Shown: positions 1 to 64,000 of the stretch, in pieces | Position numbering within the stretch: the first letter of the stretch is position 1 | Layout of the letters: the number at the start of each line of letters is the position of its first letter | Source: Nicotiana tabacum | Taxonomy: Eukaryota > Streptophyta > Magnoliopsida > Solanales > Solanaceae | Direction of reading: 5' to 3' | NCBI RefSeq assembly: GCF_000715075.1 | Contig: NC_134097.1 | Span: forward strand, 123,254,997-123,318,996 | DNA length: 64,000 nt | Program-made: the position numbers and the translations under genes | Notes under the pieces: generated by a model | The model's database searches: none | What the model saw: the letters and a program-made list of their open reading frames with translations, nothing else | Told to the model about the DNA's origin: nothing

Positions 1-248
1 TAAATACTCCAAAGACCACTACAACACTCAAAAGAAATAACCCTCTTTTGATATTCCCACCTCACTACAATATCGCTCACTCTCTATTTTCCTCACAGAC
101 TATTTTCTTATACCTTGTCTGTGAAACCTCACTCTTTCTTTCTCTCTTTGTTGGTGTGAAGAAATGAGAGTTGAAGCTCTCCTTTTATAGCCAAAGCTTC
201 ACCCTCTAAAGCCTACAATATTTGACAATTTACACACACTTTTCACAA

Positions 249-365
249 TTCAACAAAGTTGGCTACCAAACCAAAGAAATTCAACAAAGTTGGCTACCAA
301 ACCAAACTAATTCAACAAAATTGGCTACCAACCAAACCAAGTCAACAAGATTGGCTACCAAACCA
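249..365 (-). promoter_or_regulatory. Tandem U3 enhancer-like boxes of the Tnt1-type LTR
   Basis: About four imperfect copies of a unit of roughly 30 bp lie head to tail, each containing ttggctacca followed by aaccaaa and a caacaa(a/g) spacer. They sit immediately upstream (in element orientation) of the TATA region at 181-192. In Tnt1A such repeats are described as BII boxes that bind stress-induced factors; that function is literature knowledge, not seen here. Confidence 0.75.
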
Positions 366-376
366 AAGAAAACTCT

Positions 377-396
377 TATTAGGCACATGCCTAATA
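377..396. promoter_or_regulatory. Near-perfect palindrome in Tnt1-type U3 (BI-like box)
   Basis: Twenty bases, tattaggcacatgcctaata, form an inverted repeat that fails only at the central two bases. It lies just inside the LTR end, distal to the tandem boxes. This matches the position of the Tnt1 BI box, an inducible regulatory element. Confidence 0.65.
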
Positions 397-422
397 CTTC
401 TTCAACGAGATGGACATCATCA

Positions 423-1079
423 ATCAGATCCTTCAACATTAGTTTTCCTTAACAGACATACAAAGAGCTAGTAGCGTCAAGAGTGCATATATTTCAAGCC
501 CCAGCAGAAAAGCAAACAAGTAAAGATGAGTACTATACCTGTGGAGGAATAGGAAATAAGCCAGCTAACTACTCGGGGATATCTCCTAAGACCAAGGCGT
601 ATAGAAGTTTGCGCGAACACTACAGTCAAAACTGCACCCAAGTCTAACCTCGAACACGACCGTATTTTGTATCCTTCAATTTTCTCCTAAACAAAAGATA
701 AAAGACTACTTAAATCTTATACAAAAAATAGTCTTATTATTATATGATAAATATCACAACTAAAAAATACAAGCAATCAACCTACTATTTAGCACAATCT
801 CTCTAGCCTCTTCATTCACATAACTCCCATCTAGCCACTTATGAGTTCCAATTCAATATCCGCCTCGATCAATATCTTTCTCCGGTGTCTAACTTCTGAA
901 ATTTTCAAGATGTAAAACATTAGTACCTAATTAAGGATGTATTTTATCTTTAGAATTGATCACTAAGCACATCGTATTACACTACCATATTAGTCCTTCT
1001 AGCCAAACTCATAACACCACCAGAAGACGAATATCTTGTTTTCATCGAACCAATTGAGTCCTCTTGCAAAGCTCCTGCA
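423..1079. other. No recognisable gene; old transposon-like sequence
   Basis: There is no open reading frame of note and no repeat that I can assign. The segment lies between the Tnt1-type LTR and a Copia remnant and may be more of that remnant, decayed past recognition. Confidence 0.4.
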
Positions 1080-2210
1080 AATAAGCGCTTATTATTTTTT
1101 GGACGACCAGCTCACTAGATCGGGCCCGATTAAAGAACATAACTCGAAGTAGATATTCTGTCAATCGGGTTACCGACCCAATATGCATCAGCATATATGG
1201 AAAGATTGTTGTACGAGTTGCGAAGAATTCGAAGACCTAAGTTGTTCTGGCTTTGAGATACCGTAGTATCCTTTTAATAGCCTTCCAATGTTCATCAGTA
1301 GGGTTGTGCATAAACTGTGATAATTTATTCACAACATAAGAGATATCATGTCGTGTGTGAATGATAAGTACTGTAAGTTATCAAATGTGCGCATGTAGCG
1401 TGTGGCATTACCATCATCTGCCCGAGGTAGTTTATTGGAATACATTAGCGTTGAGACTCCTTTACAATTATCCATATCCAACTCAGAAAGAATCTCAAGA
1501 ATATATTTAGATTGAGAAAGAATAAGACCGTCTAGCACTTTTTAACTTCTACACCCCAAAATGTAGTTTAAATAACCAAGATATTTAAAAAAATGAGAAA
1601 CCAATAACATGACTAATCAATCTGGGATGATTTTCCGTGACCAAGATATCATCAACCTACACATGCACATAAATTGTTGCAGCCAAGTTGTTTAAAATAA
1701 ATAAAGGTGTCAAATTCAGACTTAATAAATCCCGTTTTTTGTAAATGATCATGTAATGCAGTATACCATATCTGATGGGCTTGTTTAAGGCCATAAATAG
1801 CTTTCTTTAATCTCCAAATATGAGAAGAAAATTGGGAATAAAAAATTCCTAAGGTTGAGACATAAAAACCTGTTTAGTCAACTGCCCTTGTAAGAAAGCA
1901 TCGTTGACGTCGAGTTGATGAATTGGCCATTTATGTTTCACGGATATGGAAAACACCAGCCGCACCGTTGTTGGTTTGACAACTAGACTAAAGGTTTCGT
2001 GAAAATCTAAGCAAGGCACTGCGTGAGCCCCTTTGCAACCGGGCGAGCTTTGTAGCGATCTATAGACCCATCTGCTTTTCTCTTTATGTGATACAACCAC
2101 TTGCAGTCCACAATATTTTTATTGGGTCCCTCCGTACCAATTCCCAAGTTCGCTTCCTTATCAAAGCATCGTATTTTGCTTTCATAGTTTGTCTCCATTA
2201 CCATGGATAT
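1080..2210 (-). pseudogene. Ty1/copia reverse transcriptase-RNase H remnant
   Basis: Minus-strand fragments in several frames resemble Copia RT and RNase H. Near 2100-2204 is the RT start (CKWLYHIKRKADGSI then RYKAR). Near 1850-2000 comes the QLDVNDAFLQG block. Near 1440-1540 are LSQSKYILEIL and the following variable segment. At 1140-1310 is the [19 protein letters not shown] block, followed by an RNase H YADA-like start. Frameshifts and stops separate the pieces, so it cannot be translated. There are no LTRs I can tie to it. The solo LTR starting at 2284 may have landed in its upstream part. It is a dead element fragment unrelated in sequence to the full-length Copia element next door. Confidence 0.8.
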
Positions 2211-2283
2211 AAGCTTGTTTGAAGGTTGTTGACGTAGTAGATAAATGAGTTAGCAAAATAAACTATCTTTTGGGCTTGAAAAT

Positions 2284-2582
2284 TGTTGAATATGACAACA
2301 TCCCACATCGGTTGGGAAGTAAATTTGGTGGGAATTTTTTCCTATAAAAGGAGGCCTAATGTTTAGGATTTAAACACACCTCTCATTTGCCTTTTATCTT
2401 CTTAAGGCATTTGTATCTTCTCTCTTTAGGTCCGAGGAGTAGTCAAAATTGGCTGAACCTCGTAAATTCTAGTGTTTCTTTTATTATTGCTTTATTGTCT
2501 TATTTATTATTTGGTGACTGTCATAATTTTTGGTATAGTAGTTGTGACTTATTCACACTATATACATTTGGCTTCCGCAACA
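2284..2582 (+). mobile_element. Solo LTR, same family as the full Copia element at 2824-7830
   Basis: The segment begins TGTTGAA and ends CCGCAACA and is flanked on both sides by aaaat (2279-2283 and 2583-2587), a perfect 5-bp target duplication. Read on the plus strand it matches the LTR of the element at 2824-7830 along most of its length, including the shared CCTATAAAAG region and the ...ACATTTGGCTTCCGCAACA end. It lacks about 50 bp in the middle and has many point differences, so it is much older. The shape is that of unequal recombination between two LTRs. Confidence 0.9.
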
Positions 2583-2823
2583 AAAATATTATTCTGAGAC
2601 CTTGTGGTTATACGATTTGATGTACGATTTGAAGTTGGCAGGGTGGTTATTCTGGTAAAGGGTTACTGGACAATAGGTTGGATGAACGTGTGTTGCCAGG
2701 GAGTGAAGAAGTTATCAGTTGAGAGGTGGTTAGGGTTCAGAGACAAGAGTGTTGGTGCTGGATTTACGTCTTTGGTATGTTAGCAAAGGTGGAGGTTGGG
2801 TTTCTGAAGTTGTGTGATGTGGG
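2583..2823. other. Short unassigned sequence, left half of the Copia target site
   Basis: G-rich, plus-strand-biased sequence without a clear reading frame. It resumes at 7831 on the other side of the full Copia element, so 2583-2823 and 7831-8329 were once continuous. I do not recognise it. Confidence 0.5.
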
Positions 2824-3178
2824 TGTTGCGGAAGCCAAATGTATATAGTGTGAATAAGTCACAATTACTATACCAAAAATTATGACAGCCACCAAATAAT
2901 AAATAAGACAATAAAACAACAATAAAGGAAACACCAGAATTTACGAGGTTCGGCTAATTTTGCCTACTCCTCGGACACAACCAATATTTTATTCCACTCC
3001 AAAAATACAAGTGAAATAATACTAAAGAGAGAAGATACAAATGTCTTAAACAGATGAGAAGGCAAATGAGAGGTGTGTCTCAATCCTAAACATTAGGCCT
3101 TCTTTTATAGGGGAAAAATCCCCTCCAAACTTAACTCCCAACCAATGTGGGACTTTGGCATTTTGCCAAACTTCAACA
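2824..3178 (-). repeat. 3' LTR of the Copia element
   Basis: 355 bp with TG...CA ends, equal in length to the other LTR and differing at two positions that I can see. The inner edge at 3179 is followed by the purine tract of the minus strand. Confidence 0.95.
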
Positions 3179-3180
3179 AA

Positions 3181-3190
3181 TCTCCACCTT
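3181..3190 (-). other. Polypurine tract of the Copia element
   Basis: On the minus strand this reads AAGGTGGAGA, two bases before the 3' LTR. This is where the plus-strand primer of Copia elements is expected. It is short, so the exact limits are inferred. Confidence 0.6.
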
Positions 3191-3256
3191 GGCAAAATTC
3201 CACATTTTCAATTCTCTCTCAATAACAAATTTTGGTTGTGTCTTCATCTTCAATCT

Positions 3257-6200
3257 TCAGTGTTCAACAATGTTGATCAAATCCAAACAATGTTGAAACT
3301 TGACCGCAGTCACCACCTTTGTCAGCATATCAGCAGGATTCTCTGTAGTATGAATTTTCTTCACCGTGACTCCACCTTCTTCTATGATTTCTCGTACGAA
3401 ATGATACCGAACATCAATGTGCTTCGTCCTTGCATGATAAACTTGGTTCTTCGCTAATTGAATAACACTTTGACTATCACAAAAAATTGTGATACCTTTT
3501 TGTTCAACACCAAGCTCCTTTAGCAATCCTTGAAGCCAAATTGCCTCTTTCACAGCATCTGTAATAGCCATGTACTCTGCCTCTGTTGTAGACAAAGCAA
3601 CTGTTGACTGCAAAGTAGACTTCCAACTAACTGGTGCCTTTGCAAAAGTAAACACATAACCAGTAGTTGATCTTCGTTTGTCCATATCACCCGCAAAATC
3701 TGAGTCACAATATCCAACTACAGACTGATTGTCTTCCTGCTCAAAAACTAACCCGACATCTACAGTATTATGAATATACCGTAGAATCCACTTCACAGCT
3801 TGCCAATGCTCCTTCCCTGGATTGTGCATATATCTGCTAATAACTCCAACAGCTTGTGAAATGTCAGGCCTTGTGCAAACCATTGCATACATCAAGCTAC
3901 CAACAACATTTGTGTATGGTACCTTTGACATATACTCTCGTTCAACTTCATCCATTGGCGACATAGTAGTACTTAGCTTAAAATGGGAAGCAAGTGGAGT
4001 ACTAACTGGCTTAGTCTTGTCATCTATGCCAAAACGTTGAAGTACTCTCTTCAAATATTCCTTTTGAGATAAACAGAGTTTCTTTGAACGTCTATCTCTA
4101 ATTATCTCCATGCCAAGAATTTTCTTTGCCTCACCCAAATCCTTCATCTCGAACTCCTTCTTCAGTTGAATCTTCAACTTATCAATTTCTTCCAAATTCT
4201 TGGAAGCTATCAACATATCATCAACATATAGGAGAAGATATACAAAGGAACCATCTTTAAGCTTGTGCAAATACACACAATGATCGTATTTGCTTCTCTT
4301 GTACCCTTGCCGCAACATAAACTCGTCAAATCGCTTGTACCATTGTCTAGAAGATTGTTTCAATCCGTACAACGATTTTTCAAGTTTGCACACCATATTT
4401 TCTTTTCCAACAACTTTGAATCCTTCTGGCTGAGTCATGTAGATTTCCTCCTCCAAGTTTCCATGTAAAAACGCAATTTTTACATCCATCTGAACTAGTT
4501 CCAAATCCAATTGTGCTACCAAAGCCAACATAATTCTAACGGAGGAATGTTTTACAACTGGAGAAAACACTTCATTGTAATCAATTCCCTCCTTTTGAGC
4601 ATATCCTTTGGCCACCAATCTTGCTTTTTAGCGAACATCTAATTGGTTAGGAAATCCTTCTTTCTTTGCAAATACCCATTTGCACCCAATTGCTTTCTTT
4701 CCCTTCGGGAGATTGGCCAATCTCCATGTATGATTCTGATGAAGGGACTGTATTTCATCATTCATGGCAATCCTCCACTTATCTTCTTCTGAACTTTGGA
4801 CAGCGTCTTTGTAAGTAGTAGGAACATCATCAGCTACAATTGAGGTTGCACAAGCAACCGTCTCTATGAGACGAACAGGTTTCGTTATTGTTCTTTTTGG
4901 CCTGCTGGTTGCTATTGATTCAAGTTGTTGTTGAGATTCCTGAGTTGGAATCTCCTCTACTGGCTCTCCTTCCAGAGGGTAATCTTCATTTGTTTCCTCC
5001 TCTGCTTCTTGTGTAGGAAAAATAAATTTTCCCTCAAACTCCACCTGCTTAGAAGCACCTTCATTTTGTTTGGTATCTTCTGTTACCTTATTTACCATAG
5101 CAAATTCATCAAAGGTAACATCTCTGCTGAACATTACTTTCTTTGTCATAGGACACCATAAGTGATATCCTTTGACTCCAGAAGTAATTCCCATAAAAAT
5201 AGCCTTCTTTGCCCTTGGATCCAATTTTGACTCCGTCACATGATAATATGCAGTTGAGCCAAACACGTGCAAAGAGTTATAATCTACAGCAGGTTTTCCG
5301 TACCATTTTTCAAATGGTGTTTTGCCATCAATAGCAGCAGATGGTAGACGATTAATGAGGTGGCATGCATATGTAATTGCCTCAGCCCAAAATTCTTTGC
5401 CCAAGCCAGCATTGGACAACATACACCGTACCTTCTCCAGCAAGGTCCGGTTCATACGTTCTGCCACTCCATTCTGTTGTGGTGTATGTCTAACAGTGAA
5501 GTGTCGGATGATGCCATCATTTTCACAGACCTTATTGAAATGATCATTTTTGTATTCACCTCCATTGTCTGTGCGAATACACTTGATTCTCCTGCCTGTC
5601 TGATTCTCCACCATCATCTTCCATTTGAGAAAAATTCCCAACACTTCATCTTTGCTCTTCATTGTATACACCCATACTCTTCGGGAAAAATCATCAACAA
5701 AGGTTACAAAATAGTGCTTCCCACCCAATGAAGGTGTTTTGGAAGGACCCCAAACATCAGAGTGTACATAATCCAAAATGCCTTTAGTATTATGGATCGT
5801 TGTACCAAATTTAACCCTTGTCTGTTTCCCTTTAACACAATGCTCACAAAACTCCAAGTTGCAAGCCTTTACTCCTTTTAACAATCCTTGATCTGATAGA
5901 GTTTTCAAGGATTTTCCTCCAGCATGTCCCAAGCGCATGTGCCATAGCTTGGTTGCTTCTGCCTCTTTGTCGTCACTGGATGTTACTGTCGCTGTCCCAA
6001 TAACTGTACTGCCACGATAGCGGTACATATTATTATTCTTCCGATTAGCCTTCATTACCACTAGTGCACCGGAGCATACTCTCATCACTCCATTTTCTGC
6101 AATGATTTTGAACCCTTTTGATTCTAGGGCTCCCACAGAGATGAGATTCTTCTTCAAATCCGGTACATATCGAACATCTATCAATGTTCTGATCATTCCA

Positions 6201-7267
6201 TCATGGTTCCTTAATCGTATTGAACCAATGCCATATGAGGTAAGAGGGCTGTTATCCGCTGTGTGGATGACTCCATATTCTCCTTCTTGAAATTCCACGA
6301 ACCAGTCCCTGTTGGGACACATATGATAGCTACAAGCCGAGTCCATCAACCATATGTCTGATGATGTTGATGACTCTGTTGTAACTAATGAGAAGTCTGA
6401 ATCATCACAATCAGCTACATTTGAATCCATAATAGCCTTTCCATTGTTATGTTTGGCCTTATTCTTCAACTTCGGACAGTCTTTCTTCCAGTGCCCTTTT
6501 TCTCGACAAAAGGCACATTCATCTTTGCTGGGTCTGGATCTTGACTTGGATCTTCCCTTCTTTGTCCTCGTTTGATTTTGAGGACGACCCCTCACAAACA
6601 GTGCTTCTCCTTCTCCGCCCTTCTGTTTTTCTCGCTTTCTTTGTTCATAGCTGTACAAAGCTGAACAAACTTCTCTGAGAGAAATTTCGTCATTTCCATG
6701 GAGTAGAGTAGTTTCAAGGTGCTCGTACTCATCAGGAAGTGACGCCAACAACATTAAGGCCAAGTCACCATCATCATAAGTTGTATCCATATTTTGCAAA
6801 TCTGTGACCAACTTATTGAAACTGGTGATATGTTCATTCATCGTGGTACCAGGAACATAGGTGAAGTGAAACAGTCTCTTCTTCATGTACAATTTATTTT
6901 GACTGTTTTTCTTCAAAAATTTATCCTCCAGTGCTTTCCATAATTTACTTGCAGAAGTTTCCTTTGTGTATGGATATTTCTGCTCTCTAGCAAGGTAGGA
7001 TCGAATGGTACCGCAAGCAACACGGTTGATAATTCTCCAATCTTCTTCTCCAATAACATCTGGTTTCTTTTCTTCAATGGCCAGATCTAGCCCTTGTTGA
7101 AAAAGGACATCTAGAACCTCGCCTTGCCACATCCCAAAATGTCCGGACCCGTCAAAAATTTCTACCGCAAATTTCGCATTTGACACAATTCTTGTCATAA
7201 GCGAAGATGCCAATGATGACGTATTGTTGACACTTGATGTAGATTCTTCTTGTTTATTGTCTCCCAT
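3257..7267 (-). pseudogene. Copia gag-pol polyprotein with one internal stop
   Basis: A single frame of 1,337 codons from the ATG at 7267 (MGDNKQEES) to the stop at 3257, interrupted only by a TAA at 4628-4630 at the start of RT. Order: UBN2-type gag; zinc knuckle CAFCREKGHWKKDC (CX2CX4HX4C); retroviral-type protease with DSAC in place of the usual D-S/T-G; integrase with an HHCC zinc finger (LWHMRLGHAG ... CEHC) and DDE core (SDVWG, TDNGGEY, GVAERMNRTLLEK); RT with the YVDD box; RNase H with CDSDFAGD and TTEAEYMA. The proteins package, copy and insert the element. Because the stop lies between integrase and RT, RT and RNase H cannot be made except by readthrough. In frame the stop occupies the place of an expected aromatic residue before KARLVAKG. 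A longer upstream start would need a non-ATG codon, so 7267 is preferred. Confidence 0.93.
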
Positions 7268-7320
7268 ATTTGACACAAATATTATTTAATAGCTGACGAC
7301 ACAAATCAAGATTATTTCCT

Positions 7321-7474
7321 TTCTGATGTAGAAGATCAGACTAAGCTGCAACTACAGAGCATACTCAGACAGAACCTTGACTCAGTTACCAAGATAAATC
7401 TTTTCTGATGTGGAAGATCAGACTATGCTGCAACCACAGAGCATACTTAGACAGTACCTTGGCTCTGATACCAA
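7321..7474 (-). repeat. Tandem 82-bp duplication of leader and PBS region
   Basis: Two copies starting at 7321 and 7403 (both ttctgatgt, agaagatcagact...) end in cttgactcagttaccaa (7392) and cttggctctgataccaa (7474). The second copy ends in the real primer-binding site against the 5' LTR. The first therefore carries a degenerate second PBS. Confidence 0.8.
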
Positions 7475-7475
7475 T
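7459..7475 (-). other. Primer-binding site, initiator tRNA-Met type
   Basis: The minus strand reads TTGGTATCAGAGCCAAG beginning directly inside the 5' LTR boundary at 7476. TGGTATCAGAGC is the standard plant Copia PBS complementary to the 3' end of tRNAi-Met. Confidence 0.92.
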
Positions 7476-7830
7476 TGTTGCGGAAGCCAAATGTATATAG
7501 TGTGAATAAGTCACAACTACTATACCAAAAATTATGACAGCCACCAAATAATAAATAAGACAATAAAACAACAATAAAGGAAACACCAGAATTTACGAGG
7601 TTCGGCTAATTTTGCCTACTCCTCGGACACAACCAATATTTTATTCCACTCCAAAAATACAAGTGAAATAATACTAAAGAGAGAAGATACAAATGCCTTA
7701 AACAGATGAGAAGGCAAATGAGAGGTGTGTCTCAATCCTAAACATTAGGCCTTCTTTTATAGGGGAAAAATCCCCTCCAAACTTAACTCCCAACCAATGT
7801 GGGACTTTGGCATTTTGCCAAACTTCAACA
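7476..7830 (-). repeat. 5' LTR of the Copia element
   Basis: 355 bp, TGTTGCGG...CTTCAACA on the plus strand. It contains the CTATAAAAG promoter sequence on the minus strand near 7755-7765 and is followed by the duplicated target gtggg. Confidence 0.95.
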
Positions 7831-8329
7831 GTGGGAAAGGAGAAAATAGTTAAGAATTACCTAGATTCTCTACAGCAGATGTTGGTACCTGGCCGGAATT
7901 GAAGGAGCGAGCATTACTTAATAGTGGACTGGGTAAGTTGGACTCTAAGGAGACTGGTATTGGTGGAAGTATATCTAAAGAGGAATTTTGAATTTTAATT
8001 GGCTTATGAGTGTCTTCTTTGGAGTCAATTTCTTCCCATGTCAGTTTTGATTTTTTTTCTCTCTTATATTAAGAAAGTTATTTTTAAAAGAAATAATATT
8101 TTCAAAAAAAAAACGTCACGGCGTATGAAGATTTTTGATCGAATTAGGTCAAAGCATATATGGGGTATGATGGCTTTGAGAAATACCTAAATACACATAA
8201 GCGATAGACTTGGGCTCTAACTTATTTTTGTTGTAGGGTTTAATCCATGGGTAACATAGACCATGATGATTTTAAGAGTGGTCTAATTGGGTGGTTTACC
8301 GAATAATTTTTAGTTGGGTGATTCGTTAT
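7831..8329. other. Continuation of unassigned target sequence
   Basis: Right half of the segment split by the Copia element. There is an A-rich stretch near 8100 and no convincing reading frame. A Copia remnant on the minus strand begins about 8330. Confidence 0.4.
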
Positions 8330-9559
8330 TTAGAATGGACGTGAAAAGCCGATTAATGAGATAGATAATGTGATGGCAGGCAAAGACCATAGTTCTAGTG
8401 GTAGGGAAGCTTCGTGGAGAAGAGTGATGGATGTTTCAATAATATGGAAATGTCCACGCTCAGCTATGACAACATGTTGTGGCGTATAAGGAGATGAAAC
8501 TAAGTGTTCAATGTCATTTTGTTGAAGATAAAACTGAATAATTATGCACTCACCCCCTCCATTTGTATAAATAAAAGTAATCTTTGTTTTGAAAAAAAAT
8601 TCTACTAAAGTACGGAATTTTTGGAATAGAGATACGACTTCACTTTTATTTTTAATTGTATATAGCCAAGTATACTTGGTGTATTGATCAATTAAAATAC
8701 AGTAATATAATTTTTTTAGTAATAAAACAAGTGATGCCCTATAAATCACTAAAAATAACCTGAAGAGGAACATTACTAGATAAAGTGAGTCGTTGAAATG
8801 GCAAACAATTGGCTTTATTAGATAAACGAGCATTATAAATTTAGATTGTCCTTAGTAACAACAAATAAAAAAAAACTTCTTCAAAATAAAGTTTGAAATT
8901 GGCTAAATGAGGATGACCCAAGCGACAATACAACAGCTGAACTAGGGCTCTTGTGGAGGCGAGGTTGATAGATGGTAGTTTGGGTTGCAAATGCAGCCGC
9001 TTGTAGAGTCCATTCTCATTCCAGCCTTATACCAGCGACTTCCGAGTATGCAGGTCCTTCACCAAAAAAGTAAAAGGAAAAAATTCAACAGATGTTATAT
9101 TATCTTGGCAAGATTTAGCTACAAAAATTAGATTCTTTTTAATTGATGGAGCGCATAAAGTGTTGGAAAGCCTGAAAGCGGAATTAGATACTTGTATTTG
9201 AGTTAAACCAGTATGAGTAATGGGACTGATTTTACCATCACTCATAGATACCTCCTCTTTTCCTGTATACTTCTCAAGGTGGCGAGGCTCAACCGTGATA
9301 TGATGAGTCACACCAGAATCTAGAACTCAGGAATTTTCGCTTGACTACAGAGCTAAAGACAAGTCGGTCTTAGCTTCAAAGTGATTGTGCGATTTGGAGC
9401 GACATACATCTGCATTGTGACCAAATTTTTGGCATAGTTGACATCTAATAGATTGTCTCAATTGTCTCCAATTTTGCTGATTGTTGGAACCTGATTGTCG
9501 AGATGGAAATTGTTTCCATGGCTGATTTTTGAAGCGACGATGGTTCAAGTTAGCTTAGG

Positions 9560-10157
9560 TGTATTGGGAAAAATTAAGCTCATGTACAGAATTAATTATT
9601 AGGTGACACGTCATGACACGTAGACTGGTAAAAGAATGATAGTTGACAAATGATAGTTGAAGAGGCACGAGCTTCAGCAGGTACGAACAGAGATTCAAGG
9701 AAGACAAAAAGGAAAGGCGCTCGAACCTATTGATATTCAGAAGTCACATCAAAAGAATGAACCTAAATAGCAAAAAGGTATAGATACGTATTATCGGTAA
9801 TTAATAGGCATTAATTATGGAAAACGTTATAGAATCTGTATTGAATCAATTATGATTACCAATAGTAACGTTACATTAAATGCCATTAATTGTCCATAAA
9901 GACACTATTATGAGAGAAACAAAACGTATTACTTAGAGATAGCTATAAAAGGTGAGGGCTAAACATTTGTAAGGATACAAAATACTATCGAAATACACTG
10001 ATTTACTTTGCTTTCTGTTCAGTTATTATTTACATCAATTATTTTCTATTTATATTTGATTATCAGTAACCTGAGTTCTTCTAAAATTAAGTTTTGACCA
10101 AAATCCCTATTTTTGGTTAAACATTAGGATACCAGGTTGGTCTTCTGGGCTACAACA
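9560..10157 (+). mobile_element. Probable solo LTR inserted in Copia gag
   Basis: 598 bp starting TGTATTGGG and ending GGCTACAACA, with a TATA sequence (gctataaaaggtgaggg) near 9941 in plus orientation. It cleanly separates the gag zinc-knuckle segment from the rest of gag. I cannot see a matching 5-bp duplication, so the exact ends may be off or the duplication eroded. The family is not recognised. Confidence 0.6.
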
Positions 10158-10820
10158 ACTATAATGATGAAAGATGTTTCTCAAGGTTTCGGTGCTTGAG
10201 AAAAAGCTCATGATATGTGAGCTTGTGAAATAATTCCTCAAAACTCAAAAGAGAGTACCGTGCTCTGATAGCAACAGAGATTTCACGGTACTCAGGGCCC
10301 AAGCCGCTTAGAATATAAGTTCGTCATCAGTTACTGGGGATCTAACAACTTTGAGATCATCACAGAGAGAGAGAGAGACTCTTTGTAAGTATTCTGCAAC
10401 CAATTTAGAGGCTTCTTATATTTTGCAATTGGTCTTGCAAGCTAAAAGTATGAGGGTGGCTCTTATTGGTATAAGCAGTATGAAGGAATTCCCAAGCGTT
10501 CTGCGCAGATAGAGCAGTGGCATGGCAGTAGTAAGAGCAATGGTAGGATCCACTGATGCCATCATTGCTTGTTGGATCAGTTGATCTTGCGAGAACCAGA
10601 ATAGGTACTTGAGATTTGGAATCATAAGGTTACGTAACAGTCATTGGTGGTGCAGGTTTTGTTCCATCTTATTCCATGAGTTGATGGCTATTGAGTAGCA
10701 TCACAAGTTGTGCTTTCCAGGTTGAGAAATTGAGGTTATCTTGTAGTTTGATAGGTAACTGAGAAACAGATTGAATTATATGACATGTGTGGTAGATGAA
10801 GCTACTCGTGCATTATTGAT

Positions 10821-11424
10821 GGCTAGAGGCGGACCTAGGATTTGAGTGCAATGGTGGCACATTGTCTTTAGATATGCCAATTACTAGCGACAAATTTGGG
10901 CATGCGACCCTTTAAAAACTTGGCGATTATCATAATTTATCAATAGAGTTTAAATTCTTAATCCCTGGCGTCGGGAGGGAAAACAGTTTGTAATTTTCTA
11001 TTTGCAGAGATATGAGCTATGGTTTGGAGCTTTTGATTTTGAGGGAGGAACTTGAAAAAGAATAACATTAATTAAGTTAATTTTATGATCAAGTATTAAA
11101 TGATAATTAAATTTAAAAAAAATAAAATAAAACAAATGAATCAATTGACTACTTAGTAAAATAATAATTGAAATCAATAAAGTACAAGGGAAACCTAAAA
11201 ATGCAAAGTTGGGATTTGATCCCAAGCTATCAGGCTCGAGCCCATAGCTTTCAGCAGTACACTCAACCAACTCTACCGTGCGGTCTTTTTGTGACTTTGG
11301 GGGCACCAATAAAATATTAAAGGGGTTCTCCATATATATACCTACATACACAAAATATATATTCAGTGACTTTGTCGAGACCAACGGGTTCCTGACCCCT
11401 ACTCCTAACATAGGTCTGCCCCTG
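10821..11424. mobile_element. hAT-like non-autonomous element in Copia gag
   Basis: The right end, read inward, is CAGGGGCAGACCTATG. The left end GGCTAGAGGCGGACCTAGG is its degenerate inverted partner. Flanks ttattgat (10813-10820) and ctattggt (11425-11432) agree at 6 of 8 bases, fitting an old 8-bp hAT duplication. The Copia gag sequence resumes on both sides. No transposase frame is seen. Confidence 0.65.
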
Positions 11425-11492
11425 CTATTGGTAGCAGTAGCATCACCGGAGTTAATAACAACCGGAGTGATTGTATTTCCTGGTGCAGTCAT

Positions 11493-12016
11493 AGATGGGA
11501 AAAAAATGGATCTGACGTTAGAGCTTATGAGAGCTTCGATACCATATTAAATATGGTAAGGAAAGCAGTGAAAGGATCATCTTATTCATGTAGTAGCCAA
11601 GCTTTAAATATACTAAAGAATAACAACCTAGAGCTAAAGTAAAAGAAATTTATGTTGCACGGACTCTCCAAAATGATTCCACACCCGTGTTAGATCCTTC
11701 AAAAATATACTATTTTTTGGAAGATCCGACACGCACCCGACAACTCTTTCGGAGAGTCCGAGCAACATAGAAGGAAACCGACTGCTAGGCGCTAGCTATA
11801 CTCTCAAACAATTAGGAGGAAGACTTGTTCAAAACAATAACTACTGCCAGAATGCTGCTAAACAATAGGAGATTTAATCAAAATCTATAACAAAAATAAG
11901 TGATAAGATAAGGATACTTAATAACCCGCGCCTTGAATCTTAGACTTAACTTGAACTTGTTTCTTGATTTTGGATGCTTTAAACTTGTATAGAAATAATT
12001 CATCAATGCTTGTAGC
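11493..12016. other. Copia leader/LTR remains and hAT target site
   Basis: Apart from the 119-bp MITE I see no gene. The left part probably belongs to the decayed Copia 5' LTR. The last eight bases, cttgtagc (12009-12016), are the left target duplication of the large hAT-like element and recur at 43871-43878. Confidence 0.5.
11651..11769. mobile_element. 119-bp hairpin MITE
   Basis: The ends TATGTTGCACGGACTCTCC and GGAGAGTCCGAGCAACATA are inverted copies differing at one base (A versus T). The middle also folds back (ccttcaaaaa ... tttttggaag). I have seen this type of repeat dispersed in Solanaceae. The target duplication is unclear. Confidence 0.75.
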
Positions 12017-12551
12017 CAGTGGCGTACGCAGAATTTATTATGAGCGGTGTCACATTTTAAAGAAGTAAACAAATGACCTTTTCACCAATGCAATACAATT
12101 TTTATCTAAATAAGTAAAACTTTAAGAATTTCTAATCAATCCCTTAGCGAAATATCGTTCGCCTTTTTTACCCTTTAAAAATAAAGTTCACACTAGACAA
12201 AATAGTAATTTAACTTATTTTTCTAATATGTAGAACTTAGTTCCTTATTTGAATTATGTATGAAGTCCTAATATTTAGGAGTTCAAAATCAATTAAGATT
12301 TTACCTTATTTAAATTATTTATAATCATTCTATATTAAGTTCTTAATAGGTAAGATTTTAACATCAACTTAAATTCTATTAATTAAATGCTTTAACCAAC
12401 TAAACTAACACATGCACGTACAATGATGGTAAGAAATATTGGGGAACATCATGAAAACTATTTGGGCTAATTGATATTTTTTACTTTAAATCTAATTTAG
12501 ATGTAAATTACCTTATATGAATTATTTGTTTATTTTAGCAACGTGACATTA
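12017..12551. mobile_element. Left arm of the hAT-like element
   Basis: AT-rich and non-coding. It contains atttaggagttcaaaatcaattaagatttta-like sequence that has a diverged counterpart near 42790 in the right arm. Confidence 0.6.
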
Positions 12552-12942
12552 CGTGGATCAAACGCCACAAATTTCTCTACAAGTTTCAGAGTTCAAGCAA
12601 CCAAGTTCAAGTTCAAGTTCAAGAACAAATCAAATATTCAAGCTTAAGAACGAAGAATAATTCAATTATTCAAGATCAAGAACGAAGTCAAATCAAATAC
12701 AAGGCGTTCAAGACCAAGGCTACTTGTTCGTGATACAATTCGTGGAAACAATCAAAGTGTTCGCTATGGTTAAATCAAATTCAAATTCAAGATCAAGCTC
12801 AAAGGCCCTTAAATTTATACTAGAAAAGTAGAATCAGAGGAATCATAGAGATTGTACACTCAAATATTCGAAATAAAATACTACGATTGTTGCGATATTT
12901 TCGGTCTTGATTTTATTTTCTCGACGCAATTTATTGTCTACA
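12552..12942 (+). repeat. Left (5') LTR of the Tat element, 5'-truncated
   Basis: Matches the last ~386 bp of the right LTR (from about 41815), with roughly 15 single-base differences and an extra gttcaa unit. The first ~515 bp of the LTR, including the TGTAG end, are missing, so the left duplication is also gone. Confidence 0.9.
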
Positions 12943-12947
12943 AATTC

Positions 12948-12965
12948 TGGCATGCCCGGTGGGAC
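12948..12965 (+). other. Primer-binding site of the Tat element
   Basis: tggcatgcccggtgggac lies five bases inside the LTR end and starts with the TGG expected from a tRNA 3' CCA. I have not assigned the cognate tRNA. Confidence 0.65.
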
Positions 12966-13018
12966 AATCTCTACCTCTCATATCAACCTTTCAATCACCA
13001 AAGTTCAAGAACATTAAA

Positions 13019-15941
13019 ATGGATTCAAAGAAAATCAACTCCGGTTCAACTTCCACCAAGGCTGCTAACTCTAGGTTCTATGCTGATGTGGAAAGCATCA
13101 TCGATGCTACCTTTGGAAGCTTTGGACCAGTTACGAGGAGCAAATCAAGCTCTTTAGGACAACAAGCACCCCAAGTGTCGTCCGCATCAACCCCTATTTT
13201 CAGATCTTCATCCTCAAAAGGAGCAAGATCTTCCACAAACGCACCTGAAGGAGGAAGCGATGTTGCTGAAAAGATCAAGAAAACTCTTGCTCTACTTGAA
13301 CTCTCCGAATCCAAGCACTCTGCTATAAAAGAAGATGATGATGCTTCAAGTGATGGATCATCCCCACTTACGCCACATAAACTAAGCCAATCAAGGATCA
13401 ATCTGTGTGAAAATCCATGCTACTCTCCATTGTCCACGACAATCATGCAAGCCATGGTGACAAACACTTCATATGTAGAGGAGCAATTGGCAAACTTGAC
13501 GGAAGCAATCACTGGCTTGACCAAATGCATGCAAAATCAAGAGTCTAGAATTGATAAGCTAACAGACAAGATGGTGCAACTCCCAGAAGTTCAAGAGATT
13601 GATCCTCCCCCAAGACAAGTAGCATCCACTAAGGCTATCCCTGTTTCATCTGAAGGGATGATTCCAATCGATTAACTGAACGAGTTCATCGAAGGAACCA
13701 TTAAGAACAAATATGAAGTTGCTGCCAAATCATCCCTTACATATGCAAAGTCGTACACTGCAAGGGTCGATATGTTGAAGATGTCTGCTGGCTATCAACC
13801 TCCAAAGTTTCAATAGTTTGATGGTAAAGGTAACCCAAAGCAACATGTTGCGCACTCCGTGGAGACATGCAACAATGCTGGGACTTATGGAGATTACCTC
13901 ATCAAGCAGTTTGTCCGCTTGCTAAAAGGAAATGCTTTTGACTGGTACATGGACCTCGAGGCTGGATCTATCGATAGCTGGGATCAACTAGAGCAAGAGT
14001 TCCTCAATCGCTTTTATAGTACGAGACGTACTGTGAGTATGATAGAACTTACAAATACTCGTCAACGAAATGGGGAACCAGTTATCGACTTTATCAATCA
14101 TTGGAGGAATGCAAGCCTCAACGGCAAAGACAGGCTTAGTGAAGCTTCAGGCATAGAGATGTGCATCCAAGGCATGCATTGGGGATTGCGCTACATCTTG
14201 CAAGGTATCAAGCCTACCACATTTGAAGAACTTGCAACTCGTGCCCATGACATGGAATTGAGCATGGCCTCAGCTGGAAATGAAAGGCTGCCCATCTATG
14301 AACCTCACAAAGGGAATAACAAGCAAGAAGTCAGGAAGTGGGGGCAAGTTCGTACTCAAGTCTGAAAGAAAATAAGCTATGAATGTCAACATGTCACCTG
14401 TGAAGTTCACGACGAAGGAGAGCAAGAAGCAGAGTATGATATCCACTTCTTTTCAAGATAAGCCAAGTGGGAAGCTGACTCTAAAAGAAATGCAAGAGAA
14501 GGAGTACCCATTTCTAAATTCTGATGTGCCAGCCATTTTTGAAGAGCTCCTCGAGTTAAATCTTATTGAGCTTCCGGATATGAAGCGACCAAATGAAGCT
14601 GGGAAAACAAATGACCAAAATTACTACAAATATCACTAACTTGTAAGCCACCCTCTGGAGAAGTGCTTTGTCTTCAAGGACAAAGTCATGGACTTGGCTC
14701 GCGAAAAGAAGATCGTGCTTGAAGATGAGAAAGCAAGCGTAAACCAAGTCTCTATCACCTTTGGTTCATTCAGTCTGGATGAATTATATGGTTTTAAAGA
14801 AAGTAAAGATGAAGAATTACTGGAGAGCGACAAAGCTGAAGCCAATCAACCTGATGATGATGAAGGTTGGACATTGGTGACTCATCGTAGGCACCACAAA
14901 AGGAGCCCACGAAAAGAATCAATAGAACAACCAACAAGGAAAATGATGGTGAAAAGACCAAAGAGATGGAATCCAGTTAAATATTTGAAGAAAGCAAAAG
15001 TGGAGGTGCACCATCCTCAAAAGCCACGACATCCAGTGACCTTGGAGGAGTTCTTACCGAGTTGGTTCCGCATGAAGATTTTCCATAAAGGCATTGATGC
15101 CTCTTGTTTCCATGCTGACAAAGGGGAAGAAAAGAGTGATGACCTACCATTGGCACCAGCTTCGAAAAAGCCCATCGAGTCCACTTCTCAAGAAGTTAAT
15201 GCTTGTGAGGAAAAGGTCACGTTCACAAATGACAATCTTTTGCTAGGTGACACTCCTCATAACCGCCCATTGTACCTGGTCGGCTATATGCGCGATGAAA
15301 GGGTAAATCGAATTTTGGTTGATGGAGGATACTCAGTGAACATTTTGCCAATCCACACTGTGAAAAAACTTGGTATTCCCATAAACGAACTCTCAGAAAG
15401 TCATGTGATGATCCAATGATTCAACCAAGGGGGCAAAGAGCCATAGGCACGATCAAGCTGGAAATCACCATTAAAGATATGCAATCAAGTGCATGGCTAC
15501 ATGTGATCGATGCAAAGACTTCATACAACATCTTTCTTGGAAGGCCTTGGATACATGAGAACAAAGTGGTTCCATCTACCTACCACCAATGTTTGAAATA
15601 CTATGAGGGTGAAGTCGAGAAGAAGATAGTTATTGATGATGAGCCATTCACCGAGGCTGAGTCACACTTCGCTGATGCAAAGTTCTACTTGAAGAACCAC
15701 ATTGTGAAGGAGCTAAAAGTTGATGGTGGCATGAAAAGCAAGAATGACGAGCCCATAACTAAAAGAGCTGAGGTAACTATTGGTAAAGCCAAAGCTGTTA
15801 CTGAGGAGGTACACGCCAACGTGAATAAATCTTATAAAAGGGGTATTGCCTCTTATGGCAAGAAAGTAAGTCGTGCGCTCCAATATGTCCCTAAAAGGAA
15901 TAAAGATGAAGGTGAATCATCTAATCTCCAAGATAACATAC
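13019..15941 (+). pseudogene. Tat/Ogre gag and aspartic protease, broken
   Basis: ATG at 13019 (MDSKKINSGS) starts a gag of Tat type: a Ser/Thr-rich N-terminal part, a short coiled region near 13480-13600, then the retrotransposon gag core at 13859-14365 ([23 protein letters not shown]). The frame has stops at 13673-13675 (TAA) and 13814-13816 (TAG), shifts after 14365, stops again at 14637-14639 and shifts once more at 15416-15419. The region 14688-15419 includes basic, RNA-binding-like sequence and the protease motif RILVDGGYSVNILP near 15310; DGG holds the catalytic Asp, and Tyr replaces the usual Ser. The last part is cut at 15941 by insertion of the 16.2-kb element and continues at 32141. 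Confidence 0.88.
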
Positions 15942-18900
15942 TGTAAGCACGTGATTTTTGCCCAATATGAGAATTACTCCCAAAAATCCAAAAATAAAAT
16001 GATTTATCTTTGGTGTGCAATTTTGTGATATTTTGTGATATTTTGAATAATTATTTGTATTTTTCTGTGCGTGTTTATTTGCTAAATTAATAAAAAAATA
16101 CAAAAATATGTCGCATTTTGCATGTAGGATTTAATTCTACAATTGTTAGTAATTAAATTTGTTTTACAAAAATTAAAAATTACAAAAATAGGCATCGTTT
16201 GCATTTTTAGCATTTAATGTCCAAATATACAATTTTATGCTTAATTATTACTTAATTGTGCGTTAATTGTTATTGGGAGTTAATTTGCGCTTTTATAACT
16301 TAATTTAATTCTTAATAATAGTTTAAGTATTTTTATAAATTAGTTTTAGAAGAAATAAAAGAAGAAAAGAGAGCGAAAATATAAAGAAAGTCGGAATTAG
16401 GCCTCTTCTTCAATTTCAAGCCACAGGCCCAAAAATGGCCCAATCTTCCCTACGACCCAGTCCATTTCGAACTGGGTCGACCCAGTCCATAACCCAAAAG
16501 ACCCAAACCCATTTTGTCTTACATTTTACAAAAAACAAAACAAAACAAAACAAAATGAAGAAAACCCTAAAAATTGCAAAATCATCCGCCACCCTCCTAT
16601 CTTCTTCTTCTTCCTCAAGTTCCAAGTTGCCCTCCCATGTCCGCCCGTCGACCACCCTTCGTCCAACAGTTGACGCAGCAACGAAGCTGCTCTCCGACCA
16701 CCCATGACTACATCGTCTTCATCTCCTTCTTCTTCGTCCGAATTCCCTAGCCCTATCCGCCATTGACGAGGCTCGTCGAGCTCAAGCTTGAGATCGACGT
16801 CCATGGCTGACCATGCTGCTTCTTTTCCTCCTTCCGAGCACGTCGAGATGCTGTTGTGGTTGCTTAGATCTTTTCCGTCCAAACACCACCTCCGAACGAC
16901 TCCAGCCACGCCGGAACAACACAAAACGAACCAAGATGTCATGGTTGTCCGCTCACGCATCTGCTACTGCTACTAAGCAGCTGCTAGTGCTTCCCGTCGT
17001 CCTCCTCGATGGACTGCTGCTTCCATGGTTGTCGTTGATGCTGCTATCACTGCTTGGACGCCGCTGCTAGTTCGTCGCCGCTGCTGGGTCGTCGCCGCTG
17101 CTGCTTTGTCGCGGCAGTGGCTTCAGCTGCCCCCGACGCTGCCGCCTCACCTTCGTCCTCTTCACTTCGGCCTCGCGTACACGGATGAGTTTTGGTCGAT
17201 GTCATTCGTCGTTGGTTAGTCATTCGTTGTTTCAATCCGGTTAGTAGTTTTTGAATTTTATTTTGTCCGTATTTTGCTTTGATATTTTTCGAATCTAAAA
17301 TCGGCGAATGTTTGTTTTATTCATGTCTATAGTTAGATATTTGATTTTTGGTTTTGTTCATGTTCATGTTGTTTGTTAAATTAATTTTCAGATTTCAAAA
17401 TAGAAGTTTAATTAGTTGTTTTCATATTCATTTCATGTTTGTATTATTGTTTAAATGAATATTTGTTAGTTTGATGTTTGTTAGATTCAAATTGAAATTT
17501 AATTAACTATTTCTTCAATTTGTTTCATGTGTTTATGTATTGTTAGAAATTGTTAATATTGTTAAGTTCAAGTTTAAGTTCATAATTGTTTCTTCGTCGA
17601 TCTTGTTATTTGTTTAAAGAATTTAGTTGTGTTAAAGGAATATATTGTTTTAATCGTTTAATCCGTCATGTTTGTTGTGTTAAAATAGATTCATTCATGT
17701 TCATACTTTGTTTGGATGATCTTGAATCCGAATTTTGTATAGTTTGATTTCTTGTTTACCATTTATGATTATTGCTTGAATTGTTCTCATAATCTTGTTT
17801 AAAGTTTAATATAAGAATTGTTTGTTGTAATGTTGTTAGAGTTGATTTTAAGTTCAATATGATTGAAGTTAGAAATCTAAATATACTTGTTTGTTGTTGT
17901 TGTTAAATCCGAAAATAGGTTTGTTGTTGCTAAAAATATTGTTCAATCAAAATTTAGTTGTTCTTGGTTGTTCAATTTGTGTTCATATGATTTGTGGTTG
18001 AAATCATGTTCATGTGATTTGTTATTGAAATGTTGAAGAAATCATGTTCATGAAATTTGTTGTTTGAACATTGTTAGAAATTAACCATATTGCCTATATT
18101 TTGGTTAAGTTTGATTAATTGATGTGTTATAGCTGATGGGTAGTTTGGTAATTTGTAGTACGTTCAGGGGTAGTTTGGTAATTTTCAGTAAGGTCGGAGG
18201 GGTAGTTTAGGAATTGTACATTTTATAATTGTTTATATGAAGCATGGGGGATAAAATAAAATGGGGTGGTTTGTGATATGGTTATTTAATATAAAGGGGG
18301 GACAAGATTTAATTTAAAGGGGGAATCTTGCATTATTTTATGTTAGGCATGGGGGACAAAATGAAATGGAGTGGTGTGATATGTTTATTTAATGTAATGG
18401 GGATGAGTGGGAAGATAATGGGTTGGGTAGAGAAAAAGTATTGATTTTAATTAATTGAAAGGTTTATGGGATGAGTTATAAGATGAAGTCTTGAACACAA
18501 GACAAGAACAGAAATAGAGAGAGATACGAAAAAAATACACACACAGATAGAGAGAAAAAACGGACAGAGAATAGAAGAGAGAAAAATTCCGAAAAATATT
18601 TAAGCTTTCAAAATAAAAATAAAACTAAAAAAAATCTACTGCTTTCTTTCTTTGTTTGAAATTAGTATTAATGGTTGTTGTTTCATTAAAAGCTTAAAGC
18701 TTTTGTTTTTGGGATTACTACTCCACCGGTCTGTTACTGGGTTGTTACTGTTGCTGGGCAGTTGTTGCTATTGTACTGTTATTATTGCTGCTGATTCTCA
18801 TCATCATTTTCTTTTGCTTCCAATATCAGGTACATATCTGTAAATTCATGTCATGAAAAGCTTCAACATGGCAAGTAAATGAAGTTTGGAATTATAAGGA

Positions 18901-20484
18901 TGTCTTCTACTCATTTAAATTTTATTAGTTTAAGTTTCAGTTTTGTTTTAATTGGTTAGTATAGTATTATACTTGACATGATAAACTGTTAACTAATTAA
19001 CCTTCTGGAGTAGTAAATTCCACGATAATCTTATATGTTTTGAGGACTAGTGATGACATTTACTGTTTGAATTGATAGGGAACATTGCAGAAAATTGGCC
19101 ATTAATTAAATCTTGTGATATTGTTAGCTAAGTAAAGAATAGTACGGAAATACCCAGAAATTACATTACTAGCTTATTTTGTCAAATATCTAATTTTGTT
19201 TAAGGCTAGATGATGTCGTCTTATTAAATCAATTGGTAGATTAATTCTCTTTATTAATAACAAATGGCGTAGTTAAATCAACTCATTTCTTTTAATGTAT
19301 GAAATAATGTCGATGATTTTTTTTACAAAATATAGAGTTAGTGTTTGCAAATATTCGCATAGGCAGAGAATAAGAATTGGTTTATTTATCTCAAACTCAA
19401 TCTTCGTAATCAAAAATCAACTAAATAATTATAACTTTGGACTAAAACAAATACATGAGAAGGACATGGGATTTATAAACAAATCGTGGCATTTTATGTA
19501 AAAGATATATAGAAGAAGAGTTCGCCTTAAATGAAACAATGAAGATTCTGCAGAAACTATTAATTTGTTTATCATTTTAAGTTCTTTCCCAATTTTATAC
19601 ACCATTCGATTTATGGACATCCAAATGTTGTATCCACAAAAAATGTTAGTTTTAGATACATATTGTCCGTTTTCTTCTTCACGCCATTAATTCTTTAAAA
19701 TTTGAGATATATGATTCATATGTGTAAAATAAGGCTCGCGGTCAACACGTAATAACAATTTGTAGAGAACCTTATCAAGAATATTTTTGTGATTAGGGAT
19801 ACGTTCGCGTAACCTGATTATATTTCTAAAAGCAATTCGGATTATGCGTTCGCGCAACTTCGATCGAATATTTAATAAAAGGGATTCCTCGGAGAATATC
19901 ATTATTAATTTCATAAAACCCCGAGATGTGAGGTTCACTACTTAATTATACAAAAAGGGCGAATGTTTTTGATTTTATTTAAGCACAATTTCGAAAATAA
20001 TTGTTTTAATAAATATATTATCTATATTATCGTGTACACGTGCGCGTGACACAACTCCGCATGTTTTTAAAAAAATATAATTTATAACACGAATATACGT
20101 ACGCGTGATTCGATTCAAAGAAGGGTCTTTAAATATAAATAGAAGCGGTAACAATAAAATCATGCAATAAAAATGTATTTTACAAATCAAAATAATCAAG
20201 CCGAATATAACAGTTGAGCGACCGTGCTAGAACCACGGAACTCGGGAATGCCTAACACCTTCTCCCGGGTTAACAGAATTCCTTATCCGGATTTCTGGTG
20301 CGCAGACTGTTAAATAGACAGAGTCATATTCTCCTCGATTCAGGGATTAAAACCGGTGACTTGGGACGCCATAAAATTCCCAGGTGGCGACTCTGAAACG
20401 AACAAACAAATCCCGTTTCGACTGTCCTTTAATTGGAGAAAACTCCCTTGCACCCTCGCGGGGGTGGAAAAAGGAGGTGCGACA
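15942..20484 (+). repeat. 5' LTR (4.54 kb) of the non-coding element
   Basis: AT-rich ends with a GC- and CT-rich block at about 16390-17200. That block contains a short ATG frame (16435) repeated in the other LTR. Gypsy-like ends TG...CA. A 10-11-bp unit near 16022 (ttttgtgatat) occurs once more here than in the 3' LTR. Confidence 0.95.
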
Positions 20485-20488
20485 GCTC

Positions 20489-20507
20489 TGGCGACTCTGC
20501 TGGGGAC
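20489..20507 (+). other. Primer-binding site of the LARD-like element
   Basis: tggcgactctgctggggac, four bases after the 5' LTR end. Same position and TGG start as in gypsy elements. Confidence 0.85.
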
Positions 20508-21520
20508 TAACACCCAGAACCACTGGTTCAGGGTTTAAGAATTCGAGCTTAAAATAACTGTTATAGTTGGCTTTATTTATTATCTGATTTTTTTTATATA
20601 TGCCCAATGTGCTAAATGACACTTTTAACGCTTTAATATTATTTGAATTATGAATATATACAACTGCTACGAAACCCCCTTCTTTCTGAGTCTTCTAAAT
20701 TTATGGTGCACACGTGCGCGTGGCCCACCTTTCTGTTAAAGTCATACCAAATAAGACGAAGTTGGGACAAGTAACTAGGCCGGGTAGACTTTCGTGCTCC
20801 CGGTACGTTGCCCCCGCTTCGGCTCAAACTGTCTGTTTGGGTAAGCCAGGGCTAGATCAATATGCCTCAGGTTTTTTCACTTAGAATAACTCAGCTTCAT
20901 GCCGGATCCCTAGTAGGAGCGATTGTTTGCATCACGTGCATTTGACTTTGGAGACTCAACACAGGGGTTGGGTCTGTCTAGGACAGGTGTACCAAAAAAA
21001 ATGACCATCCTGATGCATCTTACTTGCTGCTACTTGCGCATTTATTTGATCCGGATTTGTGTGTTGACTGACTTTTGAATATCATGAATAATATTTTAAA
21101 ATTGAAAAAAAAGAAATAGCGGTTAGGGAATTGACTGTTTATTTTTGAAAAAAAAAATAATGCCCAAATACTGTCAAAACTCTGCCGAAATTTTGAGAAA
21201 ATGAAAAAAAATGTTTTATTAGTTTGTTTTATTAAAACCAAAGAAAAAATAGAAAGAAAAAAAAATCGTTGTTCTGTCTTATTTTTCAAAAAAATAATAA
21301 AATATATATATATAAAGATATATAAAAAATATATAAAAAGGAAAATAGTTTGTCTTCCCCTGAAAATGACAATGAAAAAGAGTCTTACTTTTAAAATAGT
21401 TTTTTTTTATTCGTTTCTGAAAAATTCAAAATAAGAAAATGAATATAGTCGTGCTTTGAAAGTGGTTTTGTTATTTTTTGCTGAAAAAAAAATCCTGTTT
21501 TAAAATAGTTCGGTTAATGG

Positions 21521-21590
21521 CCCGAACTACGCGGGTTTGATTCTCACCGGATGTGAGATACGTAGGCAACCCTCATCGGGTCCAACCCCC
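21521..21590 (+). ncRNA. Structured motif copy 1
   Basis: P1: CTACG 21527-21531 pairs with CGTAG 21561-21565. P2: TCTCAC 21542-21547 with GTGAGA 21553-21558. P3: ACCC 21569-21572 with GGGT 21578-21581. Pseudoknot-like pairing: GGGTT 21533-21537 with AACCC 21584-21588. The conserved words GAACTACG, TGATTC and ATACGTAGGCA are present. Function unknown. Confidence 0.7.
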
Positions 21591-22353
21591 ATTTTTGCTA
21601 AAATAGCCAAAAACCAATAAATAAATAAAAAACATGTCAAAATTTTAATTTTTTTCATAAATAAGTCGGGCAGTGTCCAGCCTCCACTTTTTGCTAAAAC
21701 AAAATAACCAAAAAAAAATATGTCAAATTTTAGTTTTGTCATAAAGAAGTCGGGTGACGTTGTTTTATCAAGACATAGCCGAATGTTCCCGAAAGGGACG
21801 CTGGAAGGCTGACTTTGCATAAACAGCCACCTTTGGGTCATTTTTTAAAATTTGGTTCAGTTGACCCACACAGCCTTAAAAAATCTTCGTCCCCGAGGCG
21901 CTGAAGGGCCGTGTTGCACCACCTGGTTTTTATTTTAATTTGAAAAAAAAAACAAAGAGCCAACGGTCAGGTGAATTTTTTTTTAGTAAAAAATAAGCCG
22001 AGCTAGCTTCGACAGTGTCTTAAACCGTTCTTGCCGAAATAGCCTTAGAGTATCTTTCAGTTGTCGAAAGGCTATTTTCGTAAAAGAATGGACAAGTTTT
22101 TAAAGTGTCATAAAATAATCCTCTCCGGCCTCAAAATTTGGAAGGGGCCACATTTGCAAAAATAGCCGTTTGATTGCATTTGTCAAACGGGGAAAGGAAG
22201 CTGGCCGTTTGTTTTTGAGTTTGTAAATCTTTTGATTAAAATATGTGGGTTGTTTGATTTTCGAGTTTGTAGGTCATCTTCAAACCATTGAAACCCAGTT
22301 TATTTTAATATGAAAATTGAAAAAAAATGATTAGTATTGTTCATCTTTTATTG

Positions 22354-22426
22354 GTCCGAACTACGCAAGGTCTGATTCATGCGGGGTCATGATACGTAGG
22401 CAATCTCCATAAGATTCGACCACAAC
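22354..22426 (+). ncRNA. Structured motif copy 2
   Basis: P1: CTACG 22361-22365 with CGTAG 22395-22399. P2: TCATG 22377-22381 with CATGA 22388-22392. P3: AATCT 22402-22406 with AGATT 22412-22416. Pseudoknot: GGTC 22369-22372 with GACC 22418-22421. The pairing sequences differ from copy 1 but remain complementary. Confidence 0.7.
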
Positions 22427-23628
22427 AAAAAAAAATGAAAAAAAAAAATGAAAAAGAAAAAATGGAAAAAAAATCGAAAAAAAAGGAAAGAAAATGAAAA
22501 AAAAAAGATGTTGTTAATAATGGGGACCAACTGAGTCCATTCTAACCTGTTTTGTTTTGAATCGCAAAGAAAGAAGGTGGTTGGTTTGTGGTAAGCCGGA
22601 AATACAAGACCCAGAAGCACACTTTGCCGGGATCAGGCATGATAACAGAAGCACTCGAATCCTATTGGGACTTGTTGACTAAGGTTGATGATATCGAAGT
22701 TGGAAATGGGCTGGACAATACTGATGCAAAGCTCAGTGGCTAAAGATGTCAATTTCGATAAAGTGTGAGGACGCTCCGTTCCTTGGTTAGCAAAAGAGAA
22801 GCTTGTGGTGGCTTATTTTGTTGTCATTTCTGTTGTCCGGATTATTCTTAGGGTTGTAATCCGAATATTGTCTTGTGTCAAACCTTCTTATCTTTCCAGT
22901 TTGTCATATCAGTTTGTTTAAGTTTTGTCGAGGTTGTGTTAGGATTTTATTCTGGTTGTTTTGTTTGTTTTATTATTCAAACCATTTCACCGGTAGTCTA
23001 ATACAAAAGCCGGTCTTTTATTGTTTCCAGTCATCTTTTGTTTTTCTTTTGTTCAATGCCGATTCTAGGGACATGACATGCGCACACAGTTTGGGCCTAG
23101 TCTTAAAAGTTAATTATAAAACTCCGGAAAGGTGATCAGACCATTTAAAGGAAATAAGAACGGTGTGAGATTATTTGAAGCCCGAGTCAGGTGGAATTAG
23201 GGCAAGTAAAACACAAAGAAAACCGTTAAATGCAAGATTCGCCGAATTGGCATGAGGGTCGTTCATGAGAGTGAGAGTGTCGCCCAGCAGTGCTTTAGAA
23301 ATGACAAATGAAAAAGCAAGTGTTTAACATAATTGTCAAGTCCAGCACCATCGGAAGAGACTATAAATCTATGTTCAATTGTGTTGTTTGCACTTGGCAT
23401 GTTTTGAAGACTGGAATGACGAAGGCATTTTATTGTGCTACCTAAACACTTTATCCTTCGTTACCCCTTTTGAGCCTTATTTATTTTCTTTCATACCCCT
23501 CGTTCGGAATCAATAGCAACGACTAGGAAATACGAGCCTGGAAGGTAAAGAAAAATCAAAAAAAAAAACGAAAAAGAAAAAGAAAAATCAAAAAAAAAAA
23601 AAGAAAGTCAAATGAAAAAAGAGTAATT

Positions 23629-23690
23629 GGGAACTACGTTTGACCTGATTCCTCAAAGAGGATACGTAGGCGCTTCACGGCTCGGTCATA
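23629..23690 (+). ncRNA. Structured motif copy 3
   Basis: P1: CTACG 23634-23638 with CGTAG 23665-23669. P2: TCCTC 23650-23654 with GAGGA 23658-23662. Pseudoknot: GACC 23642-23645 with GGTC 23684-23687. The P3 hairpin is not convincing in this copy. Confidence 0.65.
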
Positions 23691-25440
23691 GGGTGCATAT
23701 TGTGCATAATGTGCATGGTATGCATGGTGTAATAAATAAATAAAAAAAAATTTTAAATAAATAATCCCCAAGCAAGAAACTGGGGCAAGGGTTGCGCTCG
23801 TGGTAAGCAAAATTGGTTCCGAATGTTGTAATTTTTAACCCCAAATTTATTTTATTTTTGAGCCTTTAATACCCTTTCTTTCTAGCCTATCCAAAAACCC
23901 ACATTACGGTCCAAAGAAAGACCTTCTGACCAGTCTGCAAAAGATGCCAAATCAGACAAATGAGAGTCTTACCGGTGAACATAACACTCTGTTCCACAAC
24001 AGAAAGGACTCTAATCTCCAGCAGAGAGAGTCATACCGGCAACACTCCAAATCCCCAGCGGGAAAGTGATACAAATGAGAGAGTCTTATCGGTGAAAATC
24101 TTCACGGACACCATAAGGCGATGAAAGCTGAGAGAAAAACCAAAATGAGAGAGGCTTGATAGTGAAAACCCTTCGGGCACTACAAGTCGAATAAGATTGG
24201 GAATCAGATGGGGAATCGCCAATTGAAGGTCTTGAAAGACGATTGACGACAGAGGATGGGCCACATGTGCATGTCATGACCATTAGAGTCGGTATTTGCG
24301 TTTGATAGGTTTTTATTTATAGTTTCTTTTGTTAAAGAGTCATCTTTTTCCGTTGTCTTTTATTCTGTTCCCTTTTATCTTTTCCTTTCATAGAAATTTC
24401 CCCAGTAGAGTCTGTTTGGTCAGAACCAGTGGGAAATGACTTCAAAATAGGCCATCAGCTTTCCAAGATAAAATCTGACTAATATATCCAAGTGATATAG
24501 TCAGGAAGGAACAAGCGCGAGGCTAATGTCAAGAAAGATATCCCCAGTAAAAGGGAATTGACAAAAGGATCGACGAGTGTCAAGAGGGATATCCTTGCCG
24601 AAATCAGAGGTTATTAAAACCTCAAGGCCAAGGCCCGTGGACAAAACAAGGAGAGCAATAAGCATGACTTGGAAAATTCATGCGAGACTAAAAGGTCGGG
24701 AAAATGCAAGTCTCCGAGCCATGCCACGAAAGAAGAGGGATATCCCCAGCAGAAAAGGATTATCCCCAGCAAATAATATCATCCCTTGTGGAATGCAGAG
24801 CAAGGAAGGAAAAGGGAAAAGTCGTCCCAGTGGAGTATCACAACCAACTACCACGCTTTAAGCTAACAAATTTTGTTTTGAAACAGGTAAAAGAAATGGC
24901 ATTGATGACAGAAATGCATGCCATAAGGGAGACTGTAAAACTGGGGCAGAAAATTTTCCTTTCATTTGGAAAATTTTATGGAAGTCAGGTACCCATTTGA
25001 GGAAGAATAAAAAATAACACCAGTCTCAAGGGAAGTGGTCTTTGAACCAGTGTTGCCCCATTATAATAAGTTTCCAATGGAGGAAATTGATCCCCAGCAG
25101 ACAGAACAAAGGGATGACATTTGTGCTCAGAAAAACAAAAGCCATTATCATCCCTAGGAGCTTCCAGAAGAATGAAGCATCGATTTGAAGGGATAAAATT
25201 CCCCAGCAACGTTATCCTCAATGACGTTATCCCAAGAAGATAACACTTTTATCCCCAGCAGTGTTGAGAGAAAATAAATTCTGAAAAAAAAGAGAGAAAA
25301 AAAAATTTGAATTTGAAGGAGGGGAAGAAAGAAAACTACCGCAGTAGTATTATCCCCAGCAAGCAAGAACAAAGCAGCGCGAAGGAAGGAGAAAAGAAAA
25401 GAAGGAATTACGAAGGTAAGTTTCTCAAATCATTGATCTT

Positions 25441-26508
25441 TACATTTTTTTCCTAGGATAAAAGTCCTAGTCTGATGAATTTCCCTCCCGATACAATCTT
25501 GGTCCGATGAAATTTTCTCCCAAGATAAGATATCAAATCTTAGTCGGATGAATCTTTCTCCTAAGATCACAACAAAATGGACCTAGTCTGACGATTTATC
25601 TCCTAGAGTCAAAATCTTGATCTGATGAAATTGTTCTCCCAAGATAAAATCTTAGTCGGATGAATCTTTCTCCTAAGATCACAACAAAATGGACCTAGTC
25701 TGACGATTTATCTCCTAGAGTCAAAATCTTGGTCTGATGAAATTGTTCTCCCAAGATAAAATCTTAGTCGGATGAATCTTTCTCCTAAGATCACAACAAA
25801 TGGACCTAGTCTGACGATTTATCTCCTAGAGTCAAAATCTTGGTCTGATGAAATTGTTCTCCCAAGATAAAATCTTAGTCGGATGAATCTTTCTCCTAAG
25901 ATCACAACAAAATGGACCTAGTCTGACGATTTATCTCCTAGAGTCAAAATCTTGGTCTGATGAAATTGTTCTCCCAAGATAAAATCTTAGTCGGATGAAT
26001 CTTTCTCCTAAGATCACAACAAAATGGACCTAGTCTGACGATTTATCTCCTAGAGTCAAAATCTTGGTCTGATGAAATTGTTCTCCCAAGATAAAATCTT
26101 AGTCGGATGAATCTTTCTCCTAAGATCACAACAAATGGACCTAGTCTGACGATTTATCTCCTAGAGTCAAAATCTTGGTCTGATGAAATTGTTCTCCCAA
26201 GATAAAATCTTAGTCGGATGAATCTTTCTCCTAAGATCACAACAAAATGGACCTAGTCTGACGATTTATCTCCTAGAGTCAAAATCTTGGTCTGATGAAA
26301 TTGTTCTCCCAAGATAAAATCTTAATCGGATGAATCTTTCTCCTAAGATCACAACAAAATGGACCTAGTCTGACGATTTATCTCCTAGAGTCAAAATCTT
26401 GGTCTGATGAAATTTTTCTCCCAAGATAAGATATCAAATCTTAGTCCGATGAATCTTTCTCCTAAGATAGGATATCAAATCCTAGTCTGATGAATTTTCT
26501 CCTAGGAT
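25441..26508 (+). repeat. 112-bp tandem array with three-part internal structure
   Basis: The phrase tagtcggatgaatc recurs at 25541, 25653, 25765, 25876, 25988, 26100 and 26211, with variants at 26323 and 26442, giving 111-112-bp spacing (119 for the last step). Each unit is built from three related sub-units of about 34, 42 and 36 bp. These share the pattern aatctt(a/g)gtc(g/t)gatgaa(t/a)...tctcc(t/c)a(a/g)ga. Copies are nearly identical in the middle and diverge at both edges. Confidence 0.9.
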
Positions 26509-26539
26509 AATTTGAAAAGAATTGAATTGAAAAAAAGAG

Positions 26540-27095
26540 GTTGAAATCAGGAGCCCCCCTAAAGAATAGAATGGCAATTATTTTCAAAGTTGTTATTGAA
26601 GTCAGGAGCCCGCCTGAAGAGAGGAAAGGCGTTTTTAAAAAAATATTGTTGAAATCTTGCCAACCTAAAGAAAGGAATGTCGATGTATTGGTTGAAGTCA
26701 GGAGCCTGCCTGAAGAGAGGAATGACGATTATTTTCAAAGTTGTTGTTGAAGTCAGGAGCCCGCCTGAAGAGAGGAATGACGTTTATTTCTAAAGTTGTT
26801 GTTGATATTGGGAGCCCGCCCAGATAACAGAGGCATACATTTCAGTCTTTAATTTTCAAGTGTTGAAATTGGGAGCCCGCCCATAGAACAGAGGCATACA
26901 TTCAGTCTTTATATTTCAAGCATTGAAGCTGGGAGCCCGCCCAAATAACATAGGCATACCTTTCAGTCTTTACATTTCAAGCATTGAAGTTGGGAGCCCG
27001 CCCAGATAACAGAGGCATACATTTCAAGTCTTTAATTTTCGAGTATTGAAGTTGGGAGCCCGCCCATATAACAGAGGCATACATTTCAAGATCAA
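26540..27095 (+). repeat. Second tandem array, GGGAGCCCGCC-type units
   Basis: Two related series of roughly 55-65-bp units. 26540-26800 carries gtcaggagcccgcctgaagagaggaatg. 26800-27090 carries gggagcccgcccagataacagaggcataca. GGGAGCCCGCCC is the shared core. Confidence 0.85.
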
Positions 27096-27584
27096 GTCAG
27101 AGGACAATAAAACAGAGGGTTACAATAGGAATCCCCAACAGGAAACAATAAAATTCCCCGGCACCGGGAAACAGAAGGTTGCAACAAAGAGGTCACAGTA
27201 CAAACTCAAGTACATGTGTCAAAAGAAGAAAAGCACCGGAAAAAAATGCAAGCAGACAAGGAAGCAAGGCAACAAAAACAAATTGTACTCTAGCCTAGCT
27301 TCTTGTTTTCTTTTAAGCATGGTGTAACAAGGAGATCGGTAAGCAATAGTAATAGCATGCAACAACAATGACAATGCAGTCCCACGGTAGTCCCAGCTAC
27401 CAAAATTTCCCGAACTACATTGACCTGATTCCTGTTTAGCCCAGGATATGTAGGAAACCTTTGAAGCAAAGGTTCGGTCAAATCTTTTTCAAAAAATGCT
27501 TCAACGGAGTACTCGGATGGGCAAAAATCGCTCGCTTTATCTTTGCACGAAAACCCTTCGTGTCTCCGGGCAAAGAGGGGCAGC
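27096..27584 (+). other. 3' end of LARD interior with polypurine tract
   Basis: No gene. It contains motif copy 4 and ends in the purine-rich gggcaaagaggggcagc (27568-27584) abutting the 3' LTR, the expected plus-strand primer. Confidence 0.8.
27410..27480 (+). ncRNA. Structured motif copy 4
   Basis: P1: CTACA 27415-27419 with TGTAG 27449-27453, a compensatory change at the last pair relative to the other copies. P2: TCCTG 27430-27434 with CAGGA 27442-27446. P3: AACCTTTG 27456-27463 with CAAAGGTT 27467-27474. Pseudoknot: GACC 27422-27425 with GGTC 27476-27479. It lies about 100 nt before the purine tract. Confidence 0.75.
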
Positions 27585-30500
27585 TGTAAGCACGTGATTT
27601 TTGCCCAATATGAGAATTACTCCCAAAAATCCAAAAATAAAATGATTTTTCTTTGGTGTGCAATTTTGTGATATTTTGAATAATTATTTGTATTTTTCTG
27701 TGCGTGTTTATTTGCTAAATTAATAAAAAATACAAAAATATGTCGCCTTTTGCATGTAGGATTTAATTCTAAAATTGTTAGTAATTAAATTTGTTTTACA
27801 AAAATTAAAAATTACAAAAATAGGCATCGTTTGCATTTTTAGCATTTAATGTCCAAATATACAATTTTATGCTTAATTATTACTTAATTGTGCGTTAATT
27901 GTTATTGGGAGTTAATTTGCGCTTTTATAACTTAATTTAATTCTTAATAATAGTTTAAGTATTTTTATAAATTAGTTTTAGAAGAAATAAAAGAAGAAAA
28001 GAGAGCGAAAATATAAAGAAAGTCGGAATTAGGCCTCTTCTTCAATTTCAAGCCACAGGCCCAAAAATGGCCCAATCTTCCCTACGACCCAGTCCATTTC
28101 GAACTGGGTCGACCCAGTCCATTTCGAACTGGGTCGACCCAGTCCATAACCCAAAAGACCCAAACCCATTTTGTCTTACATTTTACAAAAAAAAAACAAA
28201 ACAAAACAAAATGAAGAAAACCCTAAAAATTGCAAAATCATCCGCCACCCTCCTATCTTCTTCTTCTTCCTCAAGTTCAAAGTTGCCCTCCCATGTCCGC
28301 CCGTCGACCACCCTTCGTCCAACAGTTGACGCAGCAACGAAGCTGCTCTCCGACCACCCATGACTACATCGTCTTCATCTCCTTCTTCTTCGTCCGTATT
28401 CCCTAGCCCTATCCGCCATTGACGAGGCTCGTCGAGCTCAAGCTTGAGCTCGACGTCCATGGCTGACCATGCTGCTTCTTTTCCTCCTTCCGAGCACGTC
28501 GAGCTGCTGCTGTGGTTGCTTAGATCTTTTCCGTCCAAACACCACCTCCGAACGACCCCAGCCACGCCGGAACAACACAAAACGAACCAAGATGCCATGG
28601 CTGTCCGCTCACGCATCTGCTACTGCTGCTAAGCAGCTGCTAGTGCTTCCCGTCGTCCTCCTCGATGGACTGCTGCTTCCATGGTTGTCGTTGATGCTGC
28701 TATCACTGCTTGGACGCCGCTGCTAGTTCGTCGCCGCTGTTGGGTCGTCGCCGCTGCTGCTTTGTCGCGGTAGTGGCTTCAGCTGCCCCCGACGCTGCCG
28801 CCTCACCTTCGTCCTCTTCACTTCGGCCTCGCGTACACAGATGAGTTTTGGTCGATGTCGTTCATCGTTGGTTAGTCATTCGTTGTTTCAATCCGGTTAG
28901 TAGTTTTTGAATTTTATTTTGTCCGTATTTTGCTTTGATATTTTTCGAATCTAAAATCGGCGAATGTTTGTTTTATTCATGTCTATGGTTAGATATTTGA
29001 TTTTTGGTTTTGTTCATGTTCATGTTGTTTGTTAAATTAATTTTCAGATTTCAAAATAGAAGTTTAATTAATTGTTTTCATATTCATTTCATGTTTGTAT
29101 TATTGTTTAAATGAATATTTGTTAGTTTGATGTTTGTTAGATTCAAATTGAAATTTAATTAACTATTTCTTCAATTTGTTTCATGTGTTTATGTATTGTT
29201 AGAAATTGTTAATATTGTTAAGTTCAAGTTTAAGTTCATAATTGTTTCTTCGTCGATCTTGTTATTTGTTTAAAGAATTTAGTTGTGTTAAAGGAATATA
29301 TTGTTTTAATCGTTTAATCCGTCATGTTTGTTGTGTTAAAATAGATTCATTCATGTTCATACTTTGTTTGGATGATCTTGAATCCGAATTTTGTATAGTT
29401 TGATTTCTTGTTTACCATTTATGATTATTGCTTGAATTGTTCTCATAATCTTGTTTAAAGTTTAATATAAGAATTGTTTGTTGTAATGTTGTTAGAGTTG
29501 ATTTTAAGTTCAATATGATTGAAGTTAGAAATCTAAATATACTTGTTTGTTGTTGTTGTTAAATCCGAAAATAGGTTTGTTGTTGCTAAAAATATTGTTC
29601 AATCAAAATTTAGTTGTTCTTGGTTGTTCAATTTGTGTTCATATGATTTGTGGTTGAAATCATGTTCATGTGATTTGTTATTGAAATGTTGAAGAAATCA
29701 TGTTCATGAAATTTGTTGTTTGAACATTGTTAGAAATTAACCATATTGCCTATATTTTGGTTAAGTTTGATTAATTGATGTGTTATAGCTGATGGGTAGT
29801 TTGGTAATTTGTAGTACGTTCAGGGGTAGTTTGGTAATTTTCAGTAAGGTCGGAGGGGTAGTTTAGGAATTGTACATTTTGTAATTGTTTATATGAAGCA
29901 TGGGGGACAAAATAAAATGGGGTGGTTTGTGATATGGTTATTTAATATAAAGGGGGGACAAGATTTAATTTAAAGGGGGAATCTTGCATTATTTTATGTT
30001 AGGCATGGGGGACAAAATGAAATGGGGTGGTGTGATATGTTTATTTAATGTAATGGGGATGAGTGGGAAGATAATGGGTTGGGTAGAGAAAAAGTATTGA
30101 TTTTAATTAATTGAAAGGTTTATGGGATGGGTTATAAGATGAAGTCTTGAACACAAGACAAGAACAGAAATAGAGAGAGATACGAAAAAAATACACACAC
30201 AGATAGAGAGAAAAAACGGACAGAGAATAGAAGAGAGAAAAATTCCGAAAAATATTTAAGCTTTCAAAATAAAAATAAAACTAAAAAAAATCTACTGCTC
30301 TTTTTCTTTGTTTGAAATTAGTATTAATGATTGTTGTTTCATTTAAAGCTTAAAGCTTTTATTTTTGGGATTACTACTCCACCGGTCTGTTACTGGGTTG
30401 TTACTGTTGCTGGGCAGTTGTTGCTATTGTACTGTTATTATTGCTGCTGATTCTCATCATCATTTTCTTTTGCTTCCAATATCAGGTACATATCTGTAAA

Positions 30501-32140
30501 TTCATGTCATGAAAAGCTTCAACATGGCAAGTAAATGAAGTTTGGAATTATAAGGATGTCTTCTACTCATTTAAATTTTATTAGTTTAAGTTTCAGTTTT
30601 GTTTTAATTGGTTAGTATAGTATTATACTTGACATGATAAACTGTTAACTAATTAACCTTCTGGAGTAGTAAATTCCACGATAATCTTATATGTTTTGAG
30701 GACTAGTGATGACATTTACTGTTTGAATTGATAGGGAACATTGCAGAAAATTGGCCATTAATTAAATCTTGTGATATTGTTAGCTAAGTAAAGAATAGTA
30801 CGGAAATACCCAGAAATTACATTACTAGCTTATTTTGTCAAATATCCAATTTTGTTTAAGGCTAGATGATGTCGTCTTATTAAATCAATTGGTAGATTAA
30901 TTCTCTTTATTAATAACAAATGGCGTAGTTAAATCAACTCATTTCTTTTAATGTATGAAATAATGTCGATGATTTTTTTTACAAAATATAGAGTTAGTGT
31001 TTGCAAATATTCGCATAGGCAGAGAATAAGAATTGGTTTATTTATCTCAAACTCAATCTTCGTAATCAAAAATCAACTAAATAATTATAACTTTGGACTA
31101 AAACAAATACATGAGAAGGACATGGGATTTATAAACAAATCGTGGCATTTTATGTAAAAGATATATAGAAGAAGAGTTCGCCTTAAATGAAACAATGAAG
31201 ATTCTGCAGAAACTATTAATTTGTTTATCATTTTAAGTTCTTTCCCAATTTTATACACCATTCGATTTATGGACATCCAAATGTTGTATCCACAAAAAAT
31301 GTTAGTTTTAGATACATATTGTCTGTTTTCTTCTTCACGCCATTAATTCTTTAAAATTTGAGATATATGATTCATATGTGTAAAATAAGGCTCGCGGTCA
31401 ACACGTAATAACAATTTGTAGAGAACCTTATCAAGAATATTTTTGTGATTAGGGATACGTTCGTGTAACCTGATTATATTTCTAAGAGCAATTCGGATTA
31501 TGCGTTCGCGCAACTTCGATCGAATATTTAATAAAAGGGATTCCTCGGAGAATATCATTATTAATTTCATAAAACCCCGAGATGTGAGGTTCACTACTTA
31601 ATTATACAAAAAGGGCGAATGTTTTTTATTTTATTTAAGCACAATTTCGAAAATAATTGTTTTAATAAATATATTATCTATATTATCGTGTACACGTGCG
31701 CGTGACACAACTCCGCATGTTTTTAAAAAAATATAATTTATAACACGAATATACGTACGCGTGATTCGATTCAAAGAAGGGTCTTTAAATATAAATAGAA
31801 GCGGTAACAATAAAATCATGCAATAAAAATGTATTTTACAAATCAAAATAATCAAGCCGAATATAACAGTTGAGCAACCGTGCTAGAACCACGGAACTCA
31901 GGAATGCCTAACACCTTCTCCCGGGTTAACAGAATTCCTTATCCGGATTTCTGGTGCGCAAACTGTTAAATAGACAGAGTCATATTCTCCTCGATTCAGG
32001 GATTAAAACGGGTGACTTGGGACGCCTTAAAATTCCCAGGTGGCGACTCTGAAACAAACAAACAAATCCCGTTTCGACTGTCCTTTAATTGGAAAAAACT
32101 CCCTTGCACCCTCGCGGGGGCGGAAAAAGGAGGTGCGACA
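27585..32140 (+). repeat. 3' LTR (4.56 kb) of the non-coding element
   Basis: Near-identical to 15942-20484. Differences noticed are scattered substitutions, loss of one ttttgtgatat unit, and an extra copy of a roughly 26-bp gggtcgacccagtccatttcg unit near 28110. The TSD catac follows at 32141. Confidence 0.95.
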
Positions 32141-32249
32141 CATACTAAAGGAGTTAACTCTTCCGGTCAAACAAATTGAGGCAGTAAAGTCGTCCTCAAT
32201 GCCGCTTGCAGGGTTTGTGGCCCAAAATCGTTGGCAGAATGTGGCACTC
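32141..32249 (+). pseudogene. Tat element protease-RT linker, fragment between insertions
   Basis: About 36 codons continue the frame cut at 15941 (the stretch ends PLAGFVAQNRWQNVAL). It is then interrupted by the solo LTR at 32250 and resumes at 33837. Assignment rests on position and on the continuing frame between two exact target duplications. Confidence 0.7.
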
Positions 32250-33836
32250 TGATAACTGTGATTTCTACATGTTTTATACCCATTCTTACCTAAGCTTTGT
32301 GCATTAACTGCCATAAATTAGTCCCAAAATACTTACAAGTTGTGCTTGATTGCAGGTTTGAGCGACAAGATGACAAATACTAAAGATCGGCTCAAAAAGG
32401 AGTGAAATCTGCCAAGTGTCAAAAGACAACAAAAGGGGGGAACAAAATGACCGGTGCGGTCCGCACTGTTTTGTCACGCGACCGCACAGGAGAGTTCAGA
32501 GGCTGGGCATTTTCAAGCTCAACCTGTGCGGTCCGCACTGTTTTGCCACGCGGCCGCACAGGAAAGTTCAGAGGCCATGCCATTTTTAAGTCAAGCTGCG
32601 CGGTCCGCTCTCTTTTTCACGCGGTCCGCGCCCCTTTTCATGTGGTCCGCGCCTAAGAGTGTCAGAGACTCAATCATTCAAGGCAAAAGCCCACGCGGCC
32701 GCACACCTAATCAGTGCGGTCCGCGTGGATGAAGTTCACGCGGCCGCGCGTCACTTTTGTGCGGTCCACGTCCCTAGTGCCAGAAGCAAGATATGAAGAC
32801 CCAAAACCCTCCGCGGCCACGCGTCATTTGTGCGCGGTCCGCGCCAGACCCTCAGGGGTATTTTTGTCCGATTTTTCCTGTATAGTATAAATAGAACATT
32901 TTACTTTTTAGGAGCAGTTTTTTAGATCTGTTTTTGAGAGCATAGAGCAGCTGAACTTGGGATTTCATGATTTTAGCCTATTTTGGGCAATCTCTTCTAG
33001 TATTAACGTGGATTTGAGTAGATTAACATTGTAGTTAATTGTTATGTCAATTTCATCTATTATTTCTTCAATTTCTATTCCTATTATGGCTAGCTGAACC
33101 CATTAGCTAGGGTTGTGGCTCAACCCTAGTGTGGGTAATTAATGGGTGTGATTGTTTAGTGCATGAATGATGTTGGGTATTTGTTATTTGAATTAATCTT
33201 ATGTTTTCATTAAGATTTGGTGGTTGCAAACACTAAATCTAGCTTAGTGAGTCTTGACTCTTCTTGAGAAAGAGAGTCTATGACCCCATAATTAATTCTA
33301 ACAAGGAATTGGGATGGGCCCATGAGAATGGTAGTCCCAATTAACGGGTTAAATCTAGAGAGAGTAATTACCCAACTTGAACCATAAGTTACTTGGGCAA
33401 ATTGGCCTACCCAATTGGTCTCGAGAGAGTCAATTGGGCAAAATCACTCTCTCTACCGAGAGGTGTGAGAGTGAGTGCAAAAGTGCAATGGTTATAGCAT
33501 AAGTCCCATAGTCATCATTCTTGCATTAGGAATCTCTACCCGTTAGTTGACCACCTAGGTACATGCCACAGCCCTAGTGCCTTTCTCTATATTGCATAAA
33601 ACTTAGAATCATAATTTTAGCATAACTTAGCTTTACAATTGTAGTTGATAAATTGTAGCTATTAATCAAAAGAAAACCAAAAATGTTAGAAGATCAATTA
33701 GGAGCTAAAACATAGTCCTAGACTATACAAACACGCAACTCCAAATTGAAGTTCCCTGTGGAAAATTGACCCCGATACCGCTATTGGGTAAAAGTATTAG
33801 CGCCCATTCTTCCTCAGGTCGAGTCCGCTGCGATCA
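32250..33836 (+). mobile_element. 1,587-bp solo LTR, Athila-like
   Basis: Begins TGATAACTG and ends GCTGCGATCA. The flanks are cactc (32245-32249 and 33837-33841). TGAT...ATCA ends, a length near 1.6 kb and the ttccctgtggaaaattgacccc...-type sequence before the end are what I associate with Athila-group gypsy LTRs; that assignment is tentative. A TATA-like tatagtataaata lies near 32880. It interrupts the Tat coding region. Confidence 0.85.
32450..32850. repeat. Cluster of GCGGTCCGC/GCGGCCGC palindromic words
   Basis: Inside the solo LTR, GTGCGGTCCGC, CGCGGCCGC and close variants recur more than ten times in 400 bp, giving an unusually CpG-rich island in otherwise AT-rich DNA. Each word is itself near-palindromic, and neighbours are inverted relative to each other. 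Confidence 0.85.
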
Positions 33837-35545
33837 CACTCCCTACAAAGCGAATAGATGAAGGTTTTGATCCTAATGCTTACAGGTTATTTGCAAAAGT
33901 TAGATACAATCCTAATGAGCCGTCAAAGTTAGGGAAGCTACCATCAGAAGCTGCAACGAGACAACCAGGTGAAGGTTTGGGATACAAGCAACCGTCACCA
34001 GTGCGCATCTCAATAAGAAGGGTGAGTAGCAATTACATCACTGTAGAAGACGAATCTGCCGCTTCTAACAGGCCTTCTGTGTTTGACCGACTTTGGAAAA
34101 TCAACTGTGAGAACTTTCGTATTTGAGAGATTGGGTCCATTAAAAAAGGGGAACAAGTTCTAGAGAAATTTTCAAAGCATAAGAACACCCGCTCCACCCA
34201 AGATCCAGAAGATCTCTAATGATTTCCAAAGTTTGGTTCCTTCAAGAATGAGGCGACAAACAAAACTCGTGGTTTCATGTGAAGAAGTACTAAAGGTAAA
34301 GCCATATATTGTGGTCTACACTAAGGAACATGACGAAGATGAAGAAAGTGTAGGTTCTTCGCATCATGTCACTGTACAAGGCGAGAATGGTGTTCCGTCT
34401 TCGATGGAGGATAATGCAGAATTGGAGCATGTTTCACCGTGTTATCACATATCCTTCGACGATGGGGACCCTCAAGGAGATGAAGATGCGAAAGATGCTC
34501 TGCTTGAACTTGAAGAAGGAGTGAAGACGACAGTTGATGCCTTAAAAGAAGTCAACCTTGGGACCGATGAAGAGTGAAGACCCACCTACCTAAGTGATTT
34601 ACTAGAAACTGATGAAGAGAGCACTTATATTGAGTTACTCAAGGAGTTCAGGGACGTCTTCGCTTGGAATTACAAAGAGATGCCTGGCTTGGACCCGAAA
34701 GTAGCAGTCCATTACCTTGCAGTCAAAAATGGTACTCGCCTTGTTAAACAAGCTCAAAGGCGTTTTAGGCCGGACCTGGTTCCCTTGATTGAAACAGAAG
34801 TTAACAAACTCATAGAAGCTGGCTTTATTCGTGAAGTCAAATACCCAACATGGGTTTCAAGTATTGTCCATATAAGGAAGAAAAATGGCCAAATTCGAGT
34901 GTGCGTTGACTTTAGGGATCTTAACAATGCATGTCCGAAAGATGAGTTCCCCCTTCCCATTCTAGAACTGATGATCGATGCTACTACTGGGTACAAGGAA
35001 ATGTCATTTATGGATGGTTCATCGGGCTATAACCAAATACGCATGGCACCAAAAGGTGAAGAGCTTACTGCATTCTGTACCCCAAAGGGTATTTATTGCT
35101 ACAAGGTAATGCCTTTTGGCTTGAAGAACGCTGGTGCTACTTACCAAAGGGCTATGCAGAATATTTTCAACGATCTTCTCCATAAGAATGTCGAATTCTA
35201 TGTTGATGACTTGGTGGTAAAATCAAGAGAGAAGGGCGACCACTTGAAGGACTTGAGGATGGTATTTGAATTGCTCCGGAGATACCAACTTAGGATGAAT
35301 CCATTGAAATGTGCCTTTGGAGTTACTTCTAGAAAGTTCCTTGGTTTCATTGTCCGACATCGAGGGATCAAAATTGATCAAGCCAAAGTAGATGCCATTT
35401 TGAAAATGCCTGAGCCTCGGGATATCTATGAATTGAAAAGTCTGCAAGGAAAGTTAGCGTACCTTAGGAGATTCATCTCGAACCTAGCTGGGAGGTGTCA
35501 ACCATTCAGTCGCCTTATGAAGAAAGGTGTCCCTTTCAATAGGAC
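33837..35545 (+). pseudogene. Tat element linker and reverse transcriptase
   Basis: The frame resumes after the solo LTR (33842 onward) with linker sequence containing several lesions, then an acidic segment at 34233-34577 ending in TGA. In the same frame follows RT: QRRFRPDLVPLIETEV, IRKKNGQIRVCVDFRDLN, SFMDGSSGYNQIRMAP (catalytic Asp), FGLKNAGATYQR, and the YVDD box (EFYVDDLVVKS) near 35190-35220. The palm and thumb regions follow. A frameshift near 35540 separates it from RNase H. The RT copies genomic RNA into DNA; all catalytic Asp residues are still present although the gene is not translatable as one unit. Confidence 0.92.
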
Positions 35546-36496
35546 CAAGCATGCGGTAATGCCTTTGAGAGCATTAAATCCTACTTGATGAAGCCTCCAG
35601 TTTTAGCAGCCCCTATACCTGGAAAGCCATTGATACTATACATTGCGGCACAAGAAAGGTCTGTTGGAGCACTGTTGGCCCAAGAAAATAGTGAAAGGAA
35701 AGAAAACTCTCTTTACTACTTGAGCAGGATGATGACACCGAACAAGCTGAATTATTCGCCAATTGAAAAGTTGTGTTTGGCACTAGTCTTCTCATTTCAA
35801 AAGTTGAAGCACTACTTTCAAGCTCATGTTGTTCGTCTTGTTTCTAAGGCAAATCCCATCAAGTTCGTGATGTCAAAACATGTCCTTAGTGATCGACTAG
35901 CAAGGTGGTACCTCCAGTTTCAACAATTTGAAATCGTGTACATCCCTCAGAAGGCTATAAAAGGACAAACGTTAGTGGACTTTTTGGCAGATCACCCTAT
36001 ACCTGATGATTGGGAGCTAACTGACGAACTACCTGATGAGGACGCCATGGTCATCGAAGTTCAGCCTCTATGGAAGATATACTTTGATGGTGTTGCACAT
36101 CGTGGAGGAGCTGGTGCTGGTGTAGTATTTGTCACTTCTCAAGGTGAAGTTATGCCCTACTCTTTTACGGTGACGCAACTCTGCTCTAACAACATTGCTG
36201 AGTATCAAGCACTAATACTTGGGCTCGAAATGCCTGTCGAAATGAAGCGGTTGCAATTACAAGTCTTTGGTGACTCTCAGTTAGTGGTCAATCAGCTTTT
36301 AGGTAGTTACGAGGTCAAGAAGCCTGAACTATGCCCATATCATGATTATGCTAAAAAGTTAATGGGGTGGCTCGGTGATGTGACTATTCAGCATGTGCCA
36401 AGGAAAGAAAATAAGAAGGTGGATGCTTTAGCTGCCCTAGTTTCATCTTTAACCCTGCTTGATCAAGCGCAAGTTTTGTCTACCAAAAATGGGTAG
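35546..36496 (+). pseudogene. Tat RNase H plus archaeal-type second RNase H
   Basis: The first part (LILYIAAQERSVGALLAQ ... LSYLSRM-type) is the RNase H attached to RT. From about 36065 a second RNase H fold follows, with acidic positions in YFDGVAH, AEYQAL, FGDSQLV and KVDALAAL. Dual RNase H, with the second of archaeal type, is characteristic of the Tat lineage. The frame ends with a TAG at about 36494-36496 and shifts into the integrase frame. Confidence 0.88.
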
Positions 36497-37821
36497 TACC
36501 GCCGTCAAGTGATGCTGAAGGTGAAGAAAATGAACTCAAGCATCTTGTTGCTATTTCTGAAGTCGAGAGAGAAGAATGGCGACAACCCATTATCGACTAC
36601 TTGTGCTATGGGATACTTCCAGAAAATCCGCGGAGAAGAACTGAAATCTGTCGTCGTGCACCTCGCTTCCTTTACTACAAAGATACCCTATACAGAAGAT
36701 CATTTGAGGGAGTACTCTTGCGATGCTTAGGGGAAGATGAAGCACTCCAAGCTTTGCAAGAAGCGCATTCTGGGGTATGTGGGTCACACCAGTCTAGACC
36801 AAACCTTCACGTTCATATAAAAAGGATGAGATATTATTGGCCAACGACGGTAAAAGATTGCTTGGACTATGCTCGAAGATGCAAGGCTTGTAAATTCCAT
36901 GCAAATTTTATTCACCAACCTCCTAAAGTGTTGCACCCGACTGTGGCATCCTGGCCGTTTGACGCTTGGGGATTGGATGTTGTTGGACCACTGCCAAAGT
37001 CCTCTGGTGGGCACCTATACATCCTGGCTGCAACAGACTACTTCTCAAAATGTGTTGAAGTTGTTGCTCTCAAGGAAGTAAAGAAGGAAAATGTTGCAAA
37101 TTTCATCCGAGTAAACATTATTTATCACTTTGGCATTCCTCGCTACATAATAACGGATAATGGAAAGTCATTCGATAATAGGTTGATGAACAAGATTTGT
37201 GATCTCTTTGGCTTCAAGCAACATAACTCTTCGATGTACAATGCTGCCGCCAATGGTCTAGCTGAGGCATTCAACAAAACTCTATGCAACTTGCTAAAAA
37301 CAATCGTCTCCAAATCCAAACAAGATTTGAATGACCGGATGGAAGAAGCTCTATGGGCATATAGGACAACTCACCGCATGCCAACACAAGCGACTCCTTA
37401 TTTACTGGTTTATGGAGTCGAAGTCGTCTTGCCACTTGAGCGTCAAATACCTTCATTACGACTGGATATTCAAGAAGGGATCGCTAATGAAGAAAATGCT
37501 CGACTTCGATTAGCAGAGTTGGAGGCTCTTGATGAGAAGAGGTTGGGAGCTCGACAGAGTCTTGAATGTTATCAAGCTCGATTGTCTCGCGCCTTCAATA
37601 AAAGAGTTCGCCCGAGATCCTTTCAAATAGGAGATTAAGTCCTTGCCATACGAAGACCCATAATTACTTTCCATAAACCTGTAGGGAAGTTCACTTCAAA
37701 ATGGGATGGACCATATGTTATACAAGAAGCTTACTCAAGTGGGGCTTACAAGCTGGTTGATGCAGATGGCATGAGAATCGGCCCTATCAATGGCAAGTTT
37801 TTGAAGAAGTATTATCCTTGA
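36497..37821 (+). pseudogene. Tat/Ogre integrase
   Basis: Contains the zinc-binding HHCC module (EAHSGVCGSH ... CKAC near 36760-36890), the DDE core (GLDVVGPLP, ITDNGKSF, GLAEAFNKTL) and a C-terminal GKFTSKWDGPYVIQEAY domain ending in KKYYP and the stop at 37819-37821. A TAA at 37636-37638, where a Gln or similar codon is expected, breaks the C-terminal domain. Integrase inserts the cDNA copy. Confidence 0.92.
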
Positions 37822-37993
37822 AGTTACAACGCTCCTTGACGCATGAACCTAAACTGCATGTTGCTACACTCTTGGCCCGCAAGAGTATAAACTGTGTACA
37901 ACCCACAAAAAAAAGTCCGCTAGGTTAAAAATCTTGAAAGAGGCAGCCTAGGCAAAAGTTAGGACGTAAAAAAAGGGGAAAAATCTACCCATT

Positions 37994-38066
37994 CTGAACT
38001 ACGGTATGACTTGATCCTCTTCACTGAGGTACGTAGGCAGCTTAGAGTTTCATTCTAAGTTCAGTC
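37994..38066 (+). ncRNA. Structured motif copy 5 (in the Tat element)
   Basis: P1: CTACG 37999-38003 with CGTAG 38032-38036. P2: CCTC 38016-38019 with GAGG 38026-38029. P3: CTTAGA 38041-38046 with TCTAAG 38054-38059. Pseudoknot: GACT 38008-38011 with AGTC 38063-38066, a compensatory variant of GACC/GGTC in copies 3 and 4. It lies about 170 nt after the integrase stop. Confidence 0.75.
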
Positions 38067-38449
38067 GCATAAGTTCAAAAGATACATATTTCCCCAATTG
38101 TTGTCTGAGTGAAGTATGGAGGAATGCAAAATCAAGCTGAAACGCCATCCTCTTGTTGAACTTTGATCTCATTTGATTTAAAAGGGGCAACCCTCCATGG
38201 TAAATTGATATCTTCAATTGGCCGATTTTAAGAGGATGTAAAGTATTTGCATTGAAGGCCAGAGATTCTCTATGTCTTCAGGTTTACCAATCCTTCAAGT
38301 TTTTTTGGTCTCCAAGTCTGCCCTCTGCCTTAAAAAAAGGGAAGAGAAGAGAGGCGTCAAAAGGAAACACAAGTATAAGGAAAAGATTGTTTGGCACAAC
38401 GTTTCAAATTCAGTGAGACTTGAACCCAAGATATTTGTGAGAATATGGC

Positions 38450-39260
38450 TCTTAAATTTCGATTGATGGAAAGTAAGACATCTTTCGATCTTGAGGCTTC
38501 CATACCAAGATGCAAAAGTTTTGGTGAAGTCGCACAATCTGAAATCGTCAGCGTGTCAGAATTTTACGTTGAATTTGTAATATTATCTGAAAATATCCTT
38601 AAGATATTAAATTTTGTATTCTGGATATGATTTAAATTTCGAAGTTGGGTTTCCGAAAAATCAAACGGTTCATAATTTCGACGTTTCTACACCGAGATAT
38701 GAATTTTTTGGTGAGACCGCGCAAATCTGGAATTGATAGCGTGGTGCAATATAAAGTTGATTTCAAAATATTATCAGGGACGATTCTGAAGTTTTTTTAT
38801 TAAGAATTTTGGATATGTTCTAGATCTTGAAGTCTAGGTTTCTTGAAATCAAACGGTTTGTAATTTCGATATTTCTACACCGAGATATGAATTTTTTGGT
38901 GAGACTATGCAAATCTGGAATTGATAGAATTGTGCAATATAAAGTTGATTTCAAAATATTATCTGGGACGATTCTGAAGTTGTTTGATTGAGAATTTTGG
39001 ATATGTTATAGTTCTTGAAGTCTAGTTTTCTTGAAATCAAACGGGTTGCAATTTCGATATTTCTATTTTGGATATGAATTTTTTGGTGAGACTACGGAAA
39101 TCTGAAATTTTCAACGTGGTAAAATATAAAGTTGGTTTCAAAATATTATCCGGCGCGATTCTGAAGGTTTTTGATTATAAGTATTGGATATATTTTAGAT
39201 GTTGAAGTCATCAAATAGTTCATTATTTGGACACTCCCACAACAAGATATGAATCTTTTG
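38450..39260 (+). repeat. Tandem array, unit about 185-190 bp
   Basis: About four diverged copies. The phrase gatatgaattttttggtgagac recurs near 38695, 38882 and 39075, with an older copy near 38500. Each unit includes aaatcaaacgg, attatc(t/a)g and a gattctgaag word. Confidence 0.85.
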
Positions 39261-39339
39261 TTACAAGCGCGTAAAGCTGAAAATTATGCGACTAAGATAA
39301 AAGTCGGATAATGTAAAGCAAAGAGAAGCTGAAATATTT

Positions 39340-39830
39340 AAGCCTTCGAAGTCTCCAAGTTGAAGTCTTCAAGTCCGTCGGTATTCAAGTTGAAGTCCCC
39401 AAGTTGAAATCTTCAACTCTGTCGGTCTTCAAGTTGAAGTCTTCAAATTCCCCGATCTTCAAGTTGAAATATTTAGGTCATCCAAGTCTCAAAGTTGAAG
39501 TCTTCAAGTCCGTCGTTCTTCAAGTTGAAGTCTTCAAATTCGCCGATCTTCAAGTTGAAATATTTAGGCCCTTCAAGTCTCAAAGTTGAAGTCTTCAAGT
39601 TCGTCGGTCTTCAAGTTTCAGTCTTCAAATTCGCCGGTCTTAAAGTTGAAATATTTAAGTCCCTCAAGTTGAAGTCTTCAAGTCTTTCGGTCTTCAAGTT
39701 TCAGTCTTCAAATTTGCCGATCTTAAAATTGAATTGTTTAATCCCTCTGAATCTTCGAGTTGCAGTCTGCAAAGTCCGCCAAATCTTCAAAGTTCTCCAA
39801 GTGTTCAAGTCGATGTCGTCTTCAAGTTGA
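39340..39830 (+). repeat. Tandem array of cttcaagttgaagtcttcaa units
   Basis: Short units of about 30 bp are organised into a higher unit of about 91 bp (gaaatattta at 39465, 39557 and about 39645). CTTCAAGTTGAAG is itself near-palindromic. The open frames here are by-products of the repeat. Confidence 0.85.
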
Positions 39831-39972
39831 AGCTTTATAACTTTCCAATCATAAGGTGGACATATAAGTCCCTTTGCACCTTAAGTTAGCCTCTTCGTGG
39901 GTTTGTCCTTAAAAGGAACTATAACTTTCCAATCTTAAGGTAGACATATGAGTCCCTTTGCACCTTAAGTTG

Positions 39973-40500
39973 GCCTCGCCGATAGTCCGGTCGTTTTGAG
40001 AGTAATCTCTCCGATAGTCGGGCCATTTTGAGAGTAATTTCTCCGATAGTCGAGCCACATTGAAAGTAATCTCTCTGATAGTCGGGTCATTGAGAGTAAT
40101 CTCTCCGATAGCCGGGTTATTTGAGAGTAATCTCTCCGATATTGGGCCACATTGAGAGTAATCTCTCTGATAGTCGGGCCATTTTGAGAGTAATCTCTCC
40201 GATAGTCGAGCCACATTGAAAGTAATCTCTCCGATATTGGGCCACATTGAGAGTAATCTCTCCGATAGTCGGGTTATTTGAGAGTAATCTCTCTGATAGT
40301 TGGGCCACATTGAGAGTAATCTCTCTGATAGTCGGGTCATTTTGAGAGTAATCTCTCCGATAGTCGAGGCACATTGAGAGTAATCTCTCCGATATTCGGG
40401 CCACATTGAGAGTAATTTCTTCGATAGTCGGGGCACATTGAGAGTAATCTCTCCGACAATCAGGCCACATTGAGAGTGATCTCTTCGATATTTGGACAGG
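39973..40500 (+). repeat. Tandem array of 16 short units with a GAGAG-TAAT-CTCTC hairpin
   Basis: Sixteen copies with 30-36-bp spacing, each carrying gagagtaatctctccgatag and a variable tcgggcca(c/t)att linker. The core can fold as GAGAG/CTCTC around TAAT. Open minus-strand frames through the array reflect the repeat length and not a gene. Confidence 0.9.
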
Positions 40501-41298
40501 GATGAGTATCCATCCCCTCACACCCTAAGACCGCCTTCTTCATGTGTAGATCATCTTGTTAAACAAGAGCATATCTTTCTCACTTGACTTACAAAAAAGA
40601 AAAAAAGACAATAAAGGAAGAAAAGCACAAGAAAAGAAAAAGAAACTACCTTCACGTTGATGCTTCCGAGTTCATAAAACTAGACTCAATTGGCTTGCGA
40701 AAACTACAAATTAATACTCAACAAATGCGAGTACGGGGGGTTTATATAGATTTGGAGATGAGGCGTTAATAAGTCATGGTCCGATGTGGGATTTGTTGTA
40801 TAAAGACGGTATGACTTAATCCTTGTGTGTCCAAACTAAAATTGGTAAGGAATTTGACTCCTAGTTGGATTTAACGATGCTTGAGGATAAAGGCTGTGCG
40901 GCGGCTGAAGCTTTTCCTTCTCTGAATGCTTAATGGAGTGGCAAGAGGAAATTCTTTTGGATAATTCTGCGTATTATAATTCTTGGTAAAGTGGACAAAT
41001 ATAATAATTGTGCAACTGGCCAAACACTTGGATTGTAATTCTCAATACATTATCTACTTGAGAAAGGATTTAAATGCAAAGAAATTGACTTTGGCGTTAA
41101 TGGACGAATGAGCCAATTGACTAAGATTGGTTTATTCACTAGTTAAAGTGTGTTTCTGGAGCAATAATTCAATGAATTGCCATATGCATTGGCGAGACTC
41201 TTAATTCGACTAACTTGAGGAAGAATGCAATTTAATAAATTCGTACTTCAAGTCTAATCTGTGTAAATACCACGATAAATCTTAAAATAGGGGGCATT

Positions 41299-42200
41299 TG
41301 TAGGCATATAAATTTTAAATCCATAAAGAATTTGGATTATATTTTAAAATTCAAGATATATTGATCCAAATAAATATTATGGGCTAATATAATTGAATTA
41401 CTTATATAAGTCCAATATATATGAATTAAATAAATATGTCTTAATCTATTGGGTTAGCCCACTTAATTGGGCTACAAATGATGAGCCCACTTCATTAGGC
41501 CCAAGAGATCATCTTCCTAGAGGCCCAGTTTGGTGCCACGCGTGAAATGACGTGGCACGCCAAGTCAAGCGGAAGAGCCAATAGGATCATGCCCCATATC
41601 AAAATGACAAGGCATGCCAAGTCACATTAAAAGGCCAATGAATCACGCCACGTGTGCAAGTGACATGTTCTGGCCAATCAAATGCGGCCATGTCACACTT
41701 CAATTTGATTGGTCGGAAAGAGTTTGTTCTTATCACAACTCCTCCCTTCCACAACTAGGGGTCTTCATAACCCAAAAAAGGGACCAGAAGTTATAACAAG
41801 AAGCAAGAGAGAGCTCGTGGATCAAACGCCACAAATTTATCTACAAGTTTCAGAGTTCAAGCAACCAAGTTCAAGTTCAAGAACAAATCAAGTATTCAAG
41901 CTCAAGAACGAAGAACAATTCAAGTATTCAAGATCAAGAACGAAGTCAAATCAAATACAAGGCGTTCAAGATCAAGGCTACTTATTCGTGATACAATTCG
42001 TGGCAACAATCAAAGTGTTCGTGACGGTTAAATGAAATTCAAATTCAAGATCAAGCTCAAAGGCCCTTAAATTTTTACTAGAAAAGTAGAATCAGAGGAA
42101 TCATAGAGATTGTACACTCAAATATTCGAAATTAAATACTACGATTGTTGCGATATTTTCGGTCTTGATTTTATTTTCTCGACGCAATTTATTGTCTACA
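41299..42200 (+). repeat. Right (3') LTR of the Tat element, complete
   Basis: 902 bp, TGTAGGCATA...ATTGTCTACA with a 5-bp inverted TGTAG/CTACA terminus, preceded by the purine tract. The last 386 bp match 12552-12942. Confidence 0.93.
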
Positions 42201-43870
42201 ACGCTATATTAATAATTTGAATCAATAAAAATTTAATGAGTTACTATAATAATAAAAAGAAATAATTAAGTCTTTAAATTAATTATTAGCAAAAAAAACA
42301 TAATCCAATTATTTTTCAAATGCACCCATCTAAGTACAATTAATTTTGTAGTTAACAAAACTCCTTGGTATATACATTTATTTCCATAAGATCAAGCAAA
42401 TTGGCGGTGAACAAAATAAATAAAAGAGGAATATCAGTTATATAATATAGCATTAAGCGAGTAAAATTGATTAAAAATACAAACTTAAAATAATAAGAAT
42501 AAAATAGTGGATCAAAATATATTCTAAATAAATTATAGTTAATTTTTTTTTTCTTGCACTCATTTCATTGAATAACAACTCCTTAGTTTTTTCTTTATAC
42601 AGCTAGCTAAATGCAACTAATATCCTTAGAAAATAGAGTTATATTGGACAAATAGTTATTTAATTATTTCTTTAATATATCTAAAAATTTATTTAATTAT
42701 TTTATAATATTTAAGAATAATCACTTAATTATTTTTCTAATATTTATCACTTTAAAATCAACAAAATTTTTAGTTATAAATTTTTTTTATTTGAACTATG
42801 TCCTAATAGGACATTAAAATCAATTAAAACTCTTCTAAAAACTTAGTTTCTATTTAGGTGAAACTTCAAGCTTCGTCGTTTTCCTTTTCTTCAAAAAAAA
42901 AAAACTTTCATGCATACTCTTTCTCTCTAATTAATAACCTCAAATCTTTTCCTTACCAGTAAGATTTCAAAAATTTACTAAGTATCTTTATAGAGAGTAT
43001 TACTTGAGATTCATAATATTCTTAGTTTTATGGCTTACTACCAAAAATTTATGAGATTTTTTTGCCACAAATCTTGATTGATTATATTCTTTGATTTTAT
43101 AATGCAGCTATTTATTACTCTATTATACTATTTATTACATGTATTATTTTACTATTATATAAGTAAAACGATCGAAGTGAAAAGTTAAAATTGCTCATAG
43201 AAAGTCGAACTACATCATTACCTTTTAGTCATACATTATATTTAATGTTATACCTAACGTTTTTGTACTATGAAACAAGTAATAGAACAGAAGGAAGAAT
43301 GACTAGAGCGGACCAAACTCAAACATGATTAGCATTTATAATTTTGAGGAGCTCATACTTTTTTAAATAAATTTTACATTTATAATGCAAATATGTCTTT
43401 TGAATATATTTTATGCTACTTATAAAAAAGCTTATTTTTATTGATACAAGGTACATGCGCATTGCGCGTATCTTAAGACTAATTAAAAAGTAAAAGAGAG
43501 AAGGACGAAAAAGTAGCATAATAACTTTACGGAAGAATTTGACTTAAAAAAAAAACTTTACGGAAGAGGTAGTTGCAAATTGAAGAGGATAATGGATTGG
43601 CTAACGCCTAATTTGAAGGTTTATAACTTCACTTATGCGGAAGTGGATGTGCCGTAATTTTCAAAATAAGAATGACCTCAACCTGACCTAAAGAGTTGGG
43701 GCGCTTGACCAACTAAGCAAAGAAAGGGTTGATGCGTGTGGTGTCAGTTATATAGTATCTTTATCTTGTATCTCGTTTTCCAGATCATTTTATTCATATA
43801 ATTAGCAAAAAAAATGACCAAGCGGTGTCACGTGACACCGCTTGAACCTTAGTGCATCCATCCGCCCGTG
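42201..43870. mobile_element. Right arm of the hAT-like element
   Basis: AT-rich, no readable transposase. It ends CCATCCGCCCGTG followed by the duplication cttgtagc. A 26-bp perfect palindrome lies at 43819-43844. Confidence 0.7.
43819..43844. repeat. 26-bp perfect palindrome near the hAT end
   Basis: Centred on tcacgtga (43827-43834) and extending nine bases further on each side with full complementarity (the arms include AAGCGGTG and its inverse). One half, GCGGTGTCAC, occurs alone near the other terminus at about 42-53 nt after 12000. It could be a subterminal transposase-binding site. Confidence 0.85.
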
Positions 43871-43878
43871 CTTGTAGC

Positions 43879-44801
43879 TTATAATGGAGGAATACTTAGT
43901 ATTAATTTTTAGATCTCGCCTGCTTGTTTAACATTCTTTTGGTTTATGAAGAACCAAAAGAAGTGATTGAATCAATGACTGACCAGATTGAACCACTGAT
44001 AAAATTATATTTGATTGACTAAAACATGTCATTTGTACCTTTGACACATTCTTATTGACCTTTTGATTAGACTTAGCATGCCACATCATTTAGTATGAGA
44101 TAGTTGCATACTTTCATTGGCTCTTTTAATGGATTTGGCACGTCCGCACGTCTCTTAGTTCATTTGACACGTGGCACAAAGTCACAAACTTGGGCGTTGA
44201 TGCTAAAAGATAAATTACGTTAAACATCCCTACAAAATCACTTAGTTTCAGATTGAGATGTTTAGCCCACAATATTCAATTGAACTAATATGTAATAAAT
44301 TATAGTTTGAATTCTTTTATGAATTTAAATTCAATAAAATCTAAATGTTTCGAGTGTCATTTCTAATATTTTAAGTTTTAAATTAAACAATCGCATAATT
44401 TAACATGATATTAAAATATAAAACATATGTTTGGTTTACACTAGACAAATTCGGACAAACTTTTATTTTCAATTTTAACTTTGACTTTCTTAAAAGGCTT
44501 TGGGAGAAGGGTTGTTGAGAATGACATCTTTGTCATCTTGGTGTTTTATCCCAGGATACCCCTTATTCCTTCAACCAAAACGACCCTTTAGACTTTGATC
44601 TAGACAATAGGAATGTTGTGATTAAGAAGAATGAGCAAAAATTTCCTGTATAAATCTCTACAAATCTCATTGATATATACATGTATAGGAAATGATATAC
44701 TCTGCAGTATTCGATTTTGTATCTGCAGCTACAGTTCTAATTCCTATAGTAGAAAGAACAAGTTTAGGGATGTCGAGATTGGCAGGACCCTCTTATCACT
44801 T
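43879..44801. other. Intergenic and 3' UTR side of the Rieske gene
   Basis: No coding frame recognised. The part closest to 44801 would contain the 3' UTR of the minus-strand gene that follows. Confidence 0.5.
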
Positions 44802-47800
44802 TTAATCAATTTCTGCATGTACATAATCAACAAATACAAAATTCTTCTGCAGTTCGTGGAGGGCGTATGCCAAACCAGCACTTAAAATTGCAAACGAAGC
44901 CAAGATAACACGTAGCTTAATATCAGAAGGAACGCCTGCAGTTGCGCAGAACACCACTACGGCGCCAATCAGAATCTTTTGCAATCTCTCGAATGTGTAG
45001 TAAGCATTTCTGCAAGATGAACACTTGAGTGTATGTTGCTCGAATCTATCCATCATCTGTAATATAACGATATGAAGAATTAGAATAAGAAAAACATTTG
45101 TAAAAGTAATCCATATATTACAAGGGCGAAGATATGAAGATAGGTCTCAAGAAGGAAATGGACAAGAAAAATATCCAAAGAGCAAATTGATTCTTTCTCT
45201 TCCTTCTAGCGAATTCAGTTGGTTTTGGAGTTCAAGAATCCATGCCTGGCGTTTGGATAAGACTGTAGATGGCAATGGTGGTTGGTCTACGTTACCAAAC
45301 CATTCAGGTTGACTATTGCCATGCCGTCTAAGCCAATTTCGAAATGCCAAGACGAAGCGATCAGCTTGAGTGGGTGTAAATGTGAGTTTTGTGTACTCCT
45401 TGTTGACATCAGTAGAATTCTCCTTTGACTTTGCAAGAAAGATCTTCTCTTGCCCTTGAAGAACAATCATATCCCCATCATACACCTTATTCGAAGTCCA
45501 GTGTTCTTGCCATCTAGGAAAAACCTGTCAACGCATCATGAAAATGCCAGTTATTATGATAAAATATTACCCGCTGAACTATGAACAGATCATCAGTCGT
45601 TCCAACACCCCACTGAATGATAAATCGTCAATGCTATAGCCACGGATCTACTTTGAAATCAGAAGATAGGAATATTATGTCATTCACCATTTCTCTTGGA
45701 CAAAGTATCAGCACCAAGTATTGTTGAGACCATAGAAGGCGTATGTCAACTTGGTGTTCTTGCAAAAACACATGATTCACTTTCCACTATTTCTAACGTC
45801 ACTGAATAAAAGCAGGACTTGTACCCTGGTATGGGAACTGATAAGACTTGATCTAATTGCGTTTTTTCTCGTTGCTGTTTATTTACTTTATTGCTTTTAC
45901 TGTATTGATGATAAGGTATTGTCTTTTTGTCATACTAGACTAATAAGTCAAATTCTTTTACAGGAAACCATTTGAATATTCAGAATCAGATTTTAGATCA
46001 GTCTCATTCTAGTTATTCCCCATACTTTGCATTGCTACTTTTTTTCTTTTTCTCCCAGCTCACCTTCTTCATGTGCCATTTATCTCGTACGATTTCCTAC
46101 CGAGGTGGTGGGAGCCTATAGTAGATCCAAAACCTCTGTGCCCACCTTAAAGCCGATGGAATAAAAGCTTATGGCTTTGATAGGTTTTTAAGGTCTTCAC
46201 TGAGTTGATAGTACAGAAATTTTGTGAATGACATGGAAAACGAGACACAAGTTGAACTAATTTCTGCAGTAATTTGAATTCCCAAATTGTGAGATAGGAA
46301 ATCCATGGACCAATTAAATACATTTTGCTAAAGAATTTTAATCTACACATAAATATAAAAAAAAAAGATATTGAGCTAGTATATCACCAATATGTTTTGG
46401 TTTTGGGGGGGTTTGTTAGTTACAGTAAAAATGTCACCACCTCAACCATGTGATGAATTTTTTTGGAACATATAGGAACACCTTTCATTTGTTCCCAAGG
46501 GCATATACAAGAGTAGAATTATTGGAAAAATTTGTAAAATAGAAGCATTATTACCTGCCACCAAGCAGGCCCAGGCACTGTAAACTGGAAGAAGTTTCGA
46601 GCACTACAAACAATTGATCGGGTCTTTCCAGGTGCCATTGGTACATTAAAAGAACAAATCCATATAACCCACTTCTGATCACCGACGATTGGAAGCTTTG
46701 TGTCAATCTCTATTCTGGAAAAAATTCCAACGAGATCTTAGTTATACAGGCATGCAAATAGTTGCAGAATAAATGCAGCCAACATTTACATAGAACAGGT
46801 AATTCATACAAAGACATGCACACCAAACACCACGAATATGCACCGGGTTTGGAAATGCTATGAACCCATGATTTCTATAAAAAAGAATCTTCACACTATA
46901 TGATCAAAACAATTACTAGCATTAAATAACCTTACAGAACCCGGTCTTAAACAGGATATAAGGCTACTGATTAATAGCGTCGCAATTTGTTGGCAGATAA
47001 CAAAACTTTTTTAAGCAAGGGAAAGGGAAAGATTGATGCAAGCTTATCAACCTAAAGATGATTAATCACTATTGATAAATACATGTTTGCTGCCTTGACA
47101 GTCAGGAAAGATGATCTACTTTTGGGATGATGAACTTACTTATTCATGGAGTAACAAGGTGCAACAAACTTTGCAGTAATTTTTGGTTTATCATTGTTTG
47201 CACCTGCAAAACCCCACGGTCCAGATGCCTCCATCTTAAATGGCAAGGGCTTGGCTCTATCTCGCCTTCCAGTAACCTGTAAAATGTAATAAGTAAGCTA
47301 AGAGACTTTCTTGTTGGACACTAAGCAAGCTGCAGCAATATTGCTCTAGTTGATGCGGATATATCTATGCATACATTTGCATTCTAGTCGATGTGCATAT
47401 ATGCATACACTGCAGTTTGTTGTCTCATATATATGTGAACAATTCAGGTATTTAATTCTACATCTCCATTCTCCATCAAAAGGGCAGCCCAGTGCACTAA
47501 GCTCCCGCTATGCGTAGGGTCCAGCGAAGGGCCGGACCAATCTCCATTCTCCATCAAGCTTTGGAATCCTCCTTTAATAGGTTAATTATTAAAGTGATTT
47601 AACCACAGGAGAAGATGAAAGCTATACTTCACAGCAACAGAAATATATTTACAGAACACACTGTAGCTGCTATTTTGGTACTTTTGAGGAGTGAGGACTG
47701 TATAGCATGCATTATATCTACTACATTGGCATAAGCATACAATGATTTTGAGACTTGAATCTCATAAATATCAACTTCTACTTCAGCAAGTGTACTGAAG

Positions 47801-50800
47801 CCAAATAAGAAACAACATCCAAGTCAGAGCATGATGTTCTGTTTCCAGAATGTCCTAATCCTGTCAACTTCATTTTTTAAGATGCTAAGATTGAAATTTT
47901 TTCCATTAACTGATAAAAGCAGCACAGAAGTCATAAAGTGATACTTAATACTCTAGGTTCCAGAGAGTATATACTTCCATCAATTGCTCCAGAAGTGTGG
48001 ATTTACTTATCTTTGGACAGAAAGTAAGGCTATGACTACACCTTAATACCACACCAGATAACTTGAACAGAAAACCTTCTAGGGAGCAATCTTAAATCTG
48101 TTTATATGATCCGTCCAAGCTGAGAGTCGAGCTACTGTCCTAGAAGCCCAAAAATCCGCATTCTTCACATGTTAAACAGGAAGTTTATATGGTGCCGACA
48201 TACCAAACAACCCCTAGCTTATGAGAACTCACCACTCAGCACCAAAACACCAAAGTCTATTTTCGTTTTTTTCCTGGGAAAGGATAAATCTTGAACTAGA
48301 AACTATGGCACACCTGTGTGCATATTCTTAGTATAAAAGTATTTTGATTGGTCATATAAGTAAATAACTGTAAGGATAAGTGTAATATATAGAGAATTTA
48401 GTTTTTGGGTAACCCTGAACTTGTTTTAAAAGACAAATTGGTAAGTATTGGAATGAATTGAATAGCAGAATGGATAGAGGATTCATATAGTAGACTACAA
48501 CTAGTTTGGGAATGGGATGTCACTATTCATCTAATATAAATTAGTAATAATTATAGTAGAAAAATAAATCTAGTAATTAAGAGTAACAAAAGAGAGGATA
48601 ATGACTTGAAAATAGGGAGTAGAGCATAGCAAAAAGATCAATTTAATGCTATTTCCAGTCAAGCTAGTGTTAAAGTATGTGACCATCTTATCTAAAAGCT
48701 TAAGTTGTTAGAGAGAACACACTTTTATTTATTTAATTATGTCTTCAACACGCCCCCTCGGCTTTATTCTTTTTGATGAGCCAAGCACGTGAAAATTCTT
48801 TTTGATGTTGGGTGGCAGTGAGACTCGAACCCAGGACCTCTGCCTACTCTGATACCACGTTAAAGTACGTGACCATCTCATCTAAAAGCTTAAGTTATTA
48901 GAGAGAACACACTTTTATTTATTTAATTATGTCTTCAACAACTAGCAGTAGGAACTTGAGGGCAATTTTGGTCTTAAGAAATAGAGAATGACCACAGTTT
49001 TAAGAAACACCAAGATAGTTAATAAGGTTGACAACTTTATTAGTAGTATAGATAACAGATGGAGTAATACTATTTATTCCTCCCAAAAATATGCATTGGT
49101 ATCCCCCTTTTTTTTTTGGAGAACTAGAAGATTAAGAAGTCTCTTTCCTGTATATCTTATTCATGCTCTTCTTGACCCACTCTTCTCTGATTAATCTGTT
49201 TCCATAACTGATTGGCTATGGTAACTAACAAACTTTTCACCGAACTGACCAGTCCCTACTGTCACGTCCTTCTTGAACTAAGCGCACGTGTGGTACTTGA
49301 CAATTTGCTCACGATCTTGCACAACTCGCTCACGATCTTGCACAACTCGCTCACGATCTTGCTATGTCAAATCATCCTAAAATACTACACTCAAGATCGC
49401 TAAGAAATTGTTAGATAAGAAAGACGAGAAATTTGCGAAAGGAAGCTTTTTATTGTAGAAAACTTGATTGTTTTACTGATGATTTACAAATGGATGGTCT
49501 CCTAGTTATACTAGTCTCTTAGGGGCTAGTGTATAAATATTAATTGTTGTACAAGTCCTTAGTATTTACAAGAAAAGGGCTTTCTCTAGAATTATCTACA
49601 AAGCTAGAAAGTTTCAAAGACTTCCCTAGCAATTCCATAGGGTTTTAAGGTCTTTCATGGGGAATTTCTATATTTCTCTAGAACCTTCCCACATGTGCTA
49701 GTCTCCTTCCTATGTAAACTTTCCACGTGGCAAAAATATATGTCAATGGCACCTATGTGGTGGGTCATGACACTATGCTCATCTTTGCTGAGTCTTGCAT
49801 GATCAATATTCTAATCAAGTTTTCAGACGTCACAAGTTATTTATTTGTTCCAAATATATACTTGTTTCGGCCCAACAAAATATACCACATTATGTTTTTA
49901 GTACCAACTTAAGTTCCTTTATCTGAATGTAAAATGTGGCATCTAAAAGTTCAATCTACTACAAGTATCATCTCAAGGATCACATAGCACTACATCAAAA
50001 GATTTCCTCACTTTTGTAAATTTCACCTATTAGTTTAAATGTATCTCTTAGAGACTCCAACTGATAATTAATTGATACGTTTCTTTTTCGAATCTTCGTC
50101 TAATGAAACAGACAACTATGGCCATACGGAAGGAGTCTATAGTTTGGGAGTGGCAGTATACTTCTTCCTTTTCCTTTCCTCTGTTCTCTACCGAGTAGAT
50201 GTAGTTTATATCCTGTTGCTCTTCAACAATTTGACAGGTCGCCAGAGTCAAGTACTGGGTTGTTTCAATAATTTTCTATATTTACATACTGTATTAAAGA
50301 ATAAGAGTGCACAGTAAAAAGATCAATTTAATGCTATTGGGAGCCAAGTTTGACGTAGGAAATGAGTTGCAAGTTAAAAGAGTTTGCAGATTGCACTTAG
50401 TCTTTGGTCTTTCTTTGAAGGCCTGAATCACGGTTAGTAACCGATTTGTGCTCAGCTACTTATCGCAAATTCTTTGAACCCACTTCAGCTTGAGATTTCT
50501 TACTAGTTTAAACAATGTATCATGCTGGTTTAATACTCAAGCTGATCGCTAAGCTGCAAGTACTAGAATAAAATTTGATCTAAGCTTGAAAAGGCTGAAC
50601 TTGAGTAGCTAATATCTGCCTTAGTCAACTTGATAATGAACTAGTAAATAAGTAAATAAAACCTTAGGGCCCAAAGTGGATTTTTAATTATTTTAGAAGC
50701 CGAAGGGATCAAAATGCTGCATATTTACCTTGTGATGCGCAAACTCGATGTGAGAAGGATCAGAGACATTCTCCATGAGAGTATCATAGCCATAAAACAA

Positions 50801-52176
50801 ATCGCGCTGAATTGTCACTGTTGCAAACTCAGGCTTATCAAAATCTTCAGGCAACCTAAAGAATCCCATTAAAAAAACTAGTAAGAATATGTTAAAACAA
50901 TTCACTAAAGTATAATCAAGATTACTTAATGTAACATTAAAAAACTCGGGATGACTATCGAACGATAACGTAATAAAATAATCAGCATATTTTAAGTAAG
51001 TCACTATAGTAAAGATAACCTATTAGTATAATATAACCCAACACCACATGATTAATAAACAATAGTTTTCCCAATAAACAACTATAATAAGGAGTGAGAA
51101 ACTTACATAGGGGCTTTAGTTTCTTGAGCTCTCTCCCAAGCATTCTCATCAGGCCAAACAAAGAGTAATCCTTGAGAAACCATAGTAGGAAATCTAGTAG
51201 CACATGCCCTTGGAGATTGAACAGCTTTAGCTTCAGGTCCTTCAGATGCAGCCTGAGGTATCCTTGTACAAGATCCACATCCATTAAATGACCATCCATG
51301 ATATGAACACTGCAAATCCCCATTTTCATCTATTCTCCCTTCCTACCAAACAAAAAACACCCACATTTCAAAATCTTGAAAAAAGTTACAATTTTTAGGC
51401 AAAATTGCTAAAAATTGAGAAGAGGGTCAATAGGATAAAACACCCATATTTCAAAATCTTGAAAAAGATTCAATTTTTAAGCAAAATTTCTAAAAATTGA
51501 GAAGAGGGTCAATAGGATAAAACACCCATATTTCAAAATATTGAAAAAGTTTCATTTTTTAAGCAAAACAAAACACCCACATGTCAAAATGTTGAAAAAG
51601 ATTCAAATTTTTAAGCAAATTTGAGAAAGTGGGTCAACATGATAAAACACCCACATGTCAAAATCTTGAAAAAGATTCAATTTTTAAGCAAAATTGAGAA
51701 ATGGGGTTAATTGGATTTACTGATAAAGGAGCAAGGCGATGAGGGCATTTGTCATCAAAAGCAACCCACTGAGAGTTAGATTTATCAAACCAGAGAACTA
51801 AGTCTCGATTGAGGAGCTGAAACGGGGTAGGTGAATTAGGGTCAAGATCTTCAACTAAAGAAACTGGGTACCAATGATCTCTCCAAGAGAATTTTGAGGA
51901 TGAATCTTGTTCATCATCTTGTGTATTTACTTCATCAATATCATTAGTGGTGTTAGTGGAAGGTGTTGTTGGGGGTGAAGCTACTCTAAGAGGAGTTGAA
52001 ATTGGCCTTCTTTTTCTTCTTTTACTTTGATAAAAAAATTGGGTTTTAGTAGGGAGAGAAGAATGAAAGGAAGAAGAAAGTGAAAGAATTTGAGGAGTTG
52101 GTGGTGGAGAGTATAATAGAGAAGAAGCCATTGGGTTAATGTGATGAAATTGAGCTGAGCTAATGAATTTTTTCAT
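44802..52176 (-). CDS. PTC52: PTC52/ACD1-like chloroplast Rieske non-heme iron oxygenase
   Basis: Seven exons (minus strand): 52176-51721, 51342-51107, 50855-50729, 47276-47140, 46714-46555, 45524-45246, 45056-44802; sum 1,650 nt, 549 residues, all junction phases consistent. Residues 1 to about 60 are a Ser/Pro-rich plastid transit peptide; ATG 52176 is used, with a second in-frame ATG at 52131. The Rieske [2Fe-2S] site is CPH-X17-CSYH, formed across exons 1-2. The mononuclear iron site lies in NVSDPSHIEFAHH (exon 3). The C-terminal domain has a CSSC redox pair and two hydrophobic segments for the thylakoid or envelope membrane (exon 7). The family includes PAO, TIC55 and CAO. The DHWYPVSLVEDLD start and the CxxC tail fit the ACD1-like/PTC52 branch, linked to protochlorophyllide-dependent import or chlorophyll metabolism; that role is literature knowledge. 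Length is close to the family norm, and I see no lesion. Confidence 0.93.
45057..45245 (-). other. Intron 6 of the Rieske gene, GC-AG type
   Basis: Exon 6 ends ...CGCCAG and the intron starts GCATGG; no GT is available nearby that keeps the conserved sequence. The acceptor is TTACAG before ATGATGGATAG. The join gives SKRQ-MMDRFEQH, and exon 6 is exactly 93 codons. Retention would add about 32 residues and a stop. Confidence 0.82.
47478..47539. mobile_element. SINE-like fragment
   Basis: About 60 bp reading aaagggcagcccagtgcact then aagctcccgctatgcgtagg and ending ccggacca. I recall this as part of tRNA-derived SINEs common in Solanaceae and other dicots. Only this segment is recognisable, so it is a truncated copy. 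Confidence 0.55.
48668..48940 (-). mobile_element. TRIM (terminal-repeat retrotransposon in miniature)
   Basis: Two 83-bp direct repeats (48668-48750 and 48858-48940) flank about 107 bp. On the minus strand the first repeat (TGTTGAAGACATAATT...) is followed at once by TGGTATCAGAG, the tRNAi-Met primer site (48847-48857). The second is preceded by a purine-rich AAGCCGAGGGGGCG. The flanks are gctag and actag (4 of 5 identical). Total 273 bp, non-coding, inside intron 3. Confidence 0.9.
49305..49366 (+). repeat. Three tandem copies of a ~20-bp unit
   Basis: ctcacgatcttgcacaactcg is repeated about three times, the last truncated. Intronic, function unknown. Confidence 0.85.
51352..51712 (-). repeat. 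Tandem repeats in intron 1 of the Rieske gene
   Basis: Five imperfect copies of a block with aaacaccca(c/t)at(t/g)tcaaaat, starting near 51353, 51438, 51520, 51569 and 51643, fill most of the 378-bp intron 1. Confidence 0.85.
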
Positions 52177-52589
52177 GTGAAGGGACTAATATTATATTTA
52201 ATGGAGTAAAGAAGAAAAAGAAGAAGGGTTTGCGTGCAAGATATGAGCAATGTGTTGAATTGAGTTTGGTTGTTTTTTGGTGAGTTTTCTGGACGTATCT
52301 TAGTGAAGGGGCCAGAAAGAAAAGGAAAGGTGTGGGCAACATAAGAAGAAGAGAGTGTAAACTGTGAAAGTAGGAGATGAATGGTTAACTGTCAACGACT
52401 CAACGGTCAAGGTTTGAAGACTGATCTACGTACACGATCACGTCGATTGGTGTTTTTAATGGTCACGATACAGTAATGTTTTTTTTTTCTCCTCAAGGCA
52501 AGACACTTTTTGGTTTCTCGATTTTTAAGTTCGTTCTTCCTTTGAACTTTCACTTGTTGATGCGCTTCTCACTACTGCTCATTTTGTTG
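52177..52589 (-). promoter_or_regulatory. 5' flank and promoter side of the Rieske gene
   Basis: About 410 bp separate the start codon from the MULE terminus. No TATA box is certain. An ACGT-rich stretch (ctacgtacacgatcacgtcg) lies near 52425-52445 and could hold bZIP-type sites; this is inference. The MULE insertion therefore sets the upstream limit of native promoter DNA. Confidence 0.45.
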
Positions 52590-52800
52590 GGAGTCAGGAA
52601 ACCTAAATAATGAGTTTTGGGACTTAAAATACCTTTATATAGTTAAAAAAAAGTTATTTTTCTAACTAAAATACAGTATTATACTATATTTTAGTTTAAC
52701 GAAAATTTAGTCGTTAAAGAAAAAAGTAGTATAATACTGCGTTTTAATAAAGTGCAGTATTATACTGCATTTTAGTTAAACTGCAGTATTATACTGTATT
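52590..52800 (+). repeat. Left TIR of the MULE with GCAGTATTATACTGC palindromes
   Basis: After the terminal GGAGTC, at least four copies of a palindrome (c/t)AGTATTATACT(g/a) follow within 150 bp, separated by ttttagtt words. The pattern and order match the right TIR. Confidence 0.88.
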
Positions 52801-53329
52801 TTCCTTCTTCAATTTAAAATCCCCCTTTCTTCCCCACCCACGACAGAACAGCTCCCCTCCATTAAATACTCCAGCCAGCACCGTTCCCTCCCCCCCTCCC
52901 TATTTAAAAAAAACTCGAGTGGACCCCACCCGTCACACAAAAAGTGAAGATTATAGGTCTCGCACACAACCCAAGCCTTCGATTGTTGTGGTTTCCTTGT
53001 TTCGGGCTCAAAATTTCAAATTTCCGACATTTCTAAAAACATAAATCGAGGTATTCTGATTTAGTTTATGTCGAAACTCGTATAATTATGCATATTTGTT
53101 TTCTTGAACGTGTTTCCACGTTGATTTGTGTTTTGTTTGCGATTAAATTTATATGTTATTTTTACCCGGATTAAATTATTAGTGTTTAAAAAAAGTTAAA
53201 AGTTGAGAAATAAATTGTTAATAAAAATATTCATAAATTTCTTTTACTGTTTTATATGTAATTTCGTGAATGTTATGCTCATATGTCTATTGTTTTTATT
53301 TAGTTTAGATTATTTATTTGCTTAAAGAA

Positions 53330-54200
53330 AAGTGTCCTTTTAGCGTAGTAAAATATAGAGTCTTATAACATAGTAAAATATAGAGCCTTTTAGCGTAGTA
53401 AAATATAGAGCCTTTTAGCGTAGAGTCTCTGTAGTTTAAGTATCTACTAACTACAAACTCTATCCAATTACACTTTACAAAAATTAATTATTTAATTTAT
53501 AAAACAAACACACAGAACTAACAAATTAATATATGTTGTCAAATTAAATATCGAGCGTGGAACTCATAGATATATACTCTGTCCAATTAAAAATTAATTA
53601 TTTAATTTATAAAACTAACAAAATTTTAAAAATATTGAAATTGACACACGTAAGAATTCAGGATAGCTTGGTGCTACTGGGCCTCAAATATCCAGCCTAG
53701 AACCCATAGATATTTATTGTGTCCACTTAAATAATTAAATATTTAATTTATAAAACTAACAAAATTTTAAAAATATTGAAATTGACACACATAAGAATTC
53801 AGGATAGCTTGGTGCTACTGGGCCTCAAATATCGAGCCTGGAACCCATAGATATATACTGTGTCCAGTTAAATAATTAATTATTAATTATTATAACACTA
53901 ACAAAATTTTAAAAATATTAAAATTGACACACATAAGAATTCGGGATAGCTTGGTGCTACTGGGCCTCAAATATCGAGCCTGGAACCCATAGATATACTC
54001 TGTCCAGTTAAATAATTAAATATTAATTATTATAACACAAACAAAATTGTAAAAATATTGAAATTGATACACATAAGAATTCAGGATAGCTTGGTGTTAC
54101 TTGGCCTCAAATATCGAGTCTGGAACCCATAGATATATAATGTGCCCAGTTAAATAATTAAATATTAATTATTATAACACAAACACACAATTAATATTGT
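53330..54200 (+). repeat. Two tandem arrays upstream of the PMD gene
   Basis: 53340-53420 has about three copies of a ~29-bp ccttttagcgtagtaaaata unit. 53525-54190 has about five copies of a ~140-bp unit (gaattc(a/g)ggatagcttggtg at 53654, 53794, 53937 and 54077). No coding content before 54220. Confidence 0.88.
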
Positions 54201-54219
54201 TTAATTTACAGTAGATGAC

Positions 54220-57200
54220 ATGGACGTGTCGTCTGTGCATCCTGGACCAGCCTCGGATCAGATATTAGTGTTATATAGCAATCATAGGTCCGCCTACGTA
54301 TGGGAGGGACAACTAGTGGATCAGACTCTCCGCGCCGGGAGACCAGACGACGTGTGGGACTTTTTGAGGGAGAGATCTTTCCATCCTCGCGTAGTCGAGT
54401 GCCTCATTAATACAGGCTTCTATAGGATTTTTGAGATTGGGCGACCGCAGCTCGACTGGTCTCTGATCACGGCGTTGATAGAGCGGTGGTGACCGGAGAC
54501 GCACACTTTTCACCTGCCCATTGGTGAGGCCACCATCACGCTTCAGGATGTTCAGGTTTTATATGGGCTGCGTGCTGATGGACTGGCCGTTGCACTGCCT
54601 CAGTATATCAGATCTATGACGCGTGCCCAGTATTTGGACTTGCTGCAGCAGTTTACTAGTTTCAGGCCACAGGGTGAGGATGCAGCTAGAGGGGGCAGTC
54701 GCATTGTTGTGACAACTATTAGACAGCATTTGGAGGTATTGCACCCCGACATCATCGATGAGATAGATGATCTCCATATTCACCGGTACACGAGGTTGGC
54801 ACTGCTCCTTCTTTTTGGGGGTGTTTTGTTCCCGAACACTTCGGGGAAATCTAGTGAGTATGCGATTTCTACATCATCTTCAGCAGCTAGATGAGTTACC
54901 CCAGTACAGTTGGGGTGTTGTTGTTCTCGCTTACTTGTATAAGAGTATGTGTCGGGCTAGCATGGGCACCTAGAGCGACATATGTGATTTTCTGCCGCTT
55001 CTACAGGTGACAACATATTCGAATACACTGTTCATTACTTCCAATTCTATATAGTCAAAATGACTCTTAAATTTTACGTCAGACCTTGTATGTTAGGTTT
55101 GGGTTTGGGAGCGGTTCCTGCCATTGCAGCCACCTCTACCACCGTTACCTTCGGATGTAGCACCTCTGTTTCTCCCTTTAGCTAGGAGGTGGGTTCTCCG
55201 GCGTGGGAACTACCGAGGCATTGATGCTCATCATAATCTCCCCCTTATCAGGGATGTGTTGGATATGCTGGAGGCCGCACAGGTAAATATGTACCTAAAC
55301 TTACTTTGATAGTTCATTTGGACGCCATACAACGACGAGTTGATAGCTGGCCTGCCCGATTATTGCTCGGTCAACCGACAGCTTTGGAGAACTTCCGTCC
55401 CGCTGATGTGCCTTGATGTTGTGGAGAATCATGCCACAGAGCGGGTACTTCGCTAGTTTGATCGTCCACAGACTATACTAAGGGTGTCTAACGGGTGGGC
55501 CGGGCCGAGCTGGGTAAGCAAAATTTGGAACCGTACGTGTTGGGGCTTACCGGGTTTAACGGGTTCAGATTCATCCGGGTAAAAAATGAACCGCAGGGGT
55601 TACTGGTACAAGGGGCCGGGTCGGGCCGGGTTAGCGTAATTTTTAATTTTTTTTTGTATTTTGTTTTTGTATAACTATTGTAAGTTATATTAATATAAAG
55701 TAAAAATATAAAGAAATAGGAAAACATTGCACTTATAAATTGCAAGTGCTACATTTATTTCAAAATTCAAACTTACAAATGGAAAGGTTTACATTTAACA
55801 ACAAGTAAATTAACTAAAAAAGAGTAAATTCGAAGGCCCCATTATTAAAAAAAAATAAAGTAGTCGTTATACCGGTATGGGTCGGGCCAATCTGGGCCGG
55901 TTAACCGGTTTCACAATAAAAATCGTTGATCGGGTTTGACCGGTCCGGTTAACCGATAGCCCCAAGGTGAATGGACCAAACCCCCTACCCCTTTAACCTA
56001 GCCCTACTGGTCCGGGCCGGTTTCAATTTTAACCGGTCTGGGTCAGTCCAAAAATGGGTTGACCCAGCCCGTTAGACACCCATAGACTATACCGAGCGAG
56101 CATGCATGGGTGGCTACACCTTATCAGCAGAATTATCGTTCTAGGGTGGACGACGCATTTGTAGCATGGCTAGAGGTGCATGTCCATATTTGGGAGCAGC
56201 GAGAGGACCTGATTCTGCCACCACCTTCACAAATCCAGGAGGCCACTATTAAGATGTATACGTCATGGTACCTCCGTCACACCCGACTGATGATCGGGAA
56301 CCCTGTTTATGAAGCTGGCGGTCGATTTAGACCATACGCCGGGAGGCACGAGGCACTGGTATATTTTTGTTGGAACCCATACTTATAAATGTGATATAGC
56401 GTCATGTAATTAATATTTTAAATGTTGTGCAGGCTATTGGTCATCATATGATCTACCGGTTGGGATAGGAGATGCAGCAGCATGCCGACAATCCTGCAGT
56501 CGTTGAGTATGGCCAGCGGGTGGTAGATTTGGCTCTTTGGACACTGCAACGAGCCAGGGAGGATGAGAGGTTAGATCACGCGGCTGAGTATATGGCGCCA
56601 GAGCAACACCATCGGGGTAGGCCTATCCCACGAGGCAGGGGTCGGGCATGAGCCAGGGCTGCCCCACGAGGCAGGGTTGTCCCACAAGGCAGGGGTGCCC
56701 CACGGGGTCATGGGGGACGGCGAGGAGGTGGTCCCCAGCAAGGGGGCATTGAGGCACCTGATGAGGATCTTGGAGATGATCAGCCGGGTTATTTCCCTCA
56801 GCTAGACGAGCCTTCCAGCAACATTTCGTCGTACAGCCTTCAGCTGGATCTGCCAGCATCGCAGGTCACCCCATCATATCTATTGTTGATCACGGGTACA
56901 TTCGACGGAGATGTAAAGCAGTTCTTTTCAGGCCCATCTACCGCAGCTGAGGATCGGCTGACCCAAGATGTGGATGGCGGGCGCAGGTTGAGTTTTGGCT
57001 CATCCCCGGCGGTTTATGCGGATCTATCACAGGCGCAGGTATGTTTGTATTACTGTTAAATTTTAATTTGTTTTCTTTTCCTTAATGATTTGCCATAAAT
57101 TAATTTTTAATTTTCTTATTAAGGCTTCGTCCCAACCCATCACGGAGCCCACTGTATGCGATGATGAGGACACCACAAATGCTTATACTCAGGAGCCCTA

Positions 57201-57471
57201 CGAGACCATGGTGAGAAAATGTTTTTGACTTAACACGTACATTACTAATATACATTTTCATATGCTAAGCTTAGTAATTGTTTTGTAGGTTGCTGACGGA
57301 CCGACGACCCCTTCTACCGATCCTGCCAGCTGTATTGACGATCATGCTGTTGTGCATCCTTACATAAAGAGGCGACTTGATGAGGATGATCCTTATAGTG
57401 TACCCGGGCGACAGGGGATGCACCTCAGGCCAGCGGCTGCACTGAAGCACACAGGCTATAGGACTCATTGA
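54220..57471 (+). pseudogene. Plant mobile domain (PMD) gene carried by the MULE
   Basis: Similar to plant mobile domain proteins (the MAIN/MAIL1 and PP7L family). Exons near 54220-55012, 55097-55281 and from 55314 (split by a MITE at 55479-56083) to 56359, then 56433-57040, 57124-57210 and 57289-57471. Recognisable blocks: ERSFHPRVVECLINTGF, FHLPIGEATITLQDVQVLYG, LFGGVLFPNTSG, WTPYNDELIAGLPDYC, and a C-terminal RGR-rich tract near 56620-56720. In-frame stops lie at 54490, 54971, 55454, 56466 and 56649, and a one-base frameshift near 54845. Not functional as it stands. PMD genes inside MULEs have been reported; this is knowledge, not derived here. Confidence 0.85.
55479..56083. mobile_element. 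605-bp MITE inserted in the PMD gene
   Basis: Perfect 9-bp duplications agactatac (55470-55478 and 56084-56092). Inverted ends share GGGTGTCTAACGGG. A 9-bp duplication suggests a Mutator-type non-autonomous element. The interior is rich in ccggt/gggcc words and has no gene. Confidence 0.85.
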
Positions 57472-57693
57472 TTTCTTTTTGTTTGTATTTTGTGTAAATA
57501 TTACATTATGTAAATAATAGCAAGAATTGTATTTTAACAACAATTTTATTTTAACACAATTTTATTTTAACAGTACAACACAAATACAAACATAGCAAAC
57601 CTAACATCACATAAATTCAGTACAACTAATGAAAACCCATGACAAGGGAAACATAAAGATACACTACTACGCTCAACACGTACATGTCATTGT
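57472..57693. other. Spacer between PMD and GRF genes
   Basis: AT-rich, convergent gene ends. Nothing recognised apart from possible 3' UTR sequence. Confidence 0.4.
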
Positions 57694-58050
57694 TTAGTCA
57701 CGACCGCCTAGTATTCTCTGCTCCAACCACTTGAGTTGGTCTTCCAGCTTTTTTTTTTCTTCCACCTCCTTGAGTTTCACCTTCAACTCCGCAACTTCTT
57801 GTTTGGATAGTCGCTCTTTTTCCCACTGCTTCAAACACAAACTATGAAGAGAATACAACTTGTCTTTGTATTATTCCTGCTCAAATGGTTTATCAATCCA
57901 TACCTTAAAATTGCAAACAGGTTCGTCAGGTTGCCTATAAAACTTGTTCATACACGTCTAGTAGCAGCGTCCAGCTTCTTCCCAACAATCGTGCATCATG
58001 CATCTTTTGCCACACTCGCACCTTGGAACATAAAGGGGTTGTCGAGACAT
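57694..58050 (-). pseudogene. Small GRF-type zinc finger/coiled-coil protein, in the MULE
   Basis: A frame of 119 codons from ATG 58050 to TAA 57694 is coherent except for stops at codon 31 (TAG) and codon 60 (TAA). The first half has the GRF-finger pattern: CxCG (RCECGKRC) then GRCY, a downstream Cys and CNFKVWID. The second half is a highly charged Lys/Glu coiled coil (about residues 72-112, for example EVAELKVKLKEVEEKKKLEDQLKWLEQ). GRF fingers bind nucleic acid in topoisomerases and repair nucleases. The role here is unknown, and the gene was found by reading through the stops. It lies between the PMD gene and the transposase. Confidence 0.72.
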
Positions 58051-58162
58051 TTGTTAAAGCGTAAATAGAAACCTTGATTTTATGGAAATATTTGCTATTG
58101 GTTATTGTTAAGTGCAGAAAATAACTAGAATTCACTCGTTATTTATAGGCAAGATTTCACAC

Positions 58163-58510
58163 AAAACGTAGTATTATACCGCGCTATACATATTAAATTT
58201 TTCTGAAATGAAACAGCTTTTGCGCAGTCGGTTCAACTTTTTTCAGACCGACAAGACAACACCCAAAACGTAGTATTGTACCGCGCTATACATATTAAAT
58301 TTTTTTGAGACGAAACAGCTTTTGCGCAGTCGGTTCAGCTTTTTTCAGACCGATAAGACAACACACAAAACGTAGAATTGTACCGCGCTATACATATTAA
58401 ATTTTTCTGAGACGAAATAGCTTTTGCGCAGTTGGTTTAGCTTTTTTCAGACCGACAAGACAACACACAAAACGTAGTATTGTATCGCGCTATACATATT
58501 AAATTTTTCC
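58163..58510 (+). repeat. 102-bp tandem repeats between MULE genes
   Basis: About 3.4 copies with cgtag(t/a)att at roughly 58168, 58270, 58372 and 58474. Each has (c/t)cgcgctatacatattaaattttt and cagctttt...cagaccg. The cgtagtattataccgcg word resembles the palindrome in the TIRs. The array sits upstream of the GRF gene, 5' to its ATG. Confidence 0.85.
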
Positions 58511-58916
58511 TATTGGTTATTATCCTTTATTTTCTTGTACGTTTCTTTAGTTATTTTCTTCGATTCCATTTTTAAGACAACGGCTATTTTAAGAAGCAAA
58601 TTTTCAAGAAGGATAATAAAGGATGTCTTGATTTTATAGGTTTTTTTTTAAAAAAATTCATATATGTTGCTTTAGTTATGGTTGTTGTGCTTTTATCTCT
58701 TCGAATATTATGTTATGAAATTTCAATCTTCAAATTGGTCTTCTTTACTAACACCAATAAGTTGAATGTTTGAACTACCATATCATCATCCCAATTCAAA
58801 AGGCCATGTTAAAAAATAAGATGTAACAAGATTGTGGAACATAATTTTATTTGATAGATATTGCAACATACACAAGTACAAACATTTATTACAAAAAACA
58901 TTACGAAAACAAAAGA
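58511..58916. other. Spacer upstream of the MULE transposase 3' end
   Basis: AT-rich, no gene recognised. It probably includes 3' UTR of the transposase on the minus strand. Confidence 0.4.
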
Positions 58917-61900
58917 CTAGGTGTATCCTTGATAGTTTGGTACATTCGATGAACTTGCACCAGGAGCTGGATTACTACCGCTACCCACACCAGCTGAAGG
59001 ACATTTACAACGGTCGTGTCCTGTTTGCGAGCATATGCCACATTTACGTGCATAAACAGTGTCACCAACATCCATTTGGTTCCGTATACGCGTTCTCTTT
59101 TGCACTTGCAGCTTGCGCAAATAGTCCTTGTTACACACCATTTTAAAAGGTTCTGATGGCCAATAATGCTCAGCACCCATGGCTGCAACTGCCCACTATA
59201 TGTGTCTACGTATGCAGCAACACTGTATTGCCTATCAATATAGTTGGTTGCCCCTAAACCAACTTGTTGAAAGCACTTCAAGGCATGTGTGCACGACATG
59301 TGATAGATGGTACATTTTCCACATGAACACAACCGGCTGGCTTCATTCACCATCCGTAGATTATTCTCCCGATGTCCGCGAATAGCGGTGCGAACTTCAA
59401 AAATACCCCAGTCGTGATCGTACTGTAAAAATGAATGCCAATGTGCTCGCCTCCTGTACTTCTCAAATCTTCTCATCGGCATTGGCATAAATTGAACACC
59501 CCTGTTCATCAATACCAATGCAGCTCTACACCTTTCAACAAACCTCTCCGCAATCTATTTGAATGTCATCCGGACCATGGCAGCGACAGGCAATCCACGT
59601 GCAAACTTCAACAAGTCGTTGAATGACTCTGACACATTTGTAGTCAGGGCTCCCTATCATTTGCCACCATCGACATGCATTGTCCACATGTGAAGCTCAT
59701 GTCCCATCAACCAAGTATAGGCTCGTGGATCTAATTAACGGATCGCTTCCATGCGCCTCGTGAATTTGCACTATTGGTGCTTAGTTGCAGCCATCCACAC
59801 TAAATCATGCAAGGCCTTGTCATGATATTTCTTCTGGAAATTGGCCTTCAGGTGCCTCACACAGTAACGGTGGTATGCATAAGGTTCCTGTCATTCAGGC
59901 AAATGCCGTACAAAACTTAAAATACCACCATGTCGATCAGATATTAGACAAATACCGGAACGCTGTTTGACAACGTGCTGCTTCAAGTGATTCAAAAAAA
60001 GCGTCCACGTCTCTTTGATTTCATTGGCACAAATGGCAAAAGATAGTGGAAATATTTGTCCGTTGGCATCTACTGCAACTGCAATCAAAAGCTTAATATC
60101 ATACTTTCCATAGACATGAGTACCGTCTATGGAAATTACAGGACGACAATGCATAAAACCATCAATTGCTGGTTTAAATTACCAGAACACATAGTTGAAA
60201 ATATATTCGGGTCTGTCCGGACTCCGCTCACGCCTCTATTCAACAACAGTCCTAGGGTTAAAATGTTGTAGTGCGGCCATGTACCTGGGTCTAGATGAAA
60301 ATGACTTATCCCAGTCGCCATAAATAATTTTAAAGGCACGTTTGTGCCCCAGATATGCCTTTCTTTTGGTTATAGTACACCCATACTCCCGGTGGACGGC
60401 TGTAATATACTCTTTAATCTTGAACCTAATGGACACTTCCAAGTATGGAATCAAGACAAGAGAAATCAAGTTTACATCCAGGTTGAAGTAATTCTCATTG
60501 AATGTGTACATTTCACATCTGTGGGTGCTAATATTTTACCCACTTTCCACAACCCTGATTTCTTCTTGATGGCATGCAACATCCAGTGACAACCCATAAA
60601 GTCTCTACGGCATACATCCTTGTATACCTCCGTAGTTGACTCCCTTACCATCATCTCACGGCACTCTCTTACGTTGTAGATTTTTACAGCCCTGATTATG
60701 CGAGCTTTATCAGGGAAATACATGTCCTTTGCCAGCACCGCTGGTCTAGACTCATCCCACATTGCTGACCAAAATTTGTCAGCATCCCTTGTGAGGGCAT
60801 CCATGTCCGGCATACTTGGCAAATTATTAAGGAAGGGAATATTTCGCTCATGAAATGGCACGTGGGGCTCGTACACTCTTGGTCTAGCGGGAGGTGGAGG
60901 AGCATGCTCCCTCGTCAGCTCAGGTTCGACATTCATTTCCTCATCATCATCATTCTCACTAGGGAAGGGTGTGTCATCTCCAGACTCATCAGCATTGTTG
61001 TCATAATCACTATCATCTTCCTGATTCTGCGCATCTACCAAATCACGAGTCAATACGTCGTCTATGGGCAACTGTGTGAGGTCAGGAACATCAAGTTGCT
61101 CGGGTTCACTGCACAAAAAGAACAAAATGATAAGCCACTCAATTAGATAAATACTTTACATATAGCTATATCATTTTACTTACAAGTCGTACCGTGTTGA
61201 TGTTCCATGATGGACATTTTCTTGTTGGTGATGACTCCCGGATGGACCACCGTGGTCCAACACGCCAGGACTACGCATATTCCAACTAGGAGCGGGGTCA
61301 TAATTTGTAAAATTCATATACAGACAATACCCCCTATGAAAAATATGAGTGTTAATACAAATCTAATTCAAACATAAAATAAACATCGCTAAAGCGTAGA
61401 AAAATTGAAGTTTACCAGTCGTCTTGTGGATTAAATAAAGTCAAAAAATTATTTTCTCGCTGCTCATTCGCCGGTGGTGACAAGTTTAAATCAAGGCAAG
61501 CTCTTTCATCAGGAATCTGTCTGGCAAAAACTGCTCCAGAATAACCACCCGATGACTGGGGGTTATCCCTACTATGCACACCCTCATTATTGGGAACGTC
61601 TTCAACCTTGACGTACATTTTCAATAATTTTATTACAATAAATTCACTGTATTCATCCGGAATCCGCAAAAAATCTCTAAGAGTTTCATCATCTTCGATG
61701 TTAAACTCAGAATAATAAGCAAATCCTCACGGAGTCACAGAATATGAAAATCTACCGGTTACTTTAAGGTTCACCGAACGTTTCCTCACACTCATTTTTT
61801 TACATAACAACGATACCAATTTATCATACTCCATTGTAAGCGGTAATTTAACATGACACTGTGGAGGTGAACTATGCCTCACAGAGTTATTCTCCATTAC

Positions 61901-61921
61901 AACCTCACTCCCCTCCCCCAA
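58917..61921 (-). pseudogene. MudrA-type MULE transposase, broken
   Basis: Minus-strand order: an N-terminal segment from ATG 61921 with a stop after VTGRFSYSVTP; exons near 61415-61725, 61185-61324 and onward from about 61107; an acidic stretch (60980-61110); the MuDR N-terminal DNA-binding domain (about 60530-60800); the DDE core (60154-59891: ISIDGTHVYGKY and LISDRHGGI carry the Asp residues); a SWIM zinc finger (CSCGKC...CTHAL near 59280-59340); and a C-terminal zinc knuckle CGICSQTGHDRCKC (near 59030). In-frame stops (several at expected Trp codons) after 60236, after 60170 and at 59890, plus frame changes, make it non-functional. The enzyme would cut and join the TIRs. Confidence 0.9.
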
Positions 61922-62329
61922 TATAATGAAACCTTTATTTTTGGCTCTTCAGACATTATAAAAAAATGCTTGATAACAAGAAGAGAAGTATGAACAGAAG
62001 TTTGAAGGAAAGTTTTGAATGGATTTTCATAAAATCCTAACGCCTTTAAATAAGGCAAGTCCTAGCTTGGGGTACGGAATTTTTTTATGTAAAACGCAGT
62101 ATAATACCACGCTTTATGTATTTGAATTATTGTTATGTCAGTTATCCGCAGAACACTTATTGGTGGGCCCAAAAATGAAGTAAAACGCAGTATAATACTG
62201 TGCTTTAGTAAAACGCAGTATTATATTGCGTTTTACACAAAAAATAAATTATTTATGTCAGTTATCTGCAGAACACTTATTGGTGGGCCCAAAAATGAAG
62301 TAAAACACAGTATAATACTGCGCTTTAGT
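61922..62329. repeat. Subterminal MULE region with duplicated palindrome block
   Basis: A block of about 130 bp (ttatgtcagttat(c/t)cgcag...gaagtaaaacgcagtataa) occurs twice (from about 62133 and 62253). No gene; includes the 5' UTR side of the transposase. Confidence 0.75.
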
Positions 62330-62536
62330 AAAACGTAGTATTATACTGCGTTTTACATTAAAAAATGAATTATTAACTAAAACGCAGTATTATACTATGT
62401 TTTCCTTTTAACGGCTACAAATTCCGTTAAACTAAAATGCAGTATAATACTGTGTTTTAGTTACAAAGGTAACTTTTTTTTTAGCTGTATAAAGGTATTT
62501 TGAGTCTAAAAATTCATTATTTTGGTTTCGGACTCC
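62330..62536 (-). repeat. Right TIR of the MULE
   Basis: Inverted counterpart of 52590-52800. It carries the same order of terminal GGAGTC, CAAAATAATGA..., TACCTTTATA and the repeated GCAGTATAATACTGC palindromes. Confidence 0.86.
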
Positions 62537-63739
62537 ATTTTTTGGTTGTGTTGAACATTCTCTCCAATTTTCAATTGTTGATGCATTTCTCATCAACTTT
62601 TAATATTTTTTGGTTTGTTTCCTTCATAAATTGATTAATTTATAATTGCAATTAACTTCAACATTAGTAAGTTCACAAAAAGAGTAAAAGAATCTCATGT
62701 TTTCATTCTGCTTCTACTTACGATGTTCCTAGACAACATGGACATTACACTTTGCTTTTAATCTATAACGGATCGTTTGGTATGATGGATAAATAAAAAT
62801 AATCTTAGAATAAAAATTTAGTATCGCCTTATTCCTTATTTGGTTACTAAATTTGGGATAAGTTATTTTAGCATTAAAAATAATAACAGGGTAACTTATA
62901 GACTAGAGAGTGGAATAATAACCCGAGGATAAAGCAGTAAAATTGTCAATCACAAGATTAATATAACATACCAAATATTCAATAAGAAATATTACTAAGA
63001 TAACAAATCACAACATAAATAATTCAGTATAACTAATTTCAACATAACTAATTCCTGCATAACCAAACTACCCCTAACAATACTACAACAAATGTCGAGT
63101 ATTGCTGCCAATTTAAATAGTTCAATCATCTTTGACTGTAATCGTCGGACTTTCATTGGCTATTCTCCTTTGCAAACATCAAGTGGCCAAATGAAAATAG
63201 AAAATTATTTATAATACCGGACCAGAAGTTAATTTTTTGGAGCTGATATATAATTTCTAAGACATGTTTGAAATGAAGAGTACAAATGCATTATATATAG
63301 TTAAACAGTTCAAAGGCATTTTTCTGTTGTCCCTGCAAGAAGCATATTACAGAAAGCTGTTTCTGAACGAAAAATTCACTGAAAAGGCAACAACACAACA
63401 ATATGTGTGAAAGGATATTATAAACGGCTCGCTCTTTCCCTAAAAGAACATCATTTTTTTTATAACAGTAGTGTCCAGGCCAGCTAGGGCGCTCCTCGAC
63501 TATCCCAAAAAGATTCATTCTCAAACATGCTAATGTCCTTCATCAATCCAGGCTGATTAAGAGGTAATATCGACATTGCAATAGGTTCTCTCCAGAAGAC
63601 AAGAACATAATGAGAGTAACGCAGTTTCAACAGACGGTCATTATTTATCTCCTTTCACTAAATACAGAACATGGAAACAGAGAGAAAAAATCTTATCAAC
63701 TTCAATTGCTAGCATACTAAATTCTAATTAAGCAAGATG
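62537..63739. other. Intergenic region between MULE and last gene
   Basis: AT-rich. It holds the probable 3' UTR of the minus-strand gene at its right side (from about 63300). No other feature recognised. Confidence 0.5.
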
Positions 63740-64000
63740 TTATTTCTTAGAGTAAGTTTGATGATCAGGTCCAATATCACGCGATCCAGTGTTAATGTAA
63801 GGCCCACGAAAAGTCGCCTGGGGTGGTAATGGCTTTGATGAATCAATCACTGGAGTTGCCCCCGATGATCTTGACCTGAATTGAAACCATGATACCTTTC
63901 AATTTGGCAATACTTCGAGAGATTGCCTCTTTATTTGTAACTAGCAACAAAGTTTTACTTACGCCATGTAAAATGGAAAGGACAAGCCAGCAGCTGCAAA
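63740..64000 (-). CDS. C-terminal exons of a small conserved plant protein (partial)
   Basis: The last exon is 63875-63740 and the preceding one runs from the window edge to 63963. The donor is GTAAGT (63957-63962) and the acceptor is TTCAG before GTCAAGATC. The join completes an Ala codon. The protein ends with ...LPPQATFRGPYINTGSRDIG, then PDHQTYSKK and the stop at 63740-63742. I believe this C-terminus is conserved in plants, but I cannot name the protein. There are no lesions, and the codon pattern is ordinary. The 5' part lies outside the window. Confidence 0.8.

What the first reader, a model, noticed from the sequence alone, without database searches (positions are those of the whole stretch)
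21521..38066. A five-copy covarying structured element shared by two different retrotransposons
A 60-73-nt motif occurs at 21521, 22354, 23629 and 27410 (LARD-like element) and at 37994 (Tat/Ogre element that hosts it). Conserved words are GAACTAC, TGAT(T/C)C and TA(C/T)GTAGG. Between them the sequence varies, yet helices are kept. P1 is CTACG/CGTAG, but CTACA/TGTAG in copy 4. P2 is TCTCAC/GTGAGA, TCATG/CATGA, TCCTC/GAGGA, TCCTG/CAGGA and CCTC/GAGG. P3 is ACCC/GGGT, AATCT/AGATT, AACCTTTG/CAAAGGTT and CTTAGA/TCTAAG (weak in copy 3). A crossing pair is GGGTT/AACCC, GGTC/GACC, GACC/GGTC twice, and GACT/AGTC. Such compensatory change means selection on a fold, probably in RNA, with a pseudoknot. 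The sharing fits a packaging or priming signal recognised by Tat/Ogre proteins, a self-cleaving RNA, or a translation or export element. I know of no named class with this layout.
Basis: partly seen in the sequence, partly recalled or inferred. Interest (0 to 1): 0.9.

Follow-up and report, generated by a model that had tools for sequence, protein, structure and literature searches.

The report
Pseudoknotted RNA signal in plant retrotransposons
A 58-72-base motif, predicted to fold as RNA into a four-helix pseudoknot, sits at fixed places around the genes of Tat-type retrotransposons in a 4-billion-base genome that is probably a tobacco relative's, matches there tens of thousands of times, keeps its base pairs through paired changes, and is likely a handle by which the elements' own proteins recognise their RNA.

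Summary
All five copies are real; a covariance model run without filters finds exactly these five in the window, all on the + strand. Genome-wide a half-motif pattern occurs 67,770 times against 5 for the reversed pattern. Across 86 distinct copies the proposed fold (P1, two hairpins, a crossing helix) is 92.5% paired, with 249 cells changed on both sides; a tree-aware null gives 60 +/- 22 and never reaches it in 1000 runs. Single pairs are weaker: 1 of 19 passes alone, 7 of 19 when only the 19 are tested. Identity is 71-95% inside the motif, 26-52% in the flanks.

Copies sit at fixed places (leader, just after integrase, about 0.1 kb before the 3' LTR), on the sense strand. Leader and 3' copies are separate lineages, and a non-coding LARD keeps four. 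Rfam gives only weak sub-threshold hits, and no paper found describes it. The helix order is that of HDV-like ribozymes, whose other tested features fail.

Best reading: a cis-acting recognition signal of Tat elements, most likely for Gag packaging (inferred, untested). Export or stability is the main rival; self-cleavage, translation and exonuclease blocking fit less well.

The parts
21524..21588 (+). Motif copy 1 (leader type 1): GAA, P1 CTACG/CGTAG, crossing helix GGTT/AACC, hairpin TCTCAC/GTGAGA, hairpin ACCC/GGGT
   Evidence: 61.5 bits
22358..22422 (+). Motif copy 2 (leader type 2): P1 CTACG/CGTAG, crossing helix GGTC/GACC, hairpin TCATG/CATGA, hairpin AATCT/AGATT
   Evidence: 76.1 bits
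23631..23688 (+). Motif copy 3 (post-integrase type, kept in the LARD without the genes): crossing helix GACC/GGTC, hairpin TCCTC/GAGGA, short hairpin GCT/GGC
   Evidence: 59.2 bits
27412..27480 (+). Motif copy 4 (pre-3'LTR type), 104 bases before the 3' LTR: P1 CTACA/TGTAG, crossing helix GACC/GGTC, hairpin TCCTG/CAGGA, hairpin AACCTTTG/CAAAGGTT
   Evidence: 65.2 bits
37996..38067 (+). Motif copy 5 in the host Tat element, 361 bases after the end of the integrase match: crossing helix GACT/AGTC, hairpin CCTC/GAGG, hairpin CTTAGA/TCTAAG
   Evidence: (50.8 bits)
15942..20484 (+). 5' LTR of the LARD (TGTAAGC...GCGACA); target duplication CATAC at 15937-15941
27585..32140 (+). 3' LTR of the LARD; target duplication CATAC at 32141-32145; purine-rich tract just before it
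20485..27584 (+). LARD internal region: no open frame over 104 aa, holds copies 1-4
34680..37638 (+). Host Tat element pol in three frames: RT, RNase H, second RNase H (RVT_3), integrase
12552..12943 (+). Likely 5' LTR of the host Tat element (94.9% to 41816-42201)
41816..42201 (+). Likely 3' LTR of the host Tat element

Best explanation
It is likely a cis-acting RNA signal of Tat-clade LTR retrotransposons: a 58-72-base motif on the elements' sense strand, predicted to fold into two hairpins clamped by a five-pair stem and a crossing helix, that would mark the genomic RNA for packaging by the elements' own Gag. Shown from sequence: the letters, the sense strand, the recurring positions (leader, after integrase, before the 3' LTR), the split between leader and 3' lineages, the paired changes, and retention in a LARD without long frames. 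Inferred: that the RNA folds this way in cells; that a Tat protein binds it; that several copies act together along one long RNA; that the LARD keeps them because it must be recognised in trans by proteins of autonomous Tat elements, as barley's parasitic BARE2 keeps packaging signals.
For: Fold: 92.5% of 1606 cells paired, 249 both-side changes against 93.8 +/- 10.4 in shuffles, slid partners only 19-38% paired; tree-aware null 0 of 1000. Constraint: motif 71-95% identical against flanks 26-52% in 44 copies of four position classes. Position: 12 of 12 integrase ends counted (matches reaching residue 320 or more of 345) have a sense copy 215-461 bases downstream. Those loci were picked by motif hits; in 2 of the 12 (L013, L018) the locus had been picked by another copy. 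In each of the 20 ten-kb loci all model hits lie on one strand. Autonomous locus L017: copy at 671-735, gag-pro frame from 1028, pol frames to 8136, copy at 8414. Lineages: leader and 3' copies split with support 98/98, and four position labels need 3 changes on the tree, the least possible, shuffled mean 29.2. Trans argument: LARD without frames over 104 aa keeps four copies, and its LTR ends are about 80% like those beside an integrase-bearing locus (L018). Precedent: BARE2, which cannot make its own Gag, has conserved dimerisation and packaging signals (PMC3735527, passages).
Against: No binding, packaging or structure-probing data were available. The host Tat element of the window has a post-integrase copy but no leader copy, so a leader copy is not universal. 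Export or stability would give the same pattern. Taken singly, only 1 of 19 pairs is significant among all column pairs with the tree-aware null. P1 has little variation, and its covariation alone is not above the null (169 and 357 of 1000 runs as high). Four of five window copies do not fold clearly better than shuffles by nested free energy, which cannot score pseudoknots. The tree rests on 66 columns, with 6 of 48 inner branches well supported, and its position labels are partly circular. Only one genome was available, sampled near one end of one contig.
Confidence: 0.4

Rival explanations
1. A nuclear export or RNA-stability element, working like mammalian retrotransposon transport elements (RTE, MTE) or the plant ENE: the fold recruits host factors so that a very long RNA leaves the nucleus or survives.
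For: Such elements exist, one with a pseudoknot (MTE), in mouse LTR retrotransposons (review PMC12786077, passages); a plant LTR retrotransposon has a 3' stability structure that promotes mobility (PMC12501189, abstract and one section). Several copies and retention in a LARD fit.
Against: Copies in the leader as well as the 3' part; no U-rich internal loop as in ENE; no direct data.
Confidence: 0.22
2. An exonuclease-blocking RNA (xrRNA): the pseudoknot closes a ring round the 5' end and stops XRN-type decay, leaving protected 3' fragments.
For: Compact pseudoknot with conserved unpaired letters, also directly before the 3' strand of the crossing helix, as reported for plant-virus xrRNA-D (PMC6299227, passages). 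Intergenic and 3' positions, several copies.
Against: Different layout: xrRNA-D is described as P1, P2 and a pseudoknot (some with a hairpin downstream of it); here a second hairpin lies inside the span of the crossing helix. A 5'-trimmed RNA lacks the LTR and primer-site parts needed for reverse transcription. No ribozyme or xrRNA family among the Rfam matches.
Confidence: 0.13
3. A self-cleaving ribozyme with the strand order of the HDV-like family.
For: Same order of helices (P1 5', crossing helix 5', hairpin, P1 3', hairpin, crossing helix 3'); a C just before the 3' strand of the crossing helix in 78 of 86 copies. HDV-like ribozymes occur in many mobile elements (PMC4035085, start of abstract in the listing).
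Against: Cleavage in HDV-like ribozymes is at the first nucleotide of P1 (PMC4908430, passages); here P1 is preceded by GAA, conserved in 84-85 of 86 copies (the first 80 copies were collected with patterns that ask for GAACTA). The loop that should form the second pseudoknot varies freely. Two to four internal cuts would destroy the genomic RNA. No Rfam ribozyme match.
Confidence: 0.05
4. A translation element (IRES, shunt or 3' enhancer) for gag and pol.
For: It brackets the coding frames.
Against: The non-coding LARD keeps four copies; the pre-3'LTR copy of L018 lies 2.7 kb past the integrase end.
Confidence: 0.06
5. The fold acts in single-stranded DNA during reverse transcription, or the motif is a DNA-binding site, rather than RNA.
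For: The two strands are not separated sharply: counted by cluster, G-U events 37 against A-C events 23 (p 0.09).
Against: Counted by cell, sense G-U pairs outnumber A-C mismatches 79 to 26 in 16 pairs (108 to 48 in all 19) and states fixed within clusters 11 to 2-4, as expected for sense RNA. A 22-base sense small RNA of the motif has been sequenced in tobacco.
Confidence: 0.05
6. No function: a short repeat spread by tandem copying and hitch-hiking.
For: It is multi-copy within elements.
Against: Flanks are hardly alignable while the motif stays 71-95% identical, leader and 3' copies keep separate lineages, and pairs are kept through change.
Confidence: 0.03

Closest known systems
HDV-like self-cleaving ribozymes (nested double pseudoknot; PMC4908430, passages)
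   Same: Order of strands: P1, crossing helix, hairpin, P1, hairpin, crossing helix; the family is found in mobile elements
   Different: P1 of 5 pairs with conserved unpaired GAA before it; 4 conserved bases TGAT between crossing helix and hairpin; no second pseudoknot evident; internal positions; no Rfam ribozyme match
Plant-virus xrRNA-D exonuclease-resistant RNAs (PMC6299227, passages)
   Same: Small pseudoknot with conserved unpaired core; intergenic and 3' noncoding positions
   Different: Here the crossing helix starts in the internal loop and spans a second hairpin; resistance not tested
ENE of Arabidopsis EVADE/Copia93 (PMC12501189, abstract and one section)
   Same: Structured cis RNA element of a plant LTR retrotransposon in the spacer before the 3' LTR
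   Different: ENE is a U-rich internal loop that clamps poly(A); this is a pseudoknot without U tracts, also in the leader, in Tat elements
Packaging and dimerisation signals kept by barley BARE2 (PMC3735527, passages)
   Same: Cis RNA signal kept by an element that depends on another's Gag
   Different: Another element type (BARE); its fold was not described in what was read
Mouse MusD transport element (MTE; PMC12786077, passage)
   Same: LTR-retrotransposon RNA element with a pseudoknot
   Different: Animal element acting through NXF1; repeated small copies are not mentioned in that passage

Membership tests
HDV-like ribozymes | Interleaved order P1-P2-P3-P1'-P4-P2' | tested here: met
   Alignment and pair counts
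HDV-like ribozymes | Cleavage site at first nucleotide of P1, with no conserved sequence needed upstream (second half recalled) | tested here: not met
   GAA before P1 conserved in 84-85 of 86 copies (collection patterns favoured GAACTA)
HDV-like ribozymes | P1.1 pairing that makes the second pseudoknot | tested here: not met
   Loop letters of the inner hairpin vary (columns 27-36)
HDV-like ribozymes | Match to the Rfam models | tested here: not met
   No match at gathering in 64 kb. At E up to 10 the copies give none or weak unrelated ones, all far below gathering (TCL6_2 E 8.1; Pox_AX E 0.97 and Afu_514; CRISPR-DR4 E 1 and snoZ105)
HDV-like ribozymes | Self-cleavage | not testable with these tools
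   Needs transcripts
xrRNA (plant class D) | P1, P2 and a pseudoknot to sequence downstream, with no hairpin between | tested here: not met
   A second hairpin lies between P1' and the 3' pseudoknot strand
xrRNA (plant class D) | Stops Xrn1 at the base of P1 | not testable with these tools
   Needs enzyme assay
ENE / triple-helix elements | U-rich internal loop flanked by G-C pairs | tested here: not met
   The internal loop is 2-4 bases, the crossing strand and TGAT on one side and TA on the other
Tat clade of Ty3/gypsy (host elements) | Second RNase H domain (aRH) in pol between RH and INT | tested here: met
   RVT_3 after RT_RNaseH and before integrase in the window and in L017; definition from PMC6317226 (passages)
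LARD (large non-coding LTR element) | LTRs over about 4 kb and a non-coding internal region (definition recalled) | tested here: met
   LTRs 4.5 kb, no frame over 104 aa

The most novel reading that the evidence does not exclude
A new class of pseudoknotted RNA with HDV-like interleaving, present in tens of thousands of copies in one plant genome, that serves as the identity tag of Tat/Ogre retrotransposons: one fold read by their proteins at several places along each RNA, and the feature that lets protein-less LARDs be carried along.
Probability: 0.38. Interest if true: 0.9.

Novelty: new variant of a known kind. Interest (0 to 1): 0.78.

Why it matters
How plant LTR retrotransposons, and above all protein-less LARDs, get their RNA recognised is largely open; a recent review says that export of their RNA has not been studied directly in plants (PMC12786077, passage). 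A compact, repeated, covarying fold in a very abundant element type of a giant genome gives a concrete target. It can be probed, mutated and used as bait, and a covariance model can find its relatives. It also warns that small-RNA studies may call pieces of it microRNAs.

Tried and rejected
Viral collection: the half-motif matches 3 IMG/VR contigs. By my reading of the frames L009 and L010 are phages; the 2.2-kb piece of L011 was not typed. None has the second half nearby: chance. Prokaryote genomes: a long, narrow pattern matches 0 stretches in the collection of 257 billion bases. Rfam: no match at gathering; sub-threshold matches unrelated. Literature: ten searches, seen as listings, showed no description; the library is open-licence PMC only. 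PMC12513839 (passages) has nothing on plant elements. Nested free energy: uninformative. A script comparing target energies of the two strands gave invalid values and is not used. Idea not supported: the crossing strands of leader copies (GGTC..GACC) and 3' copies (GACC..GGTC) are complementary to each other, which might join the two ends; L028 (GATC against GACT) does not keep it. A planned unbiased test (Tat integrase loci chosen without the motif) could not be run because the genome server did not answer.
Full report
What is there. The five copies are at 21524-21588, 22358-22422, 23631-23688, 27412-27480 and 37996-38067, all +. Each reads GAA - P1 (CTACG or CTACA) - 2-4 bases - 4-base strand of the crossing helix - TGAT - hairpin P2 beginning TC and ending GA (CC and GG in copy 5) - TA - P1' (CGTAG or TGTAG) - GGCA or similar - hairpin P3 - usually TC or CC - second strand of the crossing helix. 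A covariance model built from 32 of 34 non-redundant copies (two representatives were left out by oversight; both are in the later alignment; some 3' ends were trimmed short) finds exactly these five in the window with filters off.

Setting. The first four lie in a LARD: LTRs 15942-20484 and 27585-32140, 98.3% identical, 5-bp duplication CATAC, no internal frame over 104 aa. The LARD sits inside a Tat element (likely LTRs 12552-12943 and 41816-42201) whose pol has RT, RNase H, a second RNase H and integrase, the mark of the Tat clade (PMC6317226, passages). Copy 5 is 361 bases after the integrase match.

Abundance. The window lies in a genome of 3,996,098,646 bases. GAACTACN{8,20}TGATYC occurs 65,785 times there, the reversed pattern 3,300. 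TGATTCN{6,30}TAYGTAGGCAR occurs 67,770 times, the reversed pattern 5. The first misses copies 1 and 4 of the window, the second copies 3, 4 and 5, so the motif is commoner than either count. A longer, narrower pattern has no match in the prokaryote collection.

Fold. I fetched 20 ten-kb and 40 201-base pieces, all from 0.27-4.04 Mb of contig C1 (222 Mb) and all picked by the first pattern. The model finds 96 copies in the 61 sources, window included, 86 distinct. On that alignment the 19 pairs are 92.5% standard over 1606 cells. There are 249 cells changed on both sides; shuffles give 93.8 +/- 10.4, none of 500 as high. Two other measures, pairs with any both-side change and further pair types, are not far from the shuffles (91 and 35 of 500 as high). 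Partners slid by 1-3 columns drop to 19-38%. On the 32 representatives: 94.3%, 90 cells against 34.0 +/- 4.6. The model held P1, P2 and P3 but not the crossing helix, so the latter's 90.2% pairing and four covarying pairs are not produced by the alignment.

Relatedness. A null that replays each column's substitutions on the tree gives for all helices 0.708 +/- 0.037 paired and 60 +/- 22 both-side changes, never reaching the observed values in 1000 runs. With a tree from the unpaired columns only: 0.676 +/- 0.042 and 88 +/- 27, again never. By helix, P2, P3 and the crossing helix are reached in at most 3 of 1000 runs on either measure. P1 is paired more than the null, but its covariation is not above it (169 and 357 of 1000). 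Pair by pair, with a G statistic corrected for background, proposed pairs take ranks 1, 3-8, 14, 15 and 18 of 1,847 column pairs. With the tree null only pair 24-39 reaches E<0.05 among all pairs. Scaled to the 19 proposed pairs (my scaling), seven do: one in P1, three in P2, one in P3, two in the crossing helix. The rest hardly vary or have too few independent changes (about 19-22 effective clusters).

Against a strong claim from energy: by nested free energy four of the five window copies fold not clearly better than shuffles (z -0.90 to 0.81; copy 4 z -2.00). That model cannot score pseudoknots.

Constraint and position. In 44 copies of four position classes, motif identity is 0.95, 0.84, 0.71 and 0.78 against 0.26-0.52 in 150-base flanks, gaps counted as differences. 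Twelve of twelve integrase ends counted have a sense copy 215-461 bases downstream. These loci were picked by motif hits; in L013 and L018 the picking copy was another one. In L017 a copy lies at 671-735, the gag-pro frame at 1028-4486, pol frames from 4685 to 8136, and the next copy at 8414. Pre-3'LTR copies end about 0.1 kb before the LTR in the two cases measured (window 104 bases; L018 about 90). In each of the 20 ten-kb loci the model hits share one strand. On a tree of the 56 copies from the window and ten-kb loci, leader and 3' copies split with support 98/98, and the four position labels need 3 changes, the minimum, against 29.2 in shuffles. Taken singly, leader type 2 and pre-3'LTR need one change, leader type 1 and post-integrase two. 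Labels come from integrase or LTR anchors where present and otherwise from order and kind, so this is partly circular, and only 6 of 48 inner branches are well supported. The picture is old duplication followed mostly by inheritance in place. The host Tat of the window has no leader copy.

RNA or DNA. Sense G-U cells outnumber A-C cells 79 to 26 in 16 pairs (108 to 48 in all 19), but only 37 to 23 when counted by cluster (p 0.09); states fixed in clusters are 11 to 2-4. A published tobacco root small RNA, novel-miR23 (22 nt, 0.8 in one of four libraries; PMC5036098, passages), is an exact sense match to four fetched pre-3'LTR-type copies (five loci, L003 and L013 being one copy). So at least a sense fragment exists as RNA in tobacco, and the genome is probably a Nicotiana (inference).

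Function. A LARD encodes nothing of note, so what keeps four copies in it must act on its RNA or cDNA: transcription, export, stability, packaging or reverse transcription. Several internal cuts or 5' trimming would ruin the RNA as a template, which speaks against a ribozyme and against exonuclease blocking as the main role. I commit to recognition by the Tat machinery, most likely Gag packaging, at 0.4, with export or stability next. Nothing here tests binding.

Known kinds. Rfam has no match at gathering in the window; at E up to 10 the copies give none or weak unrelated ones far below gathering. The strand order equals that of HDV-like ribozymes, but the conserved GAA before P1 and the free inner loop fail their definition (PMC4908430, passages). 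xrRNA-D differs in layout (PMC6299227, passages), ENE in kind (PMC12501189, abstract and one section). Ten searches of the open library, seen as listings, showed no description. It works like a cis-acting retroelement RNA signal and is a new fold among those compared.

Noticed in passing
L003/L013 (one copy), L025, L059, L062 (pre-3'LTR-type copies): The published tobacco 'novel-miR23' (PMC5036098) is an exact sense 22-mer of this motif, so it is probably a fragment of Tat retrotransposon RNA rather than a microRNA.
   Followed up: partly
21524-38067 and fetched loci: Many leader copies have crossing strands GGTC..GACC and many 3' copies GACC..GGTC, so like-named strands of the two ends are complementary; L028 does not keep it.
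   Followed up: partly
L017:1028-4483: The gag-pro frame (1152 aa) has near its end a sub-threshold G-patch match (E 6e-4, 20.1 bits, cut-off 22).
   Followed up: no
25466-26505: Tandem array of about 112-base units in the LARD between copies 3 and 4; related units in L029.
   Followed up: no
38498-40498: Tandem repeats in the 3' non-coding part of the host Tat, between copy 5 and the likely 3' LTR.
   Followed up: no
2824-7830: A copia element on the minus strand (frames 3257-7276) between 355-base repeats 99.4% identical, apparently a young insertion; no motif copy in it.
   Followed up: no
L018:5235-9544: An LTR related to the LARD's follows an integrase-bearing end and is itself followed by LARD-like internal sequence, a possible tandem or recombinant element.
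   Followed up: no
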